Below, piece by piece: positions 1-64,000 of a DNA stretch of 64,000 bases. The stretch comes from Hydra vulgaris (lineage: Eukaryota; Cnidaria; Hydrozoa; Anthoathecata; Hydridae): contig NC_088934.1 in the NCBI RefSeq assembly GCF_038396675.1, positions 6,028,501-6,092,500 on the forward strand. The letters are read 5' to 3'. The notes under the pieces were generated by a model. It saw only the letters and a program-made list of their open reading frames with translations. It was not told the origin of the DNA and ran no database searches. Position 1 is the stretch's first letter; every line of letters starts with the position of its first letter. A program made the translations under genes and the position numbers.

Positions 1-280
1 TGTTTTTCCATGCAATCCTTTTTAATTTCTATGGCTGCAATTACTGAAGGAATAAGTTTGTGTTGAGAGGCAATTACAAAATCATGATCAGCTAAAGTTA
101 CCTTGTACTCAATTTTTTTAGAAGTTTTTAGAATCAAGTTTTTAGAATCAAAATTTGTTATTATGTTTGCAATTACCACAAGTAACTTAAAAAAAACCAA
201 TTTAATTTTTTTATTTTCATTTGATATGACTCAGTTAAATAATAAACGCTAGCTTGTGAAGTCGTTGCATAGCAGGGGGG

Positions 281-313
281 GTGGTTTGCTACAGTCACAC
301 TGTAGCAAACCAC
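281..313. repeat. Perfect 15-bp inverted repeat (hairpin)
   Basis: Arms 281-295 and 299-313 are exact reverse complements around a CAC loop. It sits among G- and C-runs typical of the terminus of a DNA transposon. The same place in copy B (about 10235-10275) has lost the symmetry through point changes. Confidence 0.7.
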
Positions 314-492
314 CCTCCCTCCCCCATAAGATATTTTGTGACACTTTCCAATACCCCCTCCCCCCTAAGACTGTCACGTATTATTTGAACAGCCCTTTAT
401 TTCAAGTAAGTCTATAACACTAGGCATATGTGTATTACGCCGAACACGGATATTACATCTTCCTTCCATAAATTTTTTTTTAATGTGTTTAT

Positions 493-2766
493 TAGGGATA
501 TGACTTTTTTGCAACCTACTAGGCCTGTATCGTAATTCAATGAACTTTTATGTAAAAAGAACGAATAGATGTTTCATTTTGACATATTTTGAAAAAAGGT
601 CACCCCAAAACCAAAAAATCGAATTTTCAATAGGTACACTTTTGTACAGTAAATGAATATTAAAGGCTGAAGATGTTGTAAGAGTCATACTCCTGTTGTT
701 ATTTTATTTATTTATGCAACATGTACTGTGATATAACAAAAAACATTATGTGATATATAATTATACAAGTATTACAAAATTAACAGTATCAAAGCGTCTA
801 GTACAACAATATACATAACTGTCTGTGTCTATAGGCCTACTGTGTTTAGTACATGGGTCACATGATGCTCACGTCTCATAAAGAGTCTAGCGCTTATTAC
901 TTAGAATGAATCGAAGTTGCAGTTTGTCTTTCTTTCTGCAGGAAGCATACAGGTCTTGCATCACCTTGATTGCACGTTCAGCTATCTGATTACTTCGTGG
1001 TATGTCGATGACGGATGGCTCTTTCTTCCAGTGATTTTTGAATGACTGCAATGCCTTTTTGTAAGGCTTCAATACATCAGGAAATTCTTGAAGTCATTGT
1101 CATTGTACTTTTGACTACTAAACCAATGTTCTGCCCACTCATATGAAATGAACCTGCAAACCTTCTCCAAATTCTTTCTTGCTTCAGGCATAAGAATGAA
1201 CGCCAGAATGGCGAGAATGGCTCTTGAGTTCCATCTGGCATTGCTCATATTAGGAATGTTCTGAAAGTGAATCAGAGGGAAGTTTCTTTGTTCTTCATAG
1301 AACCTAAACACTCTTGTTAAATGGTACAAAAACTTCATATCGTCTCTCTACCCTGATTTATCAAGAATTTCTACAGTTCCATTCACAAACTTATCCTTCA
1401 GTTCATCATACTTATTCAACAGTTCAGACACAAATGGGTATTCAATGTTTGGAGATTTGGTATCACCCCCAAGTTCTTCGTCCATCACCAGACGGAGAAT
1501 CCTGTCTAGTACGTGATGCTGACAACCGATAAATTGTGGTATTGTGACACCCTTTAATTTAAACATACGTTGCAACTTCACAACAACTCCATTTCTCTTC
1601 CCAGTATTGACGTTTGTTGTATCAGTAAGGATCATCTTAATTGAATTCCACAAATTGTATTCATCAATAAGTTTGGCAATTTTTTCAGCAACAGTTTCAG
1701 CTTTGCCATCTTTTAAACGCAGTGCATCAAGTTTCACGTCAGTTCTTTCATTCTGAAGTACAACTACCTGATATTCCTTATCATCTATTCGTTTGCCGTC
1801 AAAGTGTAAGGACCACTGTTCCATTTTAAGTTGTTGTATCATTTCTTTTTTTAATTTACCTGCCTCTTTGAATATGGACTTGTAAATTGCTGATTGACTT
1901 GGAGTTGGAATATCAATACCTTGTTGTGATAATACATTGCATATTTTAGCAGCTTTCTTTGTGGAAACTCCACTTGATGTAACCATACTTACAGCAAATT
2001 TACTTTTGTAGTGCTTTCTAGTTTTTTTCTGAGTGTCCTCATCATCGTCTTTATCACCGTCGTCGTCTTCATCATCTTCACTCTTACTTTTGCAGTTTTC
2101 AGATTCAGTACCACTGTCTGTGGTAGACAGGACTTGTGATGTGGAAGGTATTGCTGTTCCAGACTGGACTTTCCTTCTCTTGGAAGGGTGAATGGTTTCT
2201 TTACTTGCCACTTGTCCTGTTGAGTACCCCACCTGTCCTTTACTTTCTTTTTGTAGGTGGTATAGACGTTTATCTTCCGAGGATAACCACTGGCCATTCA
2301 CTTTCGTGATGTCAAATAATGCATTGAGAACATCATATTTTCCACGCTTGACACATTAATCATAGACCTTCAGCACCTTCATAAGCTTTGCTCTTATCAC
2401 TTGATCAGACACACGTGGAAAATTCAGTTTATTGTCCCACAATTTTGTAATTTCCTTAGAAATTTGGTCTATTCGTTCTTTTCTTCCTTTAACATATGCT
2501 CCGAGAAACTGGTATCTTCCTACGATCTGCAATTGAAGTGGTAAATAATGAAATAAATAGAATTAAGCTGAGAATTAAGCTTAAGATTAAAACATCGGTC
2601 AAAAATGATTGTATAAAAATGGTAAATCAAATTTTTATTTTGGGGGTGACCTTTTTTTGTTGCAGAAAGCTATTTGGGCCTTTTTTCATGATTTTAGGTA
2701 AAAGTTCATCGATTTATGATACAGGAAACATTTTATTTGAAAAAAAATTAAAAAGTCATATCCCTA
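493..2766 (-). mobile_element. hAT-like DNA transposon, copy A
   Basis: Inverted termini TAGGGATATGACTTTTT (493-509) and its complement (ending at 2766) bound a 2.27-kb element. The 8-bp sequence GTGTTTAT directly flanks both ends (485-492 and 2767-2774). An 8-bp duplication with a YAGGG terminus is characteristic of the hAT superfamily. The element holds one decayed minus-strand transposase gene. Confidence 0.85.
887..2545 (-). pseudogene. hAT-like transposase, broken
   Basis: Read on the minus strand, the frame starts near 2545 and passes an in-frame TAA near 2355. It then runs through an acidic low-complexity stretch and an RNase-H-like core containing FDGKR, a TDTTNVNTGKRNGV motif and GCQHHVLDRILR. 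It meets a TAG just after 1348, continues to about 1069, and shifts frame before the final 61 codons (887-1072). The motif pattern is that of a DDE/RNase-H-fold transposase, and the 8-bp target duplication argues for hAT. Not functional as read. Confidence 0.75.
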
Positions 2767-2934
2767 GTGTTTATATTATATAGTTTAATAAGTTCTTTAT
2801 AATATACACAGTTAAATGAAGTCCCTCAAGTAGGCAGGTCTGTTTTTAGTCCTTGACGACCTTCGAACGTCAGGCTGCGGTTCAGTCGATGGAGTCTCAT
2901 GAATACCTGTAGCTTCTTAAAGCTTCTAGAAGTT

Positions 2935-4261
2935 TAGATGTTAAATTATTTTGTCCATCAGCAATCTTTTCTAAATTCATTACCATTCTCATCCATCGTA
3001 AAAAGAAGTCAGAGATGGTATAGTCTAATCTTTGAAAATCTTTCATTGCATAAAATATCGGCTCAAATGTTCTTGCATATTCCTCAATAAATTTCCAGGT
3101 TTCATCATTTAATCATAGCTCGCGGTTATTTCGATTAGTCCCGATTTGTTCATATATCGCGAGTTTTTCAAACATGCCTGATACCATTATGTAAATACTA
3201 CTCCATCTCGGAGAAATATCTTTGCGTGGTCTTTTGAGATCAGCAAAAATTGCCTCATATATAGGCGCATGTGCATTTCTTATAAATTTTCTTATTTCAG
3301 CAAGAGTGGCTTCAAACGGCTCTGTTACGTCTTTTGCAGCTAATTGACAAATATGCGCTCCACAAAACATTTTGGTACAGATTGCACCAATATTGTTTTA
3401 TAACACATTTACTTTTCTCTCTCGTTCTTGAGTATGTGATAGACTTTCGATCCCATTGTCTGTATCTTCAGAATTTTTTACAAATTCTTCTTCAAAATTG
3501 ACTCAGTCAAGCAGATCGACATCTTCAAAATCAAACTGTTGTGTTTCCTCAACAAATTTATTAGAACTGATCATTTGATTTTGCATTTCTCTGATAGCAT
3601 CAGAAGCTTTGATCATATTTTTACCTTGATCCGAACAAGTTGAGTAAATATCATCTTCCCCTTTCCCTACTTTCGCAATCAGAGTAATTTGCTGATCACC
3701 TAAAACCGCTCCAAGTTGCCGTCCGTGCTGAGTGAGCATTTCCAAAGTTCGATTGTGCAATTTTCCATCTTTTGTATACCGAATACTTGCAGAAAAAACA
3801 TTTGTATTGAAACAAGACGCTGAGTCAAACATTAATGATGGATATACATTTTCGATATCCTTTGCAATAATTTCATAAATTTGGTCAGCAGCTTTAAGAA
3901 TAAATTTTTTTGCTTTTCGACGATTCCATTTCACACCAAAAGCTTAAAGAGCCTTTCTAATCATCTCATTCTTCTCCATGTCATCAGCGACTGTTATAGG
4001 CAAATTTCTCATCAGAATCGGTTTTATGAAGTCCCTTACTATATCGTTTATATCGAAGTCAAATTCAAATTTTTTACGTGAAACGAAAATAGCATTTTCT
4101 TCACCGTTACCCTCATTATGATTGTTATTTCGAACTCTCCTCCTTTCCGAAATTCCTAGTTCTATAGCAATATCCTTGTGTTTTGCAAATGGTTTTTGAG
4201 ATGAAAAACATTTCCGACAAGAATAGCTGGCTTTTGTTCTGCGCACACTTTGCATTTCCAT
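2935..4261 (-). pseudogene. Second hAT-type transposase remnant
   Basis: Three minus-strand pieces lie in order: 3944-4261 (cysteine pairs resembling a BED-type finger), 3503-3934 (MFDSASCFNTNVFSASIRY, then TEDDIYST-like text around a DQG motif) and 3113-3370 (RWSSIY followed by helices). The order and the DSA...DQG spacing recall hAT transposases. It differs from the neighbouring 493-2766 element and is broken by frameshifts and stops. Confidence 0.6.
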
Positions 4262-4492
4262 GTGTTATTTTCAGTCAAAAAATAATCTTTTACTCGTGTG
4301 TTTTGCATTTTTCTCTACATAAAGCTTAAAACATCTAATCAATCTCTCAGAAAAAAAGGTTAACTAAAAAAAAATAAAAAATAGTATTGCTTATTACTCA
4401 AATCTTAATGAATAAGAAATTCGAACAATCAAAATTCCATCGTCTAGAGACACTTTTCAAAAAAAACTTTATCATACCGGTAAAACACGAGA

Positions 4493-4526
4493 TTTTTAAT
4501 CCCACCGATTTTGGTGGGATTAAAAA
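4493..4526. repeat. 14-bp perfect inverted repeat
   Basis: Arms 4493-4506 and 4513-4526 (TTTTTAATCCCACC and complement) flank a 6-nt loop. It may be a relic transposon terminus. Nothing coding surrounds it. Confidence 0.6.
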
Positions 4527-4660
4527 TGGGAGCAAAAATTTCATACTAAATTTTTACTGTATTTTTATGTACAAATTTATTTTGCAACCACGGATTTTGT
4601 CAATTCTTTTAAACGTTGCATCGTGTGGGAAAATCTTTAACGTAAATAATTAGTAAGAAA

Positions 4661-5136
4661 GCGACAAGGTAAACAGTTTATATATTTATAGTTGTTTAAA
4701 ATAATTGCACTGAGTTTCCAATTGTGTGATACTTTTATAGTGGTGCAATACTAGCTTAGTGTGAATGTATTTGGTATGGTGCAGTTTTTGACTTGAAAAA
4801 ATTCAAAATTTTTAAAGAATCTTTTTTTAAATTTTTGTTCAGAGAAAAGTTATTTGGTGTAAAGAAGAGTAACACCACATAATTAAGTTTTTGAATAATG
4901 CTTATGATATTTCCAATGAGGCAAATGCATTATCTGGCCGCATAGGCATCAATTTAACCACAGAAAATATTCAAAAAATTTTTGGTAATGAATGGTATAT
5001 TACATTGCCACTTTTGTTTCATAATGTAATAACTTTCAAAAAGGCCAAATTAAGCTAGTATCACACAATCGGTAACATAAAATGAATATAAATGGTATAA
5101 ACAACTACAAATATATAAACTGTTTACCTTATCGCC
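4661..5136. mobile_element. MITE-like element with ~33-bp terminal inverted repeats
   Basis: The sequence aaggtaaacagtttatatat at about 4666 and its near-perfect complement ending at about 5130 bound some 470 bp with no usable reading frame. Inner sequence near both ends also pairs (tgtgtgatact against agtatcacaca). It is a short non-autonomous inverted-repeat element; family and target duplication were not resolved. Confidence 0.65.
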
Positions 5137-5456
5137 AGATTTACCTAGATGACACAACTCATTTTTATTAATTATGAATAGCTTTGTTTTTCTTCGAAAA
5201 TTCGATTTATCAACATCATTTACTCATTGCTGTCTTTGGATTATTTTTTCTTTTAAAAAAATACAAACGTCAACTAGTTCAGTATACGAAGTTAAATTTT
5301 TAATAATGCATGCATGTGACATTTTGTGGCATTTTGAAGAACCCCCACCCCCCTCCTTGTGTGACGTGACAAAGACAAAAAAAAATTTTATAAGTGTATA
5401 TTTTAATTGTAATAATTTATTTTTATAAAAAAATACAATTGATGTATATCTAAAAA

Positions 5457-7453
5457 CTAAATTAGCTCCCAAATCAGACTTTGACCTTCAAGTACTGGAG
5501 TTCCATGTTCTTCAATAATTTTTGAAGGCCAGTTGAGGTCAGAGGTATCAACATCGTCTTGATTATACCACTCAATTGTTTCTTTGTTCGAATTTAAAAA
5601 GACACTCATGAGTTCAGATAGACGTTGAGTAACTAGGCGTTGAGGTCTAGTTATTATTGCATTCAAAACCATCTTATCCTTGGAACAAAGAAATTGGTGG
5701 CGGAAGAAAACCAGTTGGAATAAGATGAAACAGTGACCTGCGACGATGACCACAGCATTTTTGATCATTACATTTTACAATTTGATGGAAGTATTGACTT
5801 TCTCTGACATGTTTAGCATCCCACTCTGCTCCGAAAAGTTTTAACTGTACTCATTTTTCACTGTTTGGTTTTATGTACTCGGCTTTAGTTTCAAATCCAT
5901 CAATGACTGTGCTAGAATAAATTTGTGCAAGAACTTCATCTGCTTTGGCAAAGTTTGCCTTCTCCATGACTTTGCCTGTTGTTTCTCCTCTTGAATTAAA
6001 ATGGCTTCCAAAATGATCAAATGAAAGTATAATTCCTATGGATCTAGCCATCCTAATGGATCTAGCCATTCTTCTCTCTACCCTGTTAAAGGCACTTCTG
6101 CCAGGAGCATTAGTGGCCACAAAAATTTCATCAAGGTCATGCTCTTTGAAATAAGTCTTGGCACAATGAATTGTTTATTTATATCTTGGATTTTAATCTG
6201 GCCCACCATTAACAGTTATAATCATGACTGGTTTGCTAACTCCATCTTCAGTAAATAAGTTGCTTTTAAATGCAAGAAGATGCTTTATTTTGTTCATGTC
6301 TTCTAAGTGACTAAGTGCTGTTGATGAATCATGTTTTGCACTTCTGATTGCTATGTATGTTGGGCCAGAGTATGTGACTGCTTGTTTTTCCATGCAACCC
6401 TTTTTAATTTCTATGGCTGCAATTACTGAAAGAATAAGTTTTTGTTGAGGAGCAATTACAAAATCATGATCAGCTAAAGTTACCTTGTACTCCATATGCA
6501 TCATCATTGGTGCTTGTTTGCTTGCAGCTGTCAATCCAATGGGCACCCTGGCTTTATCATCCTGGCAGTGAAACGTCACTTCTTTAGGACCCAAGACTGC
6601 CGCAAGTTCTCCAAGGGCACTAATGGACCATTTGGCAAACTATGTGTCTGCATGATATTTATGCTCAAAATTTTGTGCTCTTATTAACCGGACAGGTACA
6701 GTTTTAACATGTCTTTTTTTTTCTCTGCTCAATGATCTGCTTGGAAGTAATCTTAAGTAAGCTCCTTATCTCGAGAGATTGTAACCATGATTTTTCAATT
6801 CTTCAACTAAGTCATTTAATGTTTTTACAGTTCGAACCATTTCAGTTTTTCTCTTATCATCAGAAGCAGACCTTTTCATGGCAATATCTACAATTGCTTT
6901 CATTAAACTGTCCTGATCACAGGTTAGCGGTCGACCTTTTGATACTGAACTTTTAATTCCACACAACTTTTTTCTAATATCTGGATCTAATGCTTCTATA
7001 GCTTTTTTTCTTTTTAGTCTGGTTGCTGTCTGGCATTCAGTGGCTTTTTGACGAAGTACAAGATCTCGGTTTTTTCTACCAAAAAGTTTTTGCTTTTGCC
7101 CTAGTATTTGGTAGTCTATTTTGGCGTCAGTCACGCCATCAAAACTGATTTTAGATTCAACCACATGCTTTTTTGGTGTATTCGGTACTTGGTTCGGTAA
7201 TTTTGTCCAGTAAGATAAAATACCAATTTTGTATTTTATCTTAAAATACAAATTTATTTTGGAGTTCAATCTGTATAGCTCTTTTAATTTTTTTTCAACT
7301 TCTACATTTAATTCGGATGTTTTGGTATTTGTTTTAATCTCAAACCAGATTTTACTTGTTTCTTCTTGAGACTTTTGCTTTGGTTTGTTTGCAAATGCTT
7401 TTTAAATATCCTTCATAAATAAATTTGTAAAGTTTTTCTTTTTCACTAGACAT
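5457..7453 (-). pseudogene. DDE-type transposase-like repeat gene, broken
   Basis: Minus-strand pieces in order from ATG at 7453: a lysine-rich N-terminal region (6766-7269), a core with FHCQDDKARVPIG and TVNGGPD (6193-6594), a middle segment with DHFGSHFNSRGET (5851-6120) and a C-terminal piece ending WPSKIIEEHGTPVLEG (5457-5768). Conserved aspartates in DDKARV and GGPD suggest a DDE nuclease. Several frameshifts and stops separate the pieces. Related fragments lie at 1-110 and 8506-10110. The superfamily was not assigned. Confidence 0.6.
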
Positions 7454-8505
7454 TTTTAATCTATAAAAATATCAACAACAAGAAGTTAATTTTCCTTACA
7501 ATCATTACGATAAATAAGTGTATAGTAAAGATAGTTTTAATAATAGCATTAATAATAGTACTACTTTTACTAAAATGTTATATCATAGTAAGTAAATAAC
7601 TTAATATATAATAAAAATGATAACGTAACTAAAGTAGTTCGACAAATTCTTTATAATAGAGTGACACAAAACATTAAAAATAATTATAACAATAACATTA
7701 AAAATTAAAGTATTGTAAAACTAAAATGTTTATAGATCAGATGACAATCAAGATTAATATTATGTTTAAAGATCAAATTTTAAACAACTATTAATACTAA
7801 AATTTTTAGTATATTTATACAAATATTCGTTAAAAAATATAATTAGATTTTTAACGGTAACATAAATTGCTTTTAAATAATCGCCCACTATCTGGTTTTT
7901 TTATGTTTTTAGAATCAAAATTTCTTTTTATGTCTGCGATTACCACAAGTAACTTAAAAAAAAGCTAATTTGAATTTTTTATTTTCATTTTTCACGACTC
8001 CGTTAAACAATAAACGCTAACTACTTGTGAAGTCGTTGCATAGCATGTTTCTTGAAAATTTTCGTATTATATATAAGTATCTTGGAGTTTGCAATTTTAA
8101 AAAATTACGCAGTGATAAAAAATTTAATTTAAAAAGTTATTTATCACGTCACACCACCCCATGTAGCAAACCACCCCCTTTCCCCTGTAATATTCTAAGG
8201 ATAATGCTAGATTAAGAATTATATAAAACATATGGTTTAAAGCGTGCATAATACCTCAAATAATACGTTGCGTAATAATAATAAATAATAAGCGTGCATA
8301 ATACCTCAAATAATACGTGTTCAAATAATACGTGATACTTTTTTTGTCGTTTTTCTAACACCCCCTCCCCTATGTGACATTTTGCGGCATTTTTAAGAAC
8401 CCCCAAAAGGTGCGACGTGACAAAAAAAATTTTTATAAGTTTATATTTTAATTGTAATAGTTTATTTTTATAAAAAAATACAATTGATCAATATCTATCT
8501 AAAAC
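7454..8505. other. Non-coding AT-rich spacer with transposon ends
   Basis: No supported gene. From 7890 to 8035 it resembles the outer part of the DDE-type repeat seen at 120-270 and 10080-10225. From 8340 to 8490 it resembles the opposite outer part seen at 5325-5440. A local duplication of gcgtgcataatacctcaaat lies near 8243 and 8292. Confidence 0.5.
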
Positions 8506-10110
8506 CTAAATTTGTTCCCAAATCGGACTTTGACCTTCAAGTATTGGAGTTCCATGTTCTTCAATAATTTTTGAAGGCCAGTTGAGGTCAGAGGTATCAA
8601 CATCATCTTGATCATACCACTCAATTGTTTCTTTGTCCGAATTTAAAAAGACACACATGAGTTCAGATAGACGTTGAGCAACTAAGCGTTGAGGTCTAAC
8701 TTTTTGAATTTCATTCGAATATCCAATAGGGTAGAGCGATTTTGAAAATTTTTGAAATTTGATTTGCCTGAGCAGCAAACCAATATCTTTTGGTGAAAAA
8801 AGAACCTTACTCTTTTTTTTTTTAGTTTAGATGAGTTCTTGGATTCTAAATTTTTGATGGGTCCTAATATTGTTTAAATTTTTTTTTTTAAACTATATCA
8901 ACTTGATACTTAAGAGAAGCAAAATAATATGCTGATTTTGAAAATAATATTTGTTTTTATTAAAAAATTAAAATTAAAAAAGTAGAGTTGTTTTTGTCAT
9001 TAAAAACCCCTGTCCTTAACAAAACGGGGGTTTTTAGGTATATTTTTGCAAGTATTTTTTTCACTAAAAAATTTTTTTAATAAAATTATTATTTATGAAA
9101 CAAGCATTTTTTTTCTGCTTTTTTTGAGTCCAAGGTTGATATGGTTTAGAAAAAAAAGTTCAAAAATATAAGGACCTGTCAAAGAATTTAAATTCCAAAG
9201 AGGACCCTCAAGATCTCATCAAAATCAAAAAATATTTTTTTACTTTTATCTTATAATTAATAGACATTGATTCGTGTCTCAGTAATAGTGGTTTTTAAAC
9301 TCTTTTTTTTTTTTGCTATGAAAATCACTCCACCCTAATATCCAATACTTGAGCAAACTGTTTTGTGTTGTTTCATTGATTGGTAGTTGCAAAATATAAA
9401 CTGCAATTGGTACAAACTCTTTTTGGTAAGGAATTTTGAATGCTTGGACATGAGTATTCGTATGGCAATCCATTGGGATACTTTTTTGTAACTGTCGTGG
9501 GCAAAATTGTTTTGCAAAGTGATAAGTTTAAAAAGAGAGATGCAAAGTTGTTCTTTGTATTATTGCATTCAAGACCATCTTCTCCTTGAAACAAAAAAAT
9601 TGGTGGTGGAAGAAAACCAGTTGGAATAAGATGAAACAGTGAGCTGCAACGATGACCACAGCATTTTTGATCATTACATTTTACAATTTGAAGGAAGTAT
9701 TGACTTTCTCTAATATGTTTAGCATCCCACTCTGCTCCAAAATGTTTTAACTGTACACATTTTTCACTGTTTGGTTTTATGTACTCGGCTTTAGTTGCAA
9801 ATCCATCAATGACTGTGCTAGACCAAATTTGTGCAAGAACTTCATCTGCTTTGGCAAAGTTTGCCTTCTCCATAACTTTGTCTGATGTTTCTCCTCTTGA
9901 ATTAAGATGGGTTCCAAAATGATCAAATGGAAATATAATTCCAGAGTATTTGACTGCTTGTTTTTCCATGCAATCCTTTTTAATTTCTATGGCTGCAATT
10001 ACTGAAGGAATAAGTTTGTGTTGAGAGGCAATTACAAAATCATGATCAGCTAAAGTTACCTTGTACTCAATTTTTTTAGAAGTTTTTAGAATCAAGTTTT
10101 TAGAATCAAA
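8506..10110 (-). pseudogene. Second partial copy of the DDE-type transposase-like repeat
   Basis: 8506-8778 matches the C-terminal piece of the 5457-7453 copy. 9373-10158 matches its core and middle, including ADHDFVIA, a DHFGTHLNSRGET segment and GFLPPPIFLF. About 590 bp of AT-rich low-complexity DNA (8780-9370) separates them. The core is joined to unrelated upstream sequence at about 10080. Not functional. Confidence 0.55.
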
Positions 10111-10450
10111 ATTTGTTATTATGTTTGCAATTACCACAAGTAACTTAAAAAAAACCAATTTAATTTTTTTATTTTCATTTGATATGACTCAGTTAAATAA
10201 TAAACGCTAGCTTGTGAAGTCGTTGCATAGCAGGGGGGGTGTTTTGATACAGCCACACTTTAGAAAACCACCCTCCCTCCCCCATAAGATATTTTGTGAC
10301 ACTTTCCAATACCCCCTCCCCCCTAAGACTGTCACGTATTATTTGAACAGCCCTTTATTTCAAGTAAGTCTATAACACTAGGCATATGTGTATTACGCCG
10401 AACACGGATATTACATCTTCCTTCCATAAATTTTTTTTTAATGTGTTTAT

Positions 10451-12720
10451 TAGGGATATACTTTTTTGCAACCTACTAGGCCTGTATCGTAATTCAATGA
10501 ACTTTTATGTAAAAAGAACGAATAGATGTTTCATTTTGACATATTTTGAAAAAAGGTCACCCCAAACCCAAAAAATCGAATTTTCAATAGGTACACTTTT
10601 GTACAGTAAATGAATATTAAAGGCTGAAGATGTTGTAAGAGTCATACTCCTGTTGTTATTTTATTTATTTATGCAACATGTACTGTGATATAACAAAAAA
10701 CATTATGTGATATATAATTATACAAGTATTACAAAATTAACAGTATCAAAGCGTCTAGTACAACAATATACATAACTGTCTGTGTCTATAGGCCTACTGT
10801 GTTTAGTACATGGGTCACATGATGCTCACGTCTCATAAAGAGTCTAGCGCTTATTACTTAGAATGAATCGAAGTTGCAGTTTGTCTTTCTTTCTGCAGGA
10901 AGCATACAGGTCTTGCATCACCTTGATTGCACGTTCAGCTATCTGATTACTTCGTGGTATGTCGATGACGGATGGCTCTTTCTTCCAGTGATTTTTGAAT
11001 GACTGCAATGCCTTTTTGTAAGGCTTCAATACATCAGGAAATTCTTGAAGTCATTGTCATTGTACTTTTGACTACTAAACCAATGTTCTGCCCACTCATA
11101 TGAAATGAACCTGCAAACCTTCTCCAAATTCTTTCTTGCTTCAGGCATAAGAATGAACGCCAGAATGGCGAGAATGGCTCTTGAGTTCCATCTGGCATTG
11201 CTCATATTAGGAATGTTCTGAGAGTGAATCAGAGGGAAGTTTCTTTGTTCTTCATAGAACCTAAACACTCTTGTTAAATGGTACAAAAACTTCATATCGT
11301 CTCTCTACCCTGATTTATCAAGAATTTCTACAGTTCCATTCACAAACTTATCCTTCAGTTCATCATACTTATTCAACAGTTCAGACACAAATGGGTATTC
11401 AATGTTTGGAGATTTGGTATCACCCCCAAGTTCTTGTTCATCACCAGACGGAGAATCCTGTCTAGTACGTGATGCTGACAACCGATAAATTGTGGTATTG
11501 TGACACCCTTTAATTTAAACATACGTTGCAACTTCACAACAACTCCATTTCTCTTCCCAGTATTGACGTTTGTTGTATCAGTAAGGATCATCTTAATTGA
11601 ATTCCACAAATTGTATTCATCAATAAGTTTGGCAATTTTTTCAGCAACAGTTTCAGCTTTGCCATCTTTTAAACGCAGTGCATCAAGTTTCACGTCAGTT
11701 CTTTCATTCTGAAGTACAACTACCTGATATTCCTTATCATCTATTCGTTTGCCGTCAAAGTGTAAGGACCACTGTTCCATTTTAAGTTGTTGTATCATTT
11801 CTTTTTTAATTTACCTGCCTCTTTGAATATGGACTTGTAAATTGCTGATTGACTTGGAGTTGGAATATCAATACCTTGTTGTGATAATACATTGCATATT
11901 TTAGCAGCTTTCTTTGTGGAAACTCCACTTGATGTAACCATACTTACAGCAAATTTACTTTTGTAGTGCTTTCTAGTTTTTTTCTGAGTGTCCTCATCAT
12001 CGTCTTTATCACCGTCGTCGTCTTCATCATCTTCACTCTTACTTTTGCAGTTTTCAGATTCAGTACCACTGTCTGTGGTAGACAGGACTTGTGATGTGGA
12101 AGGTATTGCTGTTCCAGACTGGACTTTCCTTCTCTTGGAAGGGTGAATGGTTTCTTTACTTGCCACTTGTCCTGTTGAGTACCCCACCTGTCCTTTACTT
12201 TCTTTTTGTAGGTGGTATAGACGTTTATCTTCCGAGGATAACCACTGGCCATTCACTTTCGTGATGTCAAATAATGCATTGAGAACATCATATTTTCCAC
12301 GCTTGACACATTAATCATAGACCTTCAGCACCTTCATAAGCTTTGCTCTTATCACTTGATCAGACACACGTGGAAAATTCAGTTTATTGTCCCACAATTT
12401 TGTAATTTCCTTAGAAATTTGGTCTATTCGTTCTTTTCTTCCTTTAACATATGCTCCGAGAAACTGGTATCTTCCTACGATCTGCAATTGAAGTGGTAAA
12501 TAATGAAATAAATAGAATTAAAAAGAATCAAAGCTTAAGATTAAAACATCGGTCAAAAATGATTGTATAAAAATGGTAAATCAAATTTTTATTTTGGGGG
12601 TGACCTTTTTTTGTTGCAGAAAGCTATTTGGGCCTTTTTTCATGATTTTAGGTAAAAGTTCATCGATTTATGATACAGGAAACATTTTATTTGAAAAAAA
12701 ATTAAAAAGTCATATCCCTA
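10451..12720 (-). mobile_element. hAT-like DNA transposon, copy B
   Basis: Same element as 493-2766, with the same flanking GTGTTTAT at 10443-10450 and 12721-12728. The left terminus has lost one G. It sits beside the end of the gypsy coding sequence, whose stop is at 12766. Confidence 0.85.
10844..12500 (-). pseudogene. hAT-like transposase, copy B, broken
   Basis: Carries the same inherited stops as copy A, plus further damage: a 1-nt change near 11810 splits the acidic N-terminal half (11795-12256) from the core (11373-11798), and a change near 11435 alters the frame after the DRILRLVM motif. Shared and private lesions together show decay both before and after the duplication. Confidence 0.75.
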
Positions 12721-12765
12721 GTGTTTATATTATATAGTTTAATAAGTTCTTTATAATATACACAG

Positions 12766-13651
12766 TTAAATGAAGTCCCTCAAGTAGGCAGGTCTGTTTT
12801 TAGTCCTTGACGACCTTCGAACGTCAGGCTGCGGTTCAGTCGATGGAGTCTCATGAATACCTGTAGCTTCTTCGATTTCATTGTTTGCTGTTTCCTCATT
12901 TGATGTAGGAGGTGTGATAGCTGCCGGTAATTCGTATGGTAAATCAAGTTGCTCATGCTGATATGCTAGTGGTTGCTCATTGGTTTTAATCAGATGTTTA
13001 CGATTACGCCGATATATTTTTCCGTACTTATCTACCACGTTGTATGATCTGGGTAATATTAGTTTTTCTTTAACTGTCACTTTTTTCCATGTTCCATCTT
13101 TTCTCATCCGGGCAGTGTCATTTGCTACGAGATTTGGGAGTTCAGATGCGTTCCGATCATAGTATTGTTTTTGATGATTTCTGGACTTGGTGATCTGACT
13201 ATAAGCATTTAAAGGAATTGCTGGTATAAGTAAATTATGGTGGACAGGTAGGGTTGTTTGCGTTCTTCTGGTCATGAGAAGTTAGAATGGAGAGTATTCC
13301 ATACCTGTGAGAGGCATATTGAGGTATTCTAGAAGACAAAGTTCAGGGTTGTCGCATTTTTTTAAGTATTTTCTTCATAATTTTCACGCCCATTTCACTG
13401 AGACCATTTGATTGGGGGTAGTTAGGACTTGATGGAGTGAAGTTGAACCCATATTCTTTTGAGAAGTTAAGGAACTCTGCACTGTTGTAGGGGTTGTTAT
13501 CGGGAATGAGAGTTGAAGGTATTCCGTGACGAGTAAAAATGGTTTTCATAAATTTGATTACAGAGACTGCCGTTTTGTCAGGAGTGACACTGTTCTCAAT
13601 AAATTTAGAAAAATAGTCTATAACAATTACATATATATACATGCAACTCAT
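12766..13651 (-). pseudogene. Ty3/gypsy integrase region
   Basis: The piece 13343-13651 carries the integrase core: VIDYFSKFIE, IPDNNPYNSAEF and a downstream glutamate in NGLSEMGVKIMKK. The piece 12766-13275 is the C-terminal part, ending with RRSSRTKNRPAYL, a motif common at gypsy polyprotein ends. The two are in different frames, so the gene is broken. The protein would be the C-terminus of a pol polyprotein; the stop at 12766 is retained in both duplicated copies. Confidence 0.8.
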
Positions 13652-13949
13652 ATATGTCTGATCCTACTTTACTCCACGGTAAGTCAGGAATGTGGTGTTG
13701 AATGATTTTTTCCTTTTTGTTGTTATTACGGTATTTAAGGCATTTTTGGCAATTAAGTTTTAGTTTATCAATATCGCTTGTAAGCCCTGGCCAATAAACA
13801 GTGTTTCGAGCTCTAGCCTTCGTCTTCTCGGCGCCAAAGTGTGATAAATGAAGCTGTCTTAATATGAGGGGTCTCGTAGCAGTTGATATGACTATTTTAT
13901 TTTATTTTAGAATTATTCCCTCTGCTAGTTGTAAGTTGTTTTTGATGGG

Positions 13950-14471
13950 CTAATATTTATTTTCTTCACTGCAAAGTATTTGTCGGTTTCGGGGCCAACC
14001 ATAAGTTATATAGTTTGTTATTTGAGAGAGCACAGGGTCAAGTTTTGTGTCGTGCTGCAATTGCTTTAGTCTATTTGTTGATATTGACAGATTTTGAACT
14101 GAAGTGTTGACCATAACGTTGCAGTCCTCATTTAGGCTATCATCCTCGTCAAAATTGTTGAGGTGGGCACGTGATAGAGAGTCAGCAATGTGTAGATCTT
14201 TTCCTGGAACATACTTTACCACAACTTGATATTTTTGGAGTCTTATCAAAAGTCTTTGTATGCAAAGTGGTGCTTCTGACAGCGGTTTGTGCAAAATGTA
14301 TTCAACAGGTTTACGATCACTTTCTATGGAGACCTGTCGCCCATAGGTATATTGGTTGAAACGTTCACAAGCAAAAACAATTGCTAAAAGTTCTTTCTCT
14401 ATCTGGGCATATCTCTGTTCTGCTACAGTTAAACTACGAGGTGTATAGCTGATCGGGTGACCTTCTTGCAT
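13950..14471 (-). pseudogene. Ty3/gypsy RNase H region
   Basis: Contains PISYTPRSLTVAEQRYAQIE, FACERFNQYTYGR and SDRKPVEYI, followed by KYVPGKDLHIADSLSRA: the usual retroelement RNase H and linker order. The stretch 13652-13949 holds zinc-binding integrase N-terminal remnants in other frames. Confidence 0.8.
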
Positions 14472-14800
14472 AATACAGGCTCCTAATCCATGTGAAGATG
14501 CGTCTACCTGAATGTGGACATCTTTTGATGTGTGGAAGAATGAGAGTACAGGGAAAGATGAAAGAACCTATTTAATTTTTTCCACAGCACTTTTATGTTC
14601 ATGGTTCCATGACCAGAGTATGTCTTTTTTAAGCAGCTGGCGGAGGGGAGCTGTTAACTCTGACATATTTGGGATAAATTGTCGCAGATAGTTGACCATT
14701 CCTAAGAGCCGTTGCAAATCTGCTTGACATGCAGGCAATGGGTATGCAGATATGGCTTCTTATGCCTTTATGGCTGATTATATTCCCGAGATACTTGACT

Positions 14801-15358
14801 TCAGATACTCGAAATTGAATTTTTTTTGTAGGTTGAATTTAATGTTTCTATCACGAGCTCGTTGTAGAATTTGTTTGAAAATTGTATCATGCTCTGCATC
14901 TGTTTAGCTGCAATGATCAAGTCATCGTGGATAGTCAGAACATTAGGGATATCACCAAAGTTAAGTTCAATCATCTCCTGTGCAGCATCCGATGCGCATG
15001 ATATGCCGAATGGCATGCGGTTGAATTTGTATCGACCATAAGGAGTGTTAAATGTGCATAGCTCTGAAGAAGGTTCATCTAGTTTTATATGCCAATAGCA
15101 ATCAGCCATGTTAATGACAGTAAAAACTTTGTTGCCACAAAGTTTGCTACTGATTTCTTCTGTAGATGGAGTGGTTTTGTATTGTCTTAAAACAGACTTA
15201 CTTAGTTCTTTCGGATCAATACATAATCTTAAGGATCCATCTTTTTTTTCTATAATGACCATTGAGTGTACCCAAGTTGTCGGTTTAGAAATTTTTGAGA
15301 TAACTGTGGCTTTTACAAAACGGTCAAGTGTGCTTTTAAGTTTAGGTAGGACAATCAT
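14801..15358 (-). pseudogene. Ty3/gypsy reverse transcriptase region
   Basis: Shows KKDGSLRLCIDPKELSKSV, FTVINMADCYWHIKLDE, FNRMPFGISCASD and IHDDLIIAA, the last being the polymerase YxDD box in variant form. The C-terminal part of the RT runs on, broken, from 14800 to 14480. Frame changes prevent a full product. Confidence 0.85.
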
Positions 15359-15429
15359 TGGTACTTTCCTTGGTGCATGAATGACTGGGATTGCATTTTT
15401 AGCAACTGCGATATGATAGTTTCATTTAA

Positions 15430-15770
15430 CTAAACCAAGGCCGGTAAAAACGTCACCATAATGTTTAAAATATTAGCTTTATCAATTTCAACATCGTTAA
15501 TGTTTAGTATTTCAATAGATTTGCAGGAACTTAGACCAAGAAGTGGTTTTACATCAGAAAGAGATACAACAATAAATTGGCACACTCGTGAAATGTTATT
15601 CATTTTAACAGTCAGATTGCAATTTCCAAGTACAGGAATATCGTTTCCACCATATGATTTTAGTCTAATTATTGTTTTTTTGAGAGGAGGCTTTCCAGGA
15701 ATAGAGTTGTAGACATTGTATGGAATGACGTTACATTGGGCTCCAGTATTTAATTTAAATGTTATATTTT
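15430..15770 (-). pseudogene. Ty3/gypsy aspartic protease remnant
   Basis: Minus-strand text around 15740 reads FKLNTGAQCNVIPYNVY, the retropepsin active-site region with Asn where the catalytic Asp of DTGA should be. A later stretch has PLLGLSSC. The Asp-to-Asn change alone would inactivate the protease. Confidence 0.65.
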
Positions 15771-16330
15771 TTATATATTTGTTAATAAAGCGTCAGTACG
15801 TTCCATTGATGCTGCAACATGGTGAATATATAACTCTGCAACGTTGAGGTTGACTTCATTTTGATCAGCTTGGTCTATACGATTAGCATTAAAGCGATTA
15901 GTTTTGGATCGGCACATTCTAGCAAAATGGTTTAGTTTTCCACATGCAGTGCACTTTAGGCCATATGCCGGGCAAGATGAGGTAGTATGTTGTGATCCAC
16001 AGTAATAGCAAAGTTTTTGTAAATTTCTATCAATCTTTAGGGAGTTGAATTTAGTTTTGTTTCCATGTTTGTTTATAGAATCTGCCTGGATTGTATTTTC
16101 GAGTGCTTTTAGTTGTGTTTTCGATGTTTTATATGCTCTCATAATCGTTCTCTGGCAGAGTCGATACTACAGACTGCTCTGTCACGTATTAGAATTTCTT
16201 CGAGGGTTCCTAACTCGCATGTTTTAGCTTTATTTCGTAAATCAATCAAGAAGTCAGTAAATAGTCTGCTGTCTTGCACACATGTATTGAATAAATAACG
16301 TTCATATTTTATGTTTTTTTGGGCTGAAAC
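15771..16330 (-). pseudogene. Ty3/gypsy gag C-terminal part with zinc knuckles
   Basis: 15771-16142 contains two cysteine-rich fingers (CYYCGSQHTTSSC and CTACGKLNHFARMC). Upstream, 16139-16320 encodes YERYLFNTCVQDSRLFTDFL, typical of gag, in an overlapping frame. Homology stops at about 16320, where A-rich sequence marks the junction with the viral block. Confidence 0.8.
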
Positions 16331-16708
16331 AACATTCATAAAGGGGTATAAAAAAAGAAAAAAAAGAAAAAAAATAAGGAATAAAAAAAACACAAAAAAT
16401 GGGATAAAATATATATATTTCTAAATAAAAAATACAAAAGTTACTTTTTTTTTTTTGAAGGTGACAACTTTGGCATACGCCACATTGCTTTATGCAAAAG
16501 TAGCGTTGGTTTATCGTCAGCGAGTGTGCCAATGAATGTTGCTGTAGTTTGAAATAGTAGGAATACATGGCTGTAAAAAAAATAGGATTAATAAATAAAA
16601 AATTTAATGATAAAAAAAAAAAGAAAAAAAAACAGAAAAAAATATACCTTTCATTTGTTTTCTAACTTTTTTGTTGGGTTTTCTGTTGCTGTATCCACTT
16701 GTTTTCAT
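16302..16708 (-). CDS. Small spliced viral gene, basic N-terminus and Cys motif
   Basis: From ATG at 16708 a 20-codon basic exon ends at 16648 with donor G|GTATAT. A 77-nt intron ends in an ACAG acceptor at 16571-16572, and exon 2 continues in frame with a hydrophobic/aromatic segment and CIKQCGVCQSC. The true 3' end is unclear: the frame stays open to 16302 through A/T-rich sequence and into gag debris, and another intron is possible at the A-run near 16440. The upstream context is the acceptor-like motif ending at 16725 plus AATAAAAAA. Function unknown. Confidence 0.5.
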
Positions 16709-16724
16709 TTTTTTATTAGTTTGG

Positions 16725-16982
16725 CTATAAATATATAATATTATTTTTATAATGTACAAAATTGTTTTCACAAACATAATAATATTGATCAACTGACCAT
16801 TGAGCATATTTCATAACACAATTATAAAAAAATTGAACATTATTATCATTAATATAAGGATTAAAATAGTGTGTTCTAAATAAACGGTGTAAATAAAATA
16901 TAATTCTTCTATGTATCCAAAAAAATAAATTATGATCGTTTAAAAAAGTTAATTTATAACTAATATAAAAAAATTCTTGGTT
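16725..16982 (-). pseudogene. Open minus-strand fragment without start codon
   Basis: An 86-codon frame rich in aromatic residues (Tyr, Phe, His, Asn), ending in TAG at 16725-16727. It is preceded by stops and has no ATG, so it is a 5'-damaged viral gene or an exon whose first part is elsewhere. Its stop codon overlaps the acceptor-like AG of the next gene. No family recognised. Confidence 0.4.
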
Positions 16983-17031
16983 TTACTATACAAGTAAAAA
17001 AACTATGAATTGATTCCCAAAAAAAAAAAGT

Positions 17032-17481
17032 TTAGATGAATTCTGGTTCTTGGGCACATTCAGGTGCTTCAGCTGGTTCTGGTATATGATTATAAAAATG
17101 AAATAGTTCTTCTTGTTTGGCTTCGATGACTGCACTTGGATATACTGCGTTCGGTGGTGAATAAATAGGTGGTAGATTTTTAATAATGCTTTCTTCATAA
17201 GTCGGTAGACGTGGTATTTTATTTTTATATTTGTTAAAAATATCATTTCGATGAATTACTTTACACATGTTGAGTAAAAATTCCAATTTACTTTCTAAGC
17301 TTTCATGAATATTTCCATTATAATCTTCTATGGCATTATCTTTGATATACTCTACAAGATCGTATGCGTTTTTTAATTTTTGTTTGATACCATGTGGAAG
17401 TATTAACACAAATCTAATACTTCTAACGTTTTCAAAAGTGAGCTCATCAGTTATTTGTCTGAAAACTTCCATTGCATTCAT
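17032..17481 (-). CDS. Death-effector-domain-like protein with PPxY motifs
   Basis: 149 codons. Residues 1-85 form a six-helix pattern like the death effector domains of FADD, caspase-8 and vFLIPs: a conserved start (MEVFRQITDEL), a hydrophobic VRSIRFVLIL helix, LVEYIKDNA, and helix 5-6 text LEFLLNMCKVIHRNDIF, matching the RxDL region. Residues 91-115 are proline-rich and contain LPTY (92-95) and PPIY (104-107), the latter a PPxY WW-ligand/late-domain motif. The start at 17481 is chosen because it follows the AG (17498-17499) and AATAAAAAA signal. Known DED proteins assemble death-receptor complexes; a decoy role here is inference. Confidence 0.6.
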   Translation of the reverse strand: MNAMEVFRQITDELTFENVRSIRFVLILPHGIKQKLKNAYDLVEYIKDNAIEDYNGNIHESLESKLEFLLNMCKVIHRNDIFNKYKNKIPRLPTYEESIIKNLPPIYSPPNAVYPSAVIEAKQEELFHFYNHIPEPAEAPECAQEPEFI

Positions 17482-17596
17482 TTTTTTATTAGTTAATCTA
17501 AAAAAATAATGGGTAATAATGATAGATAAAGTACAAAAAAAAACATATAAAAAAAATAGCAATGATAGAACAAATACATTTTTTACATAAAATATA

Positions 17597-18674
17597 TTAT
17601 TCAATAGTAATCATGATAAATAAATGATTATTAATAATAAATTGTTTTAGTTCTTCGTGTGAAATAAAATTGTTATAACCAACAGCTACATTATATTCAG
17701 TGGTAGGTTTATCAAAAGAACTATCGTTTAAAAGTTGAAGATAATTATTGTTGGTAGTAGTATGAGTAAAAAATTTATCTTTTCTCTCAAGGTTAAATTG
17801 ACATTTTTGGTAAAAGGCCATTTTAAAGAATCGTCCAGGTCACCTCGTAATAATTGAAAGTAAATGGCTAGTTTGTTTACGTCGGTACTTCGAGTATAAA
17901 CTTTTATACGATAACGATAACCTTCTGATGTGTACACGGGTTCTGTATAAAATGGTTCATCTGATAATAGCCTGAGATTCATTTGATCAAGTTTGATGAT
18001 TTGCGTGTCGTTAAAGATGTGTTGTATTACCTTTACTTCTTTAGGTTGTTGAATTGATTTTTTTAAAGCTAAGAATTCTGTGCTATTTTCTTGTAGGATT
18101 TGATAAAGTTTTGTTATTTCTTGTTTGAGATGTTCTGTATCTTGTTGATTTGCTAAAACCATCATGTTGTCATAAAAGAGACTTTTTAATTCTGCCATTT
18201 CTTTGTTCATTTCTGCTAGGGTTTGATGAAGTTTGACATTTTCTTCTTTTAGATTTTTAATTTCTTGGTCTTTTTCTTTAGAGTCAACTATTTGTTTAGT
18301 TGTAATTTCTTGAAGACTCTTCATTCTATTCATGATTTGATTAATAGAAAGATTCAAAATTTAAATTTTTCTTTTCTTCTTGAATTATTTGGTTCAAATT
18401 ACGATTTTGTTGTTCTTTATAATATCGTAAGCAGATGACAGAGTGTTCATAATAATCTTGATCATCGACTTTGGTATTACAAAAAAAACATATTTTTTTG
18501 TATATCTAGAAATTCATAATCACATTCATGGTTTAACAAATCTTGCACCTTTTTCGTACATGTAAAACATTCGTGGGAGTATTGTTCTGTAGAACAATCT
18601 GTTTGATGATTTAAAAGTTCTTCTGCACTAAATTATTTGTCACAAAAACAGCAAGGATATATGTTATCTGCCAT
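17597..18674 (-). pseudogene. TRAF-like protein: zinc fingers, coiled coil, MATH domain; broken
   Basis: From ATG at 18674 the frame has Cys/His finger text (CCFCDK, LLNHQTDC, then CFTCTKK), followed by another finger-like stretch, a heptad-rich coiled coil (18100-18357) and a MATH/TRAF-C domain. In the MATH part, EPFYTEPVYTSEGYRYRIKV, LKWPF and FDKPTTEYNVAVGY correspond to conserved beta-strand landmarks of TRAF2-type domains. An in-frame TAA (18633-18635) and at least two frameshifts, one inside the MATH domain near 17790, break it. TRAFs couple TNF-receptor family signals to NF-kB/JNK; a virus copy could divert that. Confidence 0.7.
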
Positions 18675-18758
18675 TTTTTTTATTAGTTGCTGAAAAAAAA
18701 CATTTATTTATATAAAACTATAAAAAAAAATATACATGTCTTTTTTACCATAAAAGAA

Positions 18759-18950
18759 TTAATAAATAAAATCACTCAATAAAACATATAAAAGAATTAA
18801 AATATAAATAATGTTTGTTTCAATATCTTTAATATCTTGTTCTTGTTTTTGTTTGAATATATCGTTAAAAGTTATGTTTTCAACCTCTTCAAATACGTCT
18901 CCAAAACCAGGAAACATGTCTTCATAATTTTCATTATTATTAGTTGTCAT
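18759..18950 (-). CDS. Small acidic protein with C-terminal membrane segment
   Basis: 63 codons. The first 45 residues are acidic and glutamine-rich; the last 18 (IIYILILLYVLLSDF) form one hydrophobic helix, so a tail-anchored topology is likely. Preceded by a T-tract and AG at 18962-18963. No family recognised. Confidence 0.5.
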   Translation of the reverse strand: MTTNNNENYEDMFPGFGDVFEEVENITFNDIFKQKQEQDIKDIETNIIYILILLYVLLSDFIY

Positions 18951-18999
18951 TATTATGTTTGCTAAAAAAAGAAAAAAGATATATTTACAAATTAAAAAA

Positions 19000-19426
19000 T
19001 TACAAATAAAGTTCGGGTAAATTGTCCATTTTATTAATAATGTCTAAAATATATTGTTCCCAATCCATTTCATTGAAGATCTCATGAATTTCTTTTTCTA
19101 TTTCTTCCTCTTCTTTTTCCACTTCTTCTTCTAACATCCGTGATTTTAGCTCTTCAATATAATCTGATTCTTCTTCATCCATTTCTTGTACTAATTGTTC
19201 TAAATATTTTTCATGATCTTCCTCTGTTAACTCCATTTCCATTAGTTCTTCCAAATCTTGTTCTTCTTCTTTTGTCAATAACAACTCGTGGTAGCATATA
19301 GTGTCTTCATTAATATTTTCTCCATAACTAATAGAAAAAAATGTATAAAAAGTGTATAAAAAATAAAAAAAATATAAAAAAAATGAAATAGGCTTACCAT
19401 CCACATTTTTTGATATATTGTTTCAT
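19000..19426 (-). CDS. Very acidic protein encoded by two exons
   Basis: Exon 1 (19398-19426) starts at ATG and ends in donor G|GTAAGC. A 70-nt T-rich intron ends CTATTAG at 19328, and exon 2 (19000-19327) continues in the same frame, giving 118 residues. Residues after about 10 are rich in Glu/Asp with LEELMEMELTEED-type heptads, suggesting an acidic coiled coil. Without splicing, the same DNA reads a hydrophobic run from the intron, which I regard as an artefact. Signal AG at 19447-19448. Function unknown. Confidence 0.6.
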
Positions 19427-19476
19427 TTTTTTAATATATTAGTTTGCTAAAAAAATAAAAAAAAGTTACAAAAACA

Positions 19477-20103
19477 TTATTGCAATATAAAATGTGTAAT
19501 TATTTCCATAGTTATATCTATATTTTTTTCATGTTCTAATTTATTTTCTTTTGTTGAAATGTCAAGAGACCACATCCATAAAGCATCATATAAAGCACGA
19601 GCTGCTTCGACTTCGGTTCCTTTTTTTTGATATATTAAGTTTAAAAATCTCATCATTCTTTCGTTGATATTATGGTAATCACATTGTATACATTCGATTT
19701 CACGTTTTTTATAGTCAAGATATTCTGCCAAAGTTTGCCATTGTGTTTGCAAATGTGCTGCTATTTTTAGTATTAATTGCATAAAATTCATTATTTTTTT
19801 GCTAAAAAATATAAAAATTTGATATAAATAATTCAATATAAATAATTTACATTGTTGTATATTATATAAAAGTTTTTCATCTTCCCATAATGATACTACA
19901 AAATACAAATGTTTGATTGCCAACTTTTTGTTTGGTTGTGTTAATATATATAGGGTTAAAACGTTTTTTATTTTATCAAATGTTTTTATGTAATTTTTAT
20001 TGATTTTTTTTATTTCACTTCTTCTAAACTTAAATAAAAACGCCAAATGTTTCCATTCGTGATGGAGTTGTTTTGAAGTGTAATTTATTATTTCTTTAAT
20101 CAT
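19477..20103 (-). CDS. Tandem death-domain protein, possibly two nested genes
   Basis: Residues 5-82 show a death-domain pattern: LHHEWKHLAFLF, RRSEIKKI, then VLTLYILTQPNKKLAIKHLY. From the internal Met at 19791 a second domain repeats it: HLQTQWQTLAEYLDYKKREI, then MRFLNLIYQKKGTEVEAARA. Compare FADD-type WRRLAR...I..IE. The linker between domains is AT-rich and contains its own T-tract/AG (19802-19803) just before the internal ATG, so it may be an intergenic region read through by chance. Either one tandem protein or two death-domain proteins are made. Adaptor mimicry is inferred. Confidence 0.6.
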   Translation of the reverse strand: MIKEIINYTSKQLHHEWKHLAFLFKFRRSEIKKINKNYIKTFDKIKNVLTLYILTQPNKKLAIKHLYFVVSLWEDEKLLYNIQQCKLFILNYLYQIFIFFSKKIMNFMQLILKIAAHLQTQWQTLAEYLDYKKREIECIQCDYHNINERMMRFLNLIYQKKGTEVEAARALYDALWMWSLDISTKENKLEHEKNIDITMEIITHFILQ

Positions 20104-20242
20104 TTTTTTATTCTAGTATATATAAAATAGAAATGTAGTTGCATATAAAAATATTAATGTATATAAAAAAAAAATAAAAAAAAACAACTATAAAATTTTT
20201 ATATTCTAAAAAAATATTTACAAAATTAAAAAAAAACATAAA

Positions 20243-20755
20243 CTATAAATTTTCTGGATCTGGACTCTCTAAAAAAAAAGACACAGAGAATATTAAAAAA
20301 ATATACTTTTTTTTATAAAATAAAAAAGGATCAAGTTTAACTTACGAGGAGAGTAGTCCCAGTGCTAGGGACCCACCTCTCTATTTGGAGGTGGATATGG
20401 ACTTTCTAAAAAAAAGGGAAATATTAAAAAAAATGAATTTTTTTATTATTAAAAAAAACTAGTAAAGTTAAACTTACGACGAGTGCGGGAAGGTGTATCG
20501 TTCATGACATTTCTTAACACTTTGCGAATATTACTTAGTGTTAGTAACTCTTGATCTATAAGAAAAAATAGTATTATGAAAAAATAATATTTTTTTATTA
20601 TAGATGTAAACCATAAAACAATTACCTCTTTTTGCATTGTACGCAAACAGTTGACAAATAGGGCGTTTTTTTCCATTTTCGATAACATAAAACTGGTCTA
20701 TAGTGCTATCATTAAATACTTCGTATTTTACTTTATTTATTGAAATATAATTCAT
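20243..20755 (-). CDS. Four-exon gene with alternative last exons
   Basis: Exon 1 20626-20755 (donor G|GTAATT), intron 70 nt, exon 2 20478-20555 (donor C|GTAAGT), intron 72 nt, exon 3 20346-20405 with a stop at 20365-20367 and its own donor, intron 77 nt, exon 4 20243-20268 with a stop. All acceptors are T-tract AG. Exons 3 and 4 begin alike (encoding QSPYP and QSPDP), so including or skipping exon 3 gives two C-termini on a 69-residue common part. The body has KVKYEVFNDSTIDQFYVIE and a basic helix. Signal AG at 20761-20762. No family recognised. Confidence 0.65.
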
Positions 20756-20855
20756 TTTAACTAAAAAAAGAGGTTTATTTAGGAATAAATACCATATTAT
20801 TTTTTTTGTAATAAATAAAAAATAGTTATAAATAAAAATATCATTTTTTATAAAA

Positions 20856-21119
20856 ATGCCTAAAATAAGGTATACTCCTAGATCATTAAACACTGTCGAT
20901 ATGGCGCATACAAAAACAACAGTTCCTAGAACAAAAAAAGCAGTTCAAACACAAACAAGTACAAAACAAATTTCAACAAATCGTAAACTTGGAAGAGTTG
21001 GTAAAAGAATAAAACGCTGGGTTCATACTGCCGAATCCTATGTCGATATTAAACATCAATTAAAAGAAGCAAACATAAGTCGAAAAATAGACAAAAATAA
21101 TAATGTATTTTATATATAA
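20856..21119 (+). CDS. Small basic protein with histone H3 tail-like segment
   Basis: 87 codons from the first ATG (20856), or 72 from ATG at 20901. From the second start the product begins MAHTKTTVP and continues to STKQISTNRK, resembling the H3 tail at ARTKQT and KQLATKAARK. The rest is basic, then a short charged helix. It lies alone on the plus strand within a minus-strand cluster. A virion chromatin or histone-mimic role is inference. No acceptor-like signal precedes either ATG. Confidence 0.55.
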   Translation: MPKIRYTPRSLNTVDMAHTKTTVPRTKKAVQTQTSTKQISTNRKLGRVGKRIKRWVHTAESYVDIKHQLKEANISRKIDKNNNVFYI

Positions 21120-21257
21120 AAAAAATTTATAAATTTAAATAAAAAAGTCTATTTATATTATATTTTAATTTTCGAAGTTGTTTTCTTCTTAATTTGTATT
21201 CGTTTTTTTTTTTCTAAAATAAAAAAATAAAATTCTTAAAAAAATGTAATTTTTTAT

Positions 21258-21692
21258 TTATAAATAATAATTTAAAAAATTAACTTTTTTTTTCAAAATA
21301 TTGTTTTCTTGGGGTTGAGTTGGAGTTTCTTGAGGTAGTGGTTGAGTTTCTTGAGGTAGTGAATCTTCAGCAAATTCTAATGGTGGTTCATTTGGTTCGT
21401 TTGGTTCATTTGGTTCATTTGGTTCGTTTGGTGGTTCATTTGGTGGATTGTTTGGTGGTTTTATTATGAAATCAATTTCATCTGCGTCGTCAAAAATACT
21501 CAAATTTGGAAAACTTAATTCGGGATCATCCTCGATGACTATAATTTCAGGTTCGTCATCACTAGTTAAAAGCACTTCATCTTCCGATAAATCTATCTCC
21601 TTTCCCACAACTTCGTCGTCCATATAATATTGTGCTTTTTTTACAGAGCGTTTGGTAAAGCGTGTTTTTGTCATTTTTGATTTTGTTAACAA
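21258..21692 (-). CDS. Acidic protein with Asn-Glu-Pro repeats
   Basis: 144 codons from 21692; ATG at 21674 is an equally good start. The N-terminus is basic (KTRFTKRSVKKAQY), followed by an acidic region and then a run of PNEP repeats and PLPQETP-type proline-rich text, ending in a short basic tail. Low complexity dominates, so disorder is expected. A TATA-like TACATAAAAAGCGTG lies upstream on the minus strand near 21700. No family recognised. Confidence 0.5.
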   Translation of the reverse strand: MLTKSKMTKTRFTKRSVKKAQYYMDDEVVGKEIDLSEDEVLLTSDDEPEIIVIEDDPELSFPNLSIFDDADEIDFIIKPPNNPPNEPPNEPNEPNEPNEPNEPPLEFAEDSLPQETQPLPQETPTQPQENNILKKKVNFLNYYL

Positions 21693-21748
21693 AAAACACG
21701 CTTTTTATGTATAAAATGTAATCTCTACAGATTAATGTGAAATAATAG

Positions 21749-21974
21749 CTAAAGTGATGCAACTTTATGTAATGAAAAGAAAATGCTGTGTCATGTTGGT
21801 TAAATTTAGAAACTTTTAATACCGCTTTTATGAACAAGATTAAAGAGAATAAAATACTAAATAACTAAAGTGATGCAACTTTATGTAATGAAAAGAAAAT
21901 GCTGTGTCAAGTTGGTTAAATTTAGAAACTTTTAATACCGCTTTTATGAACAAGATTAAAGAGATTAAAATACT
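21749..21974. repeat. 116-bp tandem repeat, two copies
   Basis: Units begin at 21749 and 21865 (ctaaagtgatgcaacttt) and match at nearly every base for about 110 nt. They lie between a minus-strand gene block to the left and a plus-strand block to the right. Position suggests a control or replication element; that is inference. Confidence 0.85.
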
Positions 21975-22287
21975 GAGCGTGTGAGAACGAGTGAGCGCAC
22001 GAGTGTGTGAGTAAGCAGGCTAAGGACTAAGGCAGGATTAAGTAAGTTAAGTAAGGACTAAGTAAGTAAGTAAGTAAGAATAAAATACGGCCGTATAAAA
22101 AATAAAGACAGTAAGAAAAAACATAAGTAAGTAGGCCTACTAAGACAAAGTAAAGACAGAATAAGTAAGGTTGTGTCAGGGTGACACTATGTTTTTTCTC
22201 TTGTAAAAAAAAAGATATAAATAAATACAAGTCAAAAAAAAAATACAAGTCAAAAAAAAGTTAAAGTCAAAAAAAAGTCAAAAAAAA
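21975..22287. repeat. Simple-sequence region (GTAAG and GTCAAAAAAA repeats)
   Basis: Contains gtgagcgcacgagtgtgtgag-type text, several gtaagtaagtaag runs and then three gtcaaaaaaaa units before ATG at 22288. No coding frame is supported. It forms the rest of the divergent spacer. Confidence 0.7.
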
Positions 22288-22726
22288 ATGTTAGAGTCAA
22301 AAATGGCTGCAGATAATATTGATTTTTCCCGTATGATTGTAAGACGGAATTTATTTTCAGCACCTTCAAAGTCAAAGCAATTTAAGACCCAAATATACAT
22401 CTAAATTACCCAAATATACAGTAGATGGAAAATGGCCTTTTCATAGGGATGCTTTTTTTGAATTTTTTGATAGGACCTCCTTTGATGAAAACGAGTTAAC
22501 CGATCCCAATAATACAGAACTAAGAGCTCTAAGACGAAAAAGAGTTAAGAAAAATTTAAAAAAAATAAAGCGTCAATATTGTAGAAAAGCACTGATGTGT
22601 TATCGAAAAACGAAAAGCAAGTATATAAATAATAAACAAAATTGCGAAATGAATCGAGTAGGAAAGCCGATATATCGTTTTGTTTTAACAAAAGTGGATC
22701 GCGATAAACACAGAAATATTTATTAA
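22288..22726 (+). pseudogene. Basic protein, frameshifted
   Basis: Starts MLESKMAADNIDFS and is open to about 22390. It then continues in another frame with YTVDGKWPFHRDAFFEF and a strongly basic C-terminal third (RRKRVKKNLKKIKRQY), ending at 22726. One indel near 22380 explains the break. Its stop lies 3 nt before the next ATG. A DNA-binding virion protein is plausible from charge alone. Confidence 0.5.
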
Positions 22727-22729
22727 AAA

Positions 22730-22933
22730 ATGAGTCATAGAAGACATAGAGGTCATAAAAATGCTAAAAGATATATTTTTGTTCATAAAAAATCGAGAGC
22801 TCATCCTAGACCTTATCATTCTTTAATCGGTAAAGGACGAAAACGTATACTTAGAAAACGCGGTAAAGGTATCCTTGGTAACCTATTAGGAAATATACCC
22901 GTACTTGGTGGTGTATTTAAAACTATATTTTAA
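22730..22933 (+). CDS. Basic core-peptide-like virion protein
   Basis: 67 codons. The first 45 residues are dense in Arg, Lys and His (MSHRRHRGHKNAKRY, then KGRKRILRKRGKG); the last 20 are a Gly-rich amphipathic helix (ILGNLLGNIPVLGGVFKTIF). This basic-then-hydrophobic design resembles adenovirus pX-like core peptides and small Polinton virion proteins. It follows the previous gene by 3 nt. DNA condensation or membrane action is inferred. Confidence 0.6.
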   Translation: MSHRRHRGHKNAKRYIFVHKKSRAHPRPYHSLIGKGRKRILRKRGKGILGNLLGNIPVLGGVFKTIF

Positions 22934-22982
22934 TCGGATTAAAAAAATATGTATAAAAAGGCTCAACTCGTTTACTAACAAA

Positions 22983-23445
22983 ATGAATTCAAAAGTATGC
23001 AAACATGCGAGAGAAAAACTCATATAAAAAAGTATTGCAACAAATGTTTTGTACAAAAATTTCGTTGTTATGTTGAAGAAAATTTAAAAGAATATCTATG
23101 GTTAATAAAAGACATGGAAAAGCAAAATCAAAAGCTCAAAAATTTAAGAACGGATACGAGCGCGTTTGGCGATTATATCCTTACTTATGAATACGAAAAC
23201 GGTGTTGTGGAAATTATCAGTGGCGATAAAGAAAATGGACACTTAAAAATATCTACTTTTTGGGGGGGGGGTTTATACTAGATTTAGATATTGTTAATAA
23301 ATTATATTGTTTATCGCATATAAATGATGTTGTTTTTTTTGTAGGTAATAAAATACCAAAAACATATAGATTAATAAAATATTTAATAGTGTTTTTTCTG
23401 TTTTTTTTTAAAAAAAGTACTATAAATTTGGTTTTTTTTTTTTAA
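22983..23445 (+). pseudogene. Small protein, frameshifted at start and in a G-run
   Basis: ATG 22983 follows a TATA-like tataaaaaggctc (22950-22962). The frame shifts after a few codons into 22997-23281 (CNKCFVQKF, helical middle, YILTYEYENGVVEII). Then a run of nine G at about 23262 leads to a second frame (23260-23445, GGGFILDLDIVNKL). Homopolymer slippage or sequence error is likely. The YENGVVEIISGD strand pair recalls the two following genes. Confidence 0.45.
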
Positions 23446-23507
23446 ATAGAAAATTTCATTTGAAGAAAAAAAAATCATTTGAAATAAACAAAAAAAATAG
23501 AGTTTAA

Positions 23508-23795
23508 ACTTGTTTAAACGAATTTTATAAAACGAATAATAAATTAGAAACTTCTTCCTTTACAACGGATGATAGTTTAAAAAAAGTCCAGGGTAATTTT
23601 AAATTATTTTTTCGTTTGGATGGAAGTAAACAAATCAAAGTAACTCGTGTTAATAATAAAGCCCATATTGTTTTTATTTATGGTGAAAACAAACACGAAT
23701 TTGAAATGGGTTATGAAGACTTTGTTGATGTTATTAAAGAGTCATTTAACGTCTGGCTACTCGAAGAAGTAGACATAAAAAATGAAGCATTTTAA
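23508..23795 (+). pseudogene. Paralogue of the next gene, start codon missing
   Basis: Open from 23508 without ATG. Contains FRLDGSKQIKVTRVNNKAHI, then IYGENKHEFEMGYEDFVDVI and WLLEE. The same order occurs in 23782-24142 (HRLKWGTIIKVTRSNDELII, then WLLSE), so the two are tandem duplicates. Its stop overlaps the next ATG. No known family recognised. Confidence 0.5.
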
Positions 23796-24142
23796 AGATT
23801 ATCTAGAGTTGTGTTATCCGTTTCCCGAAATTACAAGATTTTTATTTTTCACTATTTAAAACAAATAGTAAAGCAAAGGGTGATTTTTTATTGATACATC
23901 GTTTAAAATGGGGAACAATTATTAAAGTAACACGTTCCAATGATGAACTCATTATTGTGTTTATATATGAAGAAAGACACGAACATACTTTTGAAATTCC
24001 TTTGAAACATTTTTTATCGTATGTTTGCCGTTGTCAACAAAAATGGCTTTTAAGCGAAAAAGACAAAATTTTAGATCAAAGACACGTAAAAGTAATAGAA
24101 AAAGGATACGTAGAAGAGGAAGAGGATTGGCTGATTTTATAA
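23782..24142 (+). pseudogene. Tandem paralogue, frameshifted near its start
   Basis: ATG 23782 gives MKHFKDYLELCYPFPEI, then the frame shifts near 23840 into the open stretch 23891-24142 with KVTRSNDELIIVFIYEERHE and WLLSEKDK, ending in an acidic tail. A basic virion gene (from 24043) begins inside it in another frame. The function of this family is unknown. Confidence 0.5.
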
Positions 24143-24300
24143 CTCCTAAAAATGTAAAAAACGCATTGCAAGTGGGTTCGCTGTTATACGGTATAAAAAA
24201 AGCGTAGAAAGGCAAAAAAACAAAAACGGCTCCTGTTCCTGTTGTTACAAAACCTGCCAACCCTTATATGCCTCCGGATAAAGTGTTTGAAGTATATTAA
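24043..24300 (+). pseudogene. Basic core-peptide-like protein with internal TAG
   Basis: From ATG 24043: MAFKRKRQNFRSKTRKSNR, an Arg/Gly stretch, then LADFITPKNVKNALQVGSLL as an amphipathic helix. A TAG at 24205-24207 ends the main frame after 54 codons, yet the frame stays open with lysine- and proline-rich text (PVPVVTKPANPYMPPDK) to TAA at 24300, so the TAG is probably a mutation. It overlaps the preceding gene out of frame by about 100 nt. Confidence 0.55.
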
Positions 24301-24429
24301 AAAAACAGTTGTAAAAAAATATTATATTAATTCATTTAATGAATATATATGTACAAATAACAAATTGTTTTGTTTTTCTTCTTCTTTTTTCTTTTTGTAT
24401 CGTTGATAGTCAATGTTTTTTTTCCTTTA

Positions 24430-25760
24430 GGGGTCGTCCATAAAGTACGTACGCCAAAAATTTTGAAATTTGACCCCCCTCCCCCCTGTTGCCATGCGTA
24501 CTTTTATGTCCCCACCCCCCTTAAAAGTACGTACGTTTCTCAAAACCCCCCCCCCCCCCCACATAGCCCCCCCATCCCTCCTTTTTTTTTTTTTCTTAAT
24601 TAAAAAGTTTAATTAAAAAAAAAAAGACGGAGGGTACCTTAGATACTTTATACTATCTCAAAGCTTATTGCTTACGCATTTTAAAAACGTCTTCAAGTAT
24701 AAATGCAAATAATAATTTAAATAAATTTAAAATTTACTAATGTATGTGTGTATTTGGGCGAAAGGTTTATGCGGCGGCAATAGTCAACGGAGATCCAGGT
24801 TCGATTCTCGGTGAAATCTAGGAAAATATTTTTTGTTTTTTTAACGAATCAAATGTAAATAAACTATACTTAAGGTGGACGTTTTTTTCAGGCACCCCTC
24901 TTTAGTAAGTAAAAAACGAGTCTAAGGTGAGATCAGTAATATTGAAAACAAAGGGTAAAACCCAGTGGGAGGGAGCAACAGCAAATTTTGTGCCCTTTTG
25001 CTATTTTAAGAAGCTTTTTATTTTAGCAAAACCTAGCGGTCTTTGAGACGCGATTGACACGTTTTTTTTGGGGTGACTCCGTCCCATCAACCACGGCCCT
25101 CAGGTCTTACTCAGGGCCAGTATATAAGGGCGGGCATGTGTGCATGGGCCCCCTCAGGATTTTCTGATGTTTTGATTTTTGATGATAGAACACTTTCACA
25201 CAACGTGCAAACTTAAGTTTGTTAATATGCCAAATGAGGTGGCCTTGCAAAAAATTTGGATGGCGGAGGCCATCCAAATTTTTTTCCAAATCTAAAAGTT
25301 ATAACCATGCAAAATTTATACCCCTCTCATTTTGGGGGTAGGGAGGGTAAGCGTTTTAAGGCTTTTTGTTCACAGGCCTCCGCCATCCCGATATTTTGCA
25401 AGGTCTCCTCATTTGGCATAGGTATAAACAAACTTAAGTTATGAGTTTGCACGATGTGTGAAAGTGTCCTATCTGGAACATCAAAAAATTCTGAGGGCGC
25501 CCATACATGTGTGTGCATAAAGGAAAAATATACCCTCTACTTCATATACCATACATCTTTTTATGTTGGCAAACTAGAATCTTTAGTCAGAATGTAACTT
25601 TTCTATTGATTAGCTGGTTAATTGTGATAAATTAGAAAGTCGAAGTACGTACTTTTAAATTGAACCCCCCCCCCCCCCCCCTCCAATACGCTTTCGTACG
25701 CTTTTTGAAGACCCCCCCCCCTCTCCCCCCTATGAGCGTACGTACTTTTTGGACGACCCC
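24430..25760. mobile_element. PIF/Harbinger-like non-autonomous element
   Basis: Inverted termini GGGGTCGTCCATAAAGTACG (24430) and a near complement ending at 25760. A TTA triplet flanks both ends (24427-24429 and 25761-25763), the 3-bp target duplication of PIF/Harbinger elements. No transposase is encoded. It has long C- and G-runs near the ends and a large internal palindrome. It separates the viral blocks to either side and truncated a minus-strand gene at its right edge. Confidence 0.8.
25128..25518. repeat. Large imperfect palindrome inside the Harbinger-like element
   Basis: Left arm about 25128-25275 and right arm about 25370-25518 pair over most of their length: tgtgcatgggc with gcccatacatg, tcacacaacgtgcaaactta with a matching complement, and ggcggaggccat with atggcggaggc-type text. 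It is probably a second inverted-repeat element nested in the first. Confidence 0.7.
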
Positions 25761-25866
25761 TTACAAGACAAGCAACACGTCTTCTGAAGATGTATTTTGC
25801 CCGCTCTTTTAGTAATGGTGTTAAATATCCATACTTCTTTATTTAATAAGTGAATCGTGCAATTTT

Positions 25867-25986
25867 TTAATAAAGTGTCATTTTTTTTTCTCTTAACACG
25901 AGGAAATAGAGTTCACCATAACCATTACACGTAGCGCATTTTTCTTCGACAATTTCTTCTAGAAATGTGTGTGCTGTTCTCTTCAT
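25867..25986 (-). pseudogene. Truncated small protein with CxxCxGxG motif
   Basis: 39 codons from ATG 25986: MKRTAHTFLEEIVEEKCATC, then NGYGELYF. The CATCNGYG string is a DnaJ-type CxxCxGxG half-site. Beyond the stop, other frames keep coding-like text up to the Harbinger terminus at 25760, so insertion and indels removed the C-terminus. Confidence 0.4.
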
Positions 25987-26087
25987 GATTCTGTTTATAT
26001 TAAATTCAGAGCAATCTGCCTTTTTGTTTCTTTTTTAGTCATGACATCATCAATAGGTACATCTAAAAATTGATTGGCAGTCTTTAA

Positions 26088-27158
26088 TCATGTATAATTG
26101 TTTGCATAAATTCTATCCATTTCATTTTGAATCATGTAATAAATATTTTCCTCGTTCATCACAGATGGAATGGCTTGACGATCCAATAGGGATAACTTAT
26201 CCCACGTAGCTTCATAATTTTTTCTTAAGAATCCTGCATCTTTTAAAAATCTTTTAAGAGCATTTTGAGCCAATATTTGTTTTTCATAAATATCATAATG
26301 CAAAGGAATTTGTTTTGTTTTCATAGGCAATAGATCACGTTCCAGATTTTCCTGTTTTTTCATATAAAAATGCAACTGCATGTCTTTTTCAAACAGTTGT
26401 TTAGCAGTGTTATCAAGGTGTGGAAAGAGTTCGTGTTTAATAAATTGAAAAAATAAATAAAGATTTATCTGAACTAGTGAAGAGGCATGAAGCGTTGTTA
26501 CTTCATAAAAATAATGGTTTAACAGTCTGCACAACGAAGGTAAATATATTTGATCTGTATATAATACATTTTCGCTGCGAAAGACTAGAGCTACAAAATA
26601 AGCGGCAAATGCACCACATAAACTACTATCATTCCATTGAAAAGGAAATTTATTGTATGAAAAAAATACATTTTGATTGCCAGTGATTTTGCTATATTTT
26701 AAAATAAATTTGGTAAACCAATAAAATTCACGATTTTCTGCTGTCCATTCTGTAGGAAAATGATTGGATTGACGTATATAAGAATTAATTTCAATTTCGT
26801 TGTAGTTAATGTTAATAGTGTTGATTTGTATATTGCTATTGACTTCTTCTACTGCTTCAAACAAATATTTATTAAATCTTAAATGTTTTGGAATTTGTTG
26901 CAATACACTTTCTTCACCTAAACTATCAAAACAAAAAAAATGACCCTTGTCTATTTTCATCAACACTTTCCAATGTTGACCTGCTTCTTTTGTAGTTTCA
27001 TTGTTGTAAATGATAAAGGAGCCATTTTTTTTCATTTGTTGAATAATATGAATATGTGTTTTTGTTTGACTTAGTTCATCAAAAGCATAAAATCCTCTAA
27101 AATAATTTTTAAATTCTGAATTTTTAAAAAAACGAGACAAAGATTCATCAGTAGCCAT
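26088..27158 (-). CDS. Adenain-like (Ulp1/C5-type) virion maturation protease
   Basis: 356 codons, uninterrupted. Catalytic elements appear in the C5/C48 order: His62 in AGQHWKVLM, Asp78 in FFCFDSLG, Gln174 and Cys181 in FPFQWNDSSLCGAFAAYF, matching the adenovirus protease oxyanion Gln and nucleophile Cys. A C-terminal extension of about 165 helical residues exceeds the ~200-residue adenain length. In Polintons and adenoviruses this enzyme cleaves virion precursors. Candidate substrates with matching sites lie at 55358-56126. Start fixed by the AG (27174-27175) and AATAAAAAAATG context. Confidence 0.8.
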   Translation of the reverse strand: MATDESLSRFFKNSEFKNYFRGFYAFDELSQTKTHIHIIQQMKKNGSFIIYNNETTKEAGQHWKVLMKIDKGHFFCFDSLGEESVLQQIPKHLRFNKYLFEAVEEVNSNIQINTININYNEIEINSYIRQSNHFPTEWTAENREFYWFTKFILKYSKITGNQNVFFSYNKFPFQWNDSSLCGAFAAYFVALVFRSENVLYTDQIYLPSLCRLLNHYFYEVTTLHASSLVQINLYLFFQFIKHELFPHLDNTAKQLFEKDMQLHFYMKKQENLERDLLPMKTKQIPLHYDIYEKQILAQNALKRFLKDAGFLRKNYEATWDKLSLLDRQAIPSVMNEENIYYMIQNEMDRIYANNYT

Positions 27159-27162
27159 TTTT

Positions 27163-27801
27163 TTATTCTTTTTCTAAATTAAAAAAACTCGCAATAAATA
27201 GTGTTACAATAGCGTGTAATATATTAACAAATAAAGTTTTTTTATCGCTGGTTCCTTCCTTTATAATTCCTTCAATGTTTCTTTTAACAGATTTCTTTTT
27301 TAAACCACCATCTAGTTTTTCTATCAAAGAAAAGACGGTAGGTATTACTTTTGAAGTAAACGTATCCACAAAACCGTCAGTTTGATCACCTTCTGTTAGA
27401 ACCATAGGTGGTTTGATATTTCTTTCTAGCAGCAAAAGAGTGAGCTTGGATTTATAGAGTTCTATTACATAATTATCACCATATGTTTCTTTCAAATTGT
27501 CAAAGTAGTTGAGATGAATAGGACAAAGTTGAGGATTTTCGAGTAAATTATTAAATTCACTGTTTTTAAAACATTTTGCAATACTGTAAGAATTTAATGT
27601 TATCCTCTTAGAATTGAGTACATTTTGTAAAAATTCAAATGAACTTTTATCTGTAAAATGTTCTTCTTCTACGTGATCAGATAAAGGTGAAGAATTTCCA
27701 GACTTGTGTTCATAATGTTTATATCTTTTAGATACTTCATCGAGCGCGCACACCGCGCAATTGTTGTGAATTTTTTTAATGATGCTATCAACGCGAATCA
27801 T
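27163..27801 (-). CDS. Unknown viral protein with C-terminal membrane segment
   Basis: 212 codons, intact, 4 nt upstream of the protease gene on the same strand. Has CAVCALDE near the N-terminus, charged helices in the middle and a hydrophobic end (LFVNILHAIVTLFIASFFNL) predicting a tail anchor. Only 114 nt separate its start from the plus-strand exonuclease. No family recognised. Confidence 0.55.
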   Translation of the reverse strand: MIRVDSIIKKIHNNCAVCALDEVSKRYKHYEHKSGNSSPLSDHVEEEHFTDKSSFEFLQNVLNSKRITLNSYSIAKCFKNSEFNNLLENPQLCPIHLNYFDNLKETYGDNYVIELYKSKLTLLLLERNIKPPMVLTEGDQTDGFVDTFTSKVIPTVFSLIEKLDGGLKKKSVKRNIEGIIKEGTSDKKTLFVNILHAIVTLFIASFFNLEKE

Positions 27802-27915
27802 TTTTTAATTAAAAAAATGTAAAAAAATATTTTAAAATTTGATTTTTTATACTTTTTTATTCATTTTATTAAAAGAATACGCTTCTTTTTTTAATAAAAA
27901 AGTATTTTTTTTTAG

Positions 27916-28674
27916 TTGTGGTTGTTAGATTTTGAATTTATTACCTATAAAGAGATTTACAAGTGGGGCAGAAACTGCATTAGAGAGTTATGTTTGAGAT
28001 CACTTGTCGATAAAAAGTTTTTTCACACGCAAGTTATACCATGTGAAAAGTTTGAAAATTTGGATGAAAAGGATAAAAAAGTATTTTCATACTGCTTAAA
28101 AAATATTCATGGACTAGAGTATTATCCGTCTTTCAAGTATACTGGTGAAATTATATTTTGCTGCTCCGTAGTGGATTACTTAAAGACTATATTTTCAAAA
28201 TTCGAATATAATGTCGTATTTTATAAAGGTGGAAACATGGAAAAAGATGTGTTGTCTACAATAAATGATCAAAAAATAGCTACATTTGATTTAAACAAAT
28301 TATTGTTTCCCAAATTATGTAAATTGCCTTGCTATTTTAACTTTGAAAGTTTGTGTTTAGAACATTATCAACATAACTATACGAAAAAACATACCCACGA
28401 ACATTGTCCTAAATATGAAACATTTATGTTTGCGCACTATTTAGAAGATTTTGCAAACGGATTTATAGAAAATATCGACGTGCAAGATTATACAGTATTA
28501 AATGTTGAAGAATACTCGAGTTTTATTAAATTTATAAAAGACAATGTCAAATGTGTTTATATATTAAGAAAAGAGACTTGCGAATGCTTTGACAATATAT
28601 TTCGTATTAATAAACTTGTATATCAACTTTTTGATATGGAAAAAAAAAAAAAAAAAAAATTTTCTTGTTTATAA
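27916..28674 (+). CDS. DEDD-type 3'-5' exonuclease-like protein
   Basis: Open for 252 codons but without ATG: the frame begins TTG TGG TTG immediately after a T-tract and AG (27914-27915), with TAG directly upstream in frame. LLDFEFIT at residues 3-10 gives the DxE of motif I, FYKGGNMEKDVL a middle motif, and HEHCPKYETFMFAHYLED the C-terminal His/Asp region. The pattern is that of DnaQ-like exonucleases. A start codon must come from an upstream exon or leader, or has been lost. The C-terminus ends in a long A-run (lysines) of doubtful length. Confidence 0.6.
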   Translation: MWLLDFEFITYKEIYKWGRNCIRELCLRSLVDKKFFHTQVIPCEKFENLDEKDKKVFSYCLKNIHGLEYYPSFKYTGEIIFCCSVVDYLKTIFSKFEYNVVFYKGGNMEKDVLSTINDQKIATFDLNKLLFPKLCKLPCYFNFESLCLEHYQHNYTKKHTHEHCPKYETFMFAHYLEDFANGFIENIDVQDYTVLNVEEYSSFIKFIKDNVKCVYILRKETCECFDNIFRINKLVYQLFDMEKKKKKKFSCL

Positions 28675-29076
28675 TCCATCTTCCGCAGTCACATAATATT
28701 TGGTGTAATGATCTTTTTTAACAATACTTTTTAACAATACTATTTTCTCGTTTTCATAATTATAAACATCGTCCTCTTTTCTGTATAAAATCTTTGAAAT
28801 GTTAAAATTTCTTTTAAAGAAAAAAAACCATTGAGCTGTGGGAAACATTTCTATTAAACTTTTTTCGTGAAAATTGCAACGTTCAAAGGCTTTGTAAATG
28901 TACACTTTATCTCCTTCTTGATGTACTTTTTTTTGTATAAAATATTCATAAATAGGAACTGGTGTGTATAGGGTGTAATAGCCATTATGAAAAACTTTAT
29001 CGTCAAACGAAAAGCAAGGCGGTTGGTCCATGCAAGCTGGATAAACGTAATTTAATAGTTTACAATTTTTCTTCAA
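28669..29076 (-). CDS. Unknown viral protein, tail-to-tail with the exonuclease
   Basis: 135 codons. Features: CMDQPPCFSFDDKVFHNGYY, a VPIYEYF segment and many aromatic residues; a compact globular fold seems likely. Its stop region overlaps the end of the plus-strand exonuclease by 6 nt. No family recognised. Confidence 0.5.
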   Translation of the reverse strand: MKKNCKLLNYVYPACMDQPPCFSFDDKVFHNGYYTLYTPVPIYEYFIQKKVHQEGDKVYIYKAFERCNFHEKSLIEMFPTAQWFFFFKRNFNISKILYRKEDDVYNYENEKIVLLKSIVKKDHYTKYYVTAEDGL

Positions 29077-29132
29077 GTTATCATACTCCTATTTGTTAGA
29101 TAGATAAGGAAACAAAAAATAATACTTTAAAG

Positions 29133-29654
29133 TCAGTTTAAGTTTGCTTTTCCATGAAGTGCATTTTTTTCCATGTTTTTTGATTTGAAGTAAAGTTTAT
29201 ATACTTTAACAAAGTCTTCTAGTTGTTTTTTTAATTCTTCGTGTTGTTTTTCTACTGTTGTTTTGGTTACATTTAAAAAATCATCGTTTATCATGCGACA
29301 TACTTCTAGCATGCTCGTTCTCCACGATGGTGATTGTTCTGCAAAATTCATATAACGACGTGAAGGTTTTTCAAACAAATGAAGCTTATTTTCATAGTCT
29401 TTAGCTATAAAGATATAATACAAATCCTTGTATTTTTCTTCTTCCAAGTTCAATTCCAAGTTAAAATTTTTTAAATACGTAAAGATAATGTCTTGCCATT
29501 CTTCATACGTGTTATTTAAATGGTGAAATTCAAACAACATAAGATGTAATTCATTATCTGGATAAAAAAGTTGAACAGCTTTGATGAGACTTTCGTCGAG
29601 TTGTTTGCTAGTCATTTTCTCTTTCAAAAATGAACTAGCATTTATTTTTTTCAC
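29133..29654 (-). CDS. Unknown helical viral protein
   Basis: 173 codons from 29654, or from ATG 29612 (MTSKQLDESL). Helix-rich, with a C-terminal coiled-coil-like stretch (VEKQHEELKKQLEDFVKVY). A TATA-like ctatataaaggg stands just upstream on the minus strand near 29660, so this gene probably has its own promoter. No family recognised. Confidence 0.5.
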   Translation of the reverse strand: MKKINASSFLKEKMTSKQLDESLIKAVQLFYPDNELHLMLFEFHHLNNTYEEWQDIIFTYLKNFNLELNLEEEKYKDLYYIFIAKDYENKLHLFEKPSRRYMNFAEQSPSWRTSMLEVCRMINDDFLNVTKTTVEKQHEELKKQLEDFVKVYKLYFKSKNMEKNALHGKANLN

Positions 29655-29761
29655 CCTTTATATAGGAAATAGAGATCAGAAAAAAACAAGTATTTTTAAT
29701 ATTAAAACAGGTTTTTTAATTCAAAAATTACAAAAATTTTCTTAAAAACTACAAAAAAATA

Positions 29762-30466
29762 TTATTCTTCGTCTTCTTCTAATACTTCTGGTACTTCTGG
29801 TTCGACTTTAGTTTTTTTTGTTTCGATTTCAGCAAGCTCGACACAAGCTCTCTTCAAATTTTGATTCAAATTTCGAGAAACACCATTTTTAATTAACGAA
29901 TTGTGAAAAGACGGTTCTATAGCCATCAGTCTTGCGTATTCTGTAGCATGAATTTCGTCTTCTTCTTTTGCTAATCGTATATCAAAATTGTTAAACTCAA
30001 TGGTTTTTATTATGCGAGTTTTAGGGTAAGCCACTGTCATATAGGCTTTGTTTTTAGCTTCTTGCATACTCACTATTAAAGTTTGCAATACTTTTTTGGT
30101 CATTTTGTTATGATTAAATATAAAAACAACATTATTAGTTACTTCGCCTTTGGACAATTTAAATGTGTTGTCGTCTTTTGTTAATTTTAGCTCTGATCTA
30201 AACAAATAATTTGCTTTGTTGAGATCACACATTTCTCTATATCTCCATGGTAATAAGATTTCACAGCCCTCATTTTTTGGTTTGTAAATCAATTCTTTTT
30301 TGTAATAATTAAATTGTGCCAACGGTTTGAGAGGGACACTAGAATATTGTTTCTCTTTCACATTTTTTTCTTCTTTAAATTCAATTAACCACAAAGTAGC
30401 AGCTGCTAAATCTGCAAATTTAACATAGGTGTTATCGTTGCAGTAAACAATTTCAAACTCTGCCAT
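29762..30466 (-). CDS. Unknown protein with acidic tail, candidate DNA-binding protein
   Basis: 234 codons. Mixed alpha/beta sequence with basic patches (KKELIYKPKNEG, then KKVLQTLIVSM) ends in a strongly acidic tail (VEPEVPEVLEEDEE). Acidic tails are common in single-stranded DNA-binding proteins of replication systems, and the gene is divergent to the dUTPase from a shared spacer; that function remains a guess. Its promoter has a TATAAAAAGAG-type box. Confidence 0.5.
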   Translation of the reverse strand: MAEFEIVYCNDNTYVKFADLAAATLWLIEFKEEKNVKEKQYSSVPLKPLAQFNYYKKELIYKPKNEGCEILLPWRYREMCDLNKANYLFRSELKLTKDDNTFKLSKGEVTNNVVFIFNHNKMTKKVLQTLIVSMQEAKNKAYMTVAYPKTRIIKTIEFNNFDIRLAKEEDEIHATEYARLMAIEPSFHNSLIKNGVSRNLNQNLKRACVELAEIETKKTKVEPEVPEVLEEDEE

Positions 30467-30770
30467 TTTTTTGTTGTTCGTTGTGTTGTGAATGAACTTT
30501 TAAATGAAAATGAACTCTTTTTATACTATTTGAGTTGAAAAGAGAGATTAAAAAAAAACAATTACTAAACAAGTCTTTTAAAAAAAATGTTAATCCTTAA
30601 TCAAGAGTCTAAAGTTCAATGTGGTGTGATGTACTTTAAACTTTGTACTTTATACTTTTAATTCTGTTTTAATGATAGAGATAATGTTGTTATGACTACT
30701 ATTTTATATAAAAAGAGTGAAAAAAAACTTGTTCAAATCATCTTCTTGACAAGACAGCGAGATAGATAAA
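30467..30770. promoter_or_regulatory. Divergent promoter region with paired TATA boxes
   Basis: On the plus strand TATATAAAAAGAGTGA lies at about 30703-30718, 53-68 nt before the dUTPase ATG. On the minus strand AGTATAAAAAGAGTTC lies at about 30510-30525, some 45-60 nt before the start of the leftward gene. The two share TATAAAAAGAGT. Similar boxes occur before 22983 and 29654. Confidence 0.6.
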
Positions 30771-31253
30771 ATGGAAAAGGAAGAAAATAAAGAGTTAAAA
30801 TCACTCGAAATTACAGATATTCATGAATGGTCTTTTTATGAAACAAAAGAGAGCGCTTGTTTTGATCTGAGAAGCTCAAAGGATGTTATACTTCAAGCAC
30901 ATCAACGTATTTTAGTAAGTACTAGAGTGTATATATATGAAATGGATTCAAATTTAGCAGGACAGGTATATTCAAAATCAGGTATAGCTTACAAAAATGG
31001 TGTGGTAGTGTTTAATGCTCCAGGAATAATAGACCCCGATTATAAAGAGGAAGTTAAAGTCTTATTGATGAATCATTCAGAAGAATATTATGTGATTAAA
31101 CGTGGAAATGCTATTGCTCAAATGGGATTTGTGAAAATTTTTAAAGCTGACAAAAACATAATAGAGTTCGATGGGTGTTGTTGTCGTGGAGTGAAAATGT
31201 TAATGATTAAAGATGTAGAAAGAAAGGGTGGTTTTGGTTCCACTGGAAAATAA
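30771..31253 (+). CDS. dut: dUTP pyrophosphatase
   Basis: 160 codons, intact, with all five motifs of the trimeric dUTPase family: ACFDLRS (29-35), YSKSG (67-71), NAPGIIDPDYKEE (82-94), RGNAIAQM (111-118) and RKGGFGSTGK (151-160). It hydrolyses dUTP to dUMP and pyrophosphate, limiting uracil incorporation. Length and motif spacing are normal; motif III has EE where many enzymes have Gly. An insertion-like CCC segment (residues 136-138) precedes motif V. It reads rightward from the divergent promoter. Confidence 0.95.
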   Translation: MEKEENKELKSLEITDIHEWSFYETKESACFDLRSSKDVILQAHQRILVSTRVYIYEMDSNLAGQVYSKSGIAYKNGVVVFNAPGIIDPDYKEEVKVLLMNHSEEYYVIKRGNAIAQMGFVKIFKADKNIIEFDGCCCRGVKMLMIKDVERKGGFGSTGK

Positions 31254-31328
31254 TTTTTTTTTTTTTTTGTAAAATATTTTTGTTATATTTTGTAAATTTT
31301 TTTTATTTTTTTTAGATTAGTAAAAATT

Positions 31329-31868
31329 ATGGCTTCATTTATTTTTACCGAGAATCCGAATTTTTTATTCAATGGATTATGTGTTGACAAAATAAAAAAT
31401 TTAGATTTTCGACTATCCATGTTGGAAGAAATGCATCATAATAATGGTCATGGCAGCAAAATATGGATTTTTGAAAATTTTAAAGAGCAGTTAAAAGATG
31501 AAAGCAAGGCTTATTATAGTGTGCCTTTTTATTATAGAAATTATCAATTTTTAATGAAATTGACTACCCATACGAAATGCGGTAAACATGAAGAAGAAGA
31601 AATTGGTTTATATATAATGATGCGATCTACACCTTATGATGTAGTATTAAAATGGCCTTTTATCAATCGTATTATTACTTTTAAAATATGTGGTCCTCAT
31701 GGTAAACAAATAAAAAAAAGTTTTTCTACTGAAAATAATGTGTCTTTTCAACGTCCAGTTAAAGATCAAGAAAATGTTGGTTATGGATATTGTAATTTTA
31801 TAAAAACAGCAGACATTGACGAATATTTAATTGAAAATAATTTGTATATTAAATGTAAAATAAAGTAA
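31329..31868 (+). CDS. MATH/TRAF-C domain protein, intact
   Basis: 179 codons. Residues 44-179 form a MATH domain: KIWIFENF (44-51), SVPFYYRNYQF (64-74), LKWPF (107-111), the ITFKICGPHG strand pair, SFQRP (139-143), NVGYGY (149-154) and the closing NNLYIKCKI. These landmarks match the TRAF2-type receptor-binding domain, in the same order as in the broken 17597-18674 gene. There is no RING or coiled coil, so it would bind receptor tails without signalling, as a dominant-negative would; that role is inferred. Preceded by T-tract, AG (31314-31315) and a short leader. Confidence 0.75.
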   Translation: MASFIFTENPNFLFNGLCVDKIKNLDFRLSMLEEMHHNNGHGSKIWIFENFKEQLKDESKAYYSVPFYYRNYQFLMKLTTHTKCGKHEEEEIGLYIMMRSTPYDVVLKWPFINRIITFKICGPHGKQIKKSFSTENNVSFQRPVKDQENVGYGYCNFIKTADIDEYLIENNLYIKCKIK

Positions 31869-31999
31869 CTTTTTAACAAATTTGACTGAATTAATAACTT
31901 TTTACTTATAGTTATATTGAATGTAATCACGATTTAAATTATGAATTTAAACATTTATCTGTATAATTTTTTTTATTTTTTAGATAACTAATTAAAAAA

Positions 32000-32428
32000 A
32001 TGAGAGAAGATAAACAATACGTTCTTTGGAGCGCTTGGGATGACATTAAAAAATTAGATTCCGAACAACATACTCGTTTAGAAATTATACTTGTGTTTGT
32101 AGAAGAATGTCAAACTAATTTGTTTAGTGAAGCACTTGATAATATGATTGGAATGAAAATGAAATTTTATCGAACATTTGGAACTATTCGTCAAACTATT
32201 TCATTAAGTTCATATTTAGTTGTTTTTGACAATTTTTATCAACAATGTCAAATTACAAAAAACATGATATCATCATTTGATATAATAGATGAGGATCATA
32301 GTGTAGAAAAATATTTAACAGATGTAAAATTTATCGAAAACACTTTTTTAGAATTAATAATTTTTATTGATAATTATAACGAATGTAATCAAAATTTAGT
32401 ATATCAATTTAATCATTTAACTGTATAA
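32000..32428 (+). CDS. Unknown helical viral protein
   Basis: 142 codons, all-helical pattern (VLWSAWDDIKKLDSEQHTR, then FVEECQTNLFSEALD). Preceded by T-tract, AG (31982-31983) and ACTAATTAAAAAAATG. The following two genes have similar size, composition and leader, suggesting a divergent family. No known domain recognised. Confidence 0.5.
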   Translation: MREDKQYVLWSAWDDIKKLDSEQHTRLEIILVFVEECQTNLFSEALDNMIGMKMKFYRTFGTIRQTISLSSYLVVFDNFYQQCQITKNMISSFDIIDEDHSVEKYLTDVKFIENTFLELIIFIDNYNECNQNLVYQFNHLTV

Positions 32429-32457
32429 TTTTTTTTAAATTAACTAATAAAAAAAAC

Positions 32458-32951
32458 ATGGATAATGAAAAATGGTCTGAGGTGGCATCGAATGGATTAC
32501 CAAATGTTACAAACTACATCATTCTGAACAGAAATTGTGGAAGTTTTTGGAGGAATTATCACCTGTTTTTTATTTTCATTTTGTTATCGTTAAAGAATTT
32601 TCAACCAATGATGATCATCAAGATGGAATATTGGAAGAGATTGAAAAAATAACAAAAATTATAAATAAAAATAACGAGCAAATAAAAAAATATCTCAATA
32701 TACGACATTTTTTAATGGAGTTGGTCAATTTCATGATTATCATTTGCAATGCTGCAATTGAAGAAGACGAATTTATTGTAACAAAAGAAAAAGAAGAATT
32801 TGCAAGAAGAGATGAAGTCATGTTCTCTTATATGAAATTAAACGTGGACATGAAAAATTTTCATTATATTTCAAAGCACGAAGAAAGATTATTGTTAAAA
32901 AAAACAATTAAAAACTGTTTTATGACTACTCTTATAAATATTTTTATATGA
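32458..32951 (+). pseudogene. Helical viral protein, frameshifted
   Basis: ATG 32458 opens a frame (DNEKWSEVASNG) that shifts near 32520 to the frame 32535-32951 (KFLEELSPVFYFHF, IIKNNEQIKKYL-type helices). The leader has the usual form but AA in place of AG, so both the acceptor and the frame are damaged. Related in style to its neighbours. Confidence 0.45.
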
Positions 32952-33083
32952 CTAACTTGTTTTTTAAATTATTTTGTACTTTAAAACTTTGTTTGTACTT
33001 TAAAACTTTGTATTTTAACTTTAAATATTTTGTACTTTTTATACTTTAAAACTTTGTATTTTTTTTAGGTAAACTAATAAAAA

Positions 33084-33425
33084 ATGGATTTCTTTCGAAA
33101 TTATAAATGTGGAAAATATATCTCTTATAAATACAAAAAGTTGGATAAACTTAATGCAGATATTGCTGTCGAATATAAAATAGTAAAATGTTTTGTTAAA
33201 TATGGTGAAGATTTTAAAGTTTTTGTTAAAAATTTTCACGACAACATTTTAAATGAAGCACTAGATGAATTGAACAAATTAATACGAAAAGATGGTGAGA
33301 AAGATGGTTTTATAAACAGATTAAGAACTTTGCAACTGTATATGCAAGCCATGTACAATTTATTTACGACAAATCAAGAAAATATTGGATGGCTTAAAAG
33401 AGAAATAGAAGTAGATAAAGAATAA
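33084..33425 (+). CDS. Unknown helical viral protein
   Basis: 113 codons: a basic N-terminus (YKCGKYISYKYKKLDKL) then amphipathic helices (NILNEALDELNKLIRK). Leader with AG at 33067-33068 and ACTAATAAAAAATG. No family recognised. Confidence 0.5.
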   Translation: MDFFRNYKCGKYISYKYKKLDKLNADIAVEYKIVKCFVKYGEDFKVFVKNFHDNILNEALDELNKLIRKDGEKDGFINRLRTLQLYMQAMYNLFTTNQENIGWLKREIEVDKE

Positions 33426-33446
33426 CAAAAAAAAAGAGATGTGGCT

Positions 33447-33605
33447 ATGTTTGAGTATATTGAAAAAAATGTCCCTGAATTTCACAAAGACATAATGAAA
33501 CATTTTTCTTTTGTCAATAAGACTGAAGAAATAATACGTATTCGCGAAGAATTACAACGTTCGTTTTTAAAAACAATGGAATATTTGAGTACCTTTTTTG
33601 ATTAA
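33447..33605 (+). CDS. Small helical ORF
   Basis: 52 codons (MFEYIEKNVPEFHKDIM and a second helix EEIIRIREELQRSF). It starts 22 nt after the previous stop and lacks the usual leader, so it may be a fragment of a gene of the same helical family. Confidence 0.35.
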   Translation: MFEYIEKNVPEFHKDIMKHFSFVNKTEEIIRIREELQRSFLKTMEYLSTFFD

Positions 33606-33637
33606 ACTTTTTTTTTCTTTAGATTACATAATAAAAA

Positions 33638-33715
33638 ATGGTAAAATTAATAGTACAAACAACAAATAGTAAAATGACAGCAGCATTAACATTGTGTCAA
33701 TACTTAGAATTGTAG
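33638..33715 (+). pseudogene. Truncated viral gene start
   Basis: A perfect leader (T-tract, AG at 33621-33622, ATTACATAATAAAAA) precedes an ATG with only 25 codons (TTNSKMTAALTLCQYLEL). The 150 nt after the stop contain degenerate gtcgaattg-type repeats and no frame. It appears to be a gene whose body has been deleted. Confidence 0.4.
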
Positions 33716-33872
33716 AATTGTCGGATTTTGTCGAATTGGAATTGTCCGGAATGTCGAAAAACTAAAATTGTTTACGCAATAAATGACCAAAGAAATTTTT
33801 TCATAAATAAAATAATTTTTAGTTAATTTTTATTATTTTTTTTTTTGTAATTTTTAGATCACATAATAAAAA

Positions 33873-34121
33873 ATGTCTTTTAATCTTCAAGTCAATAATC
33901 TTATCACAAAACTTTTATTATCAACAGCTGTTATTCACGATCAAACTCAAACGATTGGGAGGTTATTGAATGAAGCAGAATCTTGTCCTAAAGAAAGTTG
34001 TAGAGGGTTAAATACTTGTGAATCTTGCAAAGAAACATACGAATTTGTGCGACGTTATATTCATGAAGAAAATATAAAAAAAACTGTGCTTGAAATGTTT
34101 GAAAATTATACTTTATTATAA
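33873..34121 (+). CDS. Small Cys-motif protein (first of a tandem family)
   Basis: 82 codons. A helical N-terminus is followed by CPKESCRGLNTCESC (four cysteines suited to bind one metal ion) and a C-terminal helix. The leader AG is at 33856-33857 with ACATAATAAAAAATG. Later genes share the LA.C.C....C..C layout. Function unknown. Confidence 0.5.
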   Translation: MSFNLQVNNLITKLLLSTAVIHDQTQTIGRLLNEAESCPKESCRGLNTCESCKETYEFVRRYIHEENIKKTVLEMFENYTLL

Positions 34122-34182
34122 ATCTTTTTTGTAATTATTTTTTGTAATTATTTTTTGTAATTTTCAGATTACATAATAAAAA

Positions 34183-34518
34183 ATGGATGTGGTTTGTGAA
34201 TTTGAAATTGTTAAAAACAAAGATGGAAGCTTTGGTCTTATCGAAGATATTGATCGTGACAACAACGTTGTTTGTTACAGCAATGTTCTTCCAGATTTTA
34301 CAAGACTCACTTATTTGATTGCTAAAGATTTTTTTATGAATGAAAGTGGTTGTTTGGAAGATTGTTTGGAAGATTATCATCTTAAAGAATTGTTTCAAGA
34401 AGAAATGACTCAAGAAGAATTTGACAAATTTGTAAAACAAGTGCGACAAATCAAACCTGAAAAACTGAAAAAATATTCAGAAGAAAAATATTTAAAAAGG
34501 AAAAAGAACTTTTATTAG
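34183..34518 (+). CDS. Unknown acidic viral protein
   Basis: 111 codons. Starts MDVVCEFEIVKNKDGSFGLI, a beta-rich start, then an acidic middle with CLEDCLEDYHLKELFQEE and a lysine-rich end. Leader AG at 34166-34167. Not clearly part of the Cys-motif family. Confidence 0.5.
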   Translation: MDVVCEFEIVKNKDGSFGLIEDIDRDNNVVCYSNVLPDFTRLTYLIAKDFFMNESGCLEDCLEDYHLKELFQEEMTQEEFDKFVKQVRQIKPEKLKKYSEEKYLKRKKNFY

Positions 34519-34532
34519 AAAGTTTTGCTCAT

Positions 34533-34784
34533 TTGTTATTTCAATTTTGGTGGTTAAGTGAAAAGGATTCTGAAATGTGTGAAAAAGTATCAAAAAAAAT
34601 TGGGATTACAAAAACATTACTCAAAGTGATTTGTAAAAAACGTGATTTTGTTTATGATGCTTTATGTAAAATAGCTCAATGTGAATGTACATCTAATTGT
34701 GTATTTTGTAATTTAAATGCTTGTTACATTTATGTTGAATTAAGAAACATTTTTGGTTATTCTTATTTTGGTAGAATTTTTTAA
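34533..34784 (+). CDS. Cys-motif family member without standard leader
   Basis: 83 codons, start uncertain (non-ATG opening near 34533; ATG at 34575 inside). Has SKKIGITKTLLKVICKKRDF, then CECTSNCVFC, matching the SKKLGL...C.C....C..C pattern of its neighbours. No acceptor-like leader, so it may be a fragment fused after duplication. Confidence 0.4.
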   Translation: MLFQFWWLSEKDSEMCEKVSKKIGITKTLLKVICKKRDFVYDALCKIAQCECTSNCVFCNLNACYIYVELRNIFGYSYFGRIF

Positions 34785-34820
34785 AAAATGTATTTTTTTT
34801 TTTAGATTTCATAATAAAAA

Positions 34821-35030
34821 ATGGAAAACAATATAATGTTGGCTTCGAAAAAATTAGGATTGGCTGAAGTATTCTTGAAAATGAATTTTTCATACTATGA
34901 AGACGGAATTAACTATTTGGCTTCGTGTCCTTGCGAACCGAATGATATGTGCACAAAATGTCGAGAGATCAGATCGGAAATTTTATGTTCGGAAACAAAA
35001 TATAAAGATTCTTTATATTGTTTTGTTTAA
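34821..35030 (+). CDS. Cys-motif family member
   Basis: 69 codons: ASKKLGLAEVFLKMNFSY, then CPCEPNDMCTKC. Closest to the next gene, with which it shares its first residues and leader (AG 34804-34805). Four cysteines probably hold one zinc; partner unknown. Confidence 0.5.
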   Translation: MENNIMLASKKLGLAEVFLKMNFSYYEDGINYLASCPCEPNDMCTKCREIRSEILCSETKYKDSLYCFV

Positions 35031-35080
35031 ACTTTGTATTCATTTTTTTGTATTTTTTTTAGATTACATAATTAAAAAAA

Positions 35081-35305
35081 ATGGAAAATAATATATTGTT
35101 AGCTTCACGAAAAGTGGGATTAGCAGAAGTGTTATTAAAAAAGACTTTTTCATACCATAAAGATGAAATTAACAATTTAGCTTTGTGTATTTGTAATCCA
35201 GACGATATGTGTAAAAAATGTAGAAAGATTTGTTTGGAAATTTTAATTTTGGAAGATAATGACTTTGAAAGAAAATATAAACATTCTTTATATATGGATG
35301 AATAA
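35081..35305 (+). CDS. Cys-motif family member
   Basis: 74 codons: ASRKVGLAEVLLKKTFSY, then CICNPDDMCKKC. The best-preserved pair with 34821-35030, indicating a recent duplication that included the leader (AG 35061-35062). Confidence 0.5.
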   Translation: MENNILLASRKVGLAEVLLKKTFSYHKDEINNLALCICNPDDMCKKCRKICLEILILEDNDFERKYKHSLYMDE

Positions 35306-35449
35306 TTATATTTTTATATTGAATTTTTTATATTGAATTTTTGTTTATATTGAATTTTGTTTTAAACTACAATTTTTTGTATTTTTATATTGAATTTTGT
35401 TTAAATTTTGTATACATTTTTTTATATTTTTTTAGATTACATAATAAAA

Positions 35450-35587
35450 ATGGCAGATTGCAATTTGTATATGCTCGTTATTGATGATGAATTATCAGAA
35501 ATAATGAAGAAAAGACTTAATTATTTAGCTTTTTGTCCATGCGATGAAAACGATATGTGTGAAAAATGTAAAGAAATAAAATTGTAA
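35450..35587 (+). CDS. Cys-motif family member, short
   Basis: 45 codons: a different N-terminus, then KRLNYLAFCPCDENDMCEKC, then a stop at 35585. In-frame text resembling relatives continues after the stop, so the C-terminus is probably truncated. Leader AG 35434-35435. About 270 nt of AT-rich spacer with tttatattgaatttt repeats follow. Confidence 0.45.
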   Translation: MADCNLYMLVIDDELSEIMKKRLNYLAFCPCDENDMCEKCKEIKL

Positions 35588-35855
35588 ATTACAGAAAAAA
35601 TCGACTATGAAAAAATTTATAAACATTTTTAATACATGAATGAATAATCTTATTTATATTGAATTTTTTTATATTGTATTTTTTATACTGTATTTTTTGT
35701 ATTTTTCTTAAAACAACAAAAAACTAAAAGTATTTTTTTTTCAAATATAAACATGTGAATTTTTTTATAATTTTAATTAAATTTTGTATACATTTTTTTT
35801 GAAAAAAAAATGTATTGTAATTTTTTATATTTTTTTTTAGATTACATAATAAAAA

Positions 35856-36265
35856 ATGGAACAAGATGACATTATATTGAAAGCTTCAAAAAAAATAGAT
35901 TTAACTAAAGAACAACTCGAATGTCAATGTGATGAATACGACCAATCATTTCTTTGTGTTGTAGTTATTGTGTGGATACAGCTTCAAAAAAAATGGATTT
36001 AACTAAAGAACAACTCTTGAAAATTTATAGAAATCAAAAGAAAAGGATTAAATTTTTGGCCGAATGTCAATGTGAGGAATACGACGAATATCATTTTCTT
36101 TGTTTGTGTTGTAGTTATTGTGTGGATACAGTGAAAGAATTTTACATTTCAATAGTAAAAGCTTCTAACAAACTTGGTTTATCGGTGGATTTATTAAACA
36201 AAACTTTTCATATTCATAGATACGAAATACGTGATTTAGCTAAATGTAATTGTGATTTTGAATAA
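35856..36265 (+). pseudogene. Cys-motif family, internally duplicated and frameshifted
   Basis: A standard leader (AG 35839-35840) and ATG give KASKKIDLTKEQLECQCDEY, then a shift into a frame where the same unit recurs (KKMDLTKEQLLKIYRNQ, CQCEEYDEY, CCSYCVDT), and a further unit (SNKLGLSVDLLNKTF, KCNCDFE). Three repeats of one module sit in about 400 nt. Confidence 0.45.
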
Positions 36266-36381
36266 ATGTGTAATGATTGTGATTATAAAAAATTTTTGGT
36301 TTATCGATGGATTTGTTAAATTAACTATTTTTATAAATTCTTTATTTTTTACTTTATTTTTTTTAAATTACATAATAAAAA

Positions 36382-36837
36382 ATGGAACTAACAGAAAATG
36401 ATTTGGATTTTTTGATGGAAAAAATATACCAATTCAATCAAGCTCACCCAGCTACTTTGGAAGATATTCGAATGCATGCGATTACTTCAAAACAAATTTT
36501 ATGTAATCATTGTAAATGGCATGATTTGAATTACAAGTGGAATGAATTTTTCAATGAAGAAATAAAAAGAATACCTTATATATTGATTTTGATGGTCTTT
36601 CAATATATTAAAATACAGTATCATGTTTATTCGAATTTAAATTTTGAATATTTTTATAATTTTTTTAAATTAAAATGTAAAGAAGATGTATTAAATCATG
36701 TAAAAGAAAAATGTGTAGAAATTGAAAATTGTAAACATTATTTAAATGATTGTGAAGAGTGTGATGATTATAGATATTCTGATGGGGAAAGTTGTTCATT
36801 TATATATTGTGAAAAATGTTTTGATTCAGTGTATTGA
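36382..36837 (+). CDS. Larger cysteine-rich viral protein
   Basis: 151 codons with an N-terminal helix, CNHCKWHD, a hydrophobic/aromatic middle, and a C-terminal cluster (CKHYLNDCEECDDYRY, CSFIYCEKCFD). The leader is standard except AA where AG is expected. Possibly a distant member of the Cys-motif family. Confidence 0.5.
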   Translation: MELTENDLDFLMEKIYQFNQAHPATLEDIRMHAITSKQILCNHCKWHDLNYKWNEFFNEEIKRIPYILILMVFQYIKIQYHVYSNLNFEYFYNFFKLKCKEDVLNHVKEKCVEIENCKHYLNDCEECDDYRYSDGESCSFIYCEKCFDSVY

Positions 36838-36883
36838 TTTTTTTTTTTAGATGAATAAATTAAAAGAAAAACATAATAAAAAA

Positions 36884-37027
36884 ATGTTGGAGTTGTTAAT
36901 TAAACAAAACCTATTGCCTGCAAACGAAATGATACTTGCGAATATTTTGATAGATGAACCAAATGATTTATATTGTAAAGTGGAAAGACTTGTCGATCAG
37001 AACATTATATATATGATGTTTTTATAA
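36884..37027 (+). CDS. Small ORF before the helicase
   Basis: 47 codons (MLELLIKQNLLPANEMILAN, then IDEPNDLYCKVERLVDQNII). Two acceptor-like T-tract/AG sites precede it and follow it. It could be a real small gene or the remnant of one; a second leader at about 37070-37110 has no frame after it. Confidence 0.35.
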   Translation: MLELLIKQNLLPANEMILANILIDEPNDLYCKVERLVDQNIIYMMFL

Positions 37028-37212
37028 AATATGCTGTTATATATTTATATTCAACATAAAAAAAAATTTTTTTTTAGATGAATAATATTAATAAAAATAC
37101 GAACAAATTTAAATGTTAAACTGATTTTGTTATTCTTTTTTATCAAATATACTTATATGTATTTTTTTCAGTAAATAAAAAAAAAAAATTTTTTTCAGCA
37201 AATAATAAAAAA

Positions 37213-38445
37213 ATGTTATCTTTACAACAACAAAAAGCACTTCAATGGCTTAATGAAGGAAAGAGTTTTTTTATTACTGGTGGCGCTGGATGTGGAAAAA
37301 GTTATATCGTCAACCAAATTGCTCAAAGTGAACAAATTTATAAAACAATACATATTACTGCGAGTACTGGAAAAGCAGCTTATTTAATCAATGGTGTCAC
37401 AATACATGCGTTTGCTGGTATAGAAACTGGTGTTAAAAGTGTTGAATATTATAAACGTCATATGCATCCAGACATTAAAAAAACGTGGTTGGAAACTGAT
37501 GTTTTAATTATTGATGAAATTTCAATGATTAACGCTCAATCATTTGATTTATTACATTTAATAGCTTGTGAAATTAGACAATGTTACGATGAATTATTTG
37601 GTGGCGTACAAGTGATTGCTTGTGGTGATTTTTTTCAGTTGCCACCTGTTACAGGACAATTTGTTTTTAAATCACAAATATGGCAACACTACATGACAGA
37701 AGTGTTGGTTTTAACTCAATGCTTTAGACAAATAGACGATGAACAATTTTTTGGAGCTTTAAATGAAATACGTTTTGGTCAAGTTTCAGATCAAACTATT
37801 GATTATTTTATGACGCGATGTTTTGAAAAAGATGAAAATTTAAACTCTAATTATACAAGATTATTTTTTAGAAACATCGAAGTGGATGTTTATAACAATC
37901 AAAAAATGGAGACTATAAAACAAGAAGGGTATTGGTTTTATGCTAAAGATGTTATTAAAAATTGAAATATTCCATGTGCGTTTCAAATTCCAGCAGCTGT
38001 TTATCTTAAAATAGGTGCTATTGTTATGCTTGTAAGAAATATTAATGTGGAAGAAGGTTTGTGCAATGGTACTATTGGTACCGTCATTTTAGTAGAAAAT
38101 AATGCAGTTTGGGTGATGATGAATAAAAAAGAAGTCAAAATTGACTGTGTCAAAGAAGAAATTTTAGATTGCTCTCATGCTGTCGTAGGCTCAAGATTTG
38201 GTTTGCCTTTAAAATTAGCATTTTCTTTTACTGTTTATAAAGCACAAGGGAGTACCATGAATAAAGCCGTTGTTCAATTTAATTCAAAGGCTTTTATTAA
38301 TAGTCTTTATTATGTTTCTTTATCACGAGTTTGAAATATTAACGATATATTTATAATTATTAATAACAAATTTGATTTACGAACACTATTTAAAAGTATT
38401 ACTGTTGATTCTGATGTTTTGGAATTTTATAAAAAATACATGTAA
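37213..38445 (+). pseudogene. PIF1-type superfamily 1 helicase with two in-frame TGA codons
   Basis: A single 410-codon frame broken only by TGA at 37963 and 38332. Walker A GGAGCGKS (residues 23-30), Walker B LIIDEISM (98-105), GDFFQLPPV (138-146), CFRQIDD, then FTVYKAQGSTM and YYVSLSRV: the full PIF1/RecD-like motif order. Both TGAs sit in the string TGAAATATT, one C-to-T step from CGA (Arg). PIF1-type helicases are common in large Polinton-related viruses and serve replication. The start follows AG (37197-37198) and AAATAATAAAAAAATG. Confidence 0.85.
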
Positions 38446-38480
38446 AAAATTTTTTTTTTTAGATTATTAAAAAAAAAAAA

Positions 38481-39238
38481 AATTTGAATATCAAACTGAG
38501 GAAACTCGTTTTTGTATTAAAAGTATATACACGGAACATTTTTTTTACATTAAAGATGCTTATAAAGACGAAGATATTGTAGAAGAATCACAACTTTACT
38601 CTGAAACTCAAAGTCCTGATGAAATTGTTTATCATGTTGAACAAAAAACAATGGAAGGATTTGAAACACAAATGAAAAATAGTATTCTTATTGGTGACTT
38701 GTTTCAAAATTTTATATTGGGTTATAATATTGTTACTTTGTGTTGCAAATCTATTGAAAATGGTTATTGTAAAATAATGAAACGCTGTTACAATTCGCCT
38801 GTTTATTTTATTAAACCTTTAGAAGGACCGACAAATTTACGTTTTATTCAAGATGCTAATGTACGAGCTGTTTTTAACGTTTTAGAAAATGATAGTGGAT
38901 GGAAGATAATACGTTTATGTAATATTAAAATTAAAACTTTATCCAATTTAACAGAAAGATCCATGATGAAATTACGAGATTTTGAATTGTCTGGTTTTAA
39001 AAGAAAAATGCTCATGTCAGATGAACAAATTGAAAAAAAGAAAAAAATCAACAAAACCTATTATGAAAAAAATAAAAAAGTACTAAATCAACGAAGGAAA
39101 AGCAAACGAAAGAAATGCGATAAAACATATTACAAAAAAAATCAACAAAAGAGGAATGAAATAGACGAATGGTTTGGTGAATGGTATAGACCTCATTCTA
39201 TAACACAATGGGAAAAATCACTAAAAAGTTTATCTTAA
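38481..39238 (+). pseudogene. Basic viral protein, start codon lost
   Basis: The leader (T-tract, AG 38461-38462, ATTATTAAAAA) is followed by ATTTGAATATC rather than ATG. The frame is open from there to 39238, so ATG mutation is likely; the first internal ATG is 38651. The C-terminal third is very basic with repeats (KTYYEKNKKVLNQRRK, DKTYYKKNQQKR), then EWYRPHSITQWEKSL. It lies just before the polymerase. Function unknown. Confidence 0.5.
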
Positions 39239-39269
39239 ACTATGCTGTCTTATCAACAAAAAAAAAATG

Positions 39270-42200
39270 TTTTTAGATTAAAGTATTTTGTTTGAACCAG
39301 AATTATGCTTTTATTCTGCGTTTCTCGTCTCTTTGTTAATTCGTCAATGGAATGTGAGCACCATTGAAGAATGGAACATAAAAGTGTTGGAAAAAAACAC
39401 TACTGATTTATATTCTGAAGAAAATATTTTACAACTTCTTTTTGAAGATCAAGAAGAGCAAAATATTCTAGCGTGGAAAGACGTTTTACAACAGTTTAAA
39501 GAAAATTCTAAAAATATGTCATTTCAAACTTTGATTGATTTGTGTCATTGTTTTGCTTATGAAAATACTTTTGATCGTATTAATATTAAAATTTTCGCCG
39601 TTAATAAAAGTAACACCAAAATGCAATTGTTGCATTCTAAGTTAAAATCACAATATAAAAGTTCTCTTGCAGAATTATTAAAAGTAGTTTACGAAAGCGC
39701 AAACATTACCAAAGACGATCAAGATTCTCAAAGAGTTTTTATTAATGATGAAGAAAGAAATAAAGCCAATCAACGGAAAAAAACAATCAACACGATAAAA
39801 ATTTGTAATTTTCAAAAAAACAATTCTTTTCACGCTATAAGCATGTTGAATGAAAAATTTTCTACAAAGTATTTTTGTTCTAACAACTCGCGTGTTTTGT
39901 TTCAATGTTCAGATTGTGGACAAAAATTTACTACAGAGAAACATAAATGCGATGGTTATTATAAACCGGAAAAATTTACATACGGTGATTGCATTACTCA
40001 CTATCGACCACAAAATTCGTTCATGTGTACAAGTAGAAACTTGTTTCCTTTTTTAATGACATTTGATTGTGAAACGAGTATTACAAAGTCAGAAGAAAAT
40101 GCTACTTCCAAAGTCAAACCTTTATCTGAGTTGAATTATTATTGTCATTCCATTGTCATTCAATGCATTCATGAAAAATTAGCAAGAGAATGTTTTGGTT
40201 TGGATGAACAAGGACAAGTCATTACTCAATGGATTTTTTATTATGAAAATACGGTTGAAAGTTTAGAAAGAAACCCTTTAACCTGTCTACCTGACTATTT
40301 TCAACCAGGAGTTTCTTTACTTCACAAGACACACAGACGTATCTTGTGGGAAAAGTTAAATTGTGAAAATAATGAAAAATTAAAAATGGAATTGAGAGTT
40401 TACGATATAATTGCTTTAGCAGATACTTTGGTTCGATTTACTTATAAAATATGTTTACCGCGTTTTGAAATTTTAAATATATCAAGTGAAGAAAGAGATT
40501 TAATATGGCAAGAAGAAAATCCTTTATGTTCTATTTGTAGAACTCCCGTAGATAAAATACGTCAATCTGATGTTTATAAAAATAAATTTTCTCACATGAC
40601 TCCTCAAGAAATTGAAAGATTAAATCATAACGAATTTCGCATTTATAACGACAAACGAATTCAAGTTGTGAACATGGTGTTTCAAAGAGTAGGACTTTAG
40701 AATTGTTCATGTTACCTTGTCACGTTCAAAATTATTTAATCGACAACGATGCTGAAAAAATAAAACAAGATTTATTTCGAGTCTCCACTTTGTATTACAT
40801 TTGTTGTAGATGGTGGGAAAAATTTCAATATCTACCTGCCACTAACGATTTATTGAGTGATTATGTGAGAATCACCACTGGTGAACTTGTAGATTATATG
40901 AAACAATTGTCTTTGCTTATCATGACCGAACACCAATTTGAAAACTATTTTAATCAAGAAGATATAGAGTTGTTAGAAGTACCTACTTTTTAATCAAAAT
41001 CTTTCGTAAATGCATTAACGAAAGTGGTGATCAATATACAGATAACCTTCATTTTTTGTTTCTAATGAGAAAATTTAAGCAACCCGTCTCAGGACAAGTG
41101 TATGGATTAGCTCACGATTATTGCAACAAAAATTTAGGTAGATATAGTCTGCATTTGTCTTGTCCTATTTTTGCTCACAATGCTTCTTTTGATAATCGCA
41201 TTATGATTGTTGAAGGTTTAAAAAAAATATTGGATATTCCGTTATACGGTCATTTGGCAGACACTGAAACTACACCTTTTAACGCTTTTATAAAATATAG
41301 CAACATGGAAGATGTTTTTGTTATATCTAAAAATGTGAGCAAAGTCAATATTATCTGCATCGGTAAACATATTAAAATTGTAGATAGTTTGAAAATATTA
41401 AACTGTTCTTTAGAACAAGCCAGTAGTATGTTGTCACGAAAAGCTCAAAATCAAATTGTCAACTCCATGTTGCATTATTTACGACCTTTTCATCCCGAAG
41501 TAAATGATTTAACCGACAATCCAGAGTTTAAAAACTGTTTTATTAAAAAAACGTTATTTCCTTACTCGCAAATAACAGACGAACTCTTAAACATTGAATA
41601 TAAAACATTTCCACCTATTGAATTATTTGCTCAAAACGATTTAATGAAGTCTAAAAACTTACAAGAAGAAATTAAAAAATTGAAAGAAGCTTATGAAGGT
41701 GTTCAAAAATTGTGGAACTTTTTAAATTTAAAATCATTAAAATCCTTATTGCATATCTATACTGTGCTCGATACGGTCGTATTAGGTTCTGTTATGATTG
41801 ACTTTGACGAAAGAACTTTTGAATTTACAAAATTTCATATTTTAAATCATGTATGCATTTTTAGTTTTACCAGCAAATTAAATTCTACAATCAGTTCAAT
41901 TCCAATCCAATATCCTGCGACCAACGAACATCAAAAAATGATTGAAAAGAGTATTCGAGGCGGTATGTTCACTAACGGTACGCAAAAATTCGCCATTGAT
42001 ACAGATTACTTTGAACCTAAAACAAAAGAACTCAAATTAAACAGCGAATTAAGAGGATGTTTAATTTTTATGGACGAAAATGGCAATACGGAGGAGCTCA
42101 ATTAAAACCTTTACCTTTTCACATGAAATATTCTTTTGATTTGGAATGTACCACTTTAGACGATGTGATTCAAAAATATCATCGCGTTAATTTATACGGT

Positions 42201-43964
42201 TTCTCAACTAGTGCTTTAGTCTATTGTCAAATTACTATGAAACCAGAGTATCAAGATCAAGTAGGAGGTTTTTCACCCATGGTAGAAAAAGAAATTATAT
42301 CCTTTCGAGATTATTCTCCCACTGAAATTGTATCCAAACGTTATCTCAAAAACAATGGAATCTACGGTATAGAAAAAGACAAAACTATTAAATTGGTCAT
42401 GAAATTAAGTTCGCATGAAACTTGTGAATTTTTAGACACTTTAATATGGTTGACTACGTGCTGTGGATGTGTTGTTGAAAAAATTTACAAAGTGCTTCCT
42501 CTATGGCGTTATCCTTTAGCTCAAAAAATGGTTAAAAGAAATATGGAAAAAAGAAAAGAAGCTATTAAAAAGGGTGACAAGGTAGTGGATGCTTCTTGCA
42601 AATTGCAAATTAACGGTCATTACGGAACCTTGAGTCAACAAATTGCACAAAAACTAAATACTACTTTTATTAACCACGAAGAAAAAGCATTTCAAAATAG
42701 TATTGAAAATTTTCAAAACATTCGTCGTGTCTTAATTCAAGAAGGTCAAACAGATGAAAATATTAAAATGTTATTCCCTTTTCATTTTCAAAATTTATTA
42801 TATAACGGATCCCTATTTATTGGTGTTGAACCTGAAAGATATAAATTGGACGTTTTTGAAAAAAAAGTATGTTTAGATGAATACGAGACGAGTGGTTTTA
42901 GTTATAATGACTATTTTAAAGAAACTTTGTTTGGTTTGATGACTGATGTTAAAACTAAAAGTATTTTATTTCACGATCAAGACAATCATCATGAAATGAA
43001 AGACGCCTTTGAACTTTTAGAATCAAAAGATCATAAAAATGCTCTCATTTTAACAACCTCTGAAAAATGCAAACTCGTTAGCACCTCTTTACGTATTGTA
43101 GTTTCACAAATTTTATCTTATGCCAAACTCAACGTATGACGTTTTAGTTGGGAATTGGGACAAGTATTAAGAAATCATGGAGCTGAAAAACATTTGGTAG
43201 TAACAGATACTGATTCTGGTTGTTTTTTCATTACGCAAAAGAAACTCAAAATGCTTTCTACAACGTTTTGCGAAAAGGTAGAAGAATGGATTTATTTTTC
43301 AAACTTTGGCAATCGTTGGATGGATTATTCCAATTATAAAATGACTCATCCTTTTTATTCCACTCTATACGCCAAAGAAACGGATCATTTTCAAAACGAA
43401 ATACCTCCTCCCTATTACATTGCTCAAGCTTTTGCTATGGGACCTAAATGTTATAGTGTTCACAGCGTCAACGCAGATGAAGAAAAAGAAAATTATTACA
43501 AAAATAGAGCTAAAGGAGTACCCAATTATAAACTCTTATTTTCAAATTATGTTTACGGCTTTGATACCTTTGCTGCAAAAAGATTGTGTAGACCTCTTCC
43601 TTTTCCAGTGGTAAAAGAAAATCAACCTATCGAACAAAATAGAATGAGTGTCAATTACAAACAAGTTAAAATAAAAACGCACACTATTGATTTTTTAAAA
43701 AAATTTACACAAAAAAATTATGTTTTTGATGACGGAGTCATGACTGAAATTCGAGATCATTATCTTATGGAACCGATACGAGAAGCCAATTTAAAAGTTT
43801 TACCTGATATGGAAAAATTTTGTAGCGATGAACACATTCAAAATTTATTTCAAATTGAAAAAAATATTATAAAAGAATCAGAGCGTTATCATACAATGGC
43901 GATATTTAATCGAAAAGTTTTGATACCTTTATTATACGATATGAAAAAGAATATAAATTTGTAA
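39270..43964 (+). pseudogene. polB: Family B DNA polymerase, protein-primed type, broken
   Basis: Five collinear pieces span 39288-43964. Exo I FDCET lies near 40065, Exo II FAHNASFDN near 41170, Exo III YTVLDTV near 41760, the motif A region around 42060-42110 at a frame break, motif B LQINGHYGTLSQQ near 42600 and motif C TDTDSGCF near 43200. Spacing and motif style are those of Polinton/adenovirus-type pPolB. Lesions: no ATG at the start, frameshifts near 40698, 40990 and 42080, and an in-frame TGA at 43137. A finger-like CSDCGQKFTTEKHKC lies near 39905. Inactive as read. Confidence 0.9.
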
Positions 43965-43987
43965 AATTTTTTTTGTAAATAAAAAAA

Positions 43988-44335
43988 ATGGAGTTTTGTT
44001 TTTTTGATCAAAAATTAACAACCCTACAACTCGAAAACAAGTTGAAAGAAGTTGGCTTAAAAAATTTTTATTTAGTAGAAAATACAGAAAACGAAGTTTA
44101 ATATTATCACGACAAAAAAGGATTTTTTACTTCTCGTTTAATTCTAATCACTCTAAACGGACGCGAGTTAATCCCTGAAGCATTTTTAAGTTGTTGTACA
44201 GAATGTTTACTTGAATATTAGAGTTTTGTATGTCATTTAGGCTGTTATGAAGAAGATTGTGAGCATTGTGAAGATTTTAATAGAATACATAATTGTTCTT
44301 GTCTTTTAGAGAAAAAAAAACGAATCATAACTTAA
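43988..44335 (+). pseudogene. Small Cys-rich viral protein with two internal stops
   Basis: A 115-codon frame with TAA at 44099 and TAG at 44219. Text includes LENKLKEVGLKNFYLVENTE, then CCTECLLEY and CHLGCYEEDCEHCED. The start KEVGLKNFYL resembles the EKGFHDFYLKG segment near the start of the packaging ATPase, hinting at a duplicated N-terminal module. Starts with GTAAATAAAAAAAATG. Confidence 0.5.
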
Positions 44336-44615
44336 TAGAGGACACTATATTACTAACAGAATTAGCAAGACGATTGGCGATCAATTGGAAACCTTGTGGA
44401 AGATATTTAAAACCCCGAGAAACCCCGAGAAACCCCGAACCCTAACCCTGACCCTAACCCTAACCCTGACCTATTATAATATAAATATGGATGAAAAAAG
44501 TTTTCAAATGTTAAAAATATGGAATCGTAACGGGACAAAAGAACAATTACTTTACGTATTGGATAATATACCAAGAATGGACATTAAAAAAATTATTTTA
44601 GACCGTTTTTTGTAA
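44336..44615 (+). pseudogene. Death-domain-like gene split by telomeric repeats
   Basis: Upstream of 44410 one frame reads LLTELARRLAINWKPCGRYL, like death-domain helices 1-2 with the conserved Trp. After the repeat tract, another frame (from ATG 44487) reads SFQMLKIWNRNGTKEQLLYV, then MDIKKIILDRF, like helices 4-6. No start ATG was found for the first part. The halves are in different frames and flank 60 bp of telomere-like repeat, so the domain is interrupted. Domain assignment is by pattern only. Confidence 0.5.
44411..44470. repeat. Interstitial telomere-like repeats (CCCTAA/CCCTGA)
   Basis: Three aaccccgaga units pass into about six CCCTAA or CCCTGA units. This is the C-rich strand of TTAGGG-type telomeric DNA, embedded within viral coding sequence. 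Confidence 0.85.
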
Positions 44616-44678
44616 ATTTTTTTTGTAAAAAAAAAGAAATAAATTAAAAAAATTGTTTTTTTTTTAATAATATAAAAA

Positions 44679-45941
44679 ATGGAAGAAAAAGAAGAAAAAC
44701 CTCTTGAACAAAAACTCGAAACTGTAGAACAACCTGCAGAGATACCGTTAGAATAAAAAGATGGTAGATCTATCACCGAAATATTAAACGAAAAAGGTTT
44801 TCATGATTTTTATTTAAAAGGAACGTCAAAAGAAACTGAACTCAAAGACGAAGAAACCCATTCACAAGTTAAATTTAATATTTTTAAACCTACTCAAGAT
44901 GTCTATCCTGAAAATACAATTATTACAGGTCCTACAAACAGTGGAAAATCAACTATGGCTAGAGATTTATTACATTGTGGAAAATTTCCTGATGCTGAAA
45001 TGTTATTTGTGTTACAAATGAGAGAACCTTGCGAATGTCAACACAAAACATGGAAAAAAATTATCGAATCTTCTAAAAATAATTTAGAAGCGTATCATAT
45101 TATAACAGTTACCAGTCCAGAAAATTTAGACTCAGTAATACAGAGAGCCATTGGTTTTTCCAAAGATAAATACGGTATTCAAAATAGTGATCACCGTTTA
45201 TTAAAAACAATACTTTTATTTGATGATATTAGCGCTTTTTGTTTAAAAAGTCAACAATACACGAGCGCGTGTTCTAGCGGATCTCATCACGGAGTAGGTA
45301 CTATTACCATTTTTCATTCCGTACCTTCTAAAGCCAGTCAATGTTGGAACAATTTAGTGTCTCATTACAAATGTATCATTTCTTTTGATAACAACAGCGA
45401 AATTGAAAAAATATTTAAAAACGATTTTCCTTCAACCGGCAAAATGCATCATCGCGTTATCAGCGATTTGTTAAATAAAGAAGCTTCTAATCAACACGGA
45501 CATTTGGCTTTATTTAAAAGAAACTCTTCTGTTGCACGCTTAAGAACTCAGATTACGAGTAAAGAACAAAAAGTATTTATTCCAGTAGACGCTCAAGGTA
45601 AATTGGACTTTGATTATAAAGACATGAGCGTGAACAAAAAAATTGTTAGTTTTCAATCTTTTCCCTACGTAAAAGCGCCTAATCTAAAAAATCATTATTA
45701 TCTCAAATCACATCACAACAACTATAATCAAGAGAAGGAGAATAAACCCCGCGAAGAAGATAAAATTGATATAAATAAGGAAAAAGAAAATCCGATAAAA
45801 AAAAGAAAATGGAGTGAAAGCGAAAAAGCAACACAGCTACTCGAAGAAATTAAAAGACAAAAACGATATAGATTGTGCGAATCTTCAGACGAATCTACAG
45901 ACGAATCTTCAGACGGTGGACCCGGTTCTGATTTTGAATGA
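44679..45941 (+). pseudogene. FtsK/A32-like genome-packaging ATPase, internal TAA
   Basis: A 421-codon frame with TAA at 44754. Walker A GPTNSGKST lies at about residues 84-92 and Walker B ILLFDDISAF near 180, followed by an SHHGVGTITIFHSVP sensor-like segment: the pattern of poxvirus A32/Polinton packaging ATPases, which drive DNA into capsids. The C-terminus is long and charged, ending in an acidic Ser/Asp tail. A single C-to-T change (CAA to TAA) near the N-terminus could explain the stop; a product from a downstream ATG would still lack residues before the P-loop. Confidence 0.85.
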
Positions 45942-46559
45942 TTGGGAAAGCGAAGAATTTTTACGAATTTTACAAAACGATTACGAATTATGCAATCCTT
46001 CCAACAAAGCGAGTAAACGTCAAGCCATGAGACAAAAGTTGGCTGTTCGAGGACAAATTTTATTCCCAAAATGGATAGAAGAAAAGACATTGACGAAAAC
46101 GAAATTAAAATATGGATGAAAGAAATTTTGACGCGTTTTAATGCTGTAAAAATGTTAAAATACGAACTTTTATCGGATCACGAACGACAACAAATAAAAA
46201 ACGCTTTTCAAGAATACGTTTGTATAGAAATTAAATTTTTTGTCAAAGAATATTTGTATCCGTATCCAAAATTTAACGAAAACGGAAAAGTCATCATGAA
46301 AAAAGAAAAAATGAAAGATAAAAATCAAGATATATCAGACTTTGTTTATCACAATTACGACGTTTTAAAAGAATATTTCAACTCTACTCGTTTTAAACTT
46401 TATCACGAAATTATAAATTATTACGCTAATAAATTAATCTCATTCGACACTATACAACCTACAAAAACTGTAATCGATTTATTAAAAAAACAGTTTGACG
46501 TTGATTATTGTCAAAAAGAATTGTATTTTCAAAATAATTTGTATTTTTATGAAACATGA
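45880..46559 (+). pseudogene. Unknown viral protein, frameshifted
   Basis: Begins in a frame overlapping the ATPase tail (VDPVLILNDWESEEFLRILQ, then KASKRQAMRQKLAVRG) and continues from about 46085 in the frame of 46071-46559 (IWMKEILTRFNAVKMLKYEL, a long helical protein). The two parts share sequence near 46080, suggesting one gene with an indel. The start is unclear. Its TGA overlaps the next ATG (ATGA). Confidence 0.5.
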
Positions 46560-49500
46560 ATAGATATAGACCTTATCACGAGTCTCCTTTATTAACTTTA
46601 CGTAAGGTATTAGTCAAAAATGCCTACAACATGGACGTTTTTAACAAAAAATTATTACAAATCGACGAACAAGAAAACGAACAAGGTAACCTAGAATCTG
46701 GAGAAACAAACAAATCAAATGTGTCTGAGCTTATCTAGAGATACGATTTACCTTCTTCTCTCAATTATGCTGATCCCATCAATCTCGAAAATCAAATTGC
46801 TGGTGAAGTGAGCTTTCAACAAAATTTAAATGCTTTGTTACCTCTAGACACTATGCTCGATAGTGATATAGCTACAAGTTTAATCAGCAAACAAGAAAAA
46901 TGGAAAACTTATCTCAACGTAGGAGGAGATGCTTACGCTTTTAAATCCATTTTAAATCTGAATAAACAAAGCGAATTCAACGATCAAATTGATCAAAGAA
47001 ACATTAGCAAATCTTTAAGAATGATGAGAAATTTAAAAAGATTTCCTATTGAAGACAACTCTCTTACTACTACACCACCCACCTCTATTCAATCTACATT
47101 AAACACACTACCGCGTTCTACTACTTTAAACACTATTCCATCGGCTAATAAAAAAATTTACACTTTGACACCTCTTAATAAATTTTTAATTTTTCACGAA
47201 ACAGCCAATGCGAGTGAAATTCTAGAACAGCTTTATCGAAACGAATCTGTAAAAAAAATTCCCAACTTGCCTAAACAGCTGGTGGACATGTGTAAAAATC
47301 AAGTCAGTTATCGTTTTGGATCACATCAAATTTCTTTACGCGTTTACAAACCGAGAAACGAAAAAGCCACTTTAAGCAATTTAAAAATTTATATTTTATA
47401 TCTAGCCAACGTCGTAGATGTAGAAGAATCTATAGCTAGTATTATTAACAATGTCAGCAACTTTGCCTTTGAAAAAATAAACGATCCAAAACAATATTCC
47501 TATTATGCTAACGAATTTTTAACTCTACTCACTTCTTCTCATTCTGTAACAAACATGAGAATAGTAGCCGATTATTACCAAATAAGACAACTCACTTTTG
47601 ACAAATTATGGAGTTTTATTAGAAAATACAACATACCCTTTCGAAACGAAACTAAATTAACCTCCGAAGGTGTATATGCTAGTGCTCTAGCTCGAGATCC
47701 TTACACTGTTATGACTTTTAGTTTTATAGAAAGCGAATCTCTCAGCGATAAAAAATTTGGTGGAAGTAGAGCTTTTGAAATATTAACACAAACAAAAGAC
47801 ATTATTCAACGAAGATGTATACAATATGGCGAAATGTTTCGAGGTGATAAATTTGAAATATTGAGAGAATACATTCAAGTCAATATTTATTTTCTACCTA
47901 ATAAAGATATGTTTGTTCGAATGTTAAACAACTATAACGAAAACGCGTTAGTCAGCAGACCCATCGGAGAAACGATGGTCTATTTAACGTTCAAAACTTT
48001 TTTCAACACTGTGCCTTCTTTACCTTTTAGAGATGTAACAGATGTGGCCCTATTAAAAGAAGAAGTAGAACAAACTTGTGCTAAAGGAGGTATGTTAAGA
48101 TTATTGCAACATATTAAATCCAATTCAAATCAATTTTACAGTACAGAAAATACAATCAAAGAAAAAAGTTTACTCGAAATGTTGATGATAATGGGTGCAA
48201 TGTATAATTCTCAACTTGGTCGTTTAAATTCGCTTTTAATATCTTATAAAAAATGTTTTGAAATGGATTCTAATAATATTGTAAATTTTGCCAACGCTTT
48301 AAAACATGTTACCCATTTTAAAAAAAGAAATTTATTCACTCATCCTTTAACAAAGTCTTCTTTATTAGAAATTCCTACACCCAAAAAAGAACCACGAACA
48401 CGAGCATCCGATCCTTATTTAGGTCCGATAGAAACTAAAAAAGAAGAAGAACCTGTTGAAACAACTGCATCTACTGAACCTGAAACTGATCCCACATTAT
48501 TAGGAGCTACTGCTTTACCTGAAACAACTGAAACTGAACCAACAGCTGCTAGTGCTAGTACTGAAACTCCAATGTTAACTAGAAGTGGTCGTTTAGGATT
48601 AAGAGCAAAAAAACCAACTACTAGATGGTCATCTACAAATATAGAAGAAAGAAAAAGAAAAGCTCCGATAACAAAATATTCCGACTTTAAAAAAAAAATG
48701 GACAATGTCTTGAGAGATGCTATTGACAACCTTGTAGAAGATCAACTAACCAAATTATCGAGTCGTTTGTTTGCTTTGACCGACGTACCCAAAATTAAAA
48801 AAGTTTTATTACAATTGGACACTTTAAAAAAAAATCCAACCGATTTGAAGTTTTATGATCAACTCAAAGCGCTTTTAGAAAATTCCATCTATGCCAAATG
48901 GAACGGTCTCATCACCGCATGGTCAGACGTTACTTTGCTTTTTAAAAAAACAACAGATATCAACGTTAAAAAACAAGCCCCTCGGAAACCTTATGTTTAC
49001 GAAACACATCAATATTCGTACGATAGACCTCGACAATATTTTCAAGCTGATTTGGCCGACATGAACAGTTTTAATTTAAATTTTGCTCCTCATCGACCCG
49101 AATTTTGTTTAGTTGTGGTTGATGGAGTATCTAAAAAAGTGTATTTGAGAGTCACTAGTAAAAAAACAGCCGACAAAGTGCTGAGCAGTTTTAAACATAT
49201 TTTTGAAGACATTAAAAGAGACGATAAAACTTTTATCTACTTGCAAACGACGCCAAAGGTAAAGCTCTTCGTTTAGTCGATCAATACCGAGACGGCAAAA
49301 GACGAGAACATCATTTTTCTTCCAACATGTTACATCGAGTAGAAAAAGAATACAAAAACGAAAAATTAAAAATATACAAACCTCTCTCCGTTGGAACCGA
49401 ATGTTATTTGAAAAAGTATAAAATAGATCCCAAAGACACTTTTAGCAAATCGACTACTCGCGATCAACCCTATTGGGACACTACCAAAAAAGTAATTATT

Positions 49501-49752
49501 ATCAAAGTCTCTTAGCGCTCTAACCCTTCAGTAGGAGGTTATTTACCCGTTTATATTTATAAAGTGGGAGTAGTAGGCGATTTAAATACGACTTTTAAAG
49601 TAAAACGAGAAGATTTGTTACCTATTAACGAAGAAGACAAAGACATTTATTATAAAAACTTTAACGAATATGTTACCACTTTTTTAAAACCTTTGAAGAA
49701 AAGAGTGCAAGAAAAAAAGAAAAAAAGAAAAAATGAACAATTTGACGTTTGA
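46556..49752 (+). pseudogene. Large protein with C-terminal integrase-like domain, broken
   Basis: The frame 46556-49276 has one TAG at 46736. About 590 helical residues of unknown type lead to a Thr/Glu/Pro-rich linker (48390-48560), a basic segment (TRSGRLGLRAKK) and an integrase-like core: YFQADLADMNSF near 49040 and FCLVVVDGVSKKVYLRV, typical of Polinton integrases. A frameshift near 49250 follows, then HHFSSNMLHRVEKEYKNE and, after a TAG at 49513, an SH3-like VYIYKVGVVGDLNTTFKV ending at 49752. The second Asp and final Glu are not convincingly placed. A fusion of this length is unusual; it may be two genes merged. Confidence 0.6.
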
Positions 49753-52539
49753 CGATGTTTTAGATGTAAATAATATGATTGTAGCATGTATTATTTTAGC
49801 GAAATTAAAAATAAAAATGAAGCTAGCGTGCATTATAATGTCTTGAACGATTTTAGTTTACCCTTGACTCCTAACGATATTGACAAACCCACATTTAAAA
49901 ATAACACCATTTTACATTTAGCCAGTATGGACGTACCTACCAATTTAACTCAAGTAGATGAAAACCTATCCTTCTTAGAAAACAATTACGGATTAAGAAT
50001 GGAATCCAAACCTGCTATAAAAAAAATGTTATCAGATATTCAAAGCGATATGATTAGCAATCCTACAAGACACATAAAATATTTTTATCTTGTTACTTAA
50101 ATTGTTGTCTTGTACACCAATCATATACCCTTACCAGGTGACACGTTTCCTTGCTATGACATATTAGATATGGAAAACATGAACGCCGATCATTTGAGTT
50201 ATATGTGGACCTTTAATGCGTCAGGTGGAGGTAAACTCTTTGGCGTTATGTCACCCACCGCCTATCAAGATGATTTTTTTGTTAGAAACTTGGAACTTTA
50301 TAATTCTAAATTAGATAGAGTTTTATATTTTTCAGACTTTTTTTCAAGTTATTATAACAAAGATGGTAAAATTTCATCAACAAAATATTTTAATCTAAAA
50401 TATTTATTTGATCCTTCGACTGAGCTTCGATACAAAACGGCTGTAATCGATTTACCCATGATAAAGTTTTGTTTACATAACAACAACAATGTTCAACAAA
50501 ATTTATTTAACGTTAATACTTCCCCATTTAGTAATAGAATCAATTATAATTTATTATGGTATTATAAAAAAAGAAACGAATACGCAAGAAATCCTTCTTT
50601 TTTACAACCTATTCGATCTACCTTAAGCGTGATCTCGCCTTTACAAGAAAGAGGTTTATCTTATTTCGGGTTTTTTTCAAATAGAACAAGTGATAGTAAG
50701 TACGTTCTAGAAGATTTTACAAAATTATTACAATTTTATTATATTACTACTAATTCTCTATACGACAACATATTCAATTTATCATTAAATACTCACACTA
50801 GTAAAAATTATTTAATTTATGCAAAACATCCGCTTTTAACCGCCGCACAAATAGCAGCTATTTCACCCGAAAGACAAACTATTCTAAACGGTATAGAAGA
50901 AACCTTTGTTCGACCTTTTATTCATATTATGCTCTCACCCAATTATAAAAATCCGTCTTTAACTGGAACAAATTTAACCGCCGACAATAATATTCTTAGT
51001 TTTGATCTAGATGTGTATGTTAATAACTTTTTACCTATTGCAGAAAGTACAAAATCAAAAATGAAACACATTGTACCGTGGCAAATTGCTTTCTTTTTAA
51101 TAAAAATAATAACCAACACCAACACAATACCCTTTGAAGGCAACCTATACAACGTAGAAACTAATCTTAACGATTTCAACACACCTTATAATGTCAACCT
51201 TCGTATTCAATCTTTATGGAAAATTCGGAACGATTATGTCGACACTAAAAACCCACTTTATCCTGGAGTTTATACCAATGAAAAAATAGTACTACCACAA
51301 TTTGTAGATATTATCAAAGCTGCTTTTACAACTGCTTTTCCAACTGGATTTGGTACAAAACTTATCTATGTTACAGCAGCTGATTTAGGCGTAGAACCTA
51401 CAGAATTATTAACAAGTTTTTATCAAATTTATTTTCCTCTCACATCCAAAAGAAAATATTATCTTTATACTTTAAAAAATATACCGTTAGCTTCTTTACC
51501 TTTACCTTTTTTTAACGTAGATCAAGTCATATGGCCTGAAAGAGAATTAAAAATGATGGATGTTTTTACCGAAAGTTTAAACATGACAAACAATTTACTC
51601 AATCTCAATTTAAATAACTTGACTTTTGACGATCATACTTATGCAGGGTCCGATTTTAACATGTTTAGTAAATATCTTACAAATAAAGCAAAGGGTGTGC
51701 CTTCATGCATTCCTGATCCTATAGACGGAACTTCAAATTATTATACTTTTTTTTTCTTTACCATCCTTCCAAAGAAAATTATTATCACCCATTAAATTGA
51801 GCACATTACTTATGAAAAGTAACGCCTATTTTGAAATGAAAAGTAACTCCTATTCTGATTATGATACCAGTTACACAAGGAATAATGTTCCTATTAGTAC
51901 TCCCGAAATGAAAGGCACTCCCTTTCAAGTATTACCTTCAAACTTACCTAATGACATTTATAAAATATGGACATCCGATAGCTCTTTAATCGCTAAATAT
52001 AGCGCAGAAACTTTATTGAAGTTTTAATATATTGCGAACAAAGCAAACCTATTTTTTCAAATACCATCAAAGTACCTCTTGTCACAACAAGTACTTTAGA
52101 AAGAGCTACCACACCGAGTCATAAAACATGGTTAAATAGTGTCAAAGCTATATTAACAGGAAATAATCTAACAGAATTGGTATTTTATTGCACTTCTCTT
52201 AATGGTCAATTCATTTATCAAAAAAAGAGCGATGTTACGATTATACAAACTTGGACAGACAGTTTACCTTTAAAAAATATCATTTTAAAAATGTATCAAC
52301 CTGTTGGAAACAATCCTATACCTTATACTTTACTTTTACAAAGAGATCAATACAGTTTAACTCAACAAATCAATCCCTTTGTTATGCAAGTGGATCAAAA
52401 TATGACCAACGCCATGTCGCTAGATTTTAAAATTCAAAAAAAAAGACTCGCTTTCTTAAGATGTGCTCTAGTTCAAATTAGTAATTTTAATAACACTGTT
52501 TCCAACTTTCCTTCAACTACGGTCGCTTACATTTTTTAA
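49733..52539 (+). pseudogene. Large probable structural protein, multiply broken
   Basis: Starts at ATG 49733 overlapping the integrase end, shifts to the 49786 frame, passes TAA at 50098, and is open to 51795. It shifts at a T-run near 51750 to 51797-52027 and again near 52020 to the frame ending at 52539. Total length would be about 900 residues, rich in Asn, Tyr, Phe and beta-type text (MDVPTNLTQVDENLSF, LPNDIYKIWTSD, PVGNNPIPYTLLLQRDQYSL). Position between integrase and capsid genes and the composition suggest a virion protein, perhaps penton-like or a large minor capsid protein. No homologue recognised. Confidence 0.5.
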
Positions 52540-52561
52540 TTTTTTGATAAAAATTTGATAA

Positions 52562-52668
52562 AAAAAAAAGTTGTTATTTTTTTTTCAAATGCTTGATCGC
52601 ATTTGAGAAAAATGTAAGCGTCAAAAAATAACAACTTTTTTTTTCAAAAAAAGTTGTTATTTTTTTTT
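52562..52668. repeat. Paired inverted repeats between late genes
   Basis: AAAAAAGTTGTTATTTTTT occurs at about 52564 and 52648, and its complement at about 52625, so either copy can pair with the middle one. Between them lies a small hairpin (CAAATGC ttgatc GCATTTG). It sits directly between a stop and the next ATG; it may act as a 3'-end or promoter structure. Confidence 0.7.
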
Positions 52669-52691
52669 CTCTCACCTATTTTACAAAAAAA

Positions 52692-53315
52692 ATGAGTCTC
52701 TTTTGTGCCAAAGGAAGATATCATAAAAATTTAGTCAATTTAGAAGAAAAAATGATGCAAGAATCAAAAGTAAATCCTAAAGAACAATTCAGTCAAATTA
52801 AAAATCACATGCAACAATTACAAAATCAACTGACTCAATATTCGACTAAATCTGAATTGCAAAACATGAAATCCGAATTGGATGAAATTAAAAAAATCAA
52901 AAATAAAAAAGAAGAAATACCAGAAGAAAAACCTCCCAAGAATAGGAGAAAAAAGGAACAAATCAAATCCAAACTTAAAAAACGAAAATATTCAGAATCT
53001 GAAACCGAAAGTTCAGAAGAAGAAGAGCTTGTTGAAAAAAAACCTAAAAGCAAATCTAGTCCTTTACACATTTGTTCGCAATGCTTTCAAGAAGTCAATG
53101 CCGTTGACAAAATAAACGGTTTATGTAGAAACTGCATTATTCAACAAAGAGCCACTTTATCAAGTCCACTCATGCAGAATAACAACGACAAAAAGAAAAA
53201 AAAATTGAACAAAAAAAGTCTAATTGAACTTGGTTACACTCGTGCTTTAAAAGACGTTAAAAATAAAAAATACCATTTAAAAAAACTACTTCAGAATCAG
53301 AAGATGAATAAATAG
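52692..53315 (+). CDS. Basic coiled-coil protein with CxxC zinc motif
   Basis: 207 codons, intact. N-terminal coiled coil (IKNHMQQLQNQLTQYSTKSE), a Lys/Glu-rich segment with an acidic serine patch (SESETESSEEEELV), then CSQCFQEVNAVDKINGLCRNC (two CxxC pairs, zinc-ribbon-like) and a basic C-terminus. It lies immediately upstream of the capsid gene. Nuclear or virion-core location is likely from charge; function unknown. Confidence 0.55.
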   Translation: MSLFCAKGRYHKNLVNLEEKMMQESKVNPKEQFSQIKNHMQQLQNQLTQYSTKSELQNMKSELDEIKKIKNKKEEIPEEKPPKNRRKKEQIKSKLKKRKYSESETESSEEEELVEKKPKSKSSPLHICSQCFQEVNAVDKINGLCRNCIIQQRATLSSPLMQNNNDKKKKKLNKKSLIELGYTRALKDVKNKKYHLKKLLQNQKMNK

Positions 53316-53350
53316 AAAAAAAAATGTTTTTCTTTTTTTTAAAAAAAAAA

Positions 53351-55075
53351 ATGGGTTCGTTAGCTAAATATATGAGAGAGGGTGACGGCAACCGTTATAC
53401 ACCCAATACAAACGGTCATGTTACTATTGAAGATGTTTTGGCACAAGCAGATCACGAAAATCGTTTATTACAAGAAGCAACAAGTGGTAATATTAGCGCT
53501 GAATATAAAGCGATATTAAATGAAAAATATCCTGGTTTTCAAACAGCTCAAGCTCAAGATGAAGTCATTGCTGTTAATAATCAAAAATTTTCTTACGATC
53601 TTACTTCTGACATGGCTAATTTAATTTTTTTTACCACTATACTTAACGAATGGACATATTTACCAGATTATTAAATAGATTTTGATTTATTTCTTTATAA
53701 AAATGTGAACACGCAAACAAGATTTACACCTGTAACAGACGATGCGTTAGCAAAAAAAGTATGTCTTTGCAACAACTTTATTCAAGCCTTATTTAAATGT
53801 TTCAAATTTTATCCCAACTATCAAAAAAATAATACTACTTGCGCAAACAACGCTGTTATTAATAGTTCTTACGATCGATTTAAAACAATGCTAGTTAAAA
53901 AAAGTTATATAAAAGCTTTTATAGAATTGATTATTAATCCTAATTTAGGTTTAACAGAAGAAACTGAAAATACAAACCCTATTACCTATACTGAAACCAA
54001 AGCGCTTATACAAGCTGCAGACCCTAATGGACTCATTAGACCACTCGCCGCAGTAGGAAGCGGAGCTGCTCCTATACCTCCTGGTTATCAAACAGTGCTA
54101 AGAGATAGATATAATGCTTTCATGACTGGAGAAAAAGGTTGTAAATTTAGAGTACCTTTGAGTTTAATATATGAAATTTTTCAAATGAACGAATATTTTG
54201 GAAAAAATAAACAAGTAAGATTTGAGTTTTATATTGAAAACGAAATGAATCAACTATTAGAATGGGTAAGACCTATTTCAGACGCAGACATAACAGCGCT
54301 TGCTAATGTAGGAGTAGCTATAAAAAACCCAATGATTTATTGCAATACGTATAGACTCAAACCTAGTTTGCCTTTGGAAAAATCTTTATATCTCAACAGT
54401 AAAAAAGACGAAATGTATACTTTACTACGTATCGCTCACTACGAACAAGTTGTCACCAATGTAGAAAATGTTGCAGAAGTCACTGTCAATTTGGGAAGTA
54501 TAAAGACAGCAGATCTTGTACCTCACAGCATTATATTTTATGTTAATTCAAAAAAAGAAAGCGATCATTTAAGCAAAGGTTGTTTTACACCGGTTGAAAT
54601 GGCTTGCAACATGATTAAAAAAATCACCCTTTATAATTACAGAAGAACATATGTTAATTCAGCAGGTGATACTACTGAATACGATTTGACAAAGCAAGAT
54701 GATCAATGGTTCCTTTGGAAAAGTTATGCTTCCTGGTGTAAAGGAAATACACCCTCTACTTTTAATATTAACAATATTGCAGATTTTTATAATTTTGACC
54801 ATAATAGTTTTTTGAGACATCCTAAACTCTATTTTAGTACTACTAACACTACAGAACCTTTAGTCATCGATACCACTAGCGATTTTAATTTTATCAACGA
54901 TAAACCTCCTGCTACTATTGCTGGAAATAATTCGTTTCAAATCAATGTGCAATTTACAGAACAATTTAAAGGTGTACTTGTTATATATATGCAATATCCA
55001 GCTCAAGTTATAGAACAAGAATTAGGAAACGACACTGAAGTCAACTATATTCCTACCAAATTTAAATCGTCTTAA
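53351..55075 (+). pseudogene. Major capsid protein candidate (double jelly-roll type), one internal TAA
   Basis: A 575-codon frame interrupted only by TAA at 53672, one base from CAA. The N-terminal part (53351-53671) carries QKFSYDLTSDMANLIF. The main part has FRVPLSLIYEIFQMNEYFG, followed by FEFYIENEMNQLLE, and a later MIYCNTYRLKPSLPLEKSLY and FYVNSKKESDHLS: the beta-strand and linker style of Polinton capsids. Length fits a double jelly-roll MCP. Assignment rests on size, position near the core peptides and sequence style, not on an alignment. Confidence 0.6.
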
Positions 55076-55197
55076 TTTGTTATAAAAAACATTTTTAATT
55101 TTATTAAACAAACCCTATTTGTATTTATTATTTTATAAGTAACCGGCTATTTATTTCTAAAAAAATTTCTTAAATCTAGTTTTTATTTGTTGTGTTC

Positions 55198-55365
55198 ATG
55201 GCTCGCAGGCGTACAAGAGGTCACCGTCGTCGACATCATAAAACTCGTCATCATAGAGGGAAAGGAAAATTTATTACCAAAGTGAAAAATTTTGCTAAAC
55301 GGCTATTGAATCCAAACGTAGGGGGTTACGCTTTGGATTATCTTCAAAAGCAACGCAATGCGTAA
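55198..55365 (+). CDS. Arg/His-rich virion core peptide
   Basis: 55 codons from ATG 55198: MARRRTRGHRRRHHKTRHHR, then an amphipathic tail (KFITKVKNFAKRLLNPNVGG). Same basic-then-helix design as 22730-22933. A TCTAG acceptor-like site and T-rich leader precede it. Its end overlaps the next ATG by 8 nt in another frame. Confidence 0.6.
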   Translation: MARRRTRGHRRRHHKTRHHRGKGKFITKVKNFAKRLLNPNVGGYALDYLQKQRNA

Positions 55366-55567
55366 AATAGGGTGTTGCACCGCTTGTAAAATAAAAAAAA
55401 AATCATATAAAAAAAGAGGAAGAGGGAGAGTTTATTTACCTCCTTTAAAAGGCGCAGGTAGAAAACACTCAAAAAGGCATTTAAAAAGACGTATGAGAGG
55501 TAAATTTCTACCCTTGTTAGCAGCGGTTTTAGCTCCGTCTTTAATATCTGCTATTTTACCGCGTTAA
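55358..55567 (+). CDS. Basic virion peptide precursor with adenain-type site
   Basis: 69 codons: CCTACKIKKK, RGRGRVYLPPLKGAG (site LKGA|G after residue 33), a Lys/Arg/His stretch, then a hydrophobic tail (LPLLAAVLAPSLISAIL). LKGA|G matches the adenovirus-protease consensus (M/I/L)xGx|G. The central repeat recurs in 55800-56126, so the genes are paralogues. Confidence 0.6.
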   Translation: MRKIGCCTACKIKKKSYKKRGRGRVYLPPLKGAGRKHSKRHLKRRMRGKFLPLLAAVLAPSLISAILPR

Positions 55568-55570
55568 AAA

Positions 55571-55789
55571 ATGTATAAAAATCGCAAAAAACATTACAAA
55601 AAACACTATAAGAAATTAAAACGTTATCGTAAACAAAATAAAAGAAGAAGAGGTTTTGGATTAGAAGGAGACATTGTAAAAGATTTAGCAACCTTTGCAG
55701 CTGCTAAATACATTTAAAAACAATTACCTACTTGGCAAAAATACGCTTTTGACTTTACACGTAATAAATTAACCGAATTAAACATATGA
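55571..55789 (+). pseudogene. Basic virion peptide with internal TAA
   Basis: Starts MYKNRKKHYKKHYKKLKRYR and continues GFGLEGDIVKDLATFAAAKY to TAA at 55715. The frame stays open with KQLPTWQKYAFDFTRNKL to TGA at 55787, so the TAA is probably a mutation (CAA). Basic head and amphipathic end as in the neighbours. Confidence 0.5.
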
Positions 55790-55799
55790 TATACATAAA

Positions 55800-56126
55800 A
55801 TGCGAAAAAAAAGAGGAAGAGGACCCTATTTACTTCCATTAAAAACAATTATGCAAGGTAAAGGTAAAAAAAGAGGCTGCCGAAGAGTCTATTTACCTCC
55901 ATTACAAGGAGCTGGAAAAAGAAGAGGAAAAGGAAGAGTTTATTTACCACCTCTAAAAGGTGCAGGACGAAGAAGAAGAAGACGCATGCGTGGAAAATTT
56001 ATAGGACCCTTATTGGCTACATTAGGAAGTCGTCTTATACCTCTTTTACCTACAATTGGAAAAGCTGTTCTGGGTGGCGCTATTTCTGGAGGAATTTTTA
56101 ACGGAATTAGAAATATTAAACCTTAA
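55800..56126 (+). CDS. Basic polyprotein with three evenly spaced adenain-type sites
   Basis: 108 codons. Sites MQGK|G (after residue 21), LQGA|G (38) and LKGA|G (55) are spaced exactly 17 residues and separate near-identical basic units around RVYLPPL. Another possible site, ISGG|I, lies near the C-terminus in a Gly-rich hydrophobic region (AVLGGAISGGIF). The design resembles adenovirus pX/pVII-type precursors matured by the protease. Cleavage would release small cationic peptides and a membrane-active tail; this is inferred. Confidence 0.65.
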   Translation: MRKKRGRGPYLLPLKTIMQGKGKKRGCRRVYLPPLQGAGKRRGKGRVYLPPLKGAGRRRRRRMRGKFIGPLLATLGSRLIPLLPTIGKAVLGGAISGGIFNGIRNIKP

Positions 56127-56157
56127 TTTTATTATAATATATATCATTAAAAAAATT

Positions 56158-56358
56158 TTACACTTTTTTATTACAAATATAAAATCCCAACATTGTTCCA
56201 AGTAATATAAAAACTCGTAATAACGCTCCAAATAAATATCCTCCTGCTACAATAACAATAAACAAGCTCGAAAATGTTAATATCGACGCTATTTTCGATT
56301 TATTAATACACTTCATAATATCGAATACGATTCCCATGTGAGTCGTGTGTACCACCAT
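56158..56358 (-). CDS. Small membrane protein
   Basis: 66 codons with two hydrophobic stretches (IASILTFSSLFIVIVAGGYL and LRVFILLGTMLGFYI). Overlaps the start-proximal gene 56303-56449 in another frame, so either an indel joins them or one is spurious. It is the last viral-looking gene at this end and points leftward. Confidence 0.45.
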   Translation of the reverse strand: MVVHTTHMGIVFDIMKCINKSKIASILTFSSLFIVIVAGGYLFGALLRVFILLGTMLGFYICNKKV

Positions 56359-56449
56359 TATCTATTGGAGGATCAGGTTTATAAGGTTGAACTACTGCTA
56401 CTGTCGTTGGAGTTTGAAATTGTTGTAACGGTTTGTTTGTTGATTCCAT
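56303..56449 (-). CDS. Small Pro-rich protein
   Basis: 48 codons from ATG 56449: MESTNKPLQQFQTPTTVAVV, then QPYKPDPPIDNGGTHDSHGN. It could be the N-terminal cytoplasmic part of the membrane protein in 56158-56358 separated by a frameshift, since that frame opens inside it. Confidence 0.4.
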   Translation of the reverse strand: MESTNKPLQQFQTPTTVAVVQPYKPDPPIDNGGTHDSHGNRIRYYEVY

Positions 56450-56800
56450 TCGTTATGAACCCATTTCATTTTTTTTCACTCCTTAAATACTTTTTGTCAC
56501 GCTTCATTAAAATTTTATTTCTGCGCATGCGCTGTTTTTAGGGAACAGAATAAATTTCATTTGTAACCTTTTTTTCTATAAAAAAATTTTTTCGACACCT
56601 GATCCTTTGTTTTTCTGCGCGCATGTGCATGCGCATGCGTGTCATTCTTTTTTTTGAACCCGGGAACTTTTTTTTAACCTTTCGGTTTAATCGTCTAGTT
56701 CCTCGGTGCATTGCTTATCACCGGTTCATCGGTTTTCATTTCACCTTTTTTCCACTCGGACGGGCGGTGTCTGAGGTCGTACAAGAATTGTAACATAGCA
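56450..56800. other. Right-edge non-coding region with CpG-rich palindromes
   Basis: No gene. Contains gcgcatgcgc (near 56521) and gcgcgcatgtgcatgcgcat (near 56620), alternating purine-pyrimidine palindromes rare in this AT-rich window. It could be a viral terminus or promoter, but no inverted partner was found at the left edge. Confidence 0.5.
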
Positions 56801-56804
56801 TATC

Positions 56805-56925
56805 ATCGTATGCCGAACACGGATATTACATCCTCCATGTGATATTTGGTGACACTTTCCAATACCCCTCCCCTTCCCCCTTCCCCCCTAAAATTGTCAC
56901 TTATTATTTGAACAGCCCCCTAGAA
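56805..56925. repeat. Dispersed transposon-end repeat
   Basis: The text from ccgaacacggatattacat to attatttgaacagcccc also occurs, in parts, near 340-465 and 10300-10415. It marks transposon DNA outside the viral block. Confidence 0.75.
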
Positions 56926-57229
56926 TAATATTTGATTCGAAGAATGCGCATTTTCCATTTTCAAAAAAAAAAAAAAACAATTTTCGTAAAAATTTTGATT
57001 ATTGGAAAAAATTCAATTCAAACCAATATTAATTTCTAAAACTTTTAATGAGTATTTAAGAATATTGGGTTTGTCAAGAATTTTTAACAATATCTAATGA
57101 GTAAAATTAAGAATTTAATGTTATGGTTGAAAAGTGATAGTTTTTATTCAACTGATGAGCGACTTGTTCAAAAGTTCAAACTTTTTTAAATTACCAAGCA
57201 ATTTAAAGATTTAATTTTTTTAATGAAAA

Positions 57230-58110
57230 TTTTGCCCCTTTGACTTCAACTTCAGGCGGCGGGAGGAAAAATTTCACCTCCAGTTTAGCGGCTGCAACCA
57301 ACTGGGAGGCAGAAACCACTGGGGGCGGCCTCAAAATCAACTTCACTCCAAAATATCTTTTGTCAATGACCGTCAATGTCTTTCGCCTCCCGATTGACAA
57401 CGGCCTCCAAAACATTCTGCCTCTATAAAAAAGTACTAGCGGCAGCAGTAAATTGGGAGACCGAAGCCATTGGTGGCGGTCTCCAAATCATCTTGCTTCC
57501 GAAAAATTTTCTGACAGCAGTCGCCAGTGACTTCCGCTTCCCGATTGGAGGCAACCTCCAAAACATTTCCCCTCTATAAAAAAGTTCTAGCGGCAGCAGT
57601 CTATAGGAAGGCAAGACCCACTGGAGGCGGCCTCCAAATTGTCTTGCCTTCAAAATAACTTATGACAACGGTCGTCATTGGTCTCTAAAACATTCTGCCT
57701 CAATAAAAAAGTTCTGACGGGCGCAATCAATTGAAAGGCAGAAGCGACTGGAGACGGCCTCCAAATCGTCTTGCCTCCAAAATATCTTCTAACGGCGGCC
57801 GTCAATAGCTTCCGGCTCCCGATTGGCGTTGGCCTTCAAAACATTCTGCCTCCAAATAAAGCTTCTGGTTGCGACCGAGGCGGAAGCCATTGTAGGAAAT
57901 TTCCAAATCACCTTGCCTCAAAAGTATCTTCTGACGGCAGCCCCCAGTGGCTTTCGCCTCCCGATTGGCAGTGCCAACCAAAAAACTCTGCTTCTTAAAC
58001 AAAGTTTTAACGGTGGCCTCCAATTGGGAGGCGGAAACATCTGGAGGTGGAAGCCATAAAATTCTGCAGGTAAAAAAAGTTTTGGGAAGCGGCCACCAAT
58101 AGCGGAAGAA
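57230..58110. repeat. GC-rich degenerate tandem array (~150-bp units)
   Basis: About six diverged units, each with a gggaggc(a/g)gaag(c/a) segment, ggcggcctccaaa, cttcc(g/c)cctcccgattgg and cctccaaaacattctgcctc. Composition is near 50% GC, in contrast to the AT-rich surroundings. Frames on both strands are open by composition only and overlap one another, so none is reported as a gene. Confidence 0.75.
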
Positions 58111-58394
58111 ACGTGGAGGCGAAAAGATTTCTGCCGTTTATTATCTCTGCAGTAGACAAAACAATGCCCCAATTGAGAGACAAGTTCGGTGAACAGTTTA
58201 TCTCACGTTTGGGGCCCGTCAATTGGCCGCCCAGATCGATTTAACGTCTTCCGACTATTTCTTGTGGAGCCATATTAAGGCAGACAACATTTACATGAAA
58301 TAAATCTTTAAACATTAAATTATATCGACCATTCTATCGACTCAAATAAAGATTTCATCAGTTTTTCAAACCTTTTTGTGCTTTTTTAAAAATC

Positions 58395-58438
58395 AAAGGG
58401 TGATTTTTAAAAGGCATACCTTTTAAAAATCACCCTTT
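58395..58438. repeat. Perfect 20-bp inverted repeat
   Basis: Arms 58395-58414 (AAAGGGTGATTTTTAAAAGG) and 58419-58438 with loop CATA. No coding sequence nearby; probably a small inverted-repeat element. Confidence 0.8.
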
Positions 58439-58439
58439 A

Positions 58440-61400
58440 TATACTATAACAAACGAGAGGGAGAGAATTTTTCAAAAGTTTTTTAAAATTTCTAAAAACA
58501 TGAAAACACCGTTAGAAATTTGTTGCGCATATGTCATGATAGAGTTTGAGGTTTTAATATGCTTAGCAATGGATTGAATGTACGCATTGAGACAAATTTC
58601 TTTTTTATAGAAAAAAGATTTTACATAGAAACTTAAATTTTCTTTAAAATTAACATGGCAAGAGTTCTAAAAACAGGGAATTTCTTTTTCCGGATATTTC
58701 CGGAATTCCGGATTTTTCTCAACTTTTACCTTTTCCGGACAGCCAAAACGTTTTTGATAGAAATACAAGTTTAGGAATATATTTTTATAATATATTTGTT
58801 TTTTAAGCTTTTTTACTCATCGCTTATACTAAAATTTAAAAAAGTTTGAAACGACTCAGGTAAAAGCAAATTTAAGAGGAAAATATTTTCCGGATATTTT
58901 ACCCAAAAAATTTTCCGGTTTTTTAAAAAATAACCTTGATGATCTATGGAATGAGCTGCTGATGGCCTGAAAAAAAATTTTCAGAAAAAAGTTTACAGAA
59001 GTTGTAAACTATTGAAAGTTTATCGTAAATTCAAAACAAAAATTTTTATATTTTGCTTTTTTAAAAAATTATTGAAATAAAGCGAAATTATTAAAATGGT
59101 TGGTGTGAAATAGACTTACCATTACCAGTAATATATTAATATTCAGTAATAATTATACGGGTCATTTTAAGTCCGTTATTCCACATATTTAAGTCATCTC
59201 ATGTTTTTATACCAATTTTTTATACCAAACTTTTTTTACCAATGGTATATATTAACACATTTTAAGCGGGTATTCTAAATACTGTTTAGACTGGTACTGA
59301 TATCCAATTTGTTGATAAATAGCGATTCGCGCAATGTCTTCCAAAACGTTAAAAGTTGTTAAAAGTTAAATATAATAAAAAATTTATTTTATAGCTTCAA
59401 AAAGTAAATAATTAGTATAGTTTTTATATATATATATATATATTATTTTATCTCTTACTAAAATATACTGAAGTAAGGAATAAGTATAGAAAAGGTCGGT
59501 GCGAAAGAAATTTACCACACCGACCCGTATAATAAAAACTAGCTGTCAAGACCCGTATTTTATGAGTCATGACAGCTAGTTATTTATAATTAGTTGAGAA
59601 TTAAAACACAGACTTTAATTCTCATTTAATAATCTCTTAAAGTTCAAAAGATATAACTTTAGTAACTATAACAAAGTTTTCACCCTTCCCAAAATGAGGG
59701 TTTTACAAACTTTACATGACCATAACTTTCAGAAAATAAACGATTATTCAATGAAAGTTAAAACCTGTCAATGAATTTAAATTTAGTATATAACAGCAGC
59801 AAAAATCTTTTTTTGGACTCATGTTTGCAGAATTTGAAAGTTGTTCATTATTCAATTAACGCAAGAAAGTGTCACATATAAAAAATCCAACTGGTGTACT
59901 CAGCGCTCATGATCCCTCCCCCCCCCTCTTTCTTGCTTTGCTTATGAGCATGTTAAACACAGTAATAAAAAATATTTTCTTAATTCTCTATTTTACTCAA
60001 TTAAAGCTTAATATCCACATAAGTACAACAATTATGTTTTTAGCCACCTATTTCAATAGAATGGTCCCACAGTGCTATGTGTTTTGAAATCATGGGTTTT
60101 CATGGGGTTTTTTCATGGGTTTTCATTTTCATAGGTTGTTCATTATTGGGCATATGAAACAATGTCTATATACAGGTTTAGACCTTAAGAAGTATGAACT
60201 ACTATTTAGCCAAGTTATTTATCCCCGATTAACATCCTTTGAGAATTATGAAGTAATTTGCATTCTTTTTTGTTGTAAAGGTTTTCAAAAAGTAACTGGC
60301 ACAACAAATTGCTAAAGTTTTAAGTTTGTTCGTTTTTCTTTATCATATTTTTGGTTTCCTAAAACAGAGCTAATCAATTTTGAATCTATCAAAATAGTAA
60401 TATAACCGATCAAAGCATAACTTAATTACAGATTTCTGGATGTTCAAGATTATTGGTATCAATTACTAAAACAAGACTATTGGTTCCAATTAATTAAACA
60501 ATAGGTGATTCAAAGTTTTATGGTTGATGAGTGTTTTAATCATACTGCAGGTAATTTCTTTGAATTCTTTAGTTTTTTCCTTTGAGTTCCTTCTTTTTTC
60601 TATTTGAATTTCTTCATTTTTTTATTAAATTGCTTTGCTTTCGTGTCAAATCTGGAGATGAAATACTTGTAGATTATCTATTATATCATAAAAAAACGCT
60701 TTTTATATTTCAAATCCATTACAAAATGAGCTGATAAAGTTTTGCGAAAAAGTAATTTATGAGACAAAAAAAATGTTGAAATGTTTTTTATTATTGCTGA
60801 TGGAATCTCAAACATTTAAAATAAAGAACAAATTTTTTTAATTATTAGATTTGTTAATTCTAATGCAGAATTTATCAAGTTTTATAGTATAATGGATGAA
60901 TTTTATCGTCACCAGTAATTTGAATAATATATAATTCAAATTACTCCTGAAGGTTTATATTGTGTTAACTAAAAAAAAATTCTGATCTTTCCTTGGATAT
61001 TCTCAATTGTAAAGATGGTGAAGTAATGGGTGGACAGACTAAAAGGTTGTTTTCTCGTATTTTAAATTTAAATGAAGTTATTTACTCATTATTACAGCCA
61101 GAGACTCAATTATTTTTGCTTAATTATATCTCCCCGTGGTCTTCTGTCTGTAAGGTATATATCTGTTTTTAAGCAATAAATATCCATAAATATCAACAAA
61201 TTATTTAATCATTCAGTATCTGCTAGTACTTCTTCTCTGCGGAAGTCAATGATAGAAATTTTTTATTGTTGCATTGAGCATAAGAGGTAATCTATTACAT
61301 CACGCAATTTTTGACCGTTTTTGATCCCTCCCCGCTCCCCGCCCTCTAACAACATCGTAACTCTTTAGTAACAAGTCCTTTTAGGGTATTCCACAAAACC

Positions 61401-62180
61401 GCACTATTAAACCAACCAACAATATACTCGCTACCTTCACTTTAACACAGTATTCAATGTCGTCCACTGGATGGAAAATAACTCTCCTTACGAACGCAAT
61501 CACTATAACTTAATAAAATGCTGACCCGAAAACTTAAAAACTAAGTAAACGGAGAAAATAAGCAACTCTTAATTATGCATGTTATTTTTAATAAAATCGA
61601 AAAAACGGCACTTCTAGCTGCTTTATAAAATTAAAACATTAAAAAGATAATTTTTTAAATAACCCTACTGTCATTTAAACCCTGCAAAGAATAAAAAAAG
61701 TAGAATTTTTAAAATTCTTTTATCGAATATCATTTTAAAGCGAAACTTTATATAAACCAAGGCACAGTAGGTTAAAAGTTAAATTTTTTAGTTAAAACTC
61801 CTAATAAATTTTTTTTTTTTAAATGGTTTATTAAATTGAAAAACAAAATACAAAATAAAAATTTTTGAATTTTATTGCAATTTTTAAAAAAAATTTTCCT
61901 TAAAAAAAAAACTGTGGCAAGCAATAAAATTTGCAATAAGAATATTATTTAAAGTTTTTTTTTACCTAAAGTATACTATTCTAGTTTCTTGCAATAATTT
62001 AGCAATACTAAAAAAGAGTAGAATTTTTATTATTACTATGCATAGTAACAAAAAACCATAGTGGCTTAGAATAGCCGACTTCTAACCTTTTTCTAATAAT
62101 TAATAAATCAAAACAAAAACGCTATGATTAAACTATAATGATATATTTAAAATATATTTAAAATCTTTTTTAAATCTGTT
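58440..62180. other. AT-rich non-coding DNA
   Basis: No supported gene. Contains a (TA)n run near 59430-59450, a hairpin with 12-bp arms (59537-59548 and 59570-59581, AACTAGCTGTCA) and ggtcggtg...caccgacc pairing near 59495-59523. Short open frames at 59869-60315 lack any protein-like signal. Confidence 0.6.
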
Positions 62181-62189
62181 AACAAAATA

Positions 62190-63990
62190 TTTCAACAGAG
62201 CAATTGCATTTGCAGACAAAATAGCTCTTTTGAACTGTTTGTTGTATGGTATTGAGCGAATAAAGGAAACGCTAGCTCTTTAGAACAGTGCCCATTATAG
62301 TATTTGTAGAAAAAAGAAAGAGAAGCAATGTTACGACGATGAGATAATGGTTCGAGGTTTGCTGCAAGAGTAGGTCCAACTATGTTTACAATGCCTTTTT
62401 GCACCTTGTCTTAGAGGGAAAGGGCATCGTTGGGAGATCCACTCCAGATATTGCAACAGTATTCCGTACAAGGACAAATAGGAGATTTGTAAAGATAAAG
62501 AACAAAATCTTGAATAAGAGAGTGGCGAGCACGATAAAGAGATGCAACTTTAGCAGATGCTAATTTTGCAATCAATTTAATATATGGTTTCCAAAAATAA
62601 TCGGAAGAGTTTATACTAGAAGGTGAAGGGTAGATAACTCATCGAGTACATTATTGTTCATAAATATTGCAACTGAAAGATCTAGATTGTTGCAATAATA
62701 ATTAGCTAAAAAAAGTTATCTGAGTTAAAGCTTACCAGCCATGAGAGCCCCATGCTGTTGCAAAAGTAAGATTCTTTTCGAGCTCAAATTCTAAAAGAGA
62801 TTCTTTTCGAGCTCAAATCAGAGAGTGTTGGCTTTTTCTCAAGACAAGAATAAACGATATTATCATCAGCGAACATTGCCACCTTAGATGTAAGAATTTC
62901 TGGGAGATCATTAATGTACGATAGCCTAAGCCTCTCCACATCTATCTAATGCACGATAAAAACTATTAGTAAATGTTGTTAAAAAATCAGCAATAGAACG
63001 AGAAGATTGATATCCATATTGATGATCAGAAAGTAAGTAAATAGATTCAAGATGAGAGACTAAGTGTTTCTTAATTAAAAACTCAAAAACCTTGCTTATT
63101 ATAGAAAGAAAACTAATGGGACGCTTGTGAGACGAGTCAGATCGGTCTCCAGAATTGTTGAAAATAGGATAACAGTTTTCACTTGTTGCACTTGTTAAAT
63201 AGTTTTGAAAGTATAGACGACAGCTCCGGAGAACACTTCTGCAAGACTATAACAGGTATGTTGTTTGGACCATAAGCTGTAGAAAAGACTAAGCAGGAAA
63301 TCACTTTAAATACAGAAGCTGGAATATTGCAAAGTTCAGGCAATGGATTAACCTGCTTGTCGGCTATATCGGGTAGAACACGACTAGTAGAATCAAGAGA
63401 TGATATTGATGAGAAGTTTATAGCAAACAGTTCAGATTTTTCTTTAGGTGAGGTCACAATATCTGAACCATACAAAAGTGGTGGCCATGTTAAAAATTTT
63501 CCAGAGGTCACGAGAGCCTAATTTTTGAGATGAAATACGAGATTTTGTGACCTTTTAATAGCGGGCTTTGGCGTTAGACAAAACCTTTTTATAATGGTTT
63601 CTAGCAGTAGTAAACAGACGTCTGTTTTTTGGAGAATTATCAGTTTTGCTGATAGATATGAAAGTAATGGTTACAAATGGAAATTGCAGCAGCACAATGA
63701 GAGCAAAACTATGGAGAAGAGTAAATCTTGACATTGAATTGTCAGGAGGGAATGAAAGATTCTATATCAATCTATATCGAAGAAGTTACGTAAGAAGCAT
63801 ATTTGTCAGCAGGAAGACGAAAGGTTTCTACCCAAGGGCCATCACAAAGAAAATCATGGATAAAGACTCAGTCAGCTTTAAGGTAGTTGTAATAGGTACG
63901 ATAGTAGGGAGATTCTGATGAATAAAAAGAATGAGATAATAGATTTAGAGAGATCAAACTGTGATAAAAAGCACTTAAGGTTAAATGTGG
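62190..63990 (-). pseudogene. CR1-like non-LTR retrotransposon ORF2 remnant
   Basis: On the minus strand 63179-63511 reads SELFAINFSSISSLDST and AYGPNNIPVIVLQKCSPELS, the N-terminal part of a LINE reverse transcriptase. Near 62200-62404, MQKGIVNIVGPTLAANLEPL and HRRNIASLSFFYKYYNG match the C-terminal end of such ORF2 proteins. Between them the RT frames are heavily decayed. It continues past the window edge. Confidence 0.75.
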
Positions 63991-64000
63991 AGAAATTGAG

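What the first reader, a model, noticed from the sequence alone, without database searches (positions are those of the whole stretch)
17032..20103. A virus-like element carrying a death-domain/DED/TRAF signalling module
Within 3 kb on one strand lie a DED-like protein (17032-17481), a TRAF-like protein with fingers, coiled coil and MATH domain (17597-18674) and a one- or two-copy death-domain protein (19477-20103). A further MATH protein sits at 31329-31868 and another death-domain-like gene at 44336-44615. These are the parts of a TNF-receptor/FADD pathway. Viral FLIPs and other death-fold mimics are known in poxviruses and herpesviruses, but a set of DED, DD and TRAF-C in one Polinton-like virus is not something I know to be described. 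The intact MATH-only protein would be a natural decoy.
Basis: partly seen in the sequence, partly recalled or inferred. Interest (0 to 1): 0.9.

Follow-up and report, generated by a model that had tools for sequence, protein, structure and literature searches.

The report
Hydra virus-like element with death-pathway mimics
A virus-like mobile element present in many copies in a Hydra genome carries small stand-alone versions of the protein parts that animal cells use to relay death signals, so it probably interferes with a cell-suicide defence that Hydra would then share with us.

Summary
The observation largely holds and the main reading is supported. A ~40 kb Polinton-like element in a 911 Mb Hydra genome carries a DED gene, a TRAF gene, death-domain genes and a MATH-only gene. 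Corrections: the TRAF gene is broken in this copy, but long open frames exist elsewhere; the 'two-copy' death-domain protein is two genes (DD-A, DD-B) in 13 of 14 other copies examined; the 44.3 kb death domain (DD-C) is broken here, intact in the 8 copies fetched (picked as open). Searches of the genome returned 150 match rows each for DED, DD and TRAF (capped). Order is conserved: 77 of 114 protease matches have DED downstream on the same strand. dN/dS is 0.19-0.48. A second family keeps the DED with a similar tail plus a DD; a third carries MATH, DEDs, a DD and an intronless FADD-like protein nearest to a host FADD-like gene. No caspase, kinase or RING match was found in the cassette. I read the set as decoys of the TNF-receptor/FADD/TRAF pathway; location and conservation are shown, decoy action is inferred. 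The DED call rests on sub-cut-off profile matches and structure prediction was inconclusive. No held paper joins 'polinton' and 'death domain'.

The parts
16338..56200 (.). Polinton-like element, approximate extent
   Evidence: In 5 of 29 other DED loci homology ends at 16338 and in 4 more at 16358-16368; GC falls from 0.37 to 0.27 near 16 kb and rises near 56 kb; right edge uncertain; no terminal inverted repeat found
17032..17481 (-). DED gene, 149 aa: one death effector domain (residues 7-87) plus conserved tail with LPxY and PPxY motifs
   Evidence: PF01335 1.9e-5, below cut-off; 28 of 28 relatives match; dN/dS 0.21
17597..18674 (-). TRAF gene (C2HC-like fingers, coiled coil, MATH), broken in this copy
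   Evidence: MATH 1.7e-10 and 4.8e-5 in two frames; stop and frame changes; long open frames in other copies
18759..18950 (-). 63-aa ORF of the cassette, no family match
   Evidence: leader before ATG; no Pfam match
19477..19791 (-). DD-B, single death domain, 104 aa with its own ATG and leader
   Evidence: Death 1.7e-8, above cut-off; 8 of 8 relatives scanned match
19822..20103 (-). DD-A, single death domain; runs on in frame into DD-B in this copy only by lack of a stop
   Evidence: Death 0.0037 here, below cut-off; 12 of 12 scanned match, best 5.1e-6; separate ORF in 13 of 14 other copies
26088..27158 (-). protease candidate (recognised by motif from memory), used as element anchor
   Evidence: 114 matches in own genome; no Pfam or useful PDB match
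30771..31253 (+). dUTPase
   Evidence: PF00692 4.2e-20
31329..31868 (+). MATH-only protein, 179 aa
   Evidence: PF21355 1.4e-16; 151 matches in own genome
37213..38334 (+). PIF1-like helicase in two ORFs
   Evidence: PF05970 2.1e-36 for the first ORF; both match family 3's helicase
39516..43964 (+). DNA polymerase B candidate, fragmented (DTDS motif recognised from memory)
   Evidence: ORFs; no Pfam match above cut-off
44293..44615 (+). DD-C, single death domain, broken in this copy
   Evidence: piece 0.023; intact in 8 fetched copies; opposite-strand Death match about 17.3 kb from the protease in 37 of 114
44757..45941 (+). packaging-type ATPase candidate
   Evidence: Pox_A32 8.5e-4, below cut-off
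46853..49276 (+). large protein with weak integrase-like C-terminal part
   Evidence: NF033577 0.0039 at residues 709-787, far below cut-off
50170..51795 (+). capsid candidate by position and from memory; shorter than in other copies
   Evidence: 80 matches in own genome, several in open frames of 1041-1064 aa; no PDB match
53888..55075 (+). minor capsid candidate by position and from memory only
   Evidence: ORF; no Pfam match

Best explanation
A large family of Polinton-like integrating viruses of Hydra, with recently spread members, carries a conserved non-structural cassette that copies the interaction domains, but no recognised effector domain, of the death-receptor pathway: three single death domains (DD-A, DD-B, DD-C), a single DED with a conserved tail, a RING-less TRAF and a MATH-only protein. 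Most likely they act as stand-alone decoys at successive steps: DDs at receptor-adaptor contacts, the DED at FADD-caspase contacts, TRAF and MATH at receptor-TRAF contacts, so that an infected cell neither dies nor signals. Shown: location in the element, conserved order and strand, purifying selection, domain identity by profile, no detected caspase, kinase or RING. Inferred: expression, partners, direction of the effect.
For: Domain matches. Co-localisation: 77 of 114 protease matches have DED downstream on the same strand within 20 kb, 3 of 114 on the opposite strand; 95 of 150 DED copies have DD upstream within 8 kb; 37 of 114 protease matches have an opposite-strand Death match 10-25 kb upstream, median 17.3 kb as in the window. 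dN/dS: DED 0.21, DD-A 0.29, DD-B 0.48, TRAF 0.27. Nine copies carry equal-scoring open frames for TRAF, DED, DD-C and capsid candidate, so recent copies keep the cassette. Leader shared with the helicase gene. Related cassettes in two other families.
Against: No function, expression or binding was tested. The DED of the window and its family is below the Pfam cut-off and its alignment found no death fold in the PDB. Structure models are poor. The one tested viral TRAF that I read about promotes apoptosis (PMC3352826). 36 of 150 DED copies have neither a listed DD nor a listed protease nearby. TRAF and DD-C are broken in this copy. dN/dS sets mostly exclude rows with stops, which biases them down.
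Confidence: 0.55

Rival explanations
1. The proteins are element-borne but promote death or signalling: they nucleate DD or DED assemblies or act as adaptors, to release virions or to kill cells carrying a competing virus.
For: [quoted passage not shown] Family 3 has an adaptor-like protein with both DED and DD.
Against: Family 1 has single domains and its TRAF has no RING match, unlike ORF111L.
Confidence: 0.22
2. The element genes now serve the Hydra host (domesticated decoys or immune regulators).
For: Very high copy number and a host genome rich in DED and Death matches.
Against: The cassette stays with the element's other genes in order and strand, and equal-scoring recent copies keep the capsid candidate open as well, as expected of a virus lineage.
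Confidence: 0.06
3. Part of the set has another role, for example the coiled coil plus MATH of TRAF as a trimeric virion part.
For: MATH/TRAF domains form trimers (recalled).
Against: TRAF, MATH-only, DED and DD-B share the leader with the helicase gene, while 0 of 16 other starts, capsid candidates included, have it (groups chosen after looking).
Confidence: 0.07
4. They are host genes next to or nested in an old element.
For: Hydra has its own DED and Death genes.
Against: Conserved order in many copies on all fifteen contigs taken together; the element DEDs match each other better than the 12 host DEDs sampled.
Confidence: 0.01

Closest known systems
Polinton/Maverick elements and adintoviruses; Hydra Polinton-1 (P1-HM) is named in a figure legend of PMC11071308 (passage seen)
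   Same: integrating, multi-copy, about 40 kb, PIF1-type helicase, ATPase and candidate polymerase, protease and capsid genes; PMC11071296 says that most mammal-associated adintoviruses appear to encode anti-apoptotic gene homologues (passage)
   Different: a set of DD, DED, TRAF and MATH genes; PMC11071296 has no occurrence of 'death', 'traf' or 'hydra' in its main text
ISKNV ORF111L, viral TRAF of megalocytiviruses (PMC3352826: abstract and section 18)
   Same: virus-encoded coiled coil plus MATH
   Different: ORF111L has a RING and promotes apoptosis; the Hydra element TRAF has C2HC-like fingers and no RING match and comes with DED and DD genes
vFLIP of gammaherpesviruses and poxviruses (recalled)
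   Same: virus DED protein without caspase
   Different: vFLIPs have two tandem DEDs; here one DED plus a PY-motif tail
CARD-only and pyrin-only proteins, and TRAF1 (recalled)
   Same: single interaction domain, or RING-less TRAF, that modulates a signalling complex
   Different: here DD, DED and MATH versions lie together in one mobile element

Membership tests
Polinton / adintovirus-like element | protein-primed family B DNA polymerase | tested here: inconclusive
   fragmented ORFs 39516-43964 with a DTDS motif; no Pfam match
Polinton / adintovirus-like element | retroviral-type integrase | tested here: inconclusive
   IS481-type match 0.0039 at residues 709-787, below cut-off; Pfam none
Polinton / adintovirus-like element | packaging ATPase | tested here: inconclusive
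   Pox_A32 8.5e-4, 19.3 bits against 22.8
Polinton / adintovirus-like element | adenovirus-type protease and double jelly-roll capsid protein | tested here: inconclusive
   no Pfam or PDB match for the protease or capsid candidates; assignment is from memory
Polinton / adintovirus-like element | terminal inverted repeats | tested here: not met
   none found in the window; ends may be lost in this copy, so the element is called Polinton-like, not a Polinton
Death domain (PF00531) | score above curated cut-off | tested here: met
   DD-B 34.9 bits, DD-C of other copies 41.6 and 47.8, cut-off 22.6; DD-A of the window 17.8, below
Death effector domain (PF01335) | score above curated cut-off | tested here: not met
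   window 25.3 bits against 35.9; best family-1 relative 1.4e-7; family 3 members reach 38.0 and 53.4
Death effector domain (PF01335) | six-helix death fold | tested here: inconclusive
   pLDDT 46.9; weak death-fold hits
Death effector domain (PF01335) | RxDL motif (recalled) | tested here: met
   RNDI in the window; R78 and D80 in at least 90% and I81 in all of 28; IGRTDL in family 2
TRAF family | coiled coil plus TRAF-C/MATH domain | tested here: met
   MATH above cut-off in 4 of 4 open copies scanned; coiled coil only by inspection of heptad-like sequence
TRAF family | N-terminal RING (absent in TRAF1, recalled) | tested here: not met
   no RING match at E <= 1 in 4 open copies
vFLIP | two tandem DEDs | tested here: not met
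   one DED stretch only

The most novel reading that the evidence does not exclude
Polinton-like viruses of Hydra carry a multi-node decoy kit against the TNF-receptor/FADD/TRAF pathway (three death domains, a DED with a ubiquitin-ligase-type PY tail, a RING-less TRAF, a MATH decoy), gathered at least twice, once as an intronless FADD-like gene, and kept under selection in recently spread copies. This would mean that death-receptor signalling already served as an antiviral defence in cnidarians.
Probability: 0.5. Interest if true: 0.92.

Novelty: new variant of a known kind. Interest (0 to 1): 0.85.

Why it matters
Virus mimics of death-receptor parts are known to me mainly from viruses of vertebrates. 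A conserved set in an integrating virus-like family of a cnidarian points to an old arms race over extrinsic cell death, gives a genetic handle on what Hydra's TNF receptor/FADD pathway is for, and warns that some 'TRAF-like' genes in Hydra annotation may be element genes.

Tried and rejected
Host-gene reading: rejected by co-localisation. 'Two-copy death-domain protein' as the general form: rejected, 13 of 14 other copies do not span both domains; L099 does. Terminal inverted repeat search: nothing. Protein database searches for DD and DED: no relative at E <= 10; MATH-only: two Hydra proteins. Viral-contig scans with the minor capsid candidate, capsid candidate, ATPase and DED alignment: no relative confirmed. 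AlphaFold on single sequences: low confidence. PDB profile search with the DED alignment: five weak hits, none a death fold, which counts against the DED call. PDB search with the single DD ORF: THOC1 death domain 0.0047 best. PDB searches for protease and capsid candidates: nothing useful. Considered and not tested: peptide-groove residues of the MATH domains and TRAF-binding motifs in the DED tail (too degenerate). Paper searches: no paper describing this cassette was noticed in the listings; the library is partial, and the founding adintovirus paper is not held.
Full report
What is there. The window is G000:C15:6028501-6092500 of a 911.5 Mb genome in 15 contigs. The MATH-only protein is 85% and 73% identical to two Hydra vulgaris proteins named TRAF1-like and TRAF2-like, so the host is a Hydra; H. 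vulgaris itself is likely from contig lengths, which is inference. From about 16.3 to about 56 kb lies one element: in 5 of 29 other DED loci homology stops at 16338; the right edge is uncertain and no terminal inverted repeat was found. It holds a dUTPase (4.2e-20), a PIF1 helicase (2.1e-36), a poxvirus A32-like ATPase (8.5e-4, below cut-off), a weak integrase-like region (0.0039) and candidate protease, polymerase and capsid genes that I recognise by position or motif only. A Hydra Polinton, P1-HM, is named in a figure legend of PMC11071308 (passage seen).

The domains. DED gene 17032-17481: PF01335 at 1.9e-5, below the curated cut-off. In an alignment of 28 sequences (window plus 27 relatives, 61-97% identical to it) 28 of 28 match PF01335, best 1.4e-7. 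Against this: a PDB search with that alignment found no death fold and the single-sequence model is poor (pLDDT 46.9), although its best Foldseek hits are death folds (E 0.44 and worse). Death domains: DD-B 1.7e-8; DD-A 0.0037 in the window, below cut-off; 12 of 12 DD-A and 8 of 8 DD-B sequences scanned match PF00531. PDB profile searches give RIPK1 (7.6e-4) for DD-A and THOC1 (1.1e-4) and RIPK1 (0.012) for DD-B as best hits, all death domains; FADD and CRADD follow at E 0.45 and worse, and 3 of the 32 rows are unrelated. DD-C at 44.3 kb is broken here and intact in the 8 family-1 copies fetched, picked as open; the two scanned give 1.3e-10 and 1.7e-12. TRAF: broken here; in 9 of 30 DED loci (the window's own among the 30) my filter found a long open TRAF frame of 315-364 aa, and L049 has a 369-aa frame that the filter missed. 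Four were scanned: MATH 1.9e-16 to 8.9e-20, no RING match at E <= 1. MATH-only: 1.4e-16.

It belongs to the element. Own-genome searches gave 114 protease, 151 MATH-only, 80 capsid-candidate and 150 each of DED, DD and TRAF match rows; only the best candidates are scored, so all are lower bounds, and the DD rows count DD-A and DD-B of one copy twice in places. Of 114 protease matches 77 have DED downstream on the same strand within 20 kb and 3 have it on the opposite strand. Of 150 DED copies 95 have a DD upstream within 8 kb (median 2.07 kb), 77 a protease, 58 both and 36 neither. Of 114 protease matches 37 have an opposite-strand Death match 10-25 kb upstream, median 17.3 kb, the window's spacing, and 28 have DED, DD-A/B and DD-C; 44 of 150 Death rows lie upstream of an element anchor on the opposite strand against 2 in a same-strand control (8-40 kb). 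28 of 29 other DED loci align into TRAF; L055 barely does.

It is kept. Median pairwise dN/dS: DED 0.21 (373 of 378 pairs within the dS limits), domain 0.19 (324 of 378), tail 0.21 (375 of 378); DD-A 0.29 (95 of 105 pairs), DD-B 0.48 (63 of 66; 12 of 15 rows); TRAF 0.27 (34 of 36; nine rows, two of them identical). Rows with stops were left out of the DED, DD-B and TRAF sets, which biases these values down. Nine copies have equal-scoring open frames for TRAF, DED, DD-C and the capsid candidate (1064 aa): on C2, C3 (two), C10 (three), C14 and C15 (two). They must have spread recently.

The DED tail. L92, P93, Y95, Y107, S116, V118, E120, K122 and Q123 are invariant in 28 of 28 and P104, P105 in at least 90%, giving LPxY and PP[VI]Y, motifs of the kind bound by WW domains (recalled). 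Family 2 keeps LPTYE and a YP..V...AKQ.ELL part but not PP[VI]Y.

The leader. A T-tract and AG 5-24 bases before the ATG precede DED, TRAF, DD-B, MATH-only, the helicase and eight small genes: 13 of 15 starts that I grouped as non-structural (DD-A and 36382 lack it), 0 of 16 others, 53 of 1369 ATGs overall. I chose pattern and groups after looking, so this is description, not a test. It resembles a splice acceptor. Hydra uses spliced-leader trans-splicing (recalled), so the cassette may be made as polycistronic RNA; untested.

Related elements. Family 2: DED with the related tail (L122: PF01335 1.3e-7, below cut-off) and a 96-aa DD (2.4e-12), seven DED-DD pairs about 22 kb apart. Family 3, examined at one place (C3:70821000-70841000): MATH 2e-14, DED 2e-9 (above cut-off), DED 5.1e-8, DD 2.5e-9 and an intronless 175-aa FADD-like protein with DED 3.2e-14 and DD 4.9e-10. 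The FADD-like gene has 8 copies (77-100% identical), 4 of them without stops. The next best match in the genome is C14:3226336, 45% over the DD, with a DED 33% identical 2 kb before it: probably a two-exon host FADD-like gene. Family 3 shares helicase (2.4e-17), the 36382 gene (4.7e-28), MATH (3.6e-7) and a DD (1e-6) with the window. Among 25 DED domains compared (12 of them host-like), those of families 1 and 2 and the 110-aa DED of family 3 match each other best, the FADD-like DED matches the host FADD-like DED best outside its own family (1.3e-15), and the 100-aa DED of family 3 matches element and host DEDs about equally (2.2e-8 and 3.8e-8). So at least two captures are likely, by similarity only; no tree was built.

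How it works, most likely. No family-1 cassette protein has a caspase, kinase or RING match, so each could bind but not signal on. Decoy action at three steps is the simplest reading. [quoted passage not shown]

Known or new. Viral TRAF, vFLIP (recalled) and anti-apoptotic genes of mammal-associated adintoviruses (PMC11071296, passage) are known. No held paper joins 'polinton' and 'death domain' or 'adintovirus' and 'death domain', and none of the 10 papers looked relevant by title. The library is partial, so this does not show that the cassette is undescribed. New variant of a known kind.

Noticed in passing
L123:5586-6113 (C3:70826585-70827109): Intronless FADD-like protein (DED plus DD, 175 aa) in a related element; 8 copies, at least five of them in the outermost 1.5 Mb of a contig; nearest other gene is a two-part host FADD-like locus on C14.
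   Followed up: partly
17032-37213, starts listed: T-tract/AG leader shortly before 13 of 15 non-structural starts, which resembles trans-splice acceptors of an operon-like region.
   Followed up: partly
17035-17214 (DED tail): Conserved LPxY and PPxY motifs, suggesting WW-domain (NEDD4-type) binding.
   Followed up: partly
34796-36131: Tandem diverged repeats that include small leader-preceded genes, as of a gene family growing in place.
   Followed up: no
44410-44471: Short CCCGAG/CCCTAA-like repeat array inside the broken DD-C of this copy.
   Followed up: no
1-2918 and 9959-12872: 99.4% identical direct repeat of 2.9 kb outside the element.
   Followed up: no
C1, C2, C14 of G000: 64 of 89 PF01335 rows pass the cut-off, most of them in clusters on these contigs: a large host DED expansion.
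   Followed up: no
P0001, P0002: Two proteins that NCBI names Hydra vulgaris TRAF1-like and TRAF2-like are MATH-only relatives of the element gene and probably element-borne (inference).
   Followed up: no
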